A stretch of 53,669 nt of DNA from Bacteroidales bacterium (GTDB lineage Bacteria > Bacteroidota > Bacteroidia > Bacteroidales > ML635J-15), in NCBI GenBank assembly GCA_017994175.1, contig JAGOLH010000012.1, positions 1 through 53,669 on the forward strand. The letters run 5' to 3'. Shown here piece after piece: positions 1-53,669 of this stretch (its first letter is position 1; each line of letters begins with the position of its first letter). A program made the translations under genes and the position numbers. The notes beneath the pieces were generated by a model that was not told the origin of the DNA, made no database searches, and saw nothing but the letters and a program-made list of their open reading frames with translations.

Positions 1-35
1 CTTGTTATCTGTGAAAAAAGTGATAATTTTACCAT

Positions 36-100
36 GGGAGTTGGTTTTGTTTAGCAACTTTAAAATTACTCATAATGAGTAATTCCCAACTCCCTTTTTT
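36..100 (+). terminator. Nested inverted repeats followed by a T-run
   Basis: The arm GGGAGTTGG (36-44) is complementary to CCAACTCCC (86-94), which is followed directly by six T. Between them is a perfect AT-rich palindrome at 65-83. This would end a plus-strand transcript entering from the left of the window. The left arm can also pair with CAACT at 55-59, so two exclusive folds are possible. Confidence 0.5.
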
Positions 101-102
101 AT

Positions 103-465
103 TCAAATTTTATTTAGGACGGATGTGGCCCCGATTAATGAATGCTTGGTATTCATCGGGGTAATTTTTAATCCATGCCTCTTTTTCGTAGCAAAATCAG
201 GGTCATCTGGAGCAGGGGCATGTTCTCCCAAAGCTGGAATTACCAGTGTATCGGCAATGGGTACTTCGAGCGAATTGCTATCCTGCTCAAAAACGTGGTT
301 AGCCTCAGGGTTATTTCCAACTACTTCTGTCTGTGCAAATGTAGATAGATGGATTACAATCAAAAGCAAACAACTGAGACATATATTAGCTAAAAACGCT
401 GCAAATTTACTATTTTTGCATCGAAAAGAATTTTGTCTAGAAGTGCTTGTGTAGAAGTTTTTCAA
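103..465 (-). CDS. Small secreted hypothetical protein
   Basis: I do not recognise this 120-residue product. A hydrophobic stretch at about residues 22-44 ends in a plausible signal peptidase I site (TFAQ), which predicts export. The mature part of about 75 residues is acidic and proline-rich, with no visible catalytic motif. The only usable start is a TTG at 463-465; no in-frame ATG lies before the hydrophobic core, and an in-frame stop lies a short way upstream. That TTG sits in a sequence resembling a -7 box on the same strand (AATATTTG, 7 of 8 positions), so the start, or even the gene, is uncertain. The plus-strand reading frame over the same bases is judged a shadow. Confidence 0.5.
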   Translation of the reverse strand: MKNFYTSTSRQNSFRCKNSKFAAFLANICLSCLLLIVIHLSTFAQTEVVGNNPEANHVFEQDSNSLEVPIADTLVIPALGEHAPAPDDPDFATKKRHGLKITPMNTKHSLIGATSVLNKI

Positions 466-948
466 ATATTTAAATTTAGTAATTAATCGATTTCCGCTGA
501 AAACAACTCTATAAATTTAATAAATGATTTTTCGTTTTGCAAATGGTTTTATACAAATCACAATACTGTGTTTTTTACACTTTTCATCAGCTTAAATGAA
601 TATAATATATAATATTATAGCATTACGATAACAAACTATTTTTCAACTATATGCAATTTGTAAAAAATGCTGCAAATTCAGTATAAATCAGTTTATAAAT
701 AACAGCTATTTAATCGGATATTTTTACTTAATGAAATTAGAAAGTATTTAACATTACTAAAATAAACCATGATTGTTTTACGAATTGATTTTCACCACTT
801 TATGAAAATAATAATTTTTATTCAATCTAAATTAATGTTAAAGTTGTTCAAGAGAATCTTGATTTTTCTTTGCTAATTCCATTTTTTAAATTAATTTTGA
901 ACAAACTACTTTCTGAATTGTTTTTATACAAATTTAAAACCGAAAATT
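466..948. other. Gene-free AT-rich interval
   Basis: This 483-base stretch is very AT-rich and has short all-A/T inverted repeats around 600-620. I see no convincing coding frame or structured RNA. The right end holds the promoter for the gene at 949. Confidence 0.6.
869..899 (+). promoter_or_regulatory. Bacteroidota-type promoter for the gene at 949
   Basis: TTTG at 869-872, exactly 19 bases, then TAATTTTG at 892-899. Both boxes match the Bacteroidota sigma-ABfr consensus (TTTG/TAnnTTTG) completely. Transcription would start near 906, giving a leader of about 43 bases. Confidence 0.65.
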
Positions 949-1284
949 ATGAAAAAATTAATCCTGACTCTATTTGTTCTGGCATCGTTACCATTTTTAA
1001 TTTTCGCGCATCCTCCGAAAAAAGTAAAACTGAACTACACACCCGGGGAACTGGTAATTGAAGTTATTCATCCTGTTAAAGATGCAGCGCAACACTACAT
1101 CGATCAAATTACCATTCTGATTGATGGAAAAGAATATAAAATTCTTAAATACTCCAGTCAGACTACTAACGAAAGCCTGATAATAGAAGTGAAGGTCCCT
1201 GACTTGCAAAAAGGCAGTGTTATTCAGGTAAAGGCTAATTGCAATAAAATGGGTTTAAAATCAGGTAAGCTCAAAGTCAAATAA
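949..1284 (+). CDS. Small exported protein, unknown function
   Basis: This is a 111-residue product. Residues 1-20 form a clear signal peptide (KK, then a hydrophobic core ending PFLIFA), so the mature protein probably begins at His-Pro-Pro. The rest alternates hydrophobic and polar residues like a single beta-sandwich domain, with a histidine-containing segment (VIHPVKDAAQHYID) and one cysteine near the C terminus. The layout loosely recalls small desulfoferrodoxin or SoxZ-like immunoglobulin folds, but that is only an impression. It is a single-gene unit with a good promoter upstream and a terminator about 50 bases downstream. Confidence 0.75.
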   Translation: MKKLILTLFVLASLPFLIFAHPPKKVKLNYTPGELVIEVIHPVKDAAQHYIDQITILIDGKEYKILKYSSQTTNESLIIEVKVPDLQKGSVIQVKANCNKMGLKSGKLKVK

Positions 1285-1332
1285 CAGATTTATCTTTATT
1301 ATAGAGTTATTTAACTGAAACTTTATAATTTT

Positions 1333-1367
1333 GCCGGAATTATGCCGATATAGCTCCGGCTTTTTTT
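1333..1367 (+). terminator. Rho-independent terminator
   Basis: GCCGGA (1333-1338) pairs with TCCGGC (1355-1360), followed by seven T. It ends the transcript of the gene at 949, just before the helicase gene starts. Confidence 0.8.
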
Positions 1368-1377
1368 AATTTACATT

Positions 1378-2589
1378 ATGACATTTTCGCAATTCAATTT
1401 TGATAAACGTATTTCTGAAGCCATAGAAGCTGTTGGCTACGACACACCCACTCCTGTTCAGGAAAAAGCTATCCCTACAATCATGAGCGGGCGCGACATG
1501 ATTGCTTCAGCACAAACAGGTACCGGTAAAACAGCTGCCTTTTTGCTGCCTATTATTCAACAACTGCTCTGTATCGAAAAAAACGAGTTCATACATGCTG
1601 TGGTAATAGTACCAACGCGTGAACTGGCGGTACAGATCGGGCAACATATTACAGGGCTGGCCTATTACACAGGAATTAGTTCTATTTCGGTGTACGGCGG
1701 CGGAGATGGTTCTGATTTCGCCAAAGAAGAAAGTGCATTGCAAAAAGGTACCGACATAGTTGTTTGTACTCCAGGCAGAATGCTATCACACCTGAGTTCC
1801 GGAAAGCTTAAATTGTCGGAGTTAAAATTTTTGGTACTCGACGAGGCTGACAGAATGCTCGATATGGGATTTTACGACGATATCCTGCGTATTGTCTCTT
1901 ATTTGCCTGCAAAGCGTCAGACCTTAATGTTTTCGGCAACTATGCCGGTAAATATTCGTCGAATTGCCAGACAAATCCTTAAGAATCCTTATGAATTGAA
2001 CATTGCTATTGCTACTCCTCCCGAAAAAATAGAGCAATGTGCCTATATGATTCCCAATTCAGCAAAAAAAACGCTTATCCGAATTATTTTGCAGGAAAAA
2101 CACTATAGAAGTGTACTTATTTTCTGTTCTACAAAAAGCGGAGTTAAGGAGCTAACCAAAGTCCTTCACCAAGCAGGATTAAATGCATCGGAAATACATT
2201 CTGACCTTGAGCAATCGAAACGCGAAGAGGTGTTGCTTGCTTTCAGGAACCGAAAAATTGAAACACTGGTTGCCACTGACGTATTATCGAGAGGTATTGA
2301 TGTTGACGACATTGAATTGGTAGTAAACTACGATGTTCCTTCTGACGCCGAAGATTATGTGCACCGCATTGGTCGTACTGCCAGAGCCGAAAGCACAGGT
2401 ATTGCAATTACTCTTGTGGGCGAAAAAGACCGTTTTGCATTTTCGAAAATCGAAAAACTAATCGGCAAAAAAATCAACATTAGGGAAGTGCCCGACGTTC
2501 TGGGTATATCTGCTGTCACAACCGATGGACATTCACGGAAGTCCAAGCATAGATTTGGCAAACAGAAACATATAAAAAGCCGATCCTAA
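1378..2589 (+). CDS. DEAD-box ATP-dependent RNA helicase (RhlE-like)
   Basis: The 403-residue product has the complete SF2 helicase set in order: a Q motif near residues 3-28 (phenylalanine, then PTPVQ), Walker A AQTGTGKT at 45-52, motif Ia PTRELAVQ, the DEAD box in VLDEADRMLDMGF near 155, the SAT motif in FSATMP, then the second RecA domain with RGIDVDD and HRIGRTAR. It unwinds short RNA duplexes with ATP in the cytoplasm and probably helps ribosome assembly or mRNA turnover. The C terminus is a short basic tail rich in Lys, Arg and Ser, typical of RhlE-type proteins. The start is an ATG just downstream of the preceding terminator, so it is transcribed alone. Confidence 0.96.
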   Translation: MTFSQFNFDKRISEAIEAVGYDTPTPVQEKAIPTIMSGRDMIASAQTGTGKTAAFLLPIIQQLLCIEKNEFIHAVVIVPTRELAVQIGQHITGLAYYTGISSISVYGGGDGSDFAKEESALQKGTDIVVCTPGRMLSHLSSGKLKLSELKFLVLDEADRMLDMGFYDDILRIVSYLPAKRQTLMFSATMPVNIRRIARQILKNPYELNIAIATPPEKIEQCAYMIPNSAKKTLIRIILQEKHYRSVLIFCSTKSGVKELTKVLHQAGLNASEIHSDLEQSKREEVLLAFRNRKIETLVATDVLSRGIDVDDIELVVNYDVPSDAEDYVHRIGRTARAESTGIAITLVGEKDRFAFSKIEKLIGKKINIREVPDVLGISAVTTDGHSRKSKHRFGKQKHIKSRS

Positions 2590-2651
2590 ACCTCAACACA
2601 CCACAGTCAAATAAAATGGTATATTTACAGTTGTAAAACCGAGCAATAAAT

Positions 2652-3158
2652 ATGAAAAGATTTAGCATAACCATTTTAATAGTTATTTTTTCAGCATCCA
2701 GCTACTTTGTCTATGCTCAACATCATTGCAAAGCTAATATCGATTCAGTGAAACAGCACGAATGGATTAAGCAAACTGCATCGACCATGTATAACTTAAA
2801 ACCAGGCGATTTCCCTAAAATAGAACCGGGTATTCAGGAATCGGGTGACTTTTACATGATCTCCTACAAATTGAAATCGCAAGGTTCAATAAGGCTATCT
2901 AGTGGCGCTTATATTTTCCTGATGTCTAACTCAAGTCACGAAAATCCGGTTGTCGGAGATATAACAGTGGCTATCGACAATAAGAATAATATCTTTGTAA
3001 ACTATGGGCATGTGTGCGGTGGAATTATTAATTTTGAATGTAATAAAAAAATTCTGCTTAAAAGCTCTACCGATTTTTTCGATAATTTCACCGATGATAC
3101 CGGAGGAACGAAGTGGGTTCAGTTCAATATGGAAGTCTCTGATCCCGATTTTGAATAA
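2652..3158 (+). CDS. Secreted hypothetical protein
   Basis: I do not recognise this 168-residue product. Residues 1-22 are a signal peptide ending VYAQ. The mature protein begins with a His-His-Cys segment and has two more cysteines in the C-terminal half (near VCGGIINFEC), so a disulfide is possible after export. No T9SS sorting domain or lipobox is visible, which suggests a periplasmic soluble protein. It starts 62 bases after the helicase gene on the same strand and could be read through from it. A short hairpin follows its stop. Confidence 0.8.
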   Translation: MKRFSITILIVIFSASSYFVYAQHHCKANIDSVKQHEWIKQTASTMYNLKPGDFPKIEPGIQESGDFYMISYKLKSQGSIRLSSGAYIFLMSNSSHENPVVGDITVAIDNKNNIFVNYGHVCGGIINFECNKKILLKSSTDFFDNFTDDTGGTKWVQFNMEVSDPDFE

Positions 3159-3166
3159 ACACAGAT

Positions 3167-3185
3167 AACCAGGGCAATCCTGGTT
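3167..3185 (+). terminator. Short hairpin after the secreted protein gene
   Basis: AACCAGG (3167-3173) pairs with CCTGGTT (3179-3185) around a 5-base loop. There is no clear T-run afterwards, so termination is uncertain. Confidence 0.35.
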
Positions 3186-3266
3186 GTTCCTCAAATATTA
3201 ACTATCAAATCAACTTCCAATTTCGCGTAATATGTTTCTTAATATGTAATTATTAAGCCATTATCA

Positions 3267-3297
3267 TTGTTAATGCAGATAGCATTGTGTAATTTAG
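3267..3297 (+). promoter_or_regulatory. Probable promoter of the aldolase gene
   Basis: TTG at 3267-3269, 20 bases, then TAATTTAG at 3290-3297, which matches TAnnTTTG at all but one fixed position. The start site would be near 3304 with a leader of about 40 bases. Confidence 0.45.
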
Positions 3298-3346
3298 CAG
3301 GAAATTATGATGTTAAAAACTTGTTTAATTATAAAATTATTTCGAC

Positions 3347-4345
3347 ATGGCAGTAAGTTTTAAAGAACTGGGGTTGGTAAATACCTCAGAAATGTTTCGT
3401 AAAGCATTTGAAGGGAAATATGCTATTCCGGCATTCAATTTCAATAATATGGAGCAGATGCAAGCAATTGTTTCGGCATGTGCCGAAACAAAATCCCCTG
3501 TGATTTTACAGGTTTCCAGCGGAGCACGCAAATATGCGAACCAGACATTGCTGCGATATATGGCTCAGGGTGCTGTGGAATATGCTAAGGAGCTCGGATG
3601 GGATCAACCACAGATTTGCTTACACCTCGACCATGGCGACAGCTTTGAATTATGCAAAAGTTGTGTAGATATGGGGTTCTCATCGGTAATGATCGACGGT
3701 TCACATTTGTCGTATGAAGACAATATCGCACTTACACGGAAAGTAGTAGAATATGCGCATACCCAAAATGTTTCGGTAGAAGGTGAACTCGGCGTACTTG
3801 CAGGCATCGAAGATGAGGTGTCGGCAGAACATCACACCTATACACGTCCGGAAGAAGTCGTTGATTTTGTAAAGCGGACCGGCGTTGATTCGCTCGCTAT
3901 TTCGATAGGCACATCTCATGGCGCGAATAAATTCACGCCAGCCCAGTGTACTCGCGATGCAAACGGAATGCTGATTCCTCCACCATTGCGGTTTGACATA
4001 CTAACCGAAATTGAGAAACAAATACCCGGATTTCCCATTGTATTGCATGGTTCATCATCGGTTCCACCTGAATATGTAAACACAATTAACACTCATGGAG
4101 GTCAACTGAAAGACGCCATAGGAATTCCTGAAGACCAATTGCGTAGGGCATCAAAATCAGCTGTTTGTAAAATCAACATCGACTCCGATGGAAGGTTGGC
4201 CATGACAGCTACCATCCGCAAATTTTTTACTGAAAGCCCTGAAAAGTTCGACCCGCGTCAGTACTTGGGACCTGCCCGCGAAGAGCTAAAAAAGCTTTAT
4301 ATTCATAAGATTAAAAATGTACTTGGAAGCGAAGGAAAAGCCTAG
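3347..4345 (+). CDS. fba: Class II fructose-bisphosphate aldolase
   Basis: This 332-residue protein has class II (zinc) aldolase features: PAFNFNN near residue 28, HLDHGD at 93-98 with the catalytic Asp95 and zinc ligand His96, a glycine-histidine segment (SIGTSHGANKF) with a second zinc ligand, and LHGSSSVP near 236 for phosphate binding. It interconverts fructose-1,6-bisphosphate with DHAP and glyceraldehyde-3-phosphate in glycolysis and gluconeogenesis. The length fits the type B class II group. Closely related tagatose-bisphosphate aldolases share these motifs, so substrate is inferred from the lack of other sugar genes nearby. It is a single-gene unit flanked by its own promoter and terminator. 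Confidence 0.95.
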   Translation: MAVSFKELGLVNTSEMFRKAFEGKYAIPAFNFNNMEQMQAIVSACAETKSPVILQVSSGARKYANQTLLRYMAQGAVEYAKELGWDQPQICLHLDHGDSFELCKSCVDMGFSSVMIDGSHLSYEDNIALTRKVVEYAHTQNVSVEGELGVLAGIEDEVSAEHHTYTRPEEVVDFVKRTGVDSLAISIGTSHGANKFTPAQCTRDANGMLIPPPLRFDILTEIEKQIPGFPIVLHGSSSVPPEYVNTINTHGGQLKDAIGIPEDQLRRASKSAVCKINIDSDGRLAMTATIRKFFTESPEKFDPRQYLGPAREELKKLYIHKIKNVLGSEGKA

Positions 4346-4366
4346 TAATTTACATACAAATTTATG

Positions 4367-4403
4367 AAGCACAGAAAAACAACCATTTTGTCTGTGCTTT
4401 TAT
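4367..4403 (+). terminator. Rho-independent terminator after fba
   Basis: AAGCACAGA (4367-4375) pairs with TCTGTGCTT (4391-4399), followed by a T-rich stretch. It lies between the convergent fba and lgt genes and mainly serves the plus strand. Confidence 0.8.
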
Positions 4404-4414
4404 TTTTCAACCCA

Positions 4415-5215
4415 TCAGGTTATTTTTTGCTTCCCTTTCCAAACAACAAGAAAAATACCCAGCAACACAAATGGAATGCTTAAAAGCTGCCCCATTTTCA
4501 TGGAATGCTGCCAGTTATCGATTTGGGCTTCTTTGGTAAACTCAATAATAAAGCGGAATACAAACAGCACAATGAGAAACCAACCCAGAAAAGTACCATC
4601 ATTCCATTTCGATTTGAAATACATAAACAGCTTATATAATACCACAAAGGCAATAATGTAAAAAACAGCCTCGTATAACTGAGTCGGGTGGCGCGGAAGC
4701 AAACCATCCATACGAGCTTTATCGAAGTAGAAAGCCCATGGAACAGTAGTGGGAATTCCATAGATTTCCGAGTTCATCAGGTTTCCAACCCTGACAAAAC
4801 TTCCGGCAAGGAGCACAATAGCCGCAGCCCTGTCGAGAATATGCAGATAAGGGTACTTATACTTTCGGCAAAAAAGCCAGACAGCAATGAGAATCCCTAT
4901 AGCACCGCCATGACTGGCAAGTCCGCCCTCCCACACTTTCAATATTTCCAGTGGATGGCGTAAATAATATTCTGGTTCGTAGAACAAACAATGCCCAAGG
5001 CGTAGCCCTAATACTACGCCCACAATAATATAAATAGCCAGGATGTCGACGCGCTGCTGTGTCCACGACTCCTTTTTCAATACATTGGCCAACACCAAAT
5101 ACGAAAGTAAAAATCCGGTAGCCAGCAACAACCCATACCAACGGATTCCACGGCTACCGATTTCAAAAATCACCGGGTCCGGACTCCAGTGAATAAAATT
5201 AATTATTGGTTCCAT
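4415..5215 (-). CDS. lgt: Prolipoprotein diacylglyceryl transferase
   Basis: The 266-residue inner-membrane enzyme transfers diacylglycerol from phosphatidylglycerol to the lipobox cysteine of prolipoproteins, the first step of lipoprotein maturation. About seven hydrophobic segments are visible. Family signatures are RWYGLLLATGF near the N terminus, EGGLASHGGAIG around residue 95-105 with the essential histidine-glycine-glycine, and the Lgt signature at FVRVGNLMNSEIYG with its conserved Arg, Asn and Glu. The ATG start lies about 20 bases below a strong -7 box on the same strand. It is divergent from rarA and probably monocistronic. Confidence 0.96.
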   Translation of the reverse strand: MEPIINFIHWSPDPVIFEIGSRGIRWYGLLLATGFLLSYLVLANVLKKESWTQQRVDILAIYIIVGVVLGLRLGHCLFYEPEYYLRHPLEILKVWEGGLASHGGAIGILIAVWLFCRKYKYPYLHILDRAAAIVLLAGSFVRVGNLMNSEIYGIPTTVPWAFYFDKARMDGLLPRHPTQLYEAVFYIIAFVVLYKLFMYFKSKWNDGTFLGWFLIVLFVFRFIIEFTKEAQIDNWQHSMKMGQLLSIPFVLLGIFLVVWKGKQKIT

Positions 5216-5237
5216 GTAAATTCATTAATTTAGCCAG

Positions 5238-5267
5238 CAAATATACCGACAAAAACAAGAATACAAA
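5238..5267 (-). promoter_or_regulatory. Promoter of lgt
   Basis: Read on the minus strand: TTTG (5264-5267), 18 bases, TATATTTG (5238-5245). Both boxes are perfect. The start site would be near 5231, about 16 bases before the lgt ATG. Confidence 0.6.
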
Positions 5268-5273
5268 ATAATT

Positions 5274-6551
5274 ATGGAAACGACACCACTGGCCGAGCGG
5301 CTACGTCCCAAAGATTTTAACTCATTCGCAGGACAGCAGCATCTTGTTGGAAAAAACTCAAGCCTGCGCCTGATGATTGAATCCGGAAAAATACCTTCAA
5401 TGATATTGTGGGGCCCGCCCGGGGTTGGAAAGACAACTCTAGCCCGGATTATTTCGAATTATGCAGGAAGGCGTTTCTATACTCTCTCGGCTGTGAGCAG
5501 CGGAGTGAAGGATGTGCGCGAGGTGATAGCCAAAGCAAAAGAACAAAACCTTTTTACAAAGGGTTCGGCAGTATTATTTATCGATGAAATTCACCGCTTC
5601 AGCAAATCGCAGCAGGATTCTCTTCTGGGTGCCGTTGAGGATGGTACAATTGTACTTATTGGTGCAACTACCGAAAACCCTTCATTTGAAGTAATAACAC
5701 CCTTACTTTCACGTTGTCAGGTATATATTCTGGAGTATTTAGGCGAAACAGAGCTTAAAGCACTTGCCGAAAAAGCCATTCATGATCCTATAATTGGAGG
5801 CAGCCGTAAAATAAAAATCAGGGAGCATAATGCGCTCTTTCGTTTTTCGGGCGGCGATGCGCGAAAACTTTACAACATCATCGAACTGATTGTTAACTCC
5901 GACAGCTCAACGAAAATTGAAATAACTGACAAGCTGGTTTCAGAGGTTCTTCAGAAAAACATTTCGGTTTATGACAAAGGCGGAGAGCAGCACTACGATG
6001 TAATTTCGGCATTTATAAAAACCGTTAGGGGTTCAGACCCTAATGCTGCTGTGTATTGGCTTGCGCGTATGTTGGACGGAGGTGAAGACATCATTTTTAT
6101 TGCACGAAGGCTGGTTGTACTGGCCGCTGAAGATATCGGACTTGCCAACCCCAACGCCCTGCTTATGGCAAATGCTTGTTTCGATGCCGTGCATAAAATT
6201 GGAATGCCCGAAGCCAGAATTATTCTTTCGGAATGTACCATTTATCTTGCCTGCTCACCCAAGAGCAACTCGGCATATATGGCAATCGAAAAAGCTTTTG
6301 AGAAAGTTCGGAATCACGGTTCACTGCCAGTACCCCTGCATTTGCGAAATGCGCCTACAAATTTAATGAAACAGATAGGCTATGGGAATGATTACAAATA
6401 CCCTCATGATTTCGGACAGCACTTTACAATGCAACAATATATGCCAGATAACCTTAAAGGAGATATTTTATATAACCCTGCCGAAAACCCAAGAGAAAAT
6501 GAATTCAAAGTGCGCTTGAAAGCATTCTGGGATGGTAATTACAAGTATTAA
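5274..6551 (+). CDS. rarA: Replication-associated recombination protein A (AAA+ ATPase)
   Basis: This is a 425-residue AAA+ clamp-loader-like ATPase of the RarA/MgsA/WRNIP1 family. The N terminus PLAERLRPKDFNSFAGQQHL is typical. Walker A is GPPGVGKTT at 47-55, Walker B LFIDEIHRF at 101-109, sensor 1 is in GATTENPSFE, and the C-terminal MgsA half begins around residue 235 (YDVISAFIKTVRGSDPNAA). It acts on gapped or stalled DNA at replication forks with SSB. The length matches the family. It is divergent from lgt across 58 bases; a weak plus-strand -7 box (TAATTTAG, 5226-5233) lies there. Its stop is 16 bases from the convergent cupin gene. Confidence 0.96.
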   Translation: METTPLAERLRPKDFNSFAGQQHLVGKNSSLRLMIESGKIPSMILWGPPGVGKTTLARIISNYAGRRFYTLSAVSSGVKDVREVIAKAKEQNLFTKGSAVLFIDEIHRFSKSQQDSLLGAVEDGTIVLIGATTENPSFEVITPLLSRCQVYILEYLGETELKALAEKAIHDPIIGGSRKIKIREHNALFRFSGGDARKLYNIIELIVNSDSSTKIEITDKLVSEVLQKNISVYDKGGEQHYDVISAFIKTVRGSDPNAAVYWLARMLDGGEDIIFIARRLVVLAAEDIGLANPNALLMANACFDAVHKIGMPEARIILSECTIYLACSPKSNSAYMAIEKAFEKVRNHGSLPVPLHLRNAPTNLMKQIGYGNDYKYPHDFGQHFTMQQYMPDNLKGDILYNPAENPRENEFKVRLKAFWDGNYKY

Positions 6552-6567
6552 AAATATATCACCTACA

Positions 6568-7041
6568 TCAGGTAAGCTTAACAATTTCTACAGATGATTC
6601 GGGAAAATTGTAAAGCAGTTGCTGCCGGTCTGCAATTTCAAAATCCCGGTAATCAAATGCCGGGCTGGTGGTGCAACCAGCTAGAACGTAGGTATTGCTG
6701 CAGGTTTCGAGGCAGGCGGAAAACCATGTATTTGCTTTGACAACAAGAAATGGGGATTCATCATCAAGGTAGTCGATGCGGCAAGCTTGACCCTGCTGCA
6801 GGGTATAAATAGCAAGGCGTGTATTGCCGGAGTAATAGTGCCATATTTCGTCGCTCTGTATTCTATGAAATCTGCTGAAGTCGCTTTCACATAGCAGATA
6901 ATATATACTTGCACACAGGTTGCGTTCAGCAAGGTGGCTGTTTTTGACGCGTTCAGACGACCTGTATATTTCCCTGTAATAACCACCCTCAATATGGGGT
7001 ACAAGCTGTAGCCTAGTGACAATTTTTTTCCATTCTTCCAT
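6568..7041 (-). CDS. Cupin_5 (DUF985) family protein
   Basis: The 157-residue product fits the DUF985 cupin family throughout: LVPHIEGGYYREIYRS near the N terminus, SIYYLLCESDFSRFHRIQSDEIWHYYSG in the first cupin motif, and GCTTSPAFDYRDFEIADR near the C terminus. It folds as a single small beta barrel. Members bind a metal or small ligand and have been proposed to be sugar-epimerase-like, but the substrate is unknown. It is convergent with rarA and divergent from the prenyltransferase gene with about 50 bases between starts. No cytoplasmic partner is evident from the neighbours. Confidence 0.88.
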   Translation of the reverse strand: MEEWKKIVTRLQLVPHIEGGYYREIYRSSERVKNSHLAERNLCASIYYLLCESDFSRFHRIQSDEIWHYYSGNTRLAIYTLQQGQACRIDYLDDESPFLVVKANTWFSACLETCSNTYVLAGCTTSPAFDYRDFEIADRQQLLYNFPESSVEIVKLT

Positions 7042-7070
7042 AAAACATCAAAAGTTTCGTTCTGTTTCAT

Positions 7071-7078
7071 TAATTTTG
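7071..7078 (+). promoter_or_regulatory. -7 promoter box before the UbiA-like gene
   Basis: TAATTTTG matches TAnnTTTG perfectly and lies 14 bases before the TTG start. No convincing -33 box is seen at the expected distance. It supports the unusual TTG start because transcription would begin near 7085. Confidence 0.4.
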
Positions 7079-7092
7079 TTAAAACTACAAAA

Positions 7093-7965
7093 TTGAGCAA
7101 CACAAAACGCATAAGCAAGTATTTATCACTGGTAAAATTCAGCCACACGGTATTTGCATTGCCTTTTGCTTTGGTTGCAATGTTCTCGGCAACGCATCAA
7201 TACTCCTATACATTTGATTATACCATATTGCTGCTCATTGTTCTCTGTATGGTATTTGCCAGAAATGCAGCTATGAGTTTTAACCGTATCATCGACAGGA
7301 ATTTCGATGCTATAAATCCTCGCACCAGTAACAGGGAAATTCCATCAGGAAAAATACGCTTGAGTCATGCCATATTATTCTGTATTGTAAATGCGATTCT
7401 TTTCGTAGTTTGTGCTGGTTTTATAAACACAACCTGCCTGTGGCTCTCGCCATTGGCTCTGGCAATAATTACCGGATACAGCTATACGAAAAGATTCACT
7501 GCCTTGAGTCACTTTTTTCTCGGGCTGGCACTGTCGGTTGCGCCATTCGGGGCATTTGTAGCTGTGAGCAACGAGATTCGCCTGTTTCCGTTGTTATTGT
7601 CGATGATGGTGCTGTTGTGGACTGCCGGTTTCGATATTATTTATTCGCTGCAGGACATTTCGTTTGACCGTAACAACCAACTACATTCCTTACCTGCAAA
7701 ACTTGGCATTAGTAAATCACTGTTAATTTCAGAAATTCTTCATGCTTTTGTAGTTGTAGCAGTTCTTTTAACAGGTTTAATATTTTCACTGGGAATGTTA
7801 TATTGGGTAGGTTCAATTATTTTTACATTCATGCTTATATGGCAACATATCATGGTTAATCGCAGGAAGCAGAAAAACATCGGCATTGCTTTCGGCCTTC
7901 TTAACGGCATTGCATCGTGCTTTTACGGTCTGTTTGTTATCCTTGATTTTACGCTGCGGTTATGA
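7093..7965 (+). CDS. ubiA: UbiA-family polyprenyltransferase
   Basis: This 290-residue integral membrane protein has eight or nine hydrophobic helices. The first aspartate-rich motif is NRIIDRNFDAINPRTSNREIP near residue 63-84; the second is in DIIYSLQDISFDRNNQLHSLP around 180-200. Both bind Mg-diphosphate of the polyprenyl donor. It probably prenylates an aromatic acid in menaquinone synthesis, either as a 4-hydroxybenzoate-type enzyme or the futalosine-pathway enzyme MqnP, which this sequence type resembles; no other quinone genes are nearby to decide. The start is TTG at 7093, which places KYLSLVKFSHTVFALPFA where homologues begin. Its 3' end overlaps the convergent VTT gene by 6 bases. 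Confidence 0.92.
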   Translation: MSNTKRISKYLSLVKFSHTVFALPFALVAMFSATHQYSYTFDYTILLLIVLCMVFARNAAMSFNRIIDRNFDAINPRTSNREIPSGKIRLSHAILFCIVNAILFVVCAGFINTTCLWLSPLALAIITGYSYTKRFTALSHFFLGLALSVAPFGAFVAVSNEIRLFPLLLSMMVLLWTAGFDIIYSLQDISFDRNNQLHSLPAKLGISKSLLISEILHAFVVVAVLLTGLIFSLGMLYWVGSIIFTFMLIWQHIMVNRRKQKNIGIAFGLLNGIASCFYGLFVILDFTLRL

Positions 7966-8580
7966 TATTACTCCAAAAAGGACAACACCGTGAATGAAAA
8001 ACCGTGCTATTCGGGCAATACCCAAATAAAGGACCCTTGAAAAGGGATATTTAAGCATACCTGCAAGGAGTAATACTGTTGCATAGGGCAATGGCAGAAG
8101 TGCTGCAATAATAATAAAAATCCCACCCCATTTTTTAATTTTATTTATATGCACAGAATATTTCTCTTCAAGGTATTCTCTGATTTTAGGTACTCGTTCA
8201 AGCCTGTGCCCTATACCGTAAGCGGTTAAACCACCGAGGTACGAAATCACCCCCAAAATACCTAACATCAGATAGGGATCTTCGAACCCTTTCACCCATA
8301 AAATAAAAATATCGGGTGGAATAAGCCCTAATATTGACTCTGATAAATAAAAAACTAAAAAAATTATATCCGTAGTATAGTTGTTAACAATGAATTCAGC
8401 AGCCGTTTCCAGATCGTAGAAGTAGTTCACTACAACAATAATCGCTAAAAAAACGGCAAAGACCAGTAATATTTTCTTATAATTACTTTTAAGGAAGCTA
8501 TACACACCAATTTTTTTGTTGTAACGGTGATATATATCCAGCTTCTGCGACCAAGTTTTATTTCTACGTTTTTTCATCAT
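7960..8580 (-). CDS. VTT-domain (DedA/YqaA-like) membrane protein
   Basis: The 206-residue protein has a basic cytoplasmic N terminus of about 36 residues, then four or five hydrophobic segments. A VTT-type region runs from about residue 75 to 200, with ESILGLIPPDIFILW, a glycine-rich re-entrant stretch (GVISYLGGLTAYGIGHRLER) and a C-terminal ALLPLPYATVLLLAGMLKYP segment. Family members act as lipid scramblases or membrane-homeostasis proteins; the substrate here is unknown. The gene begins with two adjacent ATG codons. A perfect -7 box (TAAATTTG on the minus strand, 8584-8591) lies a few bases before the start, so the transcript is nearly leaderless. Confidence 0.85.
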   Translation of the reverse strand: MMKKRRNKTWSQKLDIYHRYNKKIGVYSFLKSNYKKILLVFAVFLAIIVVVNYFYDLETAAEFIVNNYTTDIIFLVFYLSESILGLIPPDIFILWVKGFEDPYLMLGILGVISYLGGLTAYGIGHRLERVPKIREYLEEKYSVHINKIKKWGGIFIIIAALLPLPYATVLLLAGMLKYPFSRVLYLGIARIARFFIHGVVLFGVIS

Positions 8581-8634
8581 CTACAAATTTATAATTTTTT
8601 GAAAATCGAAGGCACATTTATTGATAATTATCAA

Positions 8635-8664
8635 TTCGTGGGTTTGCGCAAAATTTTATCTTTG
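8635..8664 (+). promoter_or_regulatory. Promoter of the PorE-like gene
   Basis: TATCTTTG (8657-8664) is a perfect -7 box; TTCG at 8635-8638 is a weaker -33 box 18 bases upstream. The start site would be near 8671. Confidence 0.45.
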
Positions 8665-8682
8665 TAATAGCGTTTCTATTAA

Positions 8683-10728
8683 ATGAAATTACAATTACAA
8701 TATTTGATTCTAATAATTTGGATCATCCTGTCCTCGTTATCAAGCAATGCACAGGTTGCAGACTCTTATTGCAACGAAATTGATAACCCAAAGGCTGTTA
8801 AGTATTTCGAAACCGGAGTTAAGCAATTGAACTCCGGCAAGCTCGACAATGCCATCGAAAGCTTTATGAAAGCAATTGATGAGGAAGAAAACTTTACGGA
8901 AGCCTGGGTTGCTCTTTCCGAAATATACAGTTACCGATTGTCGAATTCAATGGACTCTAAAAACGACAAAATGTACTCTACCCTGCTGAAGAAGTGCATA
9001 TTAAAAATTGCTGAAACATGTCCGGCATACGATAACTATTCGGTCAACTATTCGCTTGGAATTATTTTTTTTAACGATGACGATTATGTTCAGGCAAAAA
9101 AATTCCTGAATATTTATGTTAAAAACACAGAAAAAAATACAGAAAAATACAACGAAGCAATTTCGAAATTGAATTACATCAACACATATATGGCTTTGAT
9201 TGGGAGCCCTGTCCCTTTCGAGCCCAGGCTACTTGGCGGGGTTTGTTCAGCTGACGACGACTATTTACCTTTGATTTCTCCCGACGGCACAATGGCTTTT
9301 TATACGCGCGCCTACATGAAAAAGGATTTAAACAGTATATACGGAGACCAGTACACCGAAGAATTCACGATGTCGCAAAAACTTAGCGAAATTGATGAAA
9401 ACCTTGTTTTTTCGCGCGGAAAAGCAATGGGTAATCCTTTTAATATGGGTAAGAATCAGGGAGCAGTAAGCATTTCTATCGACAATAGCATATTGTATAT
9501 TACGATTTGTGAGTTTGTAAGCCGTGATTACGACAATTGTGATATTTACTATTCACAAAGAAGCGGCGAATCGTGGTCGCAACTGAAAAATCTTGGTCCA
9601 AACATCAACAGTCCTGATACTTGGGAAAGTCAGCCTTCAATAAGCTCCGATGGGAACACACTTTACTTCTCAAGCATTCGTAAGTCAAACATTGGGTTTA
9701 ATCCTGACAACCCTACCTGCGATATTTATTACAGTTTTAAAGATGCAAACGGCGTGTGGTCGAAAGCTCAAAACATGGGGCCGGTAATTAATACAAAAGG
9801 CAATGAAAAATCACCTTTTATACATTCCGACAGTCAAACCTTATATTTTTCGTCAGATGGGCATCCAGGGGTGGGCGGATACGATATATTTTACAGTAAA
9901 TACCGCGATGGTGCATGGAACAAACCCCAGAATATCGGATACCCCATAAATACCAACGATAATGATCTCGGGTTTATAGTAAGCACTGATGGCAGCAGGG
10001 CTTTCTTCTCATCGAATAAACTCACCGGAATGGGAGGTTGGGATATTTACGTCATTGACCTTTATGAAGGAGCCCGTCCCGAAAAAGTCATGTTTGTAAA
10101 AGGGAAACTTATCGATGAACAAGGCAATGCAATAACCGATGCCAGTATTGAAGTTGAGAATGTTAAGACCAAAGAGGTTACTCAGGGCATGGTTGATGCC
10201 GAAACAGGTCATTATGCTGTGGCAGTGGCGGTGCAGGAAGAAGAAAAAAATGATGATTTTCTGATGCTTGTGAAGAAAGATGGTTATAGTTTTGCGTCAC
10301 ACTACATACAGGAAGAAGAAGATACCGAAGATATATTCGAAGAGATTCAGGTGGTTGACTTTGAAGTTAAACCTATTGAAATTGGTGTTGCAGTTAAAAT
10401 CAATGATATTAACTTCTCGTTTGCTTCTGCTGAGCTCAGTGACGAAAGCCTGATTGTACTCGATCATTTCATCGATTTTTTGAACACCAACCCCGGAGTC
10501 AAATTCGAAATACGAGGACATACAGACGATGTTGGCGAGAATATTACCAATGAAAGACTGTCGCAAGCCCGTGCAAAATCGGTGTATCAGTATTTGCTGA
10601 ACCATGGAATTGCCTCATCGCGAATGACCTATAAAGGCTATGGCGAAGCCTTGCCTCTTGTTCCCAACATATCGGAAGCCAATCGTGCCATCAATCGCCG
10701 CACAGAATTTTATATAATTGAGAAATAA
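8683..10728 (+). CDS. PorE-like OmpA-family protein (TPR, propeller, CRD, OmpA_C)
   Basis: The 681-residue exported protein has a signal peptide ending SSNAQ at residue 24, TPR repeats at about 36-160, a WD40/PD40-type beta-propeller at about 190-460 (repeated SxDGxTxYFSS and GGYDIFYS segments), a carboxypeptidase-regulatory-like domain at about 470-545, and an OmpA_C peptidoglycan-binding domain at 565-681 with the signature FEIRGHTDDVGE and NERLSQARA. This is the domain order of PorE, the T9SS component that ties the secretion machinery to peptidoglycan. PorE is a lipoprotein; here I see no lipobox. Bacteroidota often carry several paralogues, so the exact role is inferred. Confidence 0.88.
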   Translation: MKLQLQYLILIIWIILSSLSSNAQVADSYCNEIDNPKAVKYFETGVKQLNSGKLDNAIESFMKAIDEEENFTEAWVALSEIYSYRLSNSMDSKNDKMYSTLLKKCILKIAETCPAYDNYSVNYSLGIIFFNDDDYVQAKKFLNIYVKNTEKNTEKYNEAISKLNYINTYMALIGSPVPFEPRLLGGVCSADDDYLPLISPDGTMAFYTRAYMKKDLNSIYGDQYTEEFTMSQKLSEIDENLVFSRGKAMGNPFNMGKNQGAVSISIDNSILYITICEFVSRDYDNCDIYYSQRSGESWSQLKNLGPNINSPDTWESQPSISSDGNTLYFSSIRKSNIGFNPDNPTCDIYYSFKDANGVWSKAQNMGPVINTKGNEKSPFIHSDSQTLYFSSDGHPGVGGYDIFYSKYRDGAWNKPQNIGYPINTNDNDLGFIVSTDGSRAFFSSNKLTGMGGWDIYVIDLYEGARPEKVMFVKGKLIDEQGNAITDASIEVENVKTKEVTQGMVDAETGHYAVAVAVQEEEKNDDFLMLVKKDGYSFASHYIQEEEDTEDIFEEIQVVDFEVKPIEIGVAVKINDINFSFASAELSDESLIVLDHFIDFLNTNPGVKFEIRGHTDDVGENITNERLSQARAKSVYQYLLNHGIASSRMTYKGYGEALPLVPNISEANRAINRRTEFYIIEK

Positions 10729-10754
10729 AAAAAGCGCTTGAGGCGCTTTTTTTT
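10729..10754. terminator. Bidirectional terminator
   Basis: AGCGC (10733-10737) pairs with GCGCT (10743-10747), with an A-run before and a T-run after. It serves both the PorE-like gene and the convergent rplS gene. Confidence 0.85.
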
Positions 10755-10755
10755 G

Positions 10756-11124
10756 TTATTCTTCAACAATGCTTTTGATATTCCGTTTTTCCTTAATACG
10801 CGATTTTTTTCCGGTCAATCCTCTCAGGTAGAAAATACGTGATCTGCGAACCTGGCCCGTTTTATTAAGATCGATTTTATCGATAAACGGAGAGGAGAAG
10901 GGGAAAATACGTTCTACGCCATACGATCCCGACATTTTACGAACAGTAAAAGTAGCCGTTTCTCCAGCGCCTTTGCACTGCAGCACCACGCCTCTGAATT
11001 GCTGAATACGTTCTTTGTTACCTTCTTTAATTTTATAGTGTACAGTAACTGTATCACCGGCTTTAAATTGCGGATAGTCATTTTTGACTGACATTTCCTG
11101 CTGTACCACATTCATTAAGTTCAT
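10756..11124 (-). CDS. rplS: 50S ribosomal protein L19
   Basis: The 122-residue product matches L19 along its whole length: FKAGDTVTVHYKIKEGNKERIQQFRGVVL, TFTVRKMS-GVERIFP-SP, and the basic tail FYLRGLTGKKSRIKE. L19 sits at the 30S-50S interface and contributes to intersubunit bridges. The ATG at 11124 is followed by a second in-frame ATG three codons later. In many bacteria it follows trmD, but here it stands alone between terminators, with about 270 bases of upstream DNA that contain only a weak -7-like box (TAATATTG, 11162-11169). Confidence 0.97.
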   Translation of the reverse strand: MNLMNVVQQEMSVKNDYPQFKAGDTVTVHYKIKEGNKERIQQFRGVVLQCKGAGETATFTVRKMSGSYGVERIFPFSSPFIDKIDLNKTGQVRRSRIFYLRGLTGKKSRIKEKRNIKSIVEE

Positions 11125-11396
11125 CTTTCTCGGTCTTTTAAATCCATATTTTTTCGGCCTGCAATATTAGTATTTTTTTTTCAATCATCATACACCGACA
11201 CTATTTTTTTTAACACATCACTTTTAATATGATAAACTTGTTTGTCTTTAACAACAAAAACATGTTGTCGGGTTCTTCTTATAAACATAAAAATACTGCG
11301 TTTCCACAATGGGTAAAAAACTTCATATTCAGTACTTGCAAAAAAAAATAATACTAATTTAGCATTTCGAATTCTGGCTAACTGATATTTTGCAAA

Positions 11397-12266
11397 ATGG
11401 CTGTTATTACACTCGAAAATGTTTCTAAATCATACGGAAAAACCAAAGCTGTCGACAACCTTAACCTAACGGTTAATGAAGGTGAAATCTTTGGATTTAT
11501 CGGCCCTAACGGTGCGGGGAAATCAACTACCATAAGAATGATGATGAATCTTCTCAGTTGTAACTCCGGAAAAATATCCGTCATGGGGTTAAATCCTGCG
11601 AATCATGATATTGAAATAAAAAAGCAGGTTGGCTATGTCCCTGCCGACACGTTTATGTATAACGATATGAAAGTTAAAGATCTGTTTCGTTTTTCCGAAA
11701 GCTTTCATAAAATTAAGGCTGGTAGAAGAATTTCACAATTGGTTGATATATTGGATATTGAAACGAATAAAAGTTTTGAAGAACTCTCATTTGGAAATCG
11801 CAAAAAGGTTTCGATAGCCTGCGCACTTATTCATTCGCCAAGGCTGCTTATCCTCGATGAACCATCCAACGGTCTTGATCCTGTTATCAGAATGAATCTA
11901 TATTCTCTGTTACAAGAAGAGCAAAAGAATGGCGTTTCTATTTTCTTTTCATCACACGTATTACATGAGGTACAAAAATTTTGTCATAAAATTGGGTTAA
12001 TTAAAGAGGGTAGGCTTATAAAAGAAAGCACTTCTGCCGATTTCACCAACATTGGCTACCGTCAGGTGAGCATTGAAACTCCTGATAATGTTGACTTCAG
12101 TTCACTGGATGGCGTAGCCGGATTTACACGCGATGCTTCCTCTTGCCGGTTTATGTATTCAGGGAATCTAAACCACCTTATAAAACTTCTGTCCACCATC
12201 GATGTAAAATCTGTTCATATTGAAGAACCTGAGCTGGAAAATGTTTTTTTACACTATTTCCAATAA
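11397..12266 (+). CDS. ABC transporter ATP-binding protein (ABC-2 type)
   Basis: The 289-residue ATPase has Walker A GPNGAGKST near residues 36-44, a signature loop LSFGNRKKVSIACAL near 139, Walker B RLLILDEPSNGLDP near 155-168, and the H-loop SSHVLHEV. Residues beyond about 220 form the extra C-terminal domain seen in bacitracin- or NosF-like exporters. The signature is FGNRK rather than LSGGQ, as often seen in this subgroup. It is followed 9 bases later by the matching permease, so the pair forms one exporter of unknown substrate. An upstream TAATTTAG box (11355-11362) is a possible promoter. Confidence 0.93.
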   Translation: MAVITLENVSKSYGKTKAVDNLNLTVNEGEIFGFIGPNGAGKSTTIRMMMNLLSCNSGKISVMGLNPANHDIEIKKQVGYVPADTFMYNDMKVKDLFRFSESFHKIKAGRRISQLVDILDIETNKSFEELSFGNRKKVSIACALIHSPRLLILDEPSNGLDPVIRMNLYSLLQEEQKNGVSIFFSSHVLHEVQKFCHKIGLIKEGRLIKESTSADFTNIGYRQVSIETPDNVDFSSLDGVAGFTRDASSCRFMYSGNLNHLIKLLSTIDVKSVHIEEPELENVFLHYFQ

Positions 12267-12275
12267 AACCACACA

Positions 12276-13064
12276 ATGCTGTTTAAAAGAGAAATTACCA
12301 GAAACCTGAAATCGTTTTTCGTTGCCACGGCAGTTTGCACGTTTATGGCGATGTATATCGTTTCGATGGCACCGTCGTTTGGTGCCGATATTCAGAAAAT
12401 ACTTGACATGAAACTCCCTGCACAGCTTCAACAGGCAATGGGACTGAATACGCTTGACTACGCCAGGCCAGAAAGCTTTTTCAGCATGGTGTTTACATAT
12501 ATCTATCTTTTTCTGGGAATCTATGCAGCCGGTCTTTTCGCTTCGATAGTATCGAAAGAGTACAGCGATAAAACCGCAGAGTATTTGTATACCCTGCCTG
12601 CAAAAAAAAGCCGGCTGATTACAACCAAACTCTTGGTTGCTAGTCTTTTCACTGTATTATCGGTAGCAGTAACTCTTTTGGGGTCGGTTCTTGCATTTCA
12701 ATTTTTCATTAAGGGAGGATATAATCTTACTCCTGTGTTACTGATGTCGTTAGCATGGCTCATCGGAGGGTTGTTTTTCGGGTCGCTCTCCTTTCTGATT
12801 TCATCGTTTTTCGTAAAATCGAAAACAGCATCTATTATTTCAATTGGTGCAGTCATGATCGCCTACGTGATGCAGGTAGTAATTTCGATGAACGATAAGC
12901 TTTCATGGCTGATGTACCTCTCCCCTTTCGACTGGTTTAAAGGTCCTGATATTCAGCGTTATAATGAACTTGATCCTGCATACACATTAATTGCAATTGC
13001 TGCTTCAGTATTGTTTGTGGTTATCGGCATCCGCCGTTTCAAACGCATGGATGTACTTATTTAA
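12276..13064 (+). CDS. ABC-2 family permease
   Basis: This 262-residue inner-membrane protein has six predicted helices: one near the N terminus (VATAVCTFMAMYIVSM), a pair around 70-95, then four from about 115 to 250, with a short basic C-terminal tail. Between them are the ABC-2 features SKEYSDKTAEYLYTLPAKKSRL, a coupling-helix-like segment before helix 3. It forms the transmembrane part of the exporter with the ATPase encoded 9 bases upstream. The transported substrate cannot be read from the sequence. Confidence 0.9.
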   Translation: MLFKREITRNLKSFFVATAVCTFMAMYIVSMAPSFGADIQKILDMKLPAQLQQAMGLNTLDYARPESFFSMVFTYIYLFLGIYAAGLFASIVSKEYSDKTAEYLYTLPAKKSRLITTKLLVASLFTVLSVAVTLLGSVLAFQFFIKGGYNLTPVLLMSLAWLIGGLFFGSLSFLISSFFVKSKTASIISIGAVMIAYVMQVVISMNDKLSWLMYLSPFDWFKGPDIQRYNELDPAYTLIAIAASVLFVVIGIRRFKRMDVLI

Positions 13065-13075
13065 CAGAATGACAC

Positions 13076-13107
13076 TTTGTTGAAACACACAAATTCCTTT
13101 CAACAAA
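13076..13107 (+). terminator. Perfect 10-bp hairpin after the ABC operon
   Basis: TTTGTTGAAA (13076-13085) and TTTCAACAAA (13098-13107) are exact inverted copies around a 12-base loop, starting 11 bases after the permease stop. No T-run follows, so it may protect the mRNA end rather than terminate. Confidence 0.45.
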
Positions 13108-13328
13108 ATAAGCAAAAATATTAGATTACGAATAGTGCCATTTTTCACTGCAGTAATCATTGTTGCATTTGACCACAATCAATAAAATTTCTCTTTATGA
13201 TACAAAATAAATATTCGAAATACGGGCAAGGATAATTGCAATTAGTGTTTTTTTATAAATTAGTGAGGATTGATGAACTTTTTACGGAATTTTCATTTAA
13301 TCAAGTACTTTTAAAAATTGATTTTTAA

Positions 13329-13336
13329 TACATTTG
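13329..13336 (+). promoter_or_regulatory. -7 box before the PHP hydrolase gene
   Basis: TACATTTG matches TAnnTTTG perfectly, 21 bases before the ATG. No good -33 box at the expected spacing. Confidence 0.4.
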
Positions 13337-13357
13337 TAAGTTGTTATGTAGCCTACC

Positions 13358-15646
13358 ATGAATAAATTAATTGTACTTATCCCCATTCTGTTCTCCTTCT
13401 CGGTGTTTGCTCAACAGATTCCACAGAAGCAGTCGAATACACCAAGTGCTGAGTTATTTGCCGATGCACCGTATATATGCAAGAAAACCGATACAAACGA
13501 TAACCCAGCTTCCATTCCCATTCTGTTTATTTGCCATGATGGTTCCGCCATAGGAGCAACAATCGATCTGATTTCGATTAAAGTGAAGGCAAAAGCTGCC
13601 GGATCCGGGCCGTTTGGGGAAGTTATCAGTTTCAGCGAAATGACCAACGAGGATTTTCTGGGTAATGTTGTTGTTGCTTCAACCGAGAATGAGTCGCTTG
13701 ATATTCAGTCGTTCGATTTTGATGTTATTGAAAACAGCAGTACCGAGACGTTTAAATTTAATGATGAAATGAACATTTGGATACCACCCGTTTATTACGA
13801 AAAAATTGACGGAAGATGGTGGTACTTTGTTTATAACATGCCATACGAATCGTTCGATGAATGCGGTGACACCATTGATTTCGAAGTGTATTTTGATCAG
13901 GATTATGCAACCGATGATATAATTTATCTTAGGGTAATTCGCACAGATGAGGCTGTTCCTGAAATGCAAGGCTGGTATCGGGGCGACACCCACTATCACA
14001 GCATGTTTACCGACAACCTCGCGGAAATGGGGTTTCCACCGGATATAGTTGCCTATATGGCAAAAACACTGAGCATTGATTGGATAACGATAACGGATCA
14101 TTCATGCGACTACGATAATTACGGTCAATCAATGGCAGACAACTGGACACAACTGGGGAATATGGTCCTTGCCAATAACCAGAACGATACCGCGTTCAAA
14201 TTTATCAGGGGCATCGAAATGTCGGTTAACAATTCGGACGACCATATTGTACATTGCCTGGCCTACCCTTCTGAAGAAGCCCCCTTTTCCATGCCTTATC
14301 TTGGCGATGGCGGAGGTGATTCGTTTGGAACCGAGATTGATCTCGACGGATTATTCGAAGAATTGCTCAATTGCGGAGGTTTCGCTTATGCTGCCCATCC
14401 TTTTGCGGAAGGCGATGCACTTGGAGTTTTTGTCAATGGTGGATCATGGAATCTGGGACATCCGGGGTTTAAGCAAAATGGTGAGGCGCACACTTATTCC
14501 GGAACGGTCATTTGCAATGATATAAGCCTCGCTTCTGATGTTTACACTGCTGATGGAATGAATCTGAAGCCTGGATTACTGGGATTTGAAATTCTGAATA
14601 TGCGTAACAGACTTTCCGTCGCGGATGAGATGAACAACCCATGGAATGCTACAAACGATGGAACTGATGCATTCGGTATTATCGACACTTTCGATACATA
14701 TCATTATCTGTACCGTTACCGGCAAAACCTGGAAGTATATTTTTATATGTTGCAAAAAGCCCTGCTTTTTGCTGAATCAGAAAATATCAATTATAAAATA
14801 TTTCAATCTGCGGGGTCCGATGCTCATGGTTCATTCAATTATTCCAACACCGACTACTCGTTTGGTGTAACCGGTTCAGTTACCGATAATGCAATAGGAA
14901 AATTTTCGACACTGGTTTATTGTCCTGAAGGAATGGGCAATAATGCTGAGAATGTACTTATGGCTCTCCGCAACGGAAGAACAATACTGAGCGAAGGGCC
15001 TCTGGTTAGTATTGAGGTTACTAACGATGCGCTGGCAGAGAATTACTACATCGGCGATGATGCTTCGGTTAATTATACCGATCTTCTGGAGTGGAAACTT
15101 AATTATAATTATGCCTCTTCAGGTTTGTATGGCAATGTAAATTATATCAAGTTTATTGTTGGAACCAAAGATTACTTATTTGAATTTTATGCTGATACAA
15201 CCACCGATCACATACACCTTTACGATTTAATTGCCGGAACGCTAGGCGATGACTACTACAACGGAATGTTCTTTATTATGGCTGAAATACGTACTTCAAA
15301 ACCCGAAACACCTTATATTGACCCGATGGGTGGGTTTTATTATGCCTATACCAATCCTATCTGGATAGAGCTTTACGATAATACACAAATTTCGGAGTTC
15401 GGGGGCATGGATTCATTTATTTACCCCAATCCTGCCAGCGACTTCATTGATCTGCAGCTCTCAGACAATGATAATGACAATTACGAAGTAAGTATATACG
15501 GCATAAACAATGACCTCATTTCGAAGTCGAAACACAACAAAAGTAATCCGCGAATTCACTTAGCCAATTTAAAAGATGGTGTATATACGGTAAAACTCAA
15601 ATCTGCACGGAAAGTAAGGAAGCAAAAACTAGTGGTTGTGAAATAG
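13358..15646 (+). CDS. T9SS-exported PHP-domain metallohydrolase (CehA/McbA-like)
   Basis: The 762-residue protein starts with a signal peptide (VFAQ at 16-19). The PHP catalytic domain runs from about residue 205 to 500 with its four metal motifs: GDTHYHS near 209-215, TITDHS near 245, YAAHPFAEG near 345, and AGSDAHG near 486. Such enzymes hydrolyse phospho- or carbamate esters with a polynuclear metal centre. The C-terminal 80 residues (YPNPASDFIDLQL to KLKSARKVRKQKLVVVK) are a type A T9SS sorting domain, so the enzyme should be exported across the outer membrane and attached to the surface or released. The substrate is unknown. Confidence 0.9.
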   Translation: MNKLIVLIPILFSFSVFAQQIPQKQSNTPSAELFADAPYICKKTDTNDNPASIPILFICHDGSAIGATIDLISIKVKAKAAGSGPFGEVISFSEMTNEDFLGNVVVASTENESLDIQSFDFDVIENSSTETFKFNDEMNIWIPPVYYEKIDGRWWYFVYNMPYESFDECGDTIDFEVYFDQDYATDDIIYLRVIRTDEAVPEMQGWYRGDTHYHSMFTDNLAEMGFPPDIVAYMAKTLSIDWITITDHSCDYDNYGQSMADNWTQLGNMVLANNQNDTAFKFIRGIEMSVNNSDDHIVHCLAYPSEEAPFSMPYLGDGGGDSFGTEIDLDGLFEELLNCGGFAYAAHPFAEGDALGVFVNGGSWNLGHPGFKQNGEAHTYSGTVICNDISLASDVYTADGMNLKPGLLGFEILNMRNRLSVADEMNNPWNATNDGTDAFGIIDTFDTYHYLYRYRQNLEVYFYMLQKALLFAESENINYKIFQSAGSDAHGSFNYSNTDYSFGVTGSVTDNAIGKFSTLVYCPEGMGNNAENVLMALRNGRTILSEGPLVSIEVTNDALAENYYIGDDASVNYTDLLEWKLNYNYASSGLYGNVNYIKFIVGTKDYLFEFYADTTTDHIHLYDLIAGTLGDDYYNGMFFIMAEIRTSKPETPYIDPMGGFYYAYTNPIWIELYDNTQISEFGGMDSFIYPNPASDFIDLQLSDNDNDNYEVSIYGINNDLISKSKHNKSNPRIHLANLKDGVYTVKLKSARKVRKQKLVVVK

Positions 15647-15650
15647 GAGC

Positions 15651-16142
15651 TCAGAAATTGTATCGTAACGATAAAGCTGCCTGAGGTGAAAAATCCTCGC
15701 CGGGGTTATTATATAAACCCAATTCAGGGCGTATATCGAGCGATAATTTAAATCTATCTTTTGGCAAGAGGTATTCTATTCCTATATTCGGTGCAAAACC
15801 AATGAAAAAGCCATCGTCTTCAAAGTCGTGGTAACCGATGCTATAATCCCAGTAACCAAAGGAGAACCCCCCACCAAGATACCATGACCATGATTTACCG
15901 AGAATGAACCTCCACTGATGCATAAGGCAAACGCCCGATTTAATATAGGTCCGGTTAAAAGTCATTCCCATATCAAGCTCAAACCTTTTCAGAAACTTGT
16001 ATTCAAGCTGTAATGTTGCCTCTACCAATGGCCCGTTGATATAGGCATACCCTCCGCGAAGGCCAATCGATTTCACTGTATTCTGCGAGTGCAATACATT
16101 AGCTACCGCAAAAAATACCATTATCAGAAGCGTTTTTTTCAT
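15651..16142 (-). CDS. Small outer-membrane beta-barrel protein
   Basis: The 163-residue product has a signal peptide ending NVLHSQ and then alternating aromatic/polar strands (GLRGGYAYINGP, FELDMGMTFNRT, WSWYLGGGFSFGYWDY, AALSLRYNF) ending in phenylalanine, as expected for an eight-stranded outer-membrane barrel. I cannot name a specific function. Its stop lies 4 bases from the stop of the convergent hydrolase gene. On its own strand a perfect -7 box (TATATTTG, 16158-16165) lies just before the ATG. The start region is divergent from the YitT-family gene. Confidence 0.82.
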   Translation of the reverse strand: MKKTLLIMVFFAVANVLHSQNTVKSIGLRGGYAYINGPLVEATLQLEYKFLKRFELDMGMTFNRTYIKSGVCLMHQWRFILGKSWSWYLGGGFSFGYWDYSIGYHDFEDDGFFIGFAPNIGIEYLLPKDRFKLSLDIRPELGLYNNPGEDFSPQAALSLRYNF

Positions 16143-16266
16143 AACTCAGACAGGTTGCAAATATACAGTTTTTATTCATGCTAACGAATGTATTATATCC
16201 AACCTGTGCTCAACAGATTTACCGAAAGTGGTTAACTAATCATTGCAAAATAATGTTGTTAAACAA

Positions 16267-16297
16267 TTTTACATTTTCGTCAGGAATGGTATTTTTG
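16267..16297 (+). promoter_or_regulatory. Promoter of the YitT-family gene
   Basis: TATTTTTG (16290-16297) is a perfect -7 box, preceded after 19 bases by TTTT (16267-16270), three of four positions of the -33 box. Confidence 0.45.
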
Positions 16298-16322
16298 CCG
16301 GCTAATTTTCAAAGAAACCTAT

Positions 16323-17210
16323 ATGGCATTTTTAACTCATGAAAAGTTCCTATCAGGAAAGTGGTTCAAGGCAGTACTGCTGATACTTACAGGTACATTT
16401 ATTATGGCAGCGGGGTTTGTATTTTTTATTTCTCCTTACAGGTTTGCCCCCGGCGGTGTATATGGTATTGCTATTGTATTGCATCACCTGGCTGGTTTCC
16501 CGACCGGCTTGACAGCTCTGTGCATCGATATACCACTTACCCTGATTGGTATTAAGATTCTGGGACCACGTTTTGGATGGAAAACCGTTTTGGGGTTTGT
16601 GTCTCTTGCTGTCTTTGTTGATCTGCTTACCTTTTTCTGGGGCGATAAACCCTTGGTGGAAGGGGATGCCTTGCTTTCGGCATTATTTGGCGGCGTACTT
16701 GTTGGCGTAGGGCTCGGACTTGTTTTTAAATCGAAAGCAACATCGGGTGGCAGCGATATCATTGCCATGATTATTGCTAAGTACACCAAACTCCCCGTTG
16801 GGCAATTACTTATTTATGTGGACTCAGCGATTGTTTTAATAGGGTTATTTGCATTTCAGGACTGGAAAATCCCTCTGTATTCATGGATTGTTATATATAT
16901 TACCGGTCATGTAATCGACTTAATTGTGGAGGGGATGCACTACGATAAAAGCCTGTTCATTATTTCGGATAAATACGACGAAATCAGGCTGAAAATAATA
17001 AACGACCTCAAACGCAGCGGAACGTTCATTTCCGGTACCGGAATGTATGGGAATAGTGAAAAATCAATAATTTTCACAGTTGTGAACCGAAGGGAATTGT
17101 CCATTCTGAAGGATTTTATCAAGGAGATTGATCCCAAAGCATTCGTAACGGTAATTGATACACGGGAAATACTTGGCGAAGGATTCAAATCGTTAAACGA
17201 AGAAAGCTAG
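16323..17210 (+). CDS. YitT-family membrane protein (DUF161 + DUF2179)
   Basis: The 295-residue protein has about five or six hydrophobic helices in residues 15-200, with repeated glycine-rich DUF161 segments (SPYRFAPGGVYGIAIVL, FKSKATSGGSDIIAMII). A soluble C-terminal DUF2179 domain follows at about 210-290 (GTGMYGNSEKSIIFTVVNRRELS, IKEIDPKAFVTVIDTREILGEGF). The family is widespread and its transport or regulatory role is not settled. The stop codon touches the nine-base A-run that is the T-tract of rnpB on the other strand, so the two transcription units are directly convergent. Confidence 0.92.
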   Translation: MAFLTHEKFLSGKWFKAVLLILTGTFIMAAGFVFFISPYRFAPGGVYGIAIVLHHLAGFPTGLTALCIDIPLTLIGIKILGPRFGWKTVLGFVSLAVFVDLLTFFWGDKPLVEGDALLSALFGGVLVGVGLGLVFKSKATSGGSDIIAMIIAKYTKLPVGQLLIYVDSAIVLIGLFAFQDWKIPLYSWIVIYITGHVIDLIVEGMHYDKSLFIISDKYDEIRLKIINDLKRSGTFISGTGMYGNSEKSIIFTVVNRRELSILKDFIKEIDPKAFVTVIDTREILGEGFKSLNEES

Positions 17211-17219
17211 AAAAAAAAA

Positions 17220-17559
17220 GAGCAGACCTGTAAGCCGGATTCTGTAATCCGCAAAGCGGATCCTTTATCATTTATCTGTGCGACCTACCCTCCGACTCGG
17301 GCGGGCCACCCTCAGGCGTCGGTTTACTTGGTCTTGCAACCTGCAGGACAGACAGCCAGCAATGTTGCCACTGCTGCTGGTAGGCTCTTACCCTACCTTC
17401 TCACCATTGGTGCAGCAAGCTGCATCTGTTGTTTTCTTCTCTGTTACCATACCTTCACAGACATCTTCCATTTCGGAAGTGCAGCGCCCTGTGTTGTCCG
17501 GACTTTCCTCCCTGCCATAGTTCTACCTAACATGCAAAGCGATAAAGCGGTCTGCTCGC
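17220..17559 (-). ncRNA. rnpB: RNase P RNA (type A)
   Basis: The minus strand encodes the catalytic RNA of RNase P, which matures tRNA 5' ends. The 5' end GAGCAGACC (17549-17557) pairs perfectly with GGTCTGCTC at the 3' end (17220-17228) to form P1. Universal segments are present in order: GAGGAAAGTCCGGAC (CR I), the P4-region and central GAAGGGTAAG-like parts (GGTAGGGTAAGAGCC), GTAAACC, GAGGGTAGG, and the 3' ACAGAATCCGGCTTACAG. A nine-base T-run follows P1. A perfect -7 box (TATCTTTG, 17562-17569) sits just upstream. Open frames on the plus strand here are spurious. Confidence 0.97.
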
Positions 17560-17561
17560 AG

Positions 17562-17569
17562 CAAAGATA
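17562..17569 (-). promoter_or_regulatory. -7 box of rnpB
   Basis: TATCTTTG on the minus strand, ending about 5 bases before the P1 helix; a weak -33 (TGTG, 17587-17590) lies 17 bases upstream. Confidence 0.55.
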
Positions 17570-17614
17570 CATTTTCATAAGTAAAACACAGCATGTACAC
17601 TGAAATTTGTTTTT

Positions 17615-17647
17615 TTTGGCAATTTCTAATTCAATTTTGTATCTTTC
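17615..17647 (+). promoter_or_regulatory. Probable promoter of the DUF6913-dapA unit
   Basis: TTTG at 17615-17618, 21 bases, TATCTTTC at 17640-17647 (one mismatch). The start site would be about 14 bases before the GTG start. Confidence 0.45.
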
Positions 17648-17667
17648 GCAATTAAATTAAATCTATT

Positions 17668-18216
17668 GTGGCGTTTCTTGATAAAATAAAAAACTGGTAC
17701 GGGAAAAAACAGCTTCTGAATCTGGCCAGGTTGCGCACTGAGCCAATCAACTGCAACTACAACGACTTGCATACAATCGGAATACTCTATGACGCTACCA
17801 ATGAAGCAAATTTCAAGACAGTGAGATCTTTCGTATGCAAACTTAAAGAATCGCATAAAGAGGTTATTTCTCTTGGTTATGTCAACCAGTTACATCTTGA
17901 AGATTTTCACATTCAACCGAAAGAATTTTTATTTTTCTGCCGAAAAGATTTGAACTGGTATTTCCGCCCTACAGAGTCAAGCACTGTTGATTTCCGTAAA
18001 ATAGAATTCGACGTTCTTATTGATCTATGCATTGAGGAGCATCTTCCGGTTCGGTATGTTCTGAATGAATCTCCGGCAAAGCTAAAAGTTGGCAAATACA
18101 GCGAAGCAAATATCAATTATTACGACATGCTTATCGATATTTCGGAAGAAGAAAGCGTGGATCACCTTTTCAATCAGACATTGCACTATTTAAAAATGAT
18201 GAATCAAAACAAGTAA
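17668..18216 (+). CDS. DUF6913-like cytoplasmic protein
   Basis: This 182-residue protein starts at GTG. It has no signal peptide or membrane segment. It looks like the uncharacterised Bacteroidota family DUF6913: an N-terminal helix with KKQLLNLARLR, a beta strand IGILYDATNE, then FVCKLKESHKEVISLGYVN, and a conserved ADP-like stretch DVLIDLCIEEHLPVRYVL. It is 5 bases upstream of dapA, and this pairing is common in the phylum, so it is probably co-transcribed, but no link to lysine synthesis is shown. Function unknown. Confidence 0.85.
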   Translation: MAFLDKIKNWYGKKQLLNLARLRTEPINCNYNDLHTIGILYDATNEANFKTVRSFVCKLKESHKEVISLGYVNQLHLEDFHIQPKEFLFFCRKDLNWYFRPTESSTVDFRKIEFDVLIDLCIEEHLPVRYVLNESPAKLKVGKYSEANINYYDMLIDISEEESVDHLFNQTLHYLKMMNQNK

Positions 18217-18221
18217 AACAT

Positions 18222-19094
18222 ATGAATTCGTTATTTAAAGGAACCGGAGTTGCCCTGGTAACCCCATTCAATACCGACAAGTCAATTGATTTCGATGCCC
18301 TCAGAAATGTAGTTGAATACGTTATCGCTGGTGGAGTTGAATATTTGGTTGTAATGGGCACCACAGCCGAGTCGCCAACCTTATCATCGGATGAAAAAGA
18401 CGCGGTGCTTGCTCATGTCATCAAATATAATGCATACCGGCTTCCGATTGTGTACGGTATAGGTGGTAACAATACCGAAGAGGTAGTTCATAAAATACAT
18501 AGTTCTTCACTGTCGGGAGTGAGCGGCATTTTATCGGTAACACCTTATTATAACAAACCTTCGCAGGATGGCATTTATCATCATTTTAAAACCATTGCCG
18601 AAGCTTCGAAGCTTCCTGTGATACTTTATAATGTTCCGGGAAGGACTGGCTGCAATATGAGTGCAAATACCTGTGTACGCCTGGCATCGGATTTTAAAAA
18701 CATTATTGCTGTGAAAGAAGCCAGTGGTAATTTTGAACAGATCATGCAAATACGTAAGAATGCTCCATCCGGTTTTCTGGTAATTTCGGGCGACGATGCC
18801 ATTACCATGCCCTTGCTTGCTTGCGGCATTGACGGTGTAATTTCGGTGGCAGCAAATGCGTATCCTAAGGAGTTTTCAGATATGGTAAGGGCTGGAATGA
18901 CCAGCGATTTTACAACCGCGCGCGCATTGCACTACCCCCTCCTCGACCCTATTCAAATGATGTTTGCTGAAGGAAGCCCAGCGGGTGTAAAAGCATTCCT
19001 GACACATAAGGGTTTAGTCAAGAACATCCTGAGACTTCCGTGTTACGAGGTTAGTGAAATGTTGTTCAGTAAAATCGGCAATTATTTAAAATAG
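18222..19094 (+). CDS. dapA: 4-hydroxy-tetrahydrodipicolinate synthase
   Basis: The 290-residue TIM-barrel enzyme condenses pyruvate with aspartate semialdehyde in the diaminopimelate/lysine pathway. Visible landmarks are GTGVALVTPFN at the N terminus, GTTAESPTLS near residue 46 (substrate and catalytic-triad threonines), YYNKPSQDGIYHHF near 107, YNVPGRTGCNMS near 134-145 with the catalytic tyrosine and carboxylate-binding arginine, and AVKEASGNFEQ near 164 with the Schiff-base lysine. Length is normal. It follows the DUF6913-like gene by 5 bases. Its last 9 bases overlap the convergent AlbA_2 gene. Confidence 0.96.
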   Translation: MNSLFKGTGVALVTPFNTDKSIDFDALRNVVEYVIAGGVEYLVVMGTTAESPTLSSDEKDAVLAHVIKYNAYRLPIVYGIGGNNTEEVVHKIHSSSLSGVSGILSVTPYYNKPSQDGIYHHFKTIAEASKLPVILYNVPGRTGCNMSANTCVRLASDFKNIIAVKEASGNFEQIMQIRKNAPSGFLVISGDDAITMPLLACGIDGVISVAANAYPKEFSDMVRAGMTSDFTTARALHYPLLDPIQMMFAEGSPAGVKAFLTHKGLVKNILRLPCYEVSEMLFSKIGNYLK

Positions 19095-20033
19095 TTCCGA
19101 CTGAGGCAAAACGTTTTTATTGTTAAAATCATCCTTTGCCAGCCGGTGCCCGTTATAGGTAAAGGTGTCCGATAATTTAAGGTCGTGATGGGTGACACCT
19201 TTTGAATAGTAAACCCGAATGCTGAGAAACTCTTTACAGAATAATTCAAAATTTTCGGGAGTAACCAGTATTTTAATTTCGAGAGGATTTGTTATTTCTT
19301 CCTGATACAAAGCATTAACGCCTGCCACCGAAAATACTGAATACAGGCCTTCGTGTCGCGTAAGCTTCGATTGAAGTGGAATAAACTGAATGTCATGCAA
19401 CTCAGCAGGAAGGTAAACTTCTATCTTATAGTCTTTTTCCACTGCCCCCCCTTTGTTTTGAATGAGAAGCTTAGGGTAAAAACTGATAGTTTTAATGGCT
19501 CCATCCGAAAGAACCGGCAGTCCGTTGGTGTTGTATATACCAACAAAATCAAGCTCCGGCGACACAGATGCATGATAATGCATCCTCACTTCCCCTTCGG
19601 TCATGGGTTCACATTTGTGCCGGTACCATTTATAGTACATCTTATTGTCAAACATATGCGGAGCATCGTTTATGCGGGGGAAGCAGACACAATATACAAA
19701 GCCCTTCTGACCCGGCATTTCGATACGGCGAAGCTCCATACCCCTTACGGGTAACTGAATATTCGACTGTATTTCATGCAGCAACCAGGTTTCATCGTAA
19801 CACGCGGCAACCGGACTCAGGAAAGATGCACGCCCTCTGCGGGGGGTGATTCCGCAATATATACAGGCTTCTCCTGTATTTGAAATTGCAGAAATAACCT
19901 GTGATATTTTGTAGGCTTGTTTTCTGTCAGCTTCCAGAAGTTTCCCATCAAAAAAATACAAACCATTCCCTTCTCTTACTTTATTTCTGATTAAATTCTC
20001 TATCTCACTTGAGGTACTCGGATATGTTTTCAT
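19086..20033 (-). CDS. AlbA_2 (Schlafen-like) domain protein
   Basis: This 315-residue cytoplasmic protein carries an AlbA_2 domain at about residues 10-150: an N-terminal NGLYFFDGKLLE strand-turn, ACIYCGITPRRGR, and the typical end VYCVCFPRINDAPHMFDNKMYYKWY with the loop that in relatives is IPRSNxxPH. Members are putative nucleic-acid binding regulators or nuclease-like proteins. The remaining C-terminal 150 residues look like a beta-rich domain and not the winged-helix region that often follows. It is convergent with dapA (9-base overlap). Function is not certain. Confidence 0.8.
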   Translation of the reverse strand: MKTYPSTSSEIENLIRNKVREGNGLYFFDGKLLEADRKQAYKISQVISAISNTGEACIYCGITPRRGRASFLSPVAACYDETWLLHEIQSNIQLPVRGMELRRIEMPGQKGFVYCVCFPRINDAPHMFDNKMYYKWYRHKCEPMTEGEVRMHYHASVSPELDFVGIYNTNGLPVLSDGAIKTISFYPKLLIQNKGGAVEKDYKIEVYLPAELHDIQFIPLQSKLTRHEGLYSVFSVAGVNALYQEEITNPLEIKILVTPENFELFCKEFLSIRVYYSKGVTHHDLKLSDTFTYNGHRLAKDDFNNKNVLPQSELF

Positions 20034-20082
20034 ATAGTTGTCACTTAATGTGAATCCCTTGCTTGCAATTTCAACAATAGAA

Positions 20083-21888
20083 TCATTTCAAACTGGTTTC
20101 GATAACTACATTTGTTACCGGCATTCTGTAATTATCGGGAATATCAGGTATATTGTCAGCATTACAATCTTCGAAACTTTCAATAAACTTTAGTACAGCA
20201 AGCCACTCCTTACCTTCCTGAACGCCTTCTTTGTTTGAGTCAAAATCAATCCATGCTGTATGCATGTCCTTGATCCGGTTGCCATCAGCATCTTTGGGGA
20301 ACACCTTTACAAGCCCATAGCTAATTTTTCGTATCAGGCCAACAAATTCGAGCATATAGGAGTTGGCAACGAGCCCATATAATTTCTGATTTTCTTTCGA
20401 AAAATCGATTTCTTCGCCATTAATTTCTATTTTACGGACTTTATTCAGCATCCCCTTATCTGGATTTATATATACAGTTATACCCGAGTAATAGCAATAA
20501 TTTGAAGAGCTCATCGAAGGGGCAATATATAGTATTTCCAGTACTTTTTTCAGTTCTGATGCCGTTAGATAAATTTTAGCCAGGGGATAGCCGGGAACCC
20601 CATCATTTCCTTCTCCCAGTGATACAACCCTGAAGATATCCGGTGGTGTCTGGTATCCCTTCTTCCCTTTCGATATTTTATCGCGAATCACACCGGTAGC
20701 AATCAGAGCAACATCGGTGCCTTGAGGACTGTATTTATTGGTGTAATAGTATATTGCATCAGCAAGAAAAGGCCCCAGATTGCTCCCTGAAGGGTTGTTT
20801 ATTTCATCGCAAACAAGGTCAAAAGTGGTAGAAGCAATGATTTGGTTATAGTGCAAACCGAGTGGTGCCAGTACTTTTGAGTCAACTGTTTTTTTCTGTT
20901 TTTCAACTTCGTTAAAGATATAATAGTCGCCTTGAATCTCATCATTCATTTGAGTAATTTGATACTTAAAGTTGACTATTTTACCACTTTCAATATTTAG
21001 CTCAAGTTTGCCTACGTTTACTCCATAAGCACCGGTTTGTACGATAATAACATCGTTTACCATCAGTGCTTCGGTAAGGCAGGTATGAGAATGTCCGCTA
21101 ACAATTACATCAATATAAGGGCAATTTTCGGCAAGCTTAACATCTTCACCTGAATAAGTCCCGTTGCTTTCGGGGATTAAACCGCTATGAGAAAGGCATA
21201 TCACAATATCGGCTCCTGCTTCGGTTTTCAAAAATCTCGATACTTTCTTTGCTGTTTTAAGGGCATCATCGCAGGTAAGAGGCTTCATATTGGGAGCCAC
21301 TTCGGCAGCATTGTAACCCAGTAAACCAAAGACTCCAATTTTAAAGCCAGCCTTTTCAATTATCATTGAGCGGCGGATAATTTCTTTTTCGTATAGCGAA
21401 GCCAGGCCGCTTGTGGCATCGGAAGGCTCTTGAAACGAAAGGTTGCAACAGGTAATGGCTGGTATTTCTCCCAAAAGCATCGATTTATTGATAATTTCGG
21501 AAAGTTTGCGAGGACCATAATCGAATTCGTGATTGCCCAGTGCCACCACATCATAACCCATTTCTTTCATCAAGTGCAACTGAAAACCCGTCTCGGCCTC
21601 CGATATATGAAAAAAACTGCCCATCAGAAAATCGCCGGCATCCATAACAATGCAATTTTCGGGATGTTGCTTCTGGATTTCTTTTATAAAAGCCGATATC
21701 CTGGAAAAACCACCCAGAGTAAAATCATCGCCAGTAGTCTGAGGGGTGTACTCCATTTCGGGCGAAAAACCTGTGAGCATGCTGTGCATATCGTTAGTGT
21801 GCACAATCACCAGCCTACCCGACTTTGCCTGACTAAAAGCCAGCGGGGTAAAAAGCAAAAAACAAATTAAAAAATAGATGTTTTTCAT
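20083..21888 (-). CDS. UshA-family 5'-nucleotidase / metallophosphatase
   Basis: The exported enzyme of about 601 residues has a signal peptide ending AFSQ. The N-terminal metallophosphoesterase domain shows IVHTNDMHS, MDAGDFLMGS, ALGNHEFDYGPR, ICLSHSG and VSGHSHTCL, all metal or catalytic motifs of the family. The C-terminal 5'-nucleotidase domain runs from about residue 350 to 590 with GSNLGPFLADAIYYYT near 370. It would remove phosphate from nucleotides or related esters in the periplasm. I take the ATG at 21886-21888, which directly starts the MKNIYF signal peptide; an ATG three codons upstream is also possible. Confidence 0.93.
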   Translation of the reverse strand: MKNIYFLICFLLFTPLAFSQAKSGRLVIVHTNDMHSMLTGFSPEMEYTPQTTGDDFTLGGFSRISAFIKEIQKQHPENCIVMDAGDFLMGSFFHISEAETGFQLHLMKEMGYDVVALGNHEFDYGPRKLSEIINKSMLLGEIPAITCCNLSFQEPSDATSGLASLYEKEIIRRSMIIEKAGFKIGVFGLLGYNAAEVAPNMKPLTCDDALKTAKKVSRFLKTEAGADIVICLSHSGLIPESNGTYSGEDVKLAENCPYIDVIVSGHSHTCLTEALMVNDVIIVQTGAYGVNVGKLELNIESGKIVNFKYQITQMNDEIQGDYYIFNEVEKQKKTVDSKVLAPLGLHYNQIIASTTFDLVCDEINNPSGSNLGPFLADAIYYYTNKYSPQGTDVALIATGVIRDKISKGKKGYQTPPDIFRVVSLGEGNDGVPGYPLAKIYLTASELKKVLEILYIAPSMSSSNYCYYSGITVYINPDKGMLNKVRKIEINGEEIDFSKENQKLYGLVANSYMLEFVGLIRKISYGLVKVFPKDADGNRIKDMHTAWIDFDSNKEGVQEGKEWLAVLKFIESFEDCNADNIPDIPDNYRMPVTNVVIETSLK

Positions 21889-22026
21889 AAACTGCATTTA
21901 TTGGGTACTAAAGTAATAATTTATTTTTCAGCAGTATGTAATAATTTACACAAAGAGTTACATTTATAAAACCTTTAATTCGTTGATTACAAATTATCTG
22001 CTTTCAATGAAGTTTAAATTGTTGGA

Positions 22027-22707
22027 CTACTTTACAGTAAATGATATATTACTGACTTCTTTTCCATTAGCGTCGGTATCGTGCATTCTGAAGCTATAGT
22101 TACCGGGAGTTGTGGGGGCAGTAAAGCTTAATGTTCCGGAGGTCTTGGATCCAATGTATTGATAACTGATGTCGTACTGATCGTTTTGCGTCTCAGAGCC
22201 ATGGGGTTTATCGGAAGGGACTATGCCTATCCACGGGTTACTGCCTGTGAAAGGGGGTGCAGTATAGTAAAGATTGATTTTCTCTCCGGGTGAAAAAACC
22301 AGTTTTTCAAGATGCATTGAAGCATTTCGAAATGTTTCAGTAGCGACAAAATCTGTAGTGCTTACAGTAAAACTGAAATAGGCGACTTCTTTTCCATTGT
22401 TATCGCTATTGTGCAATCTGAAATCGTAATTACCCTCCGCAGCTGGTGCTGTAAAGCTGAGAACTCCTGAAGTTTTTCCATTCAGGTACTGATATGTAAT
22501 GTCGTGTTGATCGTTCACATCTTCACTACCGTGCGCAATTGACGAGGGGACTATTCCAATCCATGCATTGGATTCATAGCTCGAAAGGGCTGTAAAACTT
22601 AGTTTAATTGTTTCACCGGGTTTGAAATGCGATTTTTCAAGGCTCAGGCTTTGTCCAAAACATACACTCGCAAAAACTAACATCAGAACGAACATCCAGT
22701 ATTTCAT
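22027..22707 (-). CDS. Exported protein with two copies of one beta-sandwich domain
   Basis: The 226-residue product has a signal peptide (CFGQ near 17-20) followed by two tandem copies, about 21-117 and 128-226, of one domain of about 97 residues. Each has LEKxxFxPGExIxL, WIGIVPS, HGSExxND, ISYQY-GKTSG-LSFTAP, NYxFRxH and NGKEVxxxSFTV. The pattern suggests an Ig-like sandwich, possibly ligand binding, with no catalytic motif. There is no T9SS domain. A perfect -7 box (TATATTTG on the minus strand, 22730-22737) lies before the ATG. I do not recognise a named family. Confidence 0.82.
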   Translation of the reverse strand: MKYWMFVLMLVFASVCFGQSLSLEKSHFKPGETIKLSFTALSSYESNAWIGIVPSSIAHGSEDVNDQHDITYQYLNGKTSGVLSFTAPAAEGNYDFRLHNSDNNGKEVAYFSFTVSTTDFVATETFRNASMHLEKLVFSPGEKINLYYTAPPFTGSNPWIGIVPSDKPHGSETQNDQYDISYQYIGSKTSGTLSFTAPTTPGNYSFRMHDTDANGKEVSNISFTVK

Positions 22708-22843
22708 AATTGTTTAATTTTAAGTTTTTCAAATATACCGTTTTATAGTTATCCAAAATTCACTAAGCCGTGATTCTGCGATATTTTTACATAAAAAGCG
22801 AATCACGGATGCATCAACATACATGCATAAAACAAATCAATCG

Positions 22844-22851
22844 TATATTTG
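22844..22851 (+). promoter_or_regulatory. -7 box before the aminotransferase gene
   Basis: TATATTTG, a perfect TAnnTTTG match. Its TTG was a candidate start codon for the downstream gene, but as a promoter element it points to the ATG at 22870. Confidence 0.45.
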
Positions 22852-22869
22852 AACCAAATTTACCCGTTT

Positions 22870-23997
22870 ATGCAATCACGTCCGAACACTTCTCTCATCA
22901 GTTATTTCAGCAATATGGTAAAACAAAGCGGAGGTATTAATCTGGCGCAGGGTCTGCCCGGTTTCCGGCCTCCGTTAAAGCTGATGCAAAATCTTTCGGA
23001 AATTTCATTAACCGATTCCCATAAGTATGCTCCGGGCCTGGGGCTTGATTTATTACGTTGTCAGATCGCAGAGAGTTGCAACTCCACGGCAATAGGTGCA
23101 GAAAATGTGATGATAACCAATGGCGGCACTGAAGCCATTTCGCTTATATATACATGGCTTTATAAAAAGCTACATCACCAACTCAACGTGATGTCGTTTG
23201 CACCCGTATACGAAAGCTACCGGGAATTACCCGGCATATTTGGAAACCATTTCTATGCTTTTCGTAATGACCCGAATCAAAGCATTAACATTCCATTGTT
23301 ATGTGAGGAGTTGGCCCGAAATGAAATCAATCTTGTTTTTCTTGCCACTCCCGGAAATCCGCTGGGGCGCATTTTTTCGGAATACGAGCTTACCGAAATA
23401 TGCAATTATTGTTCCCGGAAAAGGATTTACCTTGTGATTGACCTTGTGTACAAATATCTGTATTATGATAAAAAACCCAGCATTCCTTACTCTGCTCTAT
23501 CGGAGTATATTCTGTTTGCCGACAGTTTTTCAAAACAATTTTCAATTACCGGATGGCGCTTGGGGTACCTTATTGCACCACCAGAAATTATATGCGAAAT
23601 AGCAAGCGTTCACGATTATACAGGTTTATCGTCGCCATTACCACTCCAGAAGGCACTCAGCATGTATCTGAGCAACACATCGGATGCTTTGCAATACTTA
23701 CAAGATACAAGAGAAAAAGTATCCGAAAATTTCGAGTATGCTTCTCATAGGCTGAGTGAGGCCGGGTTCCGGTGCATTCCGGCCCATGGAGGGATTTTCC
23801 TTTGCACGGCCCTGCCCGACCATTTCGATGATGGGTTCCAATTTGCCAGCAATCTGTATAAGAGTTGTAAAGTAGCCGTAGTACCTGGAGAGCATTTCGA
23901 CAGAGAATGGAAAAGGATCATCAGGTTGAATATTGCCCACCCGGCGGATGTACTCAATCAGGCACTTGATGAGATCATTCACTTTAGCGCCAGCTAA
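22870..23997 (+). CDS. PLP-dependent aminotransferase, class I/II
   Basis: This 375-residue fold-type I aminotransferase begins with MQSRPNTSLISYFSNM when started at the ATG. Features are NLAQGLPGFRPP near residue 24, TNGGTEAISLIY near 86 (PLP phosphate loop), LATPGNPLGRIF near 160 with the family asparagine, and DSFSKQFSITGWRLGYL around residue 220 with the Schiff-base lysine and arginine. It transfers amino groups between an amino acid and a 2-oxo acid; the exact substrate is not deducible. A start seven codons earlier at TTG lies inside the promoter -7 box, so I prefer the ATG. Confidence 0.92.
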   Translation: MQSRPNTSLISYFSNMVKQSGGINLAQGLPGFRPPLKLMQNLSEISLTDSHKYAPGLGLDLLRCQIAESCNSTAIGAENVMITNGGTEAISLIYTWLYKKLHHQLNVMSFAPVYESYRELPGIFGNHFYAFRNDPNQSINIPLLCEELARNEINLVFLATPGNPLGRIFSEYELTEICNYCSRKRIYLVIDLVYKYLYYDKKPSIPYSALSEYILFADSFSKQFSITGWRLGYLIAPPEIICEIASVHDYTGLSSPLPLQKALSMYLSNTSDALQYLQDTREKVSENFEYASHRLSEAGFRCIPAHGGIFLCTALPDHFDDGFQFASNLYKSCKVAVVPGEHFDREWKRIIRLNIAHPADVLNQALDEIIHFSAS

Positions 23998-24012
23998 AAA
24001 AACATGGAGCTT

Positions 24013-24042
24013 GTTGCAGTAATAAAAAAATTATTATTTTTG
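24013..24042 (+). promoter_or_regulatory. Promoter of the tRNA-Leu gene
   Basis: GTTG (24013-24016), 18 bases, TATTTTTG (24035-24042). The start site would be about 5 bases before the mature tRNA. Confidence 0.55.
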
Positions 24043-24053
24043 CATTCACATTT

Positions 24054-24137
24054 GCCCAGATGGTGAAATTGGTAGACACGCCAGCTTGAGGGGCTGGTGT
24101 CCTTAAGGATGTGCAAGTTCGAGTCTTGTTCTGGGCA
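24054..24137 (+). tRNA. tRNA-Leu (GAG)
   Basis: The 84-base class II tRNA has acceptor arms GCCCAGA (24054-24060) and TCTGGGC (24130-24136) with discriminator A at 24137. The D arm holds TGGTAGACA, the anticodon stem CCAGC pairs with GCTGG around the loop TTGAGGG with anticodon GAG, a variable arm of leucine type follows, and the T arm has GTTCGAGTC. CCA is not encoded. It stands alone with its own promoter and terminator. Confidence 0.97.
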
Positions 24138-24141
24138 CTGA

Positions 24142-24175
24142 AAACGAAGCAGTTTTACTGTTTCGTTTTTTTTTG
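24142..24175 (+). terminator. Terminator of tRNA-Leu
   Basis: AAACGAAGCAG pairs with CTGTTTCGTTT (one G-T pair) around a 5-base loop, followed by a T-run. Confidence 0.85.
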
Positions 24176-24192
24176 AGTAACAATTAGGTAAG

Positions 24193-24223
24193 TTTGCCTG
24201 TTTGGTTTTCTTTTGTATTTTTG
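24193..24223 (+). promoter_or_regulatory. Perfect Bacteroidota promoter for the NlpC/P60 gene
   Basis: TTTG (24193-24196), exactly 19 bases, TATTTTTG (24216-24223). The expected start site falls at about 24228-24232, which coincides with the ATG at 24230. Confidence 0.75.
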
Positions 24224-24229
24224 CCGGTA

Positions 24230-25321
24230 ATGATAAAAATACGATCATTAATACTTTGTTTTTTCTCAGTGATTTTTCTTTTTACAGGAAAAGTATTTTC
24301 ACAAACCGATAGTCTTTTTCTTCAACCAACAACGGTACTTAGTGCTGAACAAATTGCTGCACATGACTCTGTTGAAAATATACGGCGGCAATTGATTGAT
24401 TCAATCATTACATATGGAAAAACCTATGTAGGATTGCACTACCGCTATGGTGGTATTACTCCTTCTGGTTTCGACTGCAGTGGTTTTGTTTTTCACGTTC
24501 ACAGGCATTTCAACCTGCCAATTCCCCGTGTACCCAGTGCTACCTGTCTTATGGGAGAACGCATTGAACTTGATAGCCTACAACCAGGGGATCTTGTATA
24601 TTTTAAAGGACGCCACACCAACAGCAATACAATCGGGCATGTTGCCATGGTAGTTGAAAAACTTCCCGGTGACTTTATAATGATTCACTCAGCAAGCCAT
24701 GCAGGGGTTATTGTTGAAACTTTTGCAGACAAATCATATTACACTTCCCGCTATTTATTTGCAAACCGCTTACCCACTGAGTTTTACCTTAGGCAATGGA
24801 ACGACAGTCTGATGAAAATCTACAGCTACCGTAATGCCGACATCTATAAAGAATACGCTGCGACTCCTGTTACGGTAGCCCAACCTGAGGGGACAACCCT
24901 ACTGAATTATACTGTAAAATCGGGTGATATGCTTGGACTAATTGCTTCGTGGTATAAGGTAACTGTAAATGAATTAATGGCATGGAACGGTCTTTCATCC
25001 ACTAGGCTATCTATTGGCCAAAACATCAAAGTCTATGTAAAAACCGATCAGTTATCGAAATTCAGCAATATGAATACTATGAGTTTTGATGAAAAGCAAA
25101 AATCATCAGGTTCATCTTCGTCGAATAAAACTGTAACAGGTGCCGGAACCCGCGAAGATGCCAGTTATGAATACTATACGGTGCAGTCGGGTGACAGTCC
25201 GTACAGCATTGCAAAAAAGTTTCCCGGAACCACGGCTGAGAGCATCATGAAGCTAAATAATATTTCGAATGCTTCAGGCCTTCAAATCGGCCAAAAATTG
25301 AAAATTCGGAAGAAAAACTAA
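24230..25321 (+). CDS. Exported NlpC/P60 peptidase with two LysM domains
   Basis: The 363-residue protein has a signal peptide ending KVFSQ (residue 25). The NlpC/P60 domain at about 55-185 carries the catalytic cysteine in GFDCSGFV (Cys83), the catalytic histidine in IGHVAMVV, and a third polar residue in MIHSASH. Two LysM repeats follow (about 225-268 and 315-360; YTVKSGDMLGLIA and YYTVQSGDSPYSIA), which bind peptidoglycan. It cleaves stem-peptide cross-links, probably in cell-wall turnover or division. The ATG at 24230 is preferred over an upstream alternative start that would lie inside the promoter and prepend 12 residues before the signal peptide. Confidence 0.94.
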   Translation: MIKIRSLILCFFSVIFLFTGKVFSQTDSLFLQPTTVLSAEQIAAHDSVENIRRQLIDSIITYGKTYVGLHYRYGGITPSGFDCSGFVFHVHRHFNLPIPRVPSATCLMGERIELDSLQPGDLVYFKGRHTNSNTIGHVAMVVEKLPGDFIMIHSASHAGVIVETFADKSYYTSRYLFANRLPTEFYLRQWNDSLMKIYSYRNADIYKEYAATPVTVAQPEGTTLLNYTVKSGDMLGLIASWYKVTVNELMAWNGLSSTRLSIGQNIKVYVKTDQLSKFSNMNTMSFDEKQKSSGSSSSNKTVTGAGTREDASYEYYTVQSGDSPYSIAKKFPGTTAESIMKLNNISNASGLQIGQKLKIRKKN

Positions 25322-25382
25322 GCTTCTTTCAAGTATAATAGATTTTTTACAATAGACCTTGTTGCGCATAAATTTTCATCAA

Positions 25383-25415
25383 GTTGTTTTTTATCCTGTG
25401 GCTTCAGTACATTTG
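25383..25415 (+). promoter_or_regulatory. Promoter of the CDF transporter gene
   Basis: GTTG (25383-25386), 21 bases, TACATTTG (25408-25415). Start site near 25422; leader about 15 bases. Confidence 0.5.
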
Positions 25416-25436
25416 TATTTTAAATTTTAGAAGACA

Positions 25437-26357
25437 ATGTCAGGACAAAGTAGCTCTAAAAAATCGATTCTGTTTGCATTTGCAGCAAACATTGGAATAG
25501 CAATCACAAAAACAGTTGCTGCCGTAATTACAGGATCGGGTGCAATGCTTGCTGAAGCAATACATTCTTATGCCGACAGTGGCAATCAGGTACTCCTATT
25601 TGCAGGTTTAAGGGCAGCCCGAAAAAAGCCAACACAGACATACCCGCTGGGGTACGGGAAGTCAGTCTTCTTCTGGTCGTTTGTTGTTGCATTGATTCTT
25701 TTCAGCGTGGGCGGCCTTTTTTCGGTATACGAAGGCATCCATAAACTCAACAGTCACAATGGCGTAAGCTCCCCGCTTATTGCAATTGTTGTGCTTAGCA
25801 TAAGCATACTTCTTGAAGCTGCTTCTCTCTACGGCTGTATTACCCAAATACGAAAAGTAAAACGAAAAAACGAAAATTTACTGCAATGGTTTAAACACAG
25901 CAGGCAAAGCGAACTGGTTGTTGTGCTTGGCGAAGATGTCGCTGCTTTATTAGGTCTTTTATTTGCACTTATCGCTGTGCTGTTGACAATGCTGACAGGG
26001 AATCCTGTTTACGATGCCGCCGGTAGCATAGGTATCGGGGCATTACTCATTATAGTTTCTATATTTCTTGCTGTTAAGATTAAAGGATTACTTATCGGAC
26101 AAAGTGCTGATGAAAAAACGGTGCTGGAAATAAAAGAATTCATTGAATCGCGCCACGAAGTTGATACCCTGATGAACATTATTACTTTTCAGCTGGGACC
26201 CGATATCATGGTTGCTGTAAAAGCAAGAATGAAAGAAACGCAATCGGCCTCAGTGTTAATTGATCACATTAATTTATGCGAAAGAGAAATTAAAAAAAAT
26301 TTCCCCGATGTGAAATGGATGTTTTTTGAACCGGACATTGCTGATAGTAAGAATTAG
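25437..26357 (+). CDS. Cation diffusion facilitator (ZnT9-like) transporter
   Basis: The 306-residue inner-membrane protein has six hydrophobic helices and a soluble C-terminal domain from about residue 220 (VLEIKEFIESRHEVDTLMNI). Helix 2 has the motif AEAIHSYADSGNQ and helix 5 has GEDVAALLGL, where the usual CDF histidine of the HxxxD pair is glutamate; this GED variant is seen in the SLC30A9/ZnT9 branch. It would exchange a divalent metal (zinc, iron or manganese) for protons. Its stop overlaps the convergent next gene by 4 bases. A promoter lies just upstream. Confidence 0.92.
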   Translation: MSGQSSSKKSILFAFAANIGIAITKTVAAVITGSGAMLAEAIHSYADSGNQVLLFAGLRAARKKPTQTYPLGYGKSVFFWSFVVALILFSVGGLFSVYEGIHKLNSHNGVSSPLIAIVVLSISILLEAASLYGCITQIRKVKRKNENLLQWFKHSRQSELVVVLGEDVAALLGLLFALIAVLLTMLTGNPVYDAAGSIGIGALLIIVSIFLAVKIKGLLIGQSADEKTVLEIKEFIESRHEVDTLMNIITFQLGPDIMVAVKARMKETQSASVLIDHINLCEREIKKNFPDVKWMFFEPDIADSKN

Positions 26358-26944
26358 TAACCTTTCAGCCCCAGATCAATCATATGCACCACCGGAATCA
26401 TAATTTGCCGCGGGTCGGATGGATTGTATTTAATTTGAACCTTCCTGTCAATCTTTAAATGCGAAACAGCATCAAAATGCGTCAGTGAATTCAAGTCATT
26501 TTTTTTGTTCAAGTCATCGTAAATCACTGAAGCACAAACAATGCTCTCATTTTGATCACAATAAATCACACTAACAATGGTGCAATGAAGTTTCCCGAAA
26601 AACTCTGGCCCTCTTTTATGAAATACCACCGCCTCCGACTTCTCCCAGGAAGAATACCTGTTTTTAAATTTTAGAATTTTTGTAGTGTAATAGCCAAACA
26701 CATTCATTATAAAACGGATTATTAAAAACGCAGCTAACGATACTGCAGCAAGTACTATATATACGATCCAAATATTAGGATATTTTTCTACCAAAGCGAC
26801 CAAGCAATATCCCATGACAAATATCAATGCAATTGTAAGCAGCTTTCGTGTTCTCCGGCTGAGTACAGGTGCATTCATAGGGAACGTACTTGATTTAGGC
26901 ATTGTTATATAGCTTGATGATAGGATACTGTTCTGCGATACCAT
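26354..26944 (-). CDS. Two-helix membrane protein beside the kinase
   Basis: I do not recognise this 196-residue product. Two hydrophobic helices lie at about residues 34-52 and 59-82, followed by a cytoplasmic or periplasmic domain of about 110 residues with beta-strand-like stretches (SSWEKSEAVVFHKRG, CTIVSVIYCDQNESI, YNPSDPRQIMIP), the last resembling DUF3592-type proteins. The gene starts 45 bases after the kinase stop on the same strand, so the two are probably co-transcribed. The first ATG gives a 14-residue N-terminal extension; a later ATG (MPKSS) is also plausible. Confidence 0.65.
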   Translation of the reverse strand: MVSQNSILSSSYITMPKSSTFPMNAPVLSRRTRKLLTIALIFVMGYCLVALVEKYPNIWIVYIVLAAVSLAAFLIIRFIMNVFGYYTTKILKFKNRYSSWEKSEAVVFHKRGPEFFGKLHCTIVSVIYCDQNESIVCASVIYDDLNKKNDLNSLTHFDAVSHLKIDRKVQIKYNPSDPRQIMIPVVHMIDLGLKGY

Positions 26945-26989
26945 GTTCAGTGATAATACAACTTATATCTGTTGGTTCCAAAAGATAGA

Positions 26990-29368
26990 TCATATTTTGT
27001 CATATTTATATTTCATCTCTGTATAGTATGCTGCATAATCTGTAACAAACGTGTCGCCAAAGTAATACCACCATTTATTTTCAATATCGTAGATGCCAAA
27101 ATACAGCATTGTATCAATTTTGTTATACGCTTCCAGCAAATCATTGAAAGCTTCTAGCAGCTTATTTGTCGTTACACATCTGTAGGCTGAATATAAGTTT
27201 CCGTTATAGAGTGTAACAAAGTCAATCATTTTTATTCCTGTCTTACGATAGTTTTTTTTCGGATACCAAACAATCCAACTATTTTTTTTGCACCAATCCT
27301 GACACCAAACTTTAATCTTTTCATATTCTTCATCAATAGCCATTCTTATGTTTTCAATGGTGATTTCGGTTGAATTTGACTTATCCTGACTAAGAATATT
27401 ATTTATTTTATTGCAATAGGCTTCCATCGAAAAGCCATTGTTAATCTCCCTGATTCCATCCTTTCTGTTATATTTTAAGTAGAGAAAGTATTGCAGCAGT
27501 GCATCGCTAACAGTAAACCTACCGAGTTCTTTAACTTTTTCGCATTCAATCGGGCGGCTTGGATGCGTATCAACAAAATTAAGTACAGTGTCGAACTCAC
27601 CTGAAAAGAAAGAATCCGCATATTTATTTTTGCTAGTACACAAAAGCGGATAATTAAGCTTAGTTACATGTTCGGAGCGAGATAGTTTTGGCTGTGCTTT
27701 TTTTTTCGGCAATCGCGAATCATCCATTAAGGGATACACAACAAACAATTTCAGCAACATGTTTTTTCGTTGAATCAAGGCGATGTTTTCAGCATTTACA
27801 GGAACATTAAAACCGTTTTCGGAATAAAATACAAATCGTTTTTCCAGATCTACATATGACCAGGCACTTTGAGTATTAAACCCCTCAGCTTGTAATCCGT
27901 GCGATTCCAGTTGCATACGTGTTGCTTTAGAGTTGTGTGAATATATTGCATAATGGTTCATTTCCTTTTCATTCCAACCATTGTCAACAATAATCTTCTT
28001 TATAGCAGCCATGGTCTCAACCTGATTGAACCTTCTCGATTCGGCTTCGGTATAGAAAAAATAAAAGTACCATGCTTTCGCATAATTCATAGCTGCTTCG
28101 GTGGAGTAATGGCCGTAGAAGCGGATACCGTTTGCTTCACTTTCAAAAATGTTAATTTTTTGCTGAAAGCTCCTGTCCGCATCAGCCTGCTTTTTAATAC
28201 CAAGTGTTTTATTGTTCTCTTTATTCTGTTTTTGAAAGCCTTTATTTTGCTGTGTTTTTCCCACGGATTCAAATTCTTGTACTGCGTGTTGCGTTTGAAT
28301 TAAGCGGGCTTTAGTGATTTCACAGGCAATTCTTTGTACATCTGCTGAATCAATTTTAAATTCTTTTATCAATGAATGCAATATTGCAGTGCTTGTTTTA
28401 TTGTTTTTTGCTGTAGGGCTTTCAGCAATCAAACGTAAGATAAATTCAACTCTAAAAAACACCGCCAGTTCTTTTTCGCTGTTGTTCCATTCTGCCATAT
28501 CCTTTCGCAGAGTATTTATTTCATGAGAAAGGTCATTGCTTTTCGCAAGGTTTAATGTAACACCTTCATAATTGACTACATAGCTTTCACCAAGAAACAG
28601 ATTCAAGGCATCTTTCAAGTATTTCTTACCCATTTCGCGATGAAAAGCGATGATGTTAACCAGCTTATTTTTATAGGCTATGTCTTTGGTTTGAATTAGC
28701 CAAGTTTTTAAAGCAGAGAAATTATCTTCATCTTCGAGTAAAACATCAATAAAGTCACTCCTGTTTTCTATTTCCAAGGCTAATTCGTGAACATTATGTA
28801 TTTCAATTCCATCCACAATCAGCAGGTTCTCATCAGTAACCAGCTGCTTTCGACCGGCTTCTGCATCCAGAAACTTTCCCTTAAGCCAGGCTTCCACTTC
28901 ACTCCACCCCCATCTGTCGTGATAATAAGCCATGGTAAGTCCGGTAATGAGACGGTTCAGCCTTTCATATTCAGGAGAGAATTTTACCAGCGGACCGCCA
29001 TTGTATTGTTTCTCGATCAGTATCGAAAATTTTTCTTTATCGATTTCGCTAAAATTCTCGCTTGTGCAAATTTGCTCCGGGTACAGCAGGTGTAATAATA
29101 TCATTCCAAACGAGTAGTAATCGTTCTTTTCGGAAGTAATACCCCGAGCTTGTTCCGGAGCCAGATACGCTTCGGTTCCCTTAACGATTTTCGACCTACG
29201 CAGTTCCATTTCGCTTTGCAAGTCCCATGCTTTTGCTGAGCCATAATCCCCGATCACCAAATCGTTCTGCGTTTCATCGAGATAGAGTATGTTCTGGGGT
29301 TTCAAGTCGCAATGGTATATTTTATACTCATGGAGCTTTGTGATAGCCTTGAAAATTTGCGGGATCAA
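26990..29368 (-). CDS. Eukaryotic-like protein kinase, C-terminal part after an in-frame TGA
   Basis: This frame continues, without any shift, the kinase begun at 29848. The first 22 codons after the TGA also belong to it. It carries the kinase C-lobe: YHCDLKPQNIL (catalytic loop, HCD instead of HRD), VIGDYGSAK (DYG instead of DFG), and EAYLAPEQARG (activation segment). After about residue 190 comes a tail of roughly 600 residues with no recognised domain; it has hydrophilic helices, a NSKATRMQLESHGLQ-type segment, and many aromatic and lysine residues near the end. The given TTG start is only an artificial restart point. If the TGA is real, this part is probably not translated. Confidence 0.6.
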   Translation of the reverse strand: MIPQIFKAITKLHEYKIYHCDLKPQNILYLDETQNDLVIGDYGSAKAWDLQSEMELRRSKIVKGTEAYLAPEQARGITSEKNDYYSFGMILLHLLYPEQICTSENFSEIDKEKFSILIEKQYNGGPLVKFSPEYERLNRLITGLTMAYYHDRWGWSEVEAWLKGKFLDAEAGRKQLVTDENLLIVDGIEIHNVHELALEIENRSDFIDVLLEDEDNFSALKTWLIQTKDIAYKNKLVNIIAFHREMGKKYLKDALNLFLGESYVVNYEGVTLNLAKSNDLSHEINTLRKDMAEWNNSEKELAVFFRVEFILRLIAESPTAKNNKTSTAILHSLIKEFKIDSADVQRIACEITKARLIQTQHAVQEFESVGKTQQNKGFQKQNKENNKTLGIKKQADADRSFQQKINIFESEANGIRFYGHYSTEAAMNYAKAWYFYFFYTEAESRRFNQVETMAAIKKIIVDNGWNEKEMNHYAIYSHNSKATRMQLESHGLQAEGFNTQSAWSYVDLEKRFVFYSENGFNVPVNAENIALIQRKNMLLKLFVVYPLMDDSRLPKKKAQPKLSRSEHVTKLNYPLLCTSKNKYADSFFSGEFDTVLNFVDTHPSRPIECEKVKELGRFTVSDALLQYFLYLKYNRKDGIREINNGFSMEAYCNKINNILSQDKSNSTEITIENIRMAIDEEYEKIKVWCQDWCKKNSWIVWYPKKNYRKTGIKMIDFVTLYNGNLYSAYRCVTTNKLLEAFNDLLEAYNKIDTMLYFGIYDIENKWWYYFGDTFVTDYAAYYTEMKYKYDKI

Positions 29369-29434
29369 TTGGTTCTCGAGGAACAGAGCTGTGTATTTTT
29401 GCTTAAAATTAGGAACATCCAGTAAATTGCCCCC

Positions 29435-29848
29435 TCAGGCGTACTGCGATATTTCGTAACAATTTTTCCCGCGGAACTTATCGGCACCAACTCCAAAATC
29501 ATACAGTTTCAATATATCTTCATCGTTGAGCGATTTAATTCTCTCAAGGGCAATTCCATTGGGTTCTTCTGCACCCTGTAGGTAGTCGTAGTATAGTTTC
29601 AAGGCAAAATCTTTACTATTCGAGTCACGTATCAGGTAAACAATTGCTTCGCCAGTGCCTTCGGATAGGGTTGACAAAACATTGTACTCCTTATTTCGCA
29701 ATGATATTTTTTCTCCAGGAATCAGACTGCTTTCAGCAGGTTGCATGTTGCCTTTCAACAATTCGCCATTCTGGCTTTGTGCATTGTACAATCCGGTTTT
29801 CTGGTTTTGTAAATCTTTGTAAATCTTTGTCTTGTCATTATTATCCAT
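29435..29848 (-). CDS. Kinase N-terminal part, ended by an in-frame TGA
   Basis: The 137-residue frame holds the kinase N-lobe: residues 1-45 are polar, then EYNVLSTLSEGTGEAIVYLI (glycine-rich loop), FALKLYY with the ATP-contacting lysine at about residue 84, and YEISQYA at the hinge. It stops at a TGA (29435-29437) exactly where the hinge continues in the next frame segment as GGNLLDVP. The ATG at 29848 is a normal start. Both halves together would give about 952 residues. A 10-base tandem repeat lies in the coding start (about 29810-29830). It is a pseudogene, a readthrough gene, or a sequencing error. Confidence 0.6.
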   Translation of the reverse strand: MDNNDKTKIYKDLQNQKTGLYNAQSQNGELLKGNMQPAESSLIPGEKISLRNKEYNVLSTLSEGTGEAIVYLIRDSNSKDFALKLYYDYLQGAEEPNGIALERIKSLNDEDILKLYDFGVGADKFRGKNCYEISQYA

Positions 29849-30286
29849 AAAAAAAGTATTATATCGGGTTCCTATTTAATGAATACAAAATGGATGGCTT
29901 TAAGCAATTCAACACAAGTGATTAAAAATATCCCTGTATATTATTATACTATCCCTAGGCTATTCGGAATCAAGGGCTGAGGTTACTGCAAAAGCACGAA
30001 AGCAACAATTTGGAAAACATTTTTAAACTTCATGGTTATTAGGTTTGATATATTTAGCTAAAATACAGTTTTTTCAATTTTTGTGCAATTTCTTATGCAA
30101 TATTCTTGTAACTCCGACGGAATTACTTTAAGGTAATATTTACAATTAATAAGAATAGAATCCATACATTTTCGAAGCAAAAATTATTTTTTTACAATTG
30201 CTACAATTACATAATTGCTGTATTGATAAATCGAATTTTTATGAATACAAATACTTTTCTATTTTTGTAATATAAAATCAAGCATT
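29849..30286. other. Gene-free AT-rich interval with a promoter at its right end
   Basis: Apart from the LapA promoter, I see nothing coding or strongly structured in these 438 bases. No good minus-strand promoter for the kinase was found here. Confidence 0.6.
30237..30267 (+). promoter_or_regulatory. Promoter of the LapA-like gene
   Basis: TTTT (30237-30240), 19 bases, TATTTTTG (30260-30267, perfect). Start site near 30274, leader about 13 bases. Confidence 0.45.
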
Positions 30287-30502
30287 ATGAAAAATATCAC
30301 CGTTAAGCATGTAATACTTGCCATCAGCGTACTGCTGCTTTTGATTTTCACTTTTCAAAACCTTGAAACAGTAAGGGTTCATTTCCTTTTCTTCGATTTT
30401 GGGATGCCCTTGGTAATTCTTATTGTTCTTGTTTTTTTTATTGGTTTTTTTACTGCATGGGTAATGAAGAAACTGAAGAAGAAAAACATTGATTTACGGT
30501 AA
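30287..30502 (+). CDS. LapA-domain (DUF1049) membrane protein
   Basis: This 71-residue protein has two hydrophobic helices separated by the short segment FQNLETVRVHFLFFDFGMP, the characteristic LapA/DUF1049 pattern (an N-Q/N turn followed by V-V-F strand), then a basic cytoplasmic tail (KKLKKKNIDLR). Members lie in the inner membrane and have been linked to lipopolysaccharide assembly in Proteobacteria; the role in Bacteroidota is not settled. The gene is 71 bases upstream of the MFS gene on the same strand. Confidence 0.85.
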   Translation: MKNITVKHVILAISVLLLLIFTFQNLETVRVHFLFFDFGMPLVILIVLVFFIGFFTAWVMKKLKKKNIDLR

Positions 30503-30573
30503 CTCATTCTTTCGGCATTTGGGATGATACCGCAATTGCAACTGTCTTATTAAAGCATTATTGACATACATCG

Positions 30574-31974
30574 GTGGCAGAAAAACTACATGTCTCACAT
30601 TCTGAGAAAAGTTCAGGTACAGGATTAATTACGGTAGCTATGCTTGCTGCGTTCATCACCCCATTTATGGGAGCATCGGTGAATGTTGCGCTTCCGGTTA
30701 TAAGCCGGGAATTCACAATGAATGCCTCTACAATGAGCTGGGTTGCCATGTCGTATATCCTCGCTTCTGCAGTATTTCTGGTTCCCTTTGGAAAGTACTC
30801 CGACATAACCGGCAGAAAAAAGCTCTTCATTGCCGGTATGATCATCTTTGCCATTGGGAGTCTTTTATGTTCAGTTTCGCAATCGGCGGGGATGCTTATA
30901 TCGTCGAGAGTAATCCAGGGAATTGGAAGTTCTATGGTTTTCAGTACAAGTATGGCTATTGTGGTTGCTGCCTTCGCTCCCGAAAAAAGAGGCAGGGCAA
31001 TTGGTCTTATAAGCGCTTCGGTTTACATTGGCCTTTCAGCAGCACCTGTTTTGGGTGGGTTAATGACACAATTTATCGGTTGGCGAAGTATTTTCGTACT
31101 GACTATGATGCTTTGCTTGATAGTGATTACCATTGCAAATCGGGTTATTGTTGAACAACATCAAAACTTAACCCGGGAAAAGTTCGACCTTTCAGGATCG
31201 TTGCTGTATTTGATTTCGATGAGTTTGCTTATGTACGGTCTTTCCCGAATTACAGAAGCTTTTGCTATTATTATGACTGCCATAGGTGTTGCCGGAATGG
31301 TTTTTTTTGTAATCATCGAATACAGAATTACTTCCCCTGTAATGAACATAAAACTAATTAGACATAACAGGGTGTTTGCTTTTTCGAACCTCGCTGCCCT
31401 GATTAACTATGCAGCTACTTTTGCAGTTAGTTTTATTCTGAGTTTGTATCTTCAATACGTTAAAGGGCTAAGCCCGGGCGAAGCCGGGCTTGTGTTGCTC
31501 GCGCAACCATTGGTTATGGCAATAGTCACACCATTTGCCGGACACCTATCCGACAGGATTCAGGCAGGTTTACTAGCTTCATTAGGAATGGCAATCAGTG
31601 CATCCGGACTATTTGCATTGATTTTTCTTCACCATGACAGCGGGTTTGCCACAATTGTTGTATGCCTGTTTGTGGTTGGACTTGGCTTTGGAATATTTGC
31701 CTCACCCAACACAAACTCAGTAATGAGTTCTGTTGAAAAACCACAATATGGCGTTGCCTCTGCTTTTTTGGGAACCATGAGGCTTACAGGTCAGATGCTC
31801 AGTATGGCAATAGCAACTCTTGCAATTTATCTGTTTATAGGTAAGTCGCCAATAAAACCTGAAAACATCGACAAGTTCATGAATTCAGTACAAATTGTAT
31901 TCATCATTTTTAGTTTGCTATGCTTTGTGGGCATATTTGCATCACTGGCCAGAGGTAAAGAAAAGGGTAAGTAA
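30574..31974 (+). CDS. MFS efflux transporter, DHA2 (EmrB/QacA) type
   Basis: The 466-residue protein has about 14 hydrophobic helices as expected of the DHA2 group. Signature segments are NVALPVISREF in helix 1, WVAMSYILASAVFLVPFGKYSDITGRKKLF (motif A), RVIQGIGSSMVFSTSMAIV in helix 4 (motif C-like region), and GRAIGLISASVYIGLSAAPVLGGLM in helix 5. It probably exports drugs or other hydrophobic compounds with protons. The start is GTG at 30574, which gives a 14-residue cytoplasmic N terminus before helix 1; no better ATG is in frame upstream. Confidence 0.93.
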   Translation: MAEKLHVSHSEKSSGTGLITVAMLAAFITPFMGASVNVALPVISREFTMNASTMSWVAMSYILASAVFLVPFGKYSDITGRKKLFIAGMIIFAIGSLLCSVSQSAGMLISSRVIQGIGSSMVFSTSMAIVVAAFAPEKRGRAIGLISASVYIGLSAAPVLGGLMTQFIGWRSIFVLTMMLCLIVITIANRVIVEQHQNLTREKFDLSGSLLYLISMSLLMYGLSRITEAFAIIMTAIGVAGMVFFVIIEYRITSPVMNIKLIRHNRVFAFSNLAALINYAATFAVSFILSLYLQYVKGLSPGEAGLVLLAQPLVMAIVTPFAGHLSDRIQAGLLASLGMAISASGLFALIFLHHDSGFATIVVCLFVVGLGFGIFASPNTNSVMSSVEKPQYGVASAFLGTMRLTGQMLSMAIATLAIYLFIGKSPIKPENIDKFMNSVQIVFIIFSLLCFVGIFASLARGKEKGK

Positions 31975-32095
31975 ACCGATTGCAAAGTAATTTCTGTAAA
32001 ATGTCGATTGTTAGCAATTAAGCAGCACTTTCAGTCTGATCTCTTATTGCTTTGATAGCAAACAAACGACAGGGCTAATTAAATTACAAATATCT

Positions 32096-32126
32096 GTTGG
32101 TTTTTAAATAATATTTACTATATTTG
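32096..32126 (+). promoter_or_regulatory. Promoter of the secreted protein gene at 32163
   Basis: GTTG (32096-32099), 19 bases, TATATTTG (32119-32126). Start site near 32133; leader about 30 bases. Confidence 0.6.
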
Positions 32127-32162
32127 TTATGCTAACCGAGTCCTAACCTAAATACGTATGCC

Positions 32163-33476
32163 ATGAAAAAACTAACTTTTGTTCTATTGTTTCTTGCACT
32201 GGCCATTGCAGGTTTTGCGCAGGAAAAATGCACTTTTTTCATTGATAACGGAGCCAAGCAGGTAACAGAACTCTTATGCGGCACCTTCACTGACCTGATG
32301 GTAAAAGTGCCCCTGCCAAAAACCGCTCCTAATTTCGACAAAGTGGTTGTTCATTATGCAAACTCAACAAAACCAAACGAAATATCTCGTGTTGAGTTCG
32401 AAGGAGCAGGGGCACTGAAAACAGTTGCCGGCACCACTAAAAATCTATGGATTCATGATCCGTCCAACACCTCCGGGACCCAGGGTGGTGCTCACGGTGA
32501 TTTTAATCTGGAAATTAACGATGCTTATGTCAACATGAATTGTCTGTGTACTTACCCCAAAAGGGATAGATTTGAATCGATCACTATCACAATTAAAGCA
32601 GTGGGATACACAGTTACCGGTTCTGAACAATATTACTCCGAGAAAGCCGGTGCCTGGAAAACCAAATACACCTACGATAAAGGAACCTTACTTTCGGAAG
32701 GAAGTATTGTAATAAAACAGGAAGAATTCGAGGGTTTTTATGTTGATAAAAATGTAAAAATCGTATTTCCGGATCCCAGTATTTCTTTTGTTAAAACAAA
32801 GACCATTACCACCAATTCCGGAATGGCCCCCGATAACCTGTACAAAGTAATAACCTGTACATCAACCACACTCGATTTGGTTGAGACCGGACAAAAAGAG
32901 AGTCAACAGAAAACTTCCGTAGTAATCAATATTGTTAAAGAAGCCGATATCGAGAACCTCGATTCGTATAAGAAAGCCAAAGCAGCCAACGCTGCCTACA
33001 CTCCCCTGCAATACACTAAAGATGCGATCGAATGCTGGTATAAGTACAAATCGTTCGGATGCACACCTGCTGATGATATGAAGAAAAACAAATATAACAC
33101 CGATATTCACATAGGTTCGATAGTTCCAAACGGGTTTATAGAAGAGCTGTACAAGGGCATGGATGTTTCGAATGAGCTATTAAAAAAGAAAGAAGTTAAG
33201 AATCAGTGGATATTGTGGTCGGACAAAACCATGGGGAAAAACACTTTTGGCTACGGTTACATCGAGAAAATGTTCATGGCGAATTGCCTTACCGGCAAGC
33301 CGGAATATAATCCTTCGAAGTTTGAATCGGTTGAGTTTTATGTGTATTATAAAAAACCCAACATTTATATTATATCTCCCTATTATGTAAACGATCAAGT
33401 TCGTGGGCAGTATTACGATGAACAAAAGCAAAAGGGCTATGTAAAATTTGTTATGGAGAATATCGAATTTCAATAG
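32163..33476 (+). CDS. Large secreted protein, unknown function
   Basis: I do not recognise this 437-residue product. It has a signal peptide ending AGFAQ at residue 20, then beta-rich domains with several cysteines (ELLCGTF, NMNCLCTYP, YKVITCTS, ECWYKYKSFGCTP, MANCLTG), which could form disulfides outside the cytoplasm. No T9SS sorting domain or lipobox is seen, so it may stay in the periplasm or go out by another route. It is a single-gene unit with its own promoter and a shared bidirectional terminator downstream. Confidence 0.8.
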   Translation: MKKLTFVLLFLALAIAGFAQEKCTFFIDNGAKQVTELLCGTFTDLMVKVPLPKTAPNFDKVVVHYANSTKPNEISRVEFEGAGALKTVAGTTKNLWIHDPSNTSGTQGGAHGDFNLEINDAYVNMNCLCTYPKRDRFESITITIKAVGYTVTGSEQYYSEKAGAWKTKYTYDKGTLLSEGSIVIKQEEFEGFYVDKNVKIVFPDPSISFVKTKTITTNSGMAPDNLYKVITCTSTTLDLVETGQKESQQKTSVVINIVKEADIENLDSYKKAKAANAAYTPLQYTKDAIECWYKYKSFGCTPADDMKKNKYNTDIHIGSIVPNGFIEELYKGMDVSNELLKKKEVKNQWILWSDKTMGKNTFGYGYIEKMFMANCLTGKPEYNPSKFESVEFYVYYKKPNIYIISPYYVNDQVRGQYYDEQKQKGYVKFVMENIEFQ

Positions 33477-33564
33477 GTTGGAATTGTTGCTGAAGGCCAT
33501 ATGACATTTGCAGTATGAATATTAAGCTGTTACATTGACAACCTGATTGAGTTTCATAATCATA

Positions 33565-33595
33565 AAAGAGGCTGCCCTTATGAGGCAGCCTCTTT
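33565..33595. terminator. Strong bidirectional terminator
   Basis: AAAGAGGCTGCC (33565-33576) and GGCAGCCTCTTT (33584-33595) form a perfect 12-bp stem with a 7-base loop. It lies between the convergent genes ending at 33476 and 33614. Confidence 0.85.
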
Positions 33596-33613
33596 ACTTA
33601 ATGCTACACTTAT

Positions 33614-35341
33614 CTATTCAACCACGAGTTTGCTCCTTGAGATATTTCCTTGAACACTAACTTCAATAATGTAGCTACCTGTTGGGAGGTTGCTCACGTC
33701 AACAGCAGCACGACTGGAGTTTATCTCTTGCGAAATAACCCTTTGCCCGGTTACATTAAACACAGTTACTGATTCAATTTGATGGTCGGAAACCAGGTTT
33801 ACAATATCACGGGTTGGGTTTGGATAAGTCATTACTCCAATCGAGGTCTGATTTTCGATACCGACAAGATAATCAAGAGTAACAGGCACTTCTGTCCACT
33901 GCTGATCTGGATCGTTTGCACCGATAACTACATTTGCGTAGTATGTCCCAGCAGTGAGAGCAACTGTATTAAAACTCAGAGTCAGGTTTGCTTCTTGCCC
34001 AGCTGCCACAGTTCCTGTGCCAGGAGTTACCAATAACCATGCAGGCCATCCCAATCCCTCAACTTCAGCACGGATACAGAAGTTACCGGTACCATCAACA
34101 CCGGGGAATTCAGACCATACGGGGCCTGTACGTAAATAGCAGGTTCCCGGAACTACCGGTTGATCGTCTACCCCAAGGGTAAAAAGACCTGCAGGACTAG
34201 TAAAATGGTACCCAATCCATATTTCTTCGCCTGTAATTACAATCGGGTTATCTAAGGTAACAGCATTCCATGTCTGGGCTGTCGGAGTCATTTCCTGTTC
34301 AAACAAAACTGTCGACGTTCCGGGCTGACTATAATCACCTTTTGCCCAAACATATACCGTGACAGTTTCGGAAGCCGGCAAATCGTTAATAAAGAAACTA
34401 ATGTAGTGTATTGTCTGGCCTAAATGCTGCGATGTTAAATCGTTGCCCATTCGCACAGCAACATCTACATCGAAACTATTCTCCCATCCAATAGCTGTGA
34501 TAATGTCAAGGTCGTAGTTCATTTGACCATTAATCAAATTTGAGCTTATTGAAGGGTCTTCATAAACCGGATATGCACTGTAATTCATAGGCTCTTCTCC
34601 GATATTTGAGAAACCAAGCAATTCTTCGTCCTGTCCGAAAGTAGATATTTCAGTAGTTTCTATATCGATAGTTGGAGGAATCAAACCGCTTTGAATTTCA
34701 ATATATTCAAAATCATCGACATAATACTCCGAATTGTTTACACCAGTACTCGTTTGATTCAATCCATAGAAATTAATAACATCCAGTTTATTCTGACCTC
34801 CTGCAGCACTTTCTTCGTTTGAAAACGTCCACGAAAGGATTTCGGTTTCATCAACCCAGGCTGTTGCCTGATCGGTTTCAAGATTAATATTCAGTTCAAC
34901 ATGCATCCAGGTATCAGCAGCATAAGCAAAATTGGTTGTTACACCACCCTGAATCAGGTCGCAGGTACCATCTGTCCTGAAATAGAAAGCAAACGCCCAT
35001 GAATTGCCAAAATCGTGTTCAATATTAAAATATCCTCCCTGACCCGACACAATGTAAATCCAGAAATTTACATCATATTCACCGCTGGTTTTATCGCCAA
35101 AATTGAAAACCATGTCGTTGTTGTTGATGATTTTCATGGATTTGGTCTCCGAATGCGATTGAACATCACTTACATAACTGTTCTCAGCTGCCTGACCAGT
35201 CCACGGATAAAACAAGGGTTGCTGGGAATTCACTGTTTGTCCGGCGGTAAATTCGTCGAAGTTTTCGCTGAAAATGGTGGTTTGTGCACCAGCCACAGCG
35301 GCTGCAAACAATAGTGCCACCAGAAGTAAATTTTTTCTCAT
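33614..35341 (-). CDS. T9SS cargo with LamG-like N-terminal domain
   Basis: The 575-residue protein has a signal peptide (VAGAQ near 20). Residues about 22-215 look like a concanavalin/LamG-type binding domain (FSENFDEF, GDKTSGEYDVNFWIY, ADTWMHVELNINLETDQATAWVD). A middle region of about 230-480 has Ig-like strands (ISFFINDLPASETVTVYVW, GYHFTSPAGLFTLGVDDQP, LTAGTYYANVVIGANDPDQ). The last 75 residues (TYPNPTRDIVNLVS to SRSKLVVE) are a type A T9SS sorting domain, so it should be exported and surface attached. No catalytic motif is visible; it probably binds glycans or proteins. Single-gene unit. Confidence 0.87.
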   Translation of the reverse strand: MRKNLLLVALLFAAAVAGAQTTIFSENFDEFTAGQTVNSQQPLFYPWTGQAAENSYVSDVQSHSETKSMKIINNNDMVFNFGDKTSGEYDVNFWIYIVSGQGGYFNIEHDFGNSWAFAFYFRTDGTCDLIQGGVTTNFAYAADTWMHVELNINLETDQATAWVDETEILSWTFSNEESAAGGQNKLDVINFYGLNQTSTGVNNSEYYVDDFEYIEIQSGLIPPTIDIETTEISTFGQDEELLGFSNIGEEPMNYSAYPVYEDPSISSNLINGQMNYDLDIITAIGWENSFDVDVAVRMGNDLTSQHLGQTIHYISFFINDLPASETVTVYVWAKGDYSQPGTSTVLFEQEMTPTAQTWNAVTLDNPIVITGEEIWIGYHFTSPAGLFTLGVDDQPVVPGTCYLRTGPVWSEFPGVDGTGNFCIRAEVEGLGWPAWLLVTPGTGTVAAGQEANLTLSFNTVALTAGTYYANVVIGANDPDQQWTEVPVTLDYLVGIENQTSIGVMTYPNPTRDIVNLVSDHQIESVTVFNVTGQRVISQEINSSRAAVDVSNLPTGSYIIEVSVQGNISRSKLVVE

Positions 35342-35735
35342 AATTGTGTTGTTTAATTAGATTTATGTAAAAATACAAAAATTTGATATAATGAAGAAAT
35401 AAATTTTATAAATTTTAAAAATTGAACTTCGAAAGTTACAATAACTCGATTAGATCTGAAAAAGAAGTGTTAAACAAAATAATAAAAACACCAAGTTTAT
35501 TAAATACTGTAATGGACCTAATTGCTTTAGATCATGAATTTCTTTTCCGCTACGGTTCACCCCAACGAGACTCTGAGATGATTTGATTTTTGTTATAAGT
35601 ACATTCGATAATATCGGTACATCCGAGACCTCTGCGGGTGACTTGGATGAGGTAGAATTTACACAGCAGATGGGTAGGTTGTTACCAGATTATGATTTAA
35701 TACATTCATTAGTACGTTAATTGCGTAAGAGCTAT
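35342..35735. other. Gene-free interval with a possible gene remnant
   Basis: No intact gene is seen. Bases 35577-35720 form an open stretch of 47 codons ending TAA whose composition is like a protein C terminus (GTSETSAGDLDEVEF then [19 protein letters not shown]). It has no start codon and is preceded by a stop, which suggests a decayed or truncated gene. Confidence 0.4.
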
Positions 35736-35743
35736 TATATTTG
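35736..35743 (+). promoter_or_regulatory. -7 box before the Fic gene
   Basis: TATATTTG, a perfect match. Its last base is the first base of the candidate GTG start, which makes the later ATG at 35794 the better start. Confidence 0.4.
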
Positions 35744-35793
35744 TGGATGATTATTTTGGTAACACTATTGGGAATGAGCAATTAGCCGATATT

Positions 35794-36672
35794 ATGAGCA
35801 GTAACCAAAAAATATCCATACGTTTTTTCGATGATCGGGAGGTTCGGGCATTGTGGGATGAACAAAACGCCAAGTGGTGGTTCTCGGTGCTGGACATTGT
35901 AGCTGTTCTTACCGACCAGAACGACTATACCAAAACTCGCAACTACTGGAAATATTTAAAAGCCAAATTAAAGAAAGAAAAGAACGAGTTGGTTAGTGGC
36001 ACTACCCAACTGAAACTGTTAGCAAGTGACGGCAAACGATATGTGACAGATATGCTCGATTACAACGGAATTATTGCATTGGGCAAACAATTTCCTGGTA
36101 AAAAAGCAAACCGATTCATTGAATGGTTTACATACAGTGATGAAAGTATTGACGGGAAAAGTAAAACAAAGGCGTATGCCCTGTTTGAGAGCTCTTTTAT
36201 CGACAGTATTGAAGTTGGAACAAGCAAGGGATTACAGCAGATACATGCCTATTTGTTTGGCGGTTTGTATGATTTTGCAGGACAAATCAGGCAAAAAAAC
36301 ATTTCAAAGGGTGGATTCCAATTCGCTGTATCGCACTTTCTTGGCGAAACATTACAGCAAATTGAACGAATGCCCGAAAATTCGTTTGACGAAATTGTCG
36401 AAAAATATGTAGAGATGAACATTGCCCATCCTTTTATGGAAGGCAATGGGCGGAGCACCCGAATATGGCTTGATATGATATTGAAAAAACGCCTGAAAAA
36501 ATGCGTGGACTGGAGTAAAATTGGTAAAACCGAATACATGAACGCAATGGTTCAGAGTTCTCAGGACGATAGCACCTTGAAGCAATTATTAATAAACGCC
36601 TTAACAAACCAAATCAATAGCCGCGAAATGTTCATGAAGGGAATTGACTACTCGTATTATTATGAAGAGTAA
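35794..36672 (+). CDS. Bro-N domain fused to a Fic adenylyltransferase
   Basis: The 292-residue protein starts at ATG 35794 (a GTG at 35743 would add 17 residues but lies in the promoter box). Residues 1-110 form a Bro-N-like DNA-binding domain of the kind found in phage antirepressors ([48 protein letters not shown]). A Fic domain follows with [14 protein letters not shown] at about 212, the full HPFxxGNGR catalytic motif, and a C-terminal [10 protein letters not shown]. Fic enzymes transfer AMP or related groups to target proteins. I see no clear antitoxin gene or inhibitory helix next to it. Confidence 0.88.
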
Positions 36673-36712
36673 TGAATTATGAATTATGAATTATGAATTA
36701 TGAATTATGAAT
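36672..36712 (+). repeat. Tandem heptanucleotide repeat
   Basis: Five exact copies of the 7-base unit ATGAATT plus a partial sixth. It begins at the last base of the Fic stop codon. No spacer structure, so it is a short tandem repeat and not a CRISPR. Confidence 0.9.
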
Positions 36713-36851
36713 GTTAAGGATTGGTTATGAATGAAAGGTATATTCCATTAAAAGATAGGTCTTTTGCATTTGCAGTTATACTTGTCAATTCTTTCAAGGA
36801 TTTGAACGAAAATAAATAAGTAGTTCGTAATCAGCAAGCACTAAAAATCAA

Positions 36852-37982
36852 TCAATATACCCTCCACTCGTAGTAGTATTTAAACCCATAACCGTTAAGG
36901 TGAAAGATAATTGCTTTTTGTTCGCCATGCTTGTTTCCCTTGCTAATTTTCGGAGCTTTCATCGTTCCTTCAAATGCTTGAATATGAGTTTTTGCATCAG
37001 CAGTTGCAAAATTGATCTTACCAGCGGTTCCGCCACCTGGATTTATATCTTTCATATCAAAGCTAACCGAAAATTGAGAAATTCCCCATGAAGATACAAC
37101 AGCCCTATTAACTTCAATCGAAGGCAATTCGATATCGGAAAAATATTTTGGAGGATCTGTCCATCTTGTAACCGCTTTGCCCGATGCAATAGTTTTACCG
37201 TTCTTATCAATTCGAGTAACCGAGGTAGTAAAATTATTCTTATCGCCTGTTGCAGTATTAACTTCGGAATAAGTATCACCATTTGCAAACTTACCGGTTT
37301 TTGTCCCATCCGATGTGCTTACGATATATTCCCATCGTGTAAAGTACCAACCAGTTTTATCATCTGCAACAGAATTCTCCTCTTTTAAATTTTCTTGAGT
37401 GCTTGTTTTTACTAATTCTGGATTCCAAACATAAGAATAAATCGCTTTAAACCCAGCTCCCATATTGATAGTGATAGTTCTTTCTTGCCCTGCTTTCACA
37501 CCTTTATCCACCGCAATTTTTCCAGATAAGACACCACTAAAATCCTTTTTAAAATATTTTTCGCCAAGGTCGTTCGTCATATAAATACCATTATAACCTT
37601 GATTAAAATAAATAGATTGTTGATCTGGTGTCCACGTCTTTGAACTCATCGTTTTTAAAGTATATTTTATACGAATAAAATCTCCTGGAAAAATCTCAGA
37701 CTCAGGATTTGTCCATTGCACATTATAATCAACACCAGCCAAAAGTTTACCAGAGCTTTTGTCGTAACGATTGAAGTGAATAATAATATCACCTTTACTG
37801 CCCTCGTATTTGGTAACATCTTCCATGTAATCAGACGTTCCGGCTAACACCCTATCTACAGTTTTGGTCCCATCAATAAAACTGTAATTTACCATTTTCC
37901 AGCCTCCTTTTGAAGTGCTTGTCTGTGCCTGCATACTCAAACCAAAAATGCTCAGGACAATTAATAAGACAATTTTTCTCAT
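36852..37982 (-). CDS. Secreted protein with an internal duplication, unknown function
   Basis: The 376-residue product has a signal peptide ending SMQAQ. The mature protein seems to be two diverged copies of one module: GWKMVNYSFIDGTKT near 26 resembles GWYFTRWEYIVSTSDGTKT near 207, VQWTNP near 83 resembles TRWTDP near 262, and FKAIYSYVW near 178 resembles FKYYYEWRVY at the end. I recognise no family and no T9SS domain. A near-match -7 box (TATCTTTC) lies on the minus strand at 38003-38010. Single-gene unit between the repeat-bearing Fic region and the surface operon. Confidence 0.78.
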   Translation of the reverse strand: MRKIVLLIVLSIFGLSMQAQTSTSKGGWKMVNYSFIDGTKTVDRVLAGTSDYMEDVTKYEGSKGDIIIHFNRYDKSSGKLLAGVDYNVQWTNPESEIFPGDFIRIKYTLKTMSSKTWTPDQQSIYFNQGYNGIYMTNDLGEKYFKKDFSGVLSGKIAVDKGVKAGQERTITINMGAGFKAIYSYVWNPELVKTSTQENLKEENSVADDKTGWYFTRWEYIVSTSDGTKTGKFANGDTYSEVNTATGDKNNFTTSVTRIDKNGKTIASGKAVTRWTDPPKYFSDIELPSIEVNRAVVSSWGISQFSVSFDMKDINPGGGTAGKINFATADAKTHIQAFEGTMKAPKISKGNKHGEQKAIIFHLNGYGFKYYYEWRVY

Positions 37983-38172
37983 ATCATTTTTTTTTAAGAT
38001 GTGAAAGATACAAAATAATAACGATTATTTAAACTAATAAACGTATAAATGCTGTGAAATATTGCAAAAATAGAGGTCAATTCGACAAGTTGTGGATGGG
38101 TGCACATTGTAACAAGCGCAACGTAAAGATTATTGTATTGACCCTATTGGCAAATGATTTTGGTGCAATCAG

Positions 38173-39771
38173 CTAGTTGTTTTTGGTAAACTTTACGTAA
38201 GTCCATGGCTTACCAACAATATAATCTTCGATGTTGAGTAAATGTAATCGTTCCTTTTCGGCTTGAACTTCTTGTTTGCTATCGAAAAAATTAGAGCAAA
38301 TAAAGTAGAAATTACCCGTTTCTTCGCGAATCAGAGTGGTTTCTAAGTTGATTTCTCGTTGCAAAATCTTTTGACCTTGTTTGGCATAGTTTATATCGCG
38401 GTAAGCCCCGACTATCACACAATATTGTCCGGAAATATCCTCTGTAACTTCTTGCTTTGAATTGATGGCCGATATCTCATTATCGTTGCGATTGTTTCGG
38501 GAATCCTGTGAGTTGCTGTTATCTGTTTTATTGAAGTTGTTATTTAGTGTTGGGTTTTGATGGATAGAATCGGAATTATTATTTGCATCATTACTACGAT
38601 CCTGGCTGTTATAATCGGTGTCGACAAACTCATGGTTTTTCTTAATATCATTAAGCAACTTCATGTCTTCGTCACTTAGCTCTGCGCGTTTTTTTAGTTG
38701 TTCAATTTCTTCTTTTAGAATCGTTATTTGTTCTTTGTTATTATCAATTTCATCTTTCATAGATTTATTCTCGTATTCTAATTTATCTAACTGTTCAGAT
38801 TGTTCCTGCATATTTCTCTTCATCGATTTGTCGAATTTTCTGTTTTCGGCACTGTTTGATTCCTCGTTTTGGTTTCTAATGATTTTATATCCTATAATTA
38901 GTTCGTAGGTAGAACCCGAAAAATCAGCAATTGCTCCTACGCTATAATCGTAAGCACAGCCAATGCTTAGATTGTCGTATATATCGAAAGCAAGAGCGAG
39001 ATATACCGAGCTATTGTGCCTGTATGCCAAACGAGCTTGTGCCACACTAAGAACTTCGAAGTTGAGGCCTGCATCAAGTTGTAAGGGCAATCCGATAGTT
39101 GTTCTGGCTTGAATTTCAGGACTTATTGATAATTTGTTGTTCAATAGGTGAAATTCATAATTAATGACTCCCCAGAAATGCTGAACCAATTGATAGCTTA
39201 CTTGTCGAACATTTCCATTCGACTGAAACAACATTCGTGTTCCGGGAAGTTGATATCCGGCCAAACCAATATGCAAATTGTTGAAGCGATAGTTGAGACC
39301 TGCGTCACCTGAAATGTTGCTAACACTTTTGCTTGACGCAAATAAAAGAGGGTCGCTCCAGTCGGCAGATTCAATTTGGTCGTAAGCCACTCTGGTATTT
39401 ATCACGTTAAGACTAAGCCCCATCGACAAATAATGTTTTTCGCCAAAACTTATCGAATAGGAATAACTGGCTCCAAGCATCGTTTTTCTATACACGTTGT
39501 CGGCATCAATCGAAAGATTCACACCCACACCTACGTTGCGCCCGTTAATCTTAGTGTCGAATGTCAGTGCCGTTGTTTCGGGTGCACCTGGAATATCTTT
39601 CCATTGTTGCCGGTTCTGCAAAAATAGGTTTGTGCCTTTTTCCCCTGCTGCTGCAGGGTTTAAATTGTATGCATTCACAAAATAGAAATCGGTAAGAGAC
39701 AATTGTTGCGCCGAAGCAGACGAAATAATCAACAAACCAATGATATATAATAGAGCTTTATTCATAAACAA
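38173..39771 (-). CDS. PorP/SprF barrel with coiled coil and SPOR-like domain
   Basis: The 532-residue protein starts with a signal peptide (SASAQ at about 18-22), then a PorP/SprF outer-membrane barrel at about 25-298 (FYFVNAYNLNPAAAGEKGTNLFL, RQQWKDIPGAPETTALTFD, GVGVNLSIDADN). Unusually, the barrel is followed by a coiled coil (about 315-370), a linker very rich in Asn, Asp and Ser (about 380-435), and a SPOR-like domain at about 447-530 (QYCVIVGAYRDINYAKQGQ). PorP/SprF proteins assist T9SS export of type B substrates; SPOR domains bind denuded peptidoglycan. The gene follows the type B cargo gene directly, with no gap. Confidence 0.87.
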   Translation of the reverse strand: MFMNKALLYIIGLLIISSASAQQLSLTDFYFVNAYNLNPAAAGEKGTNLFLQNRQQWKDIPGAPETTALTFDTKINGRNVGVGVNLSIDADNVYRKTMLGASYSYSISFGEKHYLSMGLSLNVINTRVAYDQIESADWSDPLLFASSKSVSNISGDAGLNYRFNNLHIGLAGYQLPGTRMLFQSNGNVRQVSYQLVQHFWGVINYEFHLLNNKLSISPEIQARTTIGLPLQLDAGLNFEVLSVAQARLAYRHNSSVYLALAFDIYDNLSIGCAYDYSVGAIADFSGSTYELIIGYKIIRNQNEESNSAENRKFDKSMKRNMQEQSEQLDKLEYENKSMKDEIDNNKEQITILKEEIEQLKKRAELSDEDMKLLNDIKKNHEFVDTDYNSQDRSNDANNNSDSIHQNPTLNNNFNKTDNSNSQDSRNNRNDNEISAINSKQEVTEDISGQYCVIVGAYRDINYAKQGQKILQREINLETTLIREETGNFYFICSNFFDSKQEVQAEKERLHLLNIEDYIVGKPWTYVKFTKNN

Positions 39772-42700
39772 TTATTTATTTCTTAGAATTGAAACACTGC
39801 CTTTGTAAACCACATCGGAATTTGCGAAAACAATAGCATAGTAATAGGTGCCATCGGGCAGAATATCACCATTCAAATTTTCCCCTTTCCAGTTGTTAGC
39901 GTAAGCTTTCGTTTGAAATACCATATTTCCTATCCTGTCGAAAATAAAGACCTCACATGAGCCATAACTTTCAATATTTTCGATATACCAGGTGTCGTTA
40001 ATCCCATTACCATCGGGTGTAATAATATTGTTTGGCTTTATTTTAAAGTCTTCGAGCACCTCAATCATAACCGTATCATAGTTTACACACCCGCGAGTGT
40101 CTTCTACCTGTAAAATGTATTCAATGGTTTCTAAGGGTTTGGCCAGAGGGTTGGCAATAGTAGCATTCGATAAAAATGATGATGGAAACCATGTAAATAG
40201 GGCACCACCGCTTCCACTCAGGCGTATTTCGTCACCTTTACTGATAACAACATCTTGTCCGGCATCTGCATTGGGTAAAGCAAACACTTGGACATATCGT
40301 GCCAGCGAGTCGGTACAACCATTTTCCGATTGTACTTGCAATACCAAACGGTATATACCGTGTGTGTTATATATGTGATTGGGATTTGGAACGATGGATA
40401 TTTCCATGTCGCCAAAACTCCATTGATAAAACATATTACCAGCTTGGATTATACTTTGATTTTGTGGATTTATAGGAATTCCATCGCAGACATCACTAAC
40501 CGAAAAGTTTGCCAATGGCATATAATCGACAGTAACAAACGAAGAGTAAGTGTGTTGGCAAGAGAAGTTAGATGTAACACTTAGCACCACCTGATAAGTT
40601 CCCGGATTCAGATATTGTTTAACGGGGTTTTGTTGCACCGAGTTGGTGCCATCTCCAAAATCCCACGAGTAGTTGGCAATGCTTCCGCTTTCGATGTGCG
40701 ATTCATCGAAAAAGTATGACATTTCTCCATCGCATACATTTTCGGCACTGAACATGGGTTCGGGTATTGGATACACAACTACTTGTTTGCTTACCGAATC
40801 GGCGCACATGTTGTTAACCGTTGCAATTAATTTTACCACATAAGTGCCGGCACTATTGTACAAATGCAGAGGCTCAACATCATCAGAATTATTTCCGTCT
40901 CCAAAATCCCATACATATTCTAAACTCCCTTGCTGAATAACCGACAGATTTTCAAAATTCACTTCGTTATATAAGCATTCGTTGTTTGCAACAAAGTTTA
41001 CATTGGGTAAGGCATACACGTTGACTAATTTAGAGATACTGCTTTGGCAGGCACTGTCGGTATTTACGCTAAGTGTTACCGAATAGGTTCCAGGAGCTTG
41101 ATAATAGTAGGTGGGTGAAACTTCGTTTGAGTTGTCGCTATTGCCAAAATTCCAGTGATAATATAAATCTCCTTGCGGTAAAATCGAATTATCAACAAAA
41201 TACATCGAATCGGTAAAACAGACATCGTCGAAACTAAAGTTGGCTATAGGTTGCGGATGCACATAAATTATTTTCGAAACAGTATCAACACAGCCTTGAT
41301 TGGTGGTTGCTGTCAATGTAACAACATATTCTCCAAAGCTGTTGTATAAATGTTCAGGATTAATTTCGTTCGAAAAATCACCATCGCCAAAAGCCCAAAA
41401 CGAAATGGAACTACCGTATTCTATATATGTGGTGTTATTGAAGCTGAGTGGTGTTCCGTCGCATTGATTTTGTGTGATAAAATTGGGAATGGCCCGCGGA
41501 AAAATTTCGATGTTATGTTTTACCGAATCGCTACAACCCGATTCAACTTGTGTAACAATTAGGTTTACTGCATAGTTGCCGGCAGCAGGAAATACATGAT
41601 GCGGATTTTCGAATTCCGACATGCTTCCGTCTCCAAAATTCCATTCATATGCCAGTGCACCTCCGTTGGGCGCAAACGAATTGTTTACACAAAACACGGT
41701 GTCGCTATTGCATTTATTGGCAGCATAAAAACTAACCACCGGCGAGGGATAAACAGGAACAACAGCGCTTATTGAATCGATGCACGAATGATTTGATACC
41801 GCAACCAATTTCACGGTAAACATGCCGTGCGAAGGATATATATATACAGGATTAGTTGAGCTGTTTCCGTCGCCATTGCCAAAATCCCAGCTGTAACTTA
41901 CAATGGAGCCTGCCGAAATGCTGCTATTGTTAACAAAGCTTGTAGGATGCGAAAAACAAACAGTATCATAAGTAAACTCGACTTCGGGTGTTGGATGCAC
42001 TACAATGGTACAGATTTCGGAATAGGCTGTGACACATGTTCCCGATTGTATCACAGTTCGATACGTGGTGGTATGGTTTAAGTTGCTGAAATTTAAAGTG
42101 TGATTGGCATTGGCTGTATCGTTCCATGTAGTACCGTAATCGAATGAATACTGCCATTTTGTAATGGTACCCGTATAATCGGAAAGCACGAGAGTGCCAC
42201 TGTTGTTGCCTGCACACACTTCTTGATGACCCGACACAATTCCGCCATGCGATACCGGCGATACGTGTACCTCAACTGTATTGGTATATATCGACTGGCA
42301 AACGCCACTTTTCACCAAGGCTCTGTAATGGTGTGTCTGCAATAAATTGGTATACTCAAGCGTATCGTTTTGATAATCGATGCTTGACCAAGGGGAAAAT
42401 CCTGTTTGAGACGATTCCCATCTGAAAATTTCTCCAGTGTAATCTGATACAATGAGTTGTCCGTTGTTACTCAGAGCACAAACATCGTTACTACCACTGA
42501 GTGTTCCTGCTTGGGTGGGAGGAAACACGGTAACAACAACCGTGTTCGAAACAGCCTCGCTGCATGCGCCGCTTTGCACAACCGCCCGGTACCAATTGGT
42601 GCTAGATAGGTTATTGAACGAATAGCTGGGGTTGGTGTTCGCGATTGTATTCCACGTAATTCCTTGGTTGTTGGAGTATTCCCAATGTGTAATATTGCCG

Positions 42701-43125
42701 TTGTAGTTGCTTAAGTTGAGTGAGCCGGAGTTGCCGCTACCACACAATTCCATGTTGCCAACCAAGTTTCCTGCTTGTGTGAAACTGCTAACTTGAACTA
42801 CTGCTATCGTGCTTGTGTCTTGATCGGTCGCTCCAAATTTAACAATAGCCCTGAAATAGGTAGTTTGTTGCAAGTTGTTGAAGGGTAAGGGTTTGCTTTG
42901 ATACGATATAGTAATCCATGGGTCGCTGCCTGATATTGAGTATTCCCAGTATAACACGTCGCCTACCGACGACATTAGTGCGATGGTGCCGGTGTTGACA
43001 TCGGCACACACTGTGCCAGGTGATGCTACCGCAGTACCACCATCAGACACTTGTGAATATGTGGCCGTTGACCACAGCAGAAAACTCAACATCACGATTA
43101 CTGACTTAAATGAAAAATCATTCAT
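39772..43125 (-). CDS. Large Ig/PKD surface protein with type B T9SS domain (CHU_C)
   Basis: The 1117-residue protein has a signal peptide ending TYSQ. Residues about 26-378 hold four related Ig-like repeats of about 90 residues (QAGxLxG, VC, W-YS, YRAxVxSGxC). Residues about 380-960 hold seven PKD domains, each with a WDFGDG-type core. The C-terminal 90 residues (NIITPDGNGINDTWYI, FIFDRIGNMVFQT, LPDGTYYYAIVF) are the CHU_C/gliding-motility type B T9SS sorting domain. Such proteins depend on a cognate PorP/SprF protein, here encoded next. It is probably a long surface adhesin. Confidence 0.92.
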   Translation of the reverse strand: MNDFSFKSVIVMLSFLLWSTATYSQVSDGGTAVASPGTVCADVNTGTIALMSSVGDVLYWEYSISGSDPWITISYQSKPLPFNNLQQTTYFRAIVKFGATDQDTSTIAVVQVSSFTQAGNLVGNMELCGSGNSGSLNLSNYNGNITHWEYSNNQGITWNTIANTNPSYSFNNLSSTNWYRAVVQSGACSEAVSNTVVVTVFPPTQAGTLSGSNDVCALSNNGQLIVSDYTGEIFRWESSQTGFSPWSSIDYQNDTLEYTNLLQTHHYRALVKSGVCQSIYTNTVEVHVSPVSHGGIVSGHQEVCAGNNSGTLVLSDYTGTITKWQYSFDYGTTWNDTANANHTLNFSNLNHTTTYRTVIQSGTCVTAYSEICTIVVHPTPEVEFTYDTVCFSHPTSFVNNSSISAGSIVSYSWDFGNGDGNSSTNPVYIYPSHGMFTVKLVAVSNHSCIDSISAVVPVYPSPVVSFYAANKCNSDTVFCVNNSFAPNGGALAYEWNFGDGSMSEFENPHHVFPAAGNYAVNLIVTQVESGCSDSVKHNIEIFPRAIPNFITQNQCDGTPLSFNNTTYIEYGSSISFWAFGDGDFSNEINPEHLYNSFGEYVVTLTATTNQGCVDTVSKIIYVHPQPIANFSFDDVCFTDSMYFVDNSILPQGDLYYHWNFGNSDNSNEVSPTYYYQAPGTYSVTLSVNTDSACQSSISKLVNVYALPNVNFVANNECLYNEVNFENLSVIQQGSLEYVWDFGDGNNSDDVEPLHLYNSAGTYVVKLIATVNNMCADSVSKQVVVYPIPEPMFSAENVCDGEMSYFFDESHIESGSIANYSWDFGDGTNSVQQNPVKQYLNPGTYQVVLSVTSNFSCQHTYSSFVTVDYMPLANFSVSDVCDGIPINPQNQSIIQAGNMFYQWSFGDMEISIVPNPNHIYNTHGIYRLVLQVQSENGCTDSLARYVQVFALPNADAGQDVVISKGDEIRLSGSGGALFTWFPSSFLSNATIANPLAKPLETIEYILQVEDTRGCVNYDTVMIEVLEDFKIKPNNIITPDGNGINDTWYIENIESYGSCEVFIFDRIGNMVFQTKAYANNWKGENLNGDILPDGTYYYAIVFANSDVVYKGSVSILRNK

Positions 43126-43128
43126 AAG

Positions 43129-46100
43129 CTACATTATTACAATTTTATAGGTTTTCATTTTGTTGAGTACATTCATTCGTAGAATATAGATTCCCGGATC
43201 CAAATGATTAAAGTTAAACGACTTATTTACATACGATGCATGGTCAATCTGCTCTTGATAAATCATTTTTCCATGTAAATCGAATAAGGACAGCGAAATT
43301 ACTGAGTGTTGATTGAGCTGTAACTCGTAAGTAAAACTACCATCATTGGGGTTGGGATAGAGTTTTTCGGAAAGAATTTCGAAAAAGTGTTCGGTGTTAT
43401 CGTTTTCAACTTCTTTGGGAATATAAATTTTGCTTGTACCGCTTATTTGTATTGGCTTTGAAATGGTATCGGAACAAATATTGTTGCTTACCATCAGTGT
43501 AACCAGATAGTTGCCTTCTACATAGAATACATGCTGAGGAATTGCTTCGGTGCTTGTAACGCCGTCTTTAAAATCCCATAAATAATGGGTTGGTTCAGGA
43601 TATGAAACATCAACAAAACGTATTGTGTCGCCCCGCATGGCCTCCGATGCTGCCAGAAAATATGCGGTAAGCGAAAGCTCGCTGAATTGAACTATCACTG
43701 TATCGGAAGCAGTGCAACCAAATTCGTTGGTAACATCAACCCAATATTTACCTGAATCGGCCACGATTACTGCATTCTCAAAAGAGCTAAAACCGAAATC
43801 AGAACCCCAAGCATAGTATTGTCCGGCATCACCGGCACTTAACAAAGCCATTTGATTGGCACAGAGATACAAATCAGCACCTAAATGTACTATTGGGTTG
43901 GGATGAAAAACTACTGCAACAGAATCTTCGGAGCTACAACCAAATTCGTTGGTAACTTGCACAGTATAATTCCCTGTTTCTACAACCTGTATCGTGGCGC
44001 TTGTTTGAAGTGTGTTCCAGAGAAAGCTGCAATTGGGATTTCCTGCACTCAAAACAAGAATTTCTTCGTTACATAGAGCGGTATCGTTGCCAATATCAAC
44101 CAAAGGTCGGGGATATGCAGTTACACTTACCGTATCGATTAAGCTGCAACTATTGCCACCGGTAATTGTTACCCAGTAATTGCCCGATTGGCTTATTTCG
44201 ATAGCTTGGGCAGTGCTACCGGTATTCCATACAAATGCTGCACCCTGATTGTGTGCGTTTAAAAAACCTGTTCCGCATATAATGGTGTCGGCGGGGAAAG
44301 GGTCAATAGGAAGACTATTAAACACTACCTGAACGCTGTCGCTAACCGTACACGAATTAATGTCGGTAACCGTAACAGAATATGTGCCAGCCTGATTCAC
44401 TTCAATTTGCTGCAGCGTTTGGTTGGTTGACCACAGATAATTTGATCCCTCATTTTCGGCATCAAGCACTACTGCCAAACCTTCACATTCGGTAACAACG
44501 TCGCCCAGGTTTAGTTGTGGCGATTGGTGTACCACTATTTCTACACTTCCAACACCGGTACATCCCTGATTGGTAATAGTTACAGCATATATTCCCGATT
44601 CTAATACTGTTATGCTTTGCGTGCTAGCACCGGTTGACCAAATAAAATCAGCTCCCGGGTAACCTGCATTCAAAGTCGTTGAGTCACATACCTCCCAATA
44701 CTGTCCGTCGAAACTTACAACTATTGGAGCGTTTAATGTTACGTGGACTTGGTCGCTGGCCGAGCAGCCATAGTTATTGGTTACGGTTACCGAATAATCT
44801 CCATTTTGATTTACAGTAATCGTCTGACTTGCAGCATTGTTCGACCAAATATAGTTTGCCCCACTGTTCTGGGCATCGAGAACATAAGAGTTGAAACAAT
44901 GAAATATATTATCGCCCAAATCGACAACAGGAGTGGGATAAACACGCACTATTTTATCAATGGTGTCGGAGCAACCTACTCCCGATTCAGCAATTAAACT
45001 CACCAAATATTCTCCTTCGGCATTATAATAATGTTGCGGGTTTGAGGCATCCGATTGCGAGCCATCGCCAAATTCCCAATAGAATGTAAGACTGCTGTTG
45101 TTGGGGAGCGACATATTTTGAAACATACTGGTATTGCCAAAACACACCGGTTGGCACAAAAAGTTGGCATTCGGGTTGGCATAAACCTGAACGGTTTTTT
45201 GAATACTCTCGCTGCAGCCCTGCTCCGAGGTTACTTCTAGGTTCACAGTGTAGGAACCGGGGTTGCTGTATAATTTTTTAGGGTTTGCAATGTTTGAACT
45301 GCTACCGTCTCCAAATGTCCAGTGATAGGTAAGTATTTCGCTTGGGTCGATGCTGCTTTCGTTGGTAAAAAACACGGTGTCGCCCTCGCACACATTGCTA
45401 AAACTAAATTCCGCATTGGGAATGGGGCGAATAATTACATTATTGTAAGCCGTGTCGCTACAGCCATAAGAGCTGGTTGCAATAAGCTGAACGGTATAGT
45501 TACCATGTGTGTCGTATACAATTATTGGATTTGGAGTGGTATTTGCAAATCCGTTTCCAAATTGCCATTGATAACTTAAATTACCGTATGGAATGCTTGA
45601 GGAGTTGTGAAAGACCGACGAGTTTTGCAAACAAACATCGGCGTCGTCGGTTGTGAAACCGGCTATGGGTAATGGATAAACTTCTATATTTTGTGTGATT
45701 GTGTCGGTGCAACCGTGATTATCGGTTGCTATTAATTGCACTGCATAAGTCCCGTGATTGGTATAGAAATAGGCAGTATCTTCTGCAAAAAACTGGTCTC
45801 CATTGCCCAAATTCCAATGTGTTAGACCGGGGAATGCATTTGGGGTTGTATTGGTCAGAATTACCGGCTTGTTCTTGCAAGCATTATTAAACGTAAAACT
45901 CATTTCGGGTAAATCGAAAACGTGCACTGTGGCTGTATGGCTGATGGCACACGAATTGGCTGCAATGGCCGTAAGAGTAATGGTATAGGTGCCGCCGGCT
46001 ACATATGCGTGTTGCGGAAATTCTTCGGTAGCAGTATTCCCATCGCCAAATTGCCACAGATAACTTAATGGCTCTGCTTCAGGAGCCACTGTAGTGGTGT

Positions 46101-47316
46101 TGTTGAAACTTATAAGAGTTCCCGGGCAAGGACCCACCGGCGAGTTAAACGAGAAGTTTGTGTGAGGAACCGAGTCGAGAACCACCAATACCGAGTCGAT
46201 ATTGAAACAGCCTCTTGGGTCGGTAACGGTAACATAGTACATTCCAGCAGTGTTTACACTGATAATTTGAGAGGTTTCGCCAGTACTCCATACAAAAAAA
46301 GAACCGTTGTTGTATGCATTAATGCTTCCGGTACTTCCGTTACAAATATGTAGTGTGTCGCCTATGTTAACCACAGGAATAACATCACAAATATGGTCGG
46401 CTACGGTAATGCGGGTTGGATTTTGTATGTAAATCACTTCTCCGTTTGTTTCGGCAACGTTTCCGGTAGTATCGACCCCACCATATTTTTTTTCGTAGTA
46501 ATACCCATTGGTGTACGATGACCAGAGTTTAAAGTCACTTTCGTTGCAGTTCACATCCCACAAATCGGTGGTGTCGAGATAGTGAACAATAACATCGTGA
46601 TTTCCGGCTTGACCGGGCATCAGATTAAAGTACTTTTTTACACTACCGTCGGTTACTGTAGTTTCTGAAGTGTGCCCTCGTTGAATGGTTATATTGCCTG
46701 CGGTAGAGCCGTTTTGAAATTTTATTCCCATACCGTATCCATCGAAACTGCTCATGTTGGCTTGTGTGTAAACATATCCCGTTAGTCCCATTATGTGTGA
46801 CGAGTCGGATTCTTGCCCCAAACGGCCTTTATGATGTAAGTCGTAGTCGCTCAAAAACAAATCGTTGCCATTCAAATCGATAATACCACCTTGAAAATGC
46901 AAACTATCGTTTTGAATAATCTCAGTGTCGAGATATAGCGTATCTCCCGATTTTTTGATATATACAATATTGAATTGCACGTTGTTACCCATAATCCGCT
47001 GCAGGCTATCGCCCACAAAATGAACCTGCCCTTGTTCTTCCATCGAAAAAACCAAACTGATGCCAGAATTATTTACAATATCGCCGGTAATCGACACATA
47101 TCCTGAATTGAAAATGCTACCTTGGTAAGGGTACGAATAGTTTGTTTTATCGAACACACAACCCTTTATAAAAACACTATCGTTCAATATGGTAATTTCG
47201 CTATTCGAAATTATTGTAATAGTGTCTTGGGTGTTTTGAGCGTAAGCAATAAGTTTGCACGAAAGCAATATGGTAATGCTCAAAATTAGTTTGATGTTTT
47301 GGTTCAGGGTATGCAT
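43129..47316 (-). CDS. Large PKD/Ig surface protein with type A T9SS domain
   Basis: The 1395-residue protein has a signal peptide ending AYAQ. About 270 residues at the N terminus are non-repetitive and beta-helix-like. Then come an Ig-like repeat, five PKD domains (cores WQFGDG, WNLGNG, WQFGNG, WTFGDG, WEFGDG), six further repeats of the form LDAxNxGxxYxWS, GxYxVTVTNxxGC, a last PKD domain (YLWDFKDG), and a type A T9SS sorting domain over the last 75 residues (LYPNPNDGSFTYELQL). It is predicted to be exported and cell-surface attached. It lies 3 bases from the next gene of the same operon. Confidence 0.9.
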   Translation of the reverse strand: MHTLNQNIKLILSITILLSCKLIAYAQNTQDTITIISNSEITILNDSVFIKGCVFDKTNYSYPYQGSIFNSGYVSITGDIVNNSGISLVFSMEEQGQVHFVGDSLQRIMGNNVQFNIVYIKKSGDTLYLDTEIIQNDSLHFQGGIIDLNGNDLFLSDYDLHHKGRLGQESDSSHIMGLTGYVYTQANMSSFDGYGMGIKFQNGSTAGNITIQRGHTSETTVTDGSVKKYFNLMPGQAGNHDVIVHYLDTTDLWDVNCNESDFKLWSSYTNGYYYEKKYGGVDTTGNVAETNGEVIYIQNPTRITVADHICDVIPVVNIGDTLHICNGSTGSINAYNNGSFFVWSTGETSQIISVNTAGMYYVTVTDPRGCFNIDSVLVVLDSVPHTNFSFNSPVGPCPGTLISFNNTTTVAPEAEPLSYLWQFGDGNTATEEFPQHAYVAGGTYTITLTAIAANSCAISHTATVHVFDLPEMSFTFNNACKNKPVILTNTTPNAFPGLTHWNLGNGDQFFAEDTAYFYTNHGTYAVQLIATDNHGCTDTITQNIEVYPLPIAGFTTDDADVCLQNSSVFHNSSSIPYGNLSYQWQFGNGFANTTPNPIIVYDTHGNYTVQLIATSSYGCSDTAYNNVIIRPIPNAEFSFSNVCEGDTVFFTNESSIDPSEILTYHWTFGDGSSSNIANPKKLYSNPGSYTVNLEVTSEQGCSESIQKTVQVYANPNANFLCQPVCFGNTSMFQNMSLPNNSSLTFYWEFGDGSQSDASNPQHYYNAEGEYLVSLIAESGVGCSDTIDKIVRVYPTPVVDLGDNIFHCFNSYVLDAQNSGANYIWSNNAASQTITVNQNGDYSVTVTNNYGCSASDQVHVTLNAPIVVSFDGQYWEVCDSTTLNAGYPGADFIWSTGASTQSITVLESGIYAVTITNQGCTGVGSVEIVVHQSPQLNLGDVVTECEGLAVVLDAENEGSNYLWSTNQTLQQIEVNQAGTYSVTVTDINSCTVSDSVQVVFNSLPIDPFPADTIICGTGFLNAHNQGAAFVWNTGSTAQAIEISQSGNYWVTITGGNSCSLIDTVSVTAYPRPLVDIGNDTALCNEEILVLSAGNPNCSFLWNTLQTSATIQVVETGNYTVQVTNEFGCSSEDSVAVVFHPNPIVHLGADLYLCANQMALLSAGDAGQYYAWGSDFGFSSFENAVIVADSGKYWVDVTNEFGCTASDTVIVQFSELSLTAYFLAASEAMRGDTIRFVDVSYPEPTHYLWDFKDGVTSTEAIPQHVFYVEGNYLVTLMVSNNICSDTISKPIQISGTSKIYIPKEVENDNTEHFFEILSEKLYPNPNDGSFTYELQLNQHSVISLSLFDLHGKMIYQEQIDHASYVNKSFNFNHLDPGIYILRMNVLNKMKTYKIVIM

Positions 47317-47328
47317 AAATTTCTGTTT

Positions 47329-48339
47329 TTATTCTTTCATTATAAAAGCCAGCACATAAAAGGGTGGGCGGTTTTCGTGAGCGACATTTCCACCGTTATT
47401 GCCAGTTGTTACATTAAAGATTCTGTCAAGCCAAACAGTGAAAGTTCTATTATCTCCGTTTTCATGTGTTCCATCGTTTCTAAGTCCGCTTTCTTCCAAA
47501 TTTGTATAGCGATCGGTAAAAGTTATATATACACTATGACCATGAGATGGCATTTGACTTTCACTTATTGCAACCTTGTCGTAGCCACCTTTAGGTCCTA
47601 TACTAGGATTTACTGGTGTAAGAGTTGAATCTCCATCATATTTAAGAGTTTTTTCGTTATGCGCACCATACCCCATAATAAACCTACCTCTTAAGTCGGG
47701 AGTGCCGTTGGTGCCATCACACAATTTCCATCCGGCAGGTGGGGTAGAACCGCTCCACATGATTATAGAACCGGCGGGCAGTAAATCGTTTCCGCCTTCT
47801 TGTATTTTGCCACCGGTGTTAATGTGGTTTGTAGAATGTATTTCGCCATCCACTTCTAATTTCTTAAAACCCACATTTGAGCCGATACGCACTTGCCCTG
47901 CAATAAAGGCACCGTTAGCCGGGGCTTCTTCGTTGGCACCAATGCTCATGTTTCCGTTAACCGAAATCTTGCTGTTGGCACCGGAATAGCCTATGCCCAT
48001 ATTTTTGCCATCGTAGATATCGGCATCCATATCCTGCGGTGGTTCCAAATCGCCCCAATTGAGTATTTGCCTGAATGTTCGCAATGAATACCAATTGCTT
48101 CCATCGTAATAGCAGAACAAACTCCAATCGGTGTTGTATGCCAGTAAACCGGTTGCCGGATTAGATATGGCTGCTATCTGCGCCGAACTAAGTCGTGGTA
48201 CCAGCAATCCCTGATTGTTGGAATTCGACTTTAAATCGAGTACTGCCGATGAATCGGGGCTGCTGTTGTTGATTCCCACTTGCGAAAAAGCAAGATTGAC
48301 TGCTAACAAAAGACTTGCAATTAATAGTAGTGTTTTCAT
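47329..48339 (-). CDS. Secreted protein with phage-tail-collar-like domain
   Basis: The 336-residue protein has a signal peptide ending AFSQ, then a Bacteroidota-type head (VGINNSSPDSSAVLDLKS, LLVPRLSSAQIAAI, YDGSNWYSLR). Residues about 190-240 are a tail-collar domain (GSIIMWSGSTPPAGWKLCDG, PDLRGRFIMGYG), and the C terminus HENRPPFYVLAFIMKE is also collar-like. Collar domains of phage fibres trimerise and bind receptors. No other phage gene is present and no T9SS sorting domain is visible, so it is probably a fibre-like surface protein within this operon. It follows the FN3 gene by 4 bases. Confidence 0.85.
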   Translation of the reverse strand: MKTLLLIASLLLAVNLAFSQVGINNSSPDSSAVLDLKSNSNNQGLLVPRLSSAQIAAISNPATGLLAYNTDWSLFCYYDGSNWYSLRTFRQILNWGDLEPPQDMDADIYDGKNMGIGYSGANSKISVNGNMSIGANEEAPANGAFIAGQVRIGSNVGFKKLEVDGEIHSTNHINTGGKIQEGGNDLLPAGSIIMWSGSTPPAGWKLCDGTNGTPDLRGRFIMGYGAHNEKTLKYDGDSTLTPVNPSIGPKGGYDKVAISESQMPSHGHSVYITFTDRYTNLEESGLRNDGTHENGDNRTFTVWLDRIFNVTTGNNGGNVAHENRPPFYVLAFIMKE

Positions 48340-48343
48340 GATG

Positions 48344-50323
48344 TTATTTCTTTAAAATAATAATTTCCTGATGTTCTGAATAATACATTTTATCGTCTTT
48401 TCCCAATGCTCCTACACGATATTGATAGGTTCCGTTTTCGTTTTTTATCATATCCTGATAACTTGATTCTGTAAGCATTCCGCTAAGGGGGGTAAAATGT
48501 TTTTGGCTTTCTGATTTACGATAAACCACATACGCTTTTGTTTCCTCTGGCTTGTTTATTTTCCATTCGATGATCACCTGTTTTTTGTTGTTTTTATGGA
48601 TAAGCCTGAATTTGTCGAAACTGAGGTTTGCATCAGGATAAGCTAATCGTGGGGCAGTATATGCCTCCGAAGGAGCAGAGAAATTTCCTTGCTTATCGAC
48701 TGCAATCACCAAATAGCGATAGCTGGTATCGAAATCGGCAAATCTATCGGTAAAAATAGTAATACCTGTAACTATATCGATGTTGATTTTTTCAGCTTGG
48801 TCGGGACTTTGATTTTCGGTAAAACGGAAAATGTTATATCCCAACAAATCGTTGTCGTAAACCGGATACCATTCAATAATCAAAGTATTATTATTTTTTG
48901 TTATGGTTTTAATGACCGGTTTTTCGGGTGCTGTAACATCAGGCAACTTTGTAAATGCAGTATTCGAAAATTCACTTTTGTTGTAACTGGAATCAACTGC
49001 TACTACTTTATACGAAAAATTACTGGATATTTGTTTTGGCAACTTATCTGAGAAATTGTTTTGCGTATAATGGTCGGCATTGAGCAGCATGTAGGTTTGA
49101 GGATTGCCATTCATACTGCGATAAATATAATAGCCCATCAGATCGGGTTCAGGACAAATATCCCAACTTAAATGAATAATTCCGGTGTCGGAACTGGCTT
49201 TAAGGTTTTGTGGTGCTGCTGGCGGAAAAACATCTTTTATGTCGGCCAAATATGCAATCGAAAGTGCTTCGTTTCCGGCTGTATCAACCGTTGCAACTTT
49301 ATAGTTGTATAATCCTATTGTAGAAACAGTATCGTAATAGGTTTGAATTTCTTTGGGAATCAGACTTGAGTTGACTGCAATATAATCAGTGTTGCCTTCA
49401 AGTGCTCGATAAATGCGATATCCTGCTAAATCGCTGATGTTTTCGTTTTCCCAATACACTTGCACCTGTTTGCCAATTACGCTTACACCCAGTCGGTGGG
49501 GAGGTAAAGGGGGTGTTACATCACCTATTTTTACAATAATTTCGGAGCTCGGTTTGCTTTCTCTGCCAAAGTAGTCGATGCTTTTAACAATATAGCGGTA
49601 TTCTTTTCCCAGAACCAAACTATCGTCGGTAAACAATGCTTCCTGATAATTTCCATTTTCGTCGAGGTTGTGAATTATGGGCACAGGGGTTATCAGTTCC
49701 ATGTCTTCGTTATCGCTTGCACGATACATTTTCACTCCCATAAATGCATCGGGATTGGGCCTCCACGAAAACTTCGCACTATAATTGTCTTGCCATGCTT
49801 TGATATCAGCCGGGGGGTCGACTTTCTCGTATTTTGTTGAAGTAATGTAATCTGATATTGCAAGGGAATTCGCTTCGGGGCTGTTGCCTTTACAAATTTT
49901 ATATCGGTATTGCTTACCTGCAGTTACAGTTTTATCAATATGTTGAATTCCTAAAAACTGACACAGCTCGGGGTGTTCTACCGATTTAATCATAAGAATT
50001 AGTAAGGTCATTCCATCCAAATCGCCTGCTCTGCTTCCCATTACCGAGTTTTGTAAAACCTCCAGAATTTTGTCTTCTTGTAGTATTTCTCGCGACATTC
50101 CATTGCCACGACTAAATTCTCCAATAAATTCCCATGTACTTCTTCCATTTTCTTGACGATACAAAAACACAGGGGAATCGAAATAAATGAATTCGCTGTA
50201 CCATTTCACCCAAATTTCAGAGTTGTCGGTATTGCTAACTATTACTTTGGCGTTTTCTTGTGCCAGCAATTGATGGCTAAAGATGAGCAAAAATATTAAT
50301 ACTATGGCTGTTTTGTTTTTCAT
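48344..50323 (-). CDS. Secreted fibronectin type III repeat protein
   Basis: The 659-residue product has a signal peptide ending LLAQ. After a unique N-terminal part of about 170 residues, four or five fibronectin type III domains follow from residue about 175: recurring LxGYxIYR and YxYxVxAVDxxGN segments, with the linkers TPPLPPHRLGV, FPPAAPQNLKAS and TAPEKPVIKT. The last domain ends IIILKK. I see no catalytic site and no standard T9SS sorting domain. It is an extended modular protein, likely extracellular or periplasmic, and the second readable gene of the surface operon. Confidence 0.87.
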   Translation of the reverse strand: MKNKTAIVLIFLLIFSHQLLAQENAKVIVSNTDNSEIWVKWYSEFIYFDSPVFLYRQENGRSTWEFIGEFSRGNGMSREILQEDKILEVLQNSVMGSRAGDLDGMTLLILMIKSVEHPELCQFLGIQHIDKTVTAGKQYRYKICKGNSPEANSLAISDYITSTKYEKVDPPADIKAWQDNYSAKFSWRPNPDAFMGVKMYRASDNEDMELITPVPIIHNLDENGNYQEALFTDDSLVLGKEYRYIVKSIDYFGRESKPSSEIIVKIGDVTPPLPPHRLGVSVIGKQVQVYWENENISDLAGYRIYRALEGNTDYIAVNSSLIPKEIQTYYDTVSTIGLYNYKVATVDTAGNEALSIAYLADIKDVFPPAAPQNLKASSDTGIIHLSWDICPEPDLMGYYIYRSMNGNPQTYMLLNADHYTQNNFSDKLPKQISSNFSYKVVAVDSSYNKSEFSNTAFTKLPDVTAPEKPVIKTITKNNNTLIIEWYPVYDNDLLGYNIFRFTENQSPDQAEKINIDIVTGITIFTDRFADFDTSYRYLVIAVDKQGNFSAPSEAYTAPRLAYPDANLSFDKFRLIHKNNKKQVIIEWKINKPEETKAYVVYRKSESQKHFTPLSGMLTESSYQDMIKNENGTYQYRVGALGKDDKMYYSEHQEIIILKK

Positions 50324-50328
50324 ACGTG

Positions 50329-53300
50329 TTACAAGTTAATTCCGGTGCTTAGGTCAAAATCACAGGTAACGATGCTCAGAAATGTTGCATGCCCAGAGAC
50401 TTTACCCGAAAGATATCTTTCATAATATTCGAGTTGACCTTTTAAACCTATACTGGCCAATTCAAAATTGCCAAAATCACATAAGGTTCCACTGGTGGTT
50501 ACATATAAACCGGCATGGAAATCAACCCCAAAATATGCTTTATTGATTTTTATGTTTGGCTTATACTGAATACTTGCCAAGATATCGGCTTTTAACGATA
50601 TTTCCGCTTTTATGCCAAGAGAACACACCTCGGTACTAATCGAACCGCCAAATTTTGCACTCATTGAGGTTCCCAGTCCTATTTCAAACCTAGTCTGATT
50701 GAGTAAGAAATATCCGGTAAAACGCACAGGTCCGTTTGAACATAAAGGCTGTACGATAACTGGTTTTTCGCGGGAAGCCAGATTTATTTCCCAAAAATCA
50801 GGATTAATATCAATATGCAAGTGTCCGTGACCACAAACTGCCGGATTTCGTGCCTGCCCAAAAAAGTCGCCTACAAATCGGTTGGCATTTCGGCTGTATT
50901 GCATACATCCCAAGCCTTCGATTACAGGAGGAGCTCCAGCATAATTGCCCCAGTTGCTGGTTACTTCGAAGCCAATATCTTCTAACCCGCCATCTTCGGT
51001 AAACTTTACTTCCATGGTACCGGTACCTTCAACCACTTCGCCTTTTGTAGTAAAATCGACATAATTCACCAATACATACACTCCATACGAAACCGAAGGA
51101 TCTACTTTATAATCAACTTCTATCTCTCCCGGCTCGAATGAGATAGAGGGTATTTCGATGTTCAGTTCTGGCAGAACAACTTCTAAATCGGGTAATCCCG
51201 GAAAATAATATTCCCAATCGGGCCATTCGAGTTTGGGTAATTCGGGAATATTCAAATAGATATTTCCCCAATTGATACCGGGCCAAATCATGATAAATTT
51301 GCAAAGGTTTTTTTCGGGAAACATTTCGTGAATATCTGGCCATGTTATATTTGGATAATCTACTTGAATCATATCCCAATTTTCGTCGTACATAATTGCG
51401 TTTAAATCATCGTATGAAGGAGGTGGAAGTTCTTCGAGTACTCTATTGAAGAAATACTCTGATAGTTCACAAACATCGGGGAATCGCGGCCATTGTATGT
51501 TGGGCATTTGGCATAGTAAGTTACCCCATTGCATGCCTTCATCGTTGTCGTCAATCACTTTTTGGCACCAGTCGTAACCCGGAAAAACTTTGGCAAGTCT
51601 GTCATATGTAAACTTGTGATATTGATCTTGTATGCCCCCGTTTTCATAAGCATCTTGCATTCTGCCCCGTGCTTCGGCGGCAATCATTTGGTTCAAAAAT
51701 TCCGAATCAGAGGACCCATGCGATTCTATATACGACTGAATGTCGTCGAAATTGGGCTCCGGAAATTTTTCTAATACGGCATTAAAAGCTGATGAATGTA
51801 AACTACATAGCAATGATTTCATTTGTGCTGCGTTCAAATGATTAAGAATTTCACACACATCGGCATCGGGTAAATCGGGTAATCCCAGATGATAGTTCGA
51901 TAGACCCGGTTCGGCAATTTCATCGAATTTCATATTGCAGTCAACTCCTACGGCTGTTTCGGGTCGCATGTGGTAATAAACCCTGCCTGTAATCCCATTG
52001 ATTTCGAGGGGTCCGATTTTTATTCCAGACTTCGACATTTGAACTTTTTTTAGCTTTTTCTTTTTCCCTTCAGGCACCTGAGCCTGATCGTGTTCATGAC
52101 CGCTAGTTGACAAGCCCAATTCGGCAAACCAATACGGCTCTCCATCAAGTTTTCCGATTAAAAACTGCACTTTAGCATGATATTCCTGAGGTTGTTTGAT
52201 GGTTCCGTCTAATAAAGCGTAGAATGCAGTTCCCCATTCGGGGTCTTCGTTTGTGGCAACAAGTCCTCCTTCAAATTCAATTACAGGTGTGTTTACTCGT
52301 ATATAAGGCAAATTCGCAAAGATATTTTCGGGGGTTGACAGAAATTCCGCCTTGTTAATAAAGCTCTGCACCCAAGTTTCTACCGACAAATCGTAAGTAG
52401 AGCTGGCTCCTTCTTTTAGCTCGTACGAAGCCATGGTAACACGTGGAGGTTTGTTGTTGGCTCCTGCAATATTATCAGCCAACACAATTTCCCCGTTCAC
52501 ACCCATCATGTAATTTTGCCCATGCCGCCCCGACACAATCGAATCGACTATTAAATCGTAAGTATTGTAATATTTAGCCGACACAGGATTGCTCAAAATG
52601 CATGCGCCATTCGGCTCATTGAATCCAAAATCGTCATTTCCCCAAACACATAAGCCGCTTAAATTCGGAATATAGGTTTGCATATAAGGCCAATCCATAT
52701 TGACCGTGAACTCGAGCTTTTCATTGTCTTTAAAAACAGCCTGTTTAATAGTTAGAATGAGTTTCAGTTTTTCTTTATCAGCGTTTAAAACAATTTGCTT
52801 GTTTAGCAGTTGGGTATTTAAATCCATAATCTGAAATCCATTGGCATCAATAATTATGTTTGCAGCCATTTCGTCGTTTCCTAAAAGTGGGATTTTTGTA
52901 GCGACAGATAGTTCCGAGTTGGTATGTTCGTTTCCGCTGATAAGAAGCTTAAGTTTGGTGATATTTATAGCAAACCCACAATAGTTCCCCGCGTTGTATA
53001 AACTGAAGTTTGTTTCTAAACTTGCAGTCATACCGCCGTTGTCGATATAGGCAAATTGATTAGGTGTGCCTGCAATATCGAATACATATTGCATCGGATA
53101 TTCCGGATTTATGCGTTGTTGCATATCGACGTTCACGGGAATTTCAATTTTTGCTTTTTCGAAACCAACACCTTTCCACATTGCATCTTTGCCTATTTGA
53201 TCAATAGCATCGACATTGCTAAAATCGACTGTGTATGCCAAAGGTATAAATGCCAGATTTGTATTTTCGGCAATTTGAATTTTATGCTGTGTCTGAACGT

Positions 53301-53669
53301 TTTCCTGGCTAAAAAAGAACAGGTTGTTTACATTTTTAAAAGGTAAAACCATTCTTTCGTTATTGGTGTTTTTTATGTTGATGGGAAGGATTAACTTGCC
53401 ATAAAAGCGGGGAGTAAACCTGTTTTCCGAAATTAAAAAACTTGCCGTGCTGTCGAATGAAATCTCATACCCAATAGGATCGATTAACGTAAAACTGTTG
53501 TTATTGCCAAGTGAAATGCTTCCAAGCAATTTATATACATCGTAATTTACCCATGCACTACTTGATACAATATTCGCCAAATCAGGGGCATCGGTAACTA
53601 AAACAAAGGGCCACACAAAATGTCCTTTAATGGCTAGTTCTTCTTTGTTTAGCTTGATAGAGTCAGCAT
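50329..53669 (-). CDS. Very large secreted-type protein, 5' part outside the window
   Basis: The frame stays open to the right edge: 17 codons beyond the GTG at 53616 contain no stop, so the true start and any signal peptide lie outside the window. At least 1112 residues are visible. The N-terminal part is beta-rich. At about residues 640-850 counted from the GTG there is an unusual run of Trp/Pro-rich segments (MPNIQWPRFPD, YPNITWPDIHEMFPE, WPGINWGNIYLNIPELPKLE, GLPDLEVVLPELNIEIPS). The C-terminal part is again beta-rich with glycine and cysteine (CGHGHLHIDINPDFWEIN) and lacks a recognised sorting domain. I do not recognise the family. Confidence 0.8.
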   Translation of the reverse strand, partial: ADSIKLNKEELAIKGHFVWPFVLVTDAPDLANIVSSSAWVNYDVYKLLGSISLGNNNSFTLIDPIGYEISFDSTASFLISENRFTPRFYGKLILPINIKNTNNERMVLPFKNVNNLFFFSQENVQTQHKIQIAENTNLAFIPLAYTVDFSNVDAIDQIGKDAMWKGVGFEKAKIEIPVNVDMQQRINPEYPMQYVFDIAGTPNQFAYIDNGGMTASLETNFSLYNAGNYCGFAINITKLKLLISGNEHTNSELSVATKIPLLGNDEMAANIIIDANGFQIMDLNTQLLNKQIVLNADKEKLKLILTIKQAVFKDNEKLEFTVNMDWPYMQTYIPNLSGLCVWGNDDFGFNEPNGACILSNPVSAKYYNTYDLIVDSIVSGRHGQNYMMGVNGEIVLADNIAGANNKPPRVTMASYELKEGASSTYDLSVETWVQSFINKAEFLSTPENIFANLPYIRVNTPVIEFEGGLVATNEDPEWGTAFYALLDGTIKQPQEYHAKVQFLIGKLDGEPYWFAELGLSTSGHEHDQAQVPEGKKKKLKKVQMSKSGIKIGPLEINGITGRVYYHMRPETAVGVDCNMKFDEIAEPGLSNYHLGLPDLPDADVCEILNHLNAAQMKSLLCSLHSSAFNAVLEKFPEPNFDDIQSYIESHGSSDSEFLNQMIAAEARGRMQDAYENGGIQDQYHKFTYDRLAKVFPGYDWCQKVIDDNDEGMQWGNLLCQMPNIQWPRFPDVCELSEYFFNRVLEELPPPSYDDLNAIMYDENWDMIQVDYPNITWPDIHEMFPEKNLCKFIMIWPGINWGNIYLNIPELPKLEWPDWEYYFPGLPDLEVVLPELNIEIPSISFEPGEIEVDYKVDPSVSYGVYVLVNYVDFTTKGEVVEGTGTMEVKFTEDGGLEDIGFEVTSNWGNYAGAPPVIEGLGCMQYSRNANRFVGDFFGQARNPAVCGHGHLHIDINPDFWEINLASREKPVIVQPLCSNGPVRFTGYFLLNQTRFEIGLGTSMSAKFGGSISTEVCSLGIKAEISLKADILASIQYKPNIKINKAYFGVDFHAGLYVTTSGTLCDFGNFELASIGLKGQLEYYERYLSGKVSGHATFLSIVTCDFDLSTGINL

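What the first reader, a model, noticed from the sequence alone, without database searches (positions are those of the whole stretch)
38173..53669. Six-gene surface operon: giant protein, FN3, collar, two PKD proteins and a PorP-SPOR anchor
Six same-strand genes have gaps of 5, 4, 12, 3 and 0 bases, so they form one transcription unit of more than 15 kb. Directly visible: nearly all encode exported modular proteins; one ends in a type A and one in a type B T9SS domain; the last is a PorP/SprF barrel. Established: type B cargo depends on a matching SprF-like protein. Inference: the operon builds one extracellular structure, with the collar protein as a possible tip and the giant protein as a scaffold. 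I know of no described system with this combination.
Basis: partly seen in the sequence, partly recalled or inferred. Interest (0 to 1): 0.78.

Follow-up and report, generated by a model that had tools for sequence, protein, structure and literature searches.

The report
Seven-gene TANFOR surface operon, phage-like tip
This stretch holds six of the seven genes of an undescribed but conserved bacterial operon that probably builds a cell-surface contact apparatus from a very large outer-membrane pore, a giant TANFOR-type protein, a phage-like fibre tip, and two stalk proteins, one of them with a cell-wall-linked anchor.

Summary
Six minus-strand genes (38173-53667) have gaps of 5, 4, 12, 3 and 0 bases, and type A and type B T9SS domains and a PorP/SprF barrel are confirmed. 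The window is a whole contig, so the giant gene is cut. Relatives show that about 495 N-terminal residues are missing and that a seventh, leading gene precedes it: a roughly 26-strand outer-membrane barrel, part of which lies at the end of another contig of the same genome. The order barrel, giant, FN3, collar(s), PKD/type A, PKD/type B, PorP with SPOR-like tail recurs in six other Bacteroidota genomes (one circularly permuted, one split by a contig break). Their distances correlate (r 0.79-0.96). The giant's missing N-terminus is homologous to TANFOR proteins, known as polymorphic toxins. The same barrel lies directly upstream of all 16 TANFOR loci examined, which the held paper does not mention. 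The collar protein matches phage short-tail-fibre tips. Best reading: a TANFOR-class surface contact/adhesion apparatus, made partly through T9SS and anchored by PorP, with a weakly supported SPOR link to peptidoglycan. Function, export route of the giant and one joint structure are inferred. Novelty: new variant of a known kind.

The parts
50329..53667 (-). Giant protein, C-terminal 1112 aa of an estimated ~1610 aa; N-terminal ~495 aa (TANFOR-like region) cut by the contig end
   Evidence: Open to the contig end; 57-61% identical to complete giants of G297 and G019; the L031 giant aligns from residue 496; no Pfam or NCBIfam family on the window part
50332..51087 (-). Conserved, strongly amphipathic beta domain at the C-terminus of the giant (about residues 861-1112)
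   Evidence: Amphipathic-strand windows 5.8 times shuffled, 3.4-6.5 times in relatives; VIA aligns residues 775-1112 to outer-membrane barrels, best MtrB Z 13.2; pLDDT only about 50-75
51322..51858 (-). Predicted mostly helical insert in the giant (about residues 604-782), low confidence
   Evidence: AlphaFold2 model, pLDDT below 55
48344..50323 (-). FN3-type exported protein, 659 aa, Sec signal, no T9SS domain
   Evidence: PF00041 in 4 of 8 orthologues, best E 2e-17; profile matches titin and fibronectin FN3 chains; orthologue follows the giant in relatives
47329..48339 (-). Collar (phage short-tail-fibre-like) protein, 336 aa, Sec signal, no T9SS domain
   Evidence: PF07484; PHROG tail collar fiber protein E 6e-22 over residues 157-335; profile matches T4 gp12 1pdi E 1e-12 and tail fibre 9qgo E 2e-23
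47536..47544 (-). HxH motif (residues 266-268), invariant in 14 collar proteins
   Evidence: Alignment A5 and motif count; metal binding inferred from general knowledge of gp12-type fibres
43129..47316 (-). PKD-repeat protein, 1395 aa, with C-terminal type A T9SS domain
   Evidence: PKD_4 E 2e-77; TIGR04183 residues 1319-1394, 44 bits
43135..43362 (-). Type A T9SS sorting domain (TIGR04183/PF18962)
39772..43125 (-). PKD-repeat protein, 1117 aa, with C-terminal type B T9SS domain
   Evidence: PKD_4 E 5e-88, CHU_C E 1e-21; TIGR04131 56 bits
39781..40032 (-). Type B T9SS sorting domain (TIGR04131/PF13585)
38173..39771 (-). PorP/SprF barrel with coiled linker and SPOR-like tail, 532 aa
   Evidence: PF11751 E 8e-46, TIGR03519; fused form conserved in six relatives
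38215..38433 (-). SPOR-like domain (residues 447-519), sub-threshold
   Evidence: PF05036 E 0.013, best relative 0.0036; hhalign to a SPOR of the same genome, probability 65%, E 6e-5

Best explanation
The window holds six of seven genes of a conserved TANFOR-class surface operon: outer-membrane barrel, TANFOR giant, FN3 protein, collar protein(s), PKD/type A, PKD/type B, PorP with SPOR-like tail. Shown here: gene order, conservation, co-inheritance, domain homologies. Inferred: (1) all products reach the periplasm by Sec; (2) the two PKD proteins cross the outer membrane through the T9SS, and the type B protein is then held by its cognate PorP, whose coiled and SPOR-like tail links it to peptidoglycan as a fixed rather than gliding anchor; (3) the barrel, a wide pore of about 26 strands, is the dedicated outer-membrane partner of the TANFOR giant, by export or by anchoring; (4) FN3 and the trimeric gp12-like collar protein form the distal part, the collar binding a target surface. 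The whole works as a fixed contact or adhesion apparatus. Unlike toxin-type TANFOR genes, this giant ends in a conserved amphipathic beta domain and has no detectable toxin domain or immunity gene.
For: Same order in G297, G301, G302, G299, G019 (split by a contig break) and, permuted, G300; in each of these the best PorP match of the genome lies in this operon. Pairwise identity matrices of the seven proteins correlate, r 0.79-0.96, Mantel p at most 0.005. The barrel precedes the giant in 16 of 16 TIGR02542 loci and FN3 follows within two genes in 13. TANFOR homology of the complete giants: a profile of their N-termini hits TANFOR proteins at E 1e-33 to 1e-61; TIGR02542 is weak on two giants. 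Barrel model pLDDT 78, best match 26-strand MtrB Z 18.9 over 450 residues; ushers also match, Z 14.5-16. Collar homology to gp12. Barrel only in SprA-positive genomes, 84 of 84 against 303 of 395 overall. T9SS SprA present in this genome. PorP tail lacks the Cys-X-Cys that ties SprF to GldK (PMC12635249).
Against: No experiment; adhesion is inferred from the collar homology alone. SPOR is below the Pfam cut-off. The giant model is poor (mean pLDDT 57), so its place (outside, in, or under the membrane) is open. The N-terminus of this genome's own giant was not seen. Sister TANFOR loci carry toxins, so a contact-killing role with an unrecognised toxin is not excluded. SprA co-occurrence is confounded by phylogeny. 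Co-transcription is untested.
Confidence: 0.5

Rival explanations
1. It is a TANFOR polymorphic-toxin locus: the giant, or a downstream protein, carries an unrecognised toxin delivered on contact, with the collar protein choosing the target.
For: TANFOR proteins carry toxins in many Bacteroidota and lie near FN3, PKD and T9SS-domain genes (PMC7073777). Toxin-like variants with the same barrel occur, e.g. L115 with a weak TNT match and giants with non-amphipathic C-termini (L113-L115).
Against: The C-terminus of the window giant is a conserved domain shared with relatives, not a variable tip; no toxin or immunity family in Pfam or NCBIfam for any product; no small immunity-like gene inside the operon.
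Confidence: 0.2
2. The barrel and giant form a transport route for lipid or another macromolecule (a TamA/TamB-like or MtrB-like arrangement), with the giant periplasmic, and the downstream genes are a separate adhesin set.
For: Giant's weak structural matches are lipid-groove and outer-membrane transport proteins (ApoB, MTP, LptD); strong alternating hydrophobicity; MtrB-like barrel.
Against: Matches are low-quality (TM about 0.1); TANFOR relatives with C-terminal toxins need export out of the cell; downstream genes co-inherit with the core.
Confidence: 0.12
3. The PorP/type B pair is a gliding adhesin unit of the SprB/SprF kind, moved along the cell by GldK tracks.
For: Type B domain plus adjacent PorP/SprF-like gene, as in sprB/sprF (PMC12618676).
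Against: The Cys-X-Cys that bonds SprF to GldK is absent in all eight PorP proteins checked; the tail is replaced by a coil and a SPOR-like domain.
Confidence: 0.08
4. Several unrelated surface genes merely sit together and do not act jointly.
For: The downstream four genes are absent from most barrel-giant-FN3 loci.
Against: Same order over divergent genomes, short gaps, correlated distances, and retention of all seven parts in the permuted locus.
Confidence: 0.1

Closest known systems
TANFOR (TIGR02542) polymorphic toxin loci of Bacteroidota (Jana, Salomon, Bosis 2020, PMC7073777)
   Same: Homologous giant N-terminal region; FN3 protein next to it; PKD and T9SS type A proteins enriched nearby; same barrel upstream (found here)
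   Different: No toxin or immunity gene seen; giant ends in a conserved amphipathic beta domain; adds collar, type B protein and PorP with SPOR-like tail in fixed order; the barrel is not described in the parts of that paper read here
Flavobacterium johnsoniae sprC-sprD-sprB-sprF operon and other type B/PorP pairs
   Same: T9SS type B protein followed directly by its PorP/SprF gene; very large surface proteins in one operon
   Different: No TANFOR giant, large barrel, FN3 or collar gene in the published descriptions used; PorP here lacks the GldK-bonding cysteines and has a coil and SPOR-like tail
PorP-PorE-PG1035 complex of Porphyromonas gingivalis (PMC9143113)
   Same: PorP-like barrel holds a type B protein and is tied to peptidoglycan
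   Different: The tie is a separate lipoprotein (PorE, OmpA-like) there; here a SPOR-like domain fused to PorP
Phage short tail fibre / tail collar proteins (T4 gp12)
   Same: C-terminal receptor-binding module with HxH motif, sequence homology
   Different: Sec-exported bacterial protein with no sheath, tube or baseplate genes around it
MtrB (Mtr complex) and chaperone-usher pores
   Same: Predicted fold: very wide outer-membrane barrel, Z 18.9 to MtrB
   Different: No cytochrome, chaperone or pilin genes seen next to it; fold match only

Membership tests
TANFOR protein family | N-terminal TIGR02542 domain over the curated cut-off (67 bits) | tested here: not met
   Window N-terminus missing; the two complete relatives that match score about 18 bits and the nearest relative none. 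Homology is clear only with a profile of the relatives, so it is superfamily-level
TANFOR protein family | Homology of the N-terminal ~470 residues to accepted TANFOR proteins | tested here: met
   N-terminal profile E 1e-33 to 1e-61 in 16 TIGR02542 loci; tested on relatives 57-61% identical to the window giant, not on the window itself
TANFOR polymorphic toxin | C-terminal toxin domain or adjacent toxin with immunity gene | tested here: inconclusive
   None found in Pfam or NCBIfam; unknown toxins cannot be excluded
T9SS substrates | Type A (TIGR04183) or type B (TIGR04131) C-terminal domain | tested here: met
   For the two PKD proteins only; giant, FN3 and collar have neither
T9SS-bearing genome | SprA translocon encoded in the genome | tested here: met
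   Two adjacent SprA ORFs, about 1300 bits each
PorP/SprF family | PF11751/TIGR03519 over cut-off, directly downstream of a type B gene | tested here: met
   157 and 174 bits; gap 0
SprF-type gliding carrier | Cys-X-Cys in the periplasmic C-tail | tested here: not met
   Absent in all eight PorP sequences checked
SPOR domain proteins | PF05036 over the gathering score | tested here: not met
   16 bits against 21 in the window, E 0.0036 best relative; supported only by hhalign E 6e-5
Phage tail collar domain | PF07484 over the gathering score | tested here: met
   29.2 against 24 bits; PHROG E 6e-22
Collar fibres | Homotrimer with metal-bound HxH | not testable with these tools
   HxH invariant; oligomer and metal untested
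MtrB / usher barrels | Homology beyond fold | tested here: inconclusive
   Fold similarity only, 10-13% identity

The most novel reading that the evidence does not exclude
The barrel plus TANFOR giant is a dedicated outer-membrane export and assembly unit, distinct from or coupled to the T9SS, whose barrel is found in about a fifth of sampled Bacteroidota genomes; in this operon type it builds a phage-tip-bearing surface spike, in sister loci it displays toxins.
Probability: 0.3. Interest if true: 0.85.

Novelty: new variant of a known kind. Interest (0 to 1): 0.6.

Why it matters
How TANFOR proteins, a class of Bacteroidota toxins without a T9SS signal, cross the outer membrane is open. A large barrel directly upstream of every TANFOR gene examined gives a concrete, testable candidate partner. 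The seven-gene version also shows a phage-type receptor-binding tip joined in one operon with type A and type B T9SS proteins and a PorP that may carry its own cell-wall tie, which makes surface anchoring without PorE testable.

Tried and rejected
The missing N-terminus of the giant was not found elsewhere in the genome. Fold search with the giant gave only low-quality matches (TM about 0.1), so no fold is claimed. PDB sequence search with the PorP alignment gave coiled-coil noise, and with the SPOR-like tail nothing useful. PADLOC: no hit. Promoter and terminator scans were at chance level; a Bacteroidota-type TTTG/TANNTTTG motif was absent inside the operon and found upstream of the barrel in few relatives, so neither supports nor refutes one transcript. 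The PorP profile search of 395 genomes found the full fused form only in this genome at E 1e-50 or better, which could miss divergent copies. Literature searches for PorP with SPOR, or collar with T9SS or PKD, found no relevant paper. An extracellular contractile injection system was considered from the collar hit and set aside: no sheath, tube or baseplate gene was seen, though this was not searched for systematically.

Full report
Check of the observation. Six genes lie on the minus strand from 53667 to 38173 with gaps of 5, 4, 12, 3 and 0 bases. Pfam and NCBIfam confirm a PorP/SprF barrel, a type B T9SS domain on the 1117-aa PKD protein, a type A domain on the 1395-aa PKD protein and a Collar domain on the 336-aa protein. 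The FN3 label is supported through orthologues. The SPOR label is weak: E 0.013 in the window, 0.0036 in the best relative, and an hhalign E of 6e-5 against a SPOR domain of the same genome. The window is an entire contig, so the giant is cut.

The missing part. The complete giant of G297 (L031, 57% identical) aligns to the window from residue 496 on; G019 is 61% identical. In both, a gene for a protein of about 565 aa precedes the giant. A profile of these proteins finds exactly one match in the window's own genome: model positions 17-358 at the very end of the 3447-base contig C1, 72% identical to the G019 protein. The full operon therefore most likely has seven genes here too, with about 2.1 kb unassembled (estimate). 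That C1 and C23 adjoin is inferred.

Conservation of order. A profile of giant N-termini (A1) found 17 loci in named genomes. With the PorP search and the flanking regions, the order barrel, giant, FN3, collar (one to three copies), PKD/type A, PKD/type B, PorP was read in G297, G301 (the same genome as G176), G302, and G299 (where the giant and FN3 frames are broken), and in two contigs of G019/G305. In the Cytophagaceae genome G300 the order is collar, PKD/A, PKD/B, PorP, barrel, giant, FN3, a circular permutation of the same parts. Partial versions occur: L033 runs to the PKD gene and then leaves the held stretch, and L111 has barrel, giant, FN3, collar and a SprB-repeat type A protein. Identity matrices of the seven proteins over seven genomes correlate, r 0.79-0.96; correlation is expected of any vertically inherited genes, so it shows co-inheritance, not joint function. 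Genes flanking the operon are not visibly shared.

Link to TANFOR. TIGR02542 hits two of the giants weakly. In 16 loci found with TIGR02542 itself, the giant N-terminal profile matches at E 1e-33 to 1e-61, the barrel lies directly upstream in 16 of 16, and an FN3 gene of the same family follows within two genes in 13. So barrel-TANFOR-FN3 is a general three-gene core and the window type adds four genes. The one held paper on TANFOR reports polymorphic C-terminal toxins and enrichment of FN3, PKD, SprB and T9SS-domain genes nearby, and supposes T9SS export (PMC7073777). It does not mention the barrel, the collar protein or PorP in the parts read; its supplementary tables were not available. In a sample of 395 phylum genomes the barrel occurs in 84; all 84 have SprA, against 303 of 395 overall (hypergeometric 9e-12, not corrected for phylogeny). 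In 20 barrel loci mapped, a giant with the conserved N-terminus is the next gene in 14 or 15; L120 and L124 lack one, and a few others are unclear.

The parts. Barrel: AlphaFold2 with 15 sequences gives pLDDT 78 and about 26 long strands; the best solved match is MtrB (Z 18.9, 450 residues, 13% identity), followed by AlgE, CymA and FimD. Giant: the model is poor, but the last 250 residues show alternating hydrophobicity 5.8 times that of shuffles, more than the barrels themselves, and align loosely to outer-membrane barrels. Many TANFOR giants share this at 2.5-4.5 times; the three toxin-like ones L113-L115 do not. Collar: the second half matches phage tail collar fibres and T4 gp12, with an HxH motif invariant in 14 proteins. 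PorP: all linked copies carry a tail with a SPOR-like end and none has the Cys-X-Cys that links SprF to GldK.

How it most likely works. Shown: order, homology, co-inheritance, presence of the T9SS. From established work: type B proteins are held by cognate PorP/SprF proteins (PMC9143113, PMC12618676). Inferred: the barrel is the giant's outer-membrane partner; FN3 and collar proteins lie outward, the collar trimer binding a target; PorP ties the type B stalk to the cell wall. I put this at 0.5. A hidden toxin function (0.2), a transport role for barrel and giant (0.12), a gliding adhesin (0.08) and no joint action (0.1) are the rivals.

Novelty. The components are members of known families; the seven-gene combination and the constant barrel partner were not found in the literature held here. 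Most papers in subscription journals are outside that library, so earlier description elsewhere cannot be excluded.

Noticed in passing
L012:4474-4500 / L030:11972-11998: The giant of relative G019 has one in-frame TGA between two long open parts; pseudogene, recoding or assembly error not settled.
   Followed up: no
G000:C8:3091-10229 (L078, L079): SprA of the window's genome is split into two ORFs (1154 and 1433 aa) about 100 bases apart; possible assembly frameshift.
   Followed up: no
L019:322-16747: G111 has barrel, a giant without the TANFOR-like N-terminus, FN3 and a SprB-repeat type A protein: a further branch of the core.
   Followed up: partly
L113:13185-15644, L114:13608-16067, L115:13547-15994: In some genomes the barrel ORF is about 820 aa, with a roughly 250-aa C-terminal extension that has no Pfam match in L113.
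   Followed up: partly
G000:C1:1-1531 (L080): DUF3987 and HTH_17 genes, often seen in mobile elements, lie divergently upstream of the barrel fragment.
   Followed up: partly
window 35743-36672: Fic-domain protein with a BRO-N match, just beyond the operon's downstream neighbour.
   Followed up: no
window 26990-29368: Protein kinase domain at the start of a 792-aa ORF; the N-lobe part of the profile is missing from this ORF.
   Followed up: no
L041:8287-16766: G176/G301 carries a second barrel-giant-FN3 core without the four downstream genes.
   Followed up: partly
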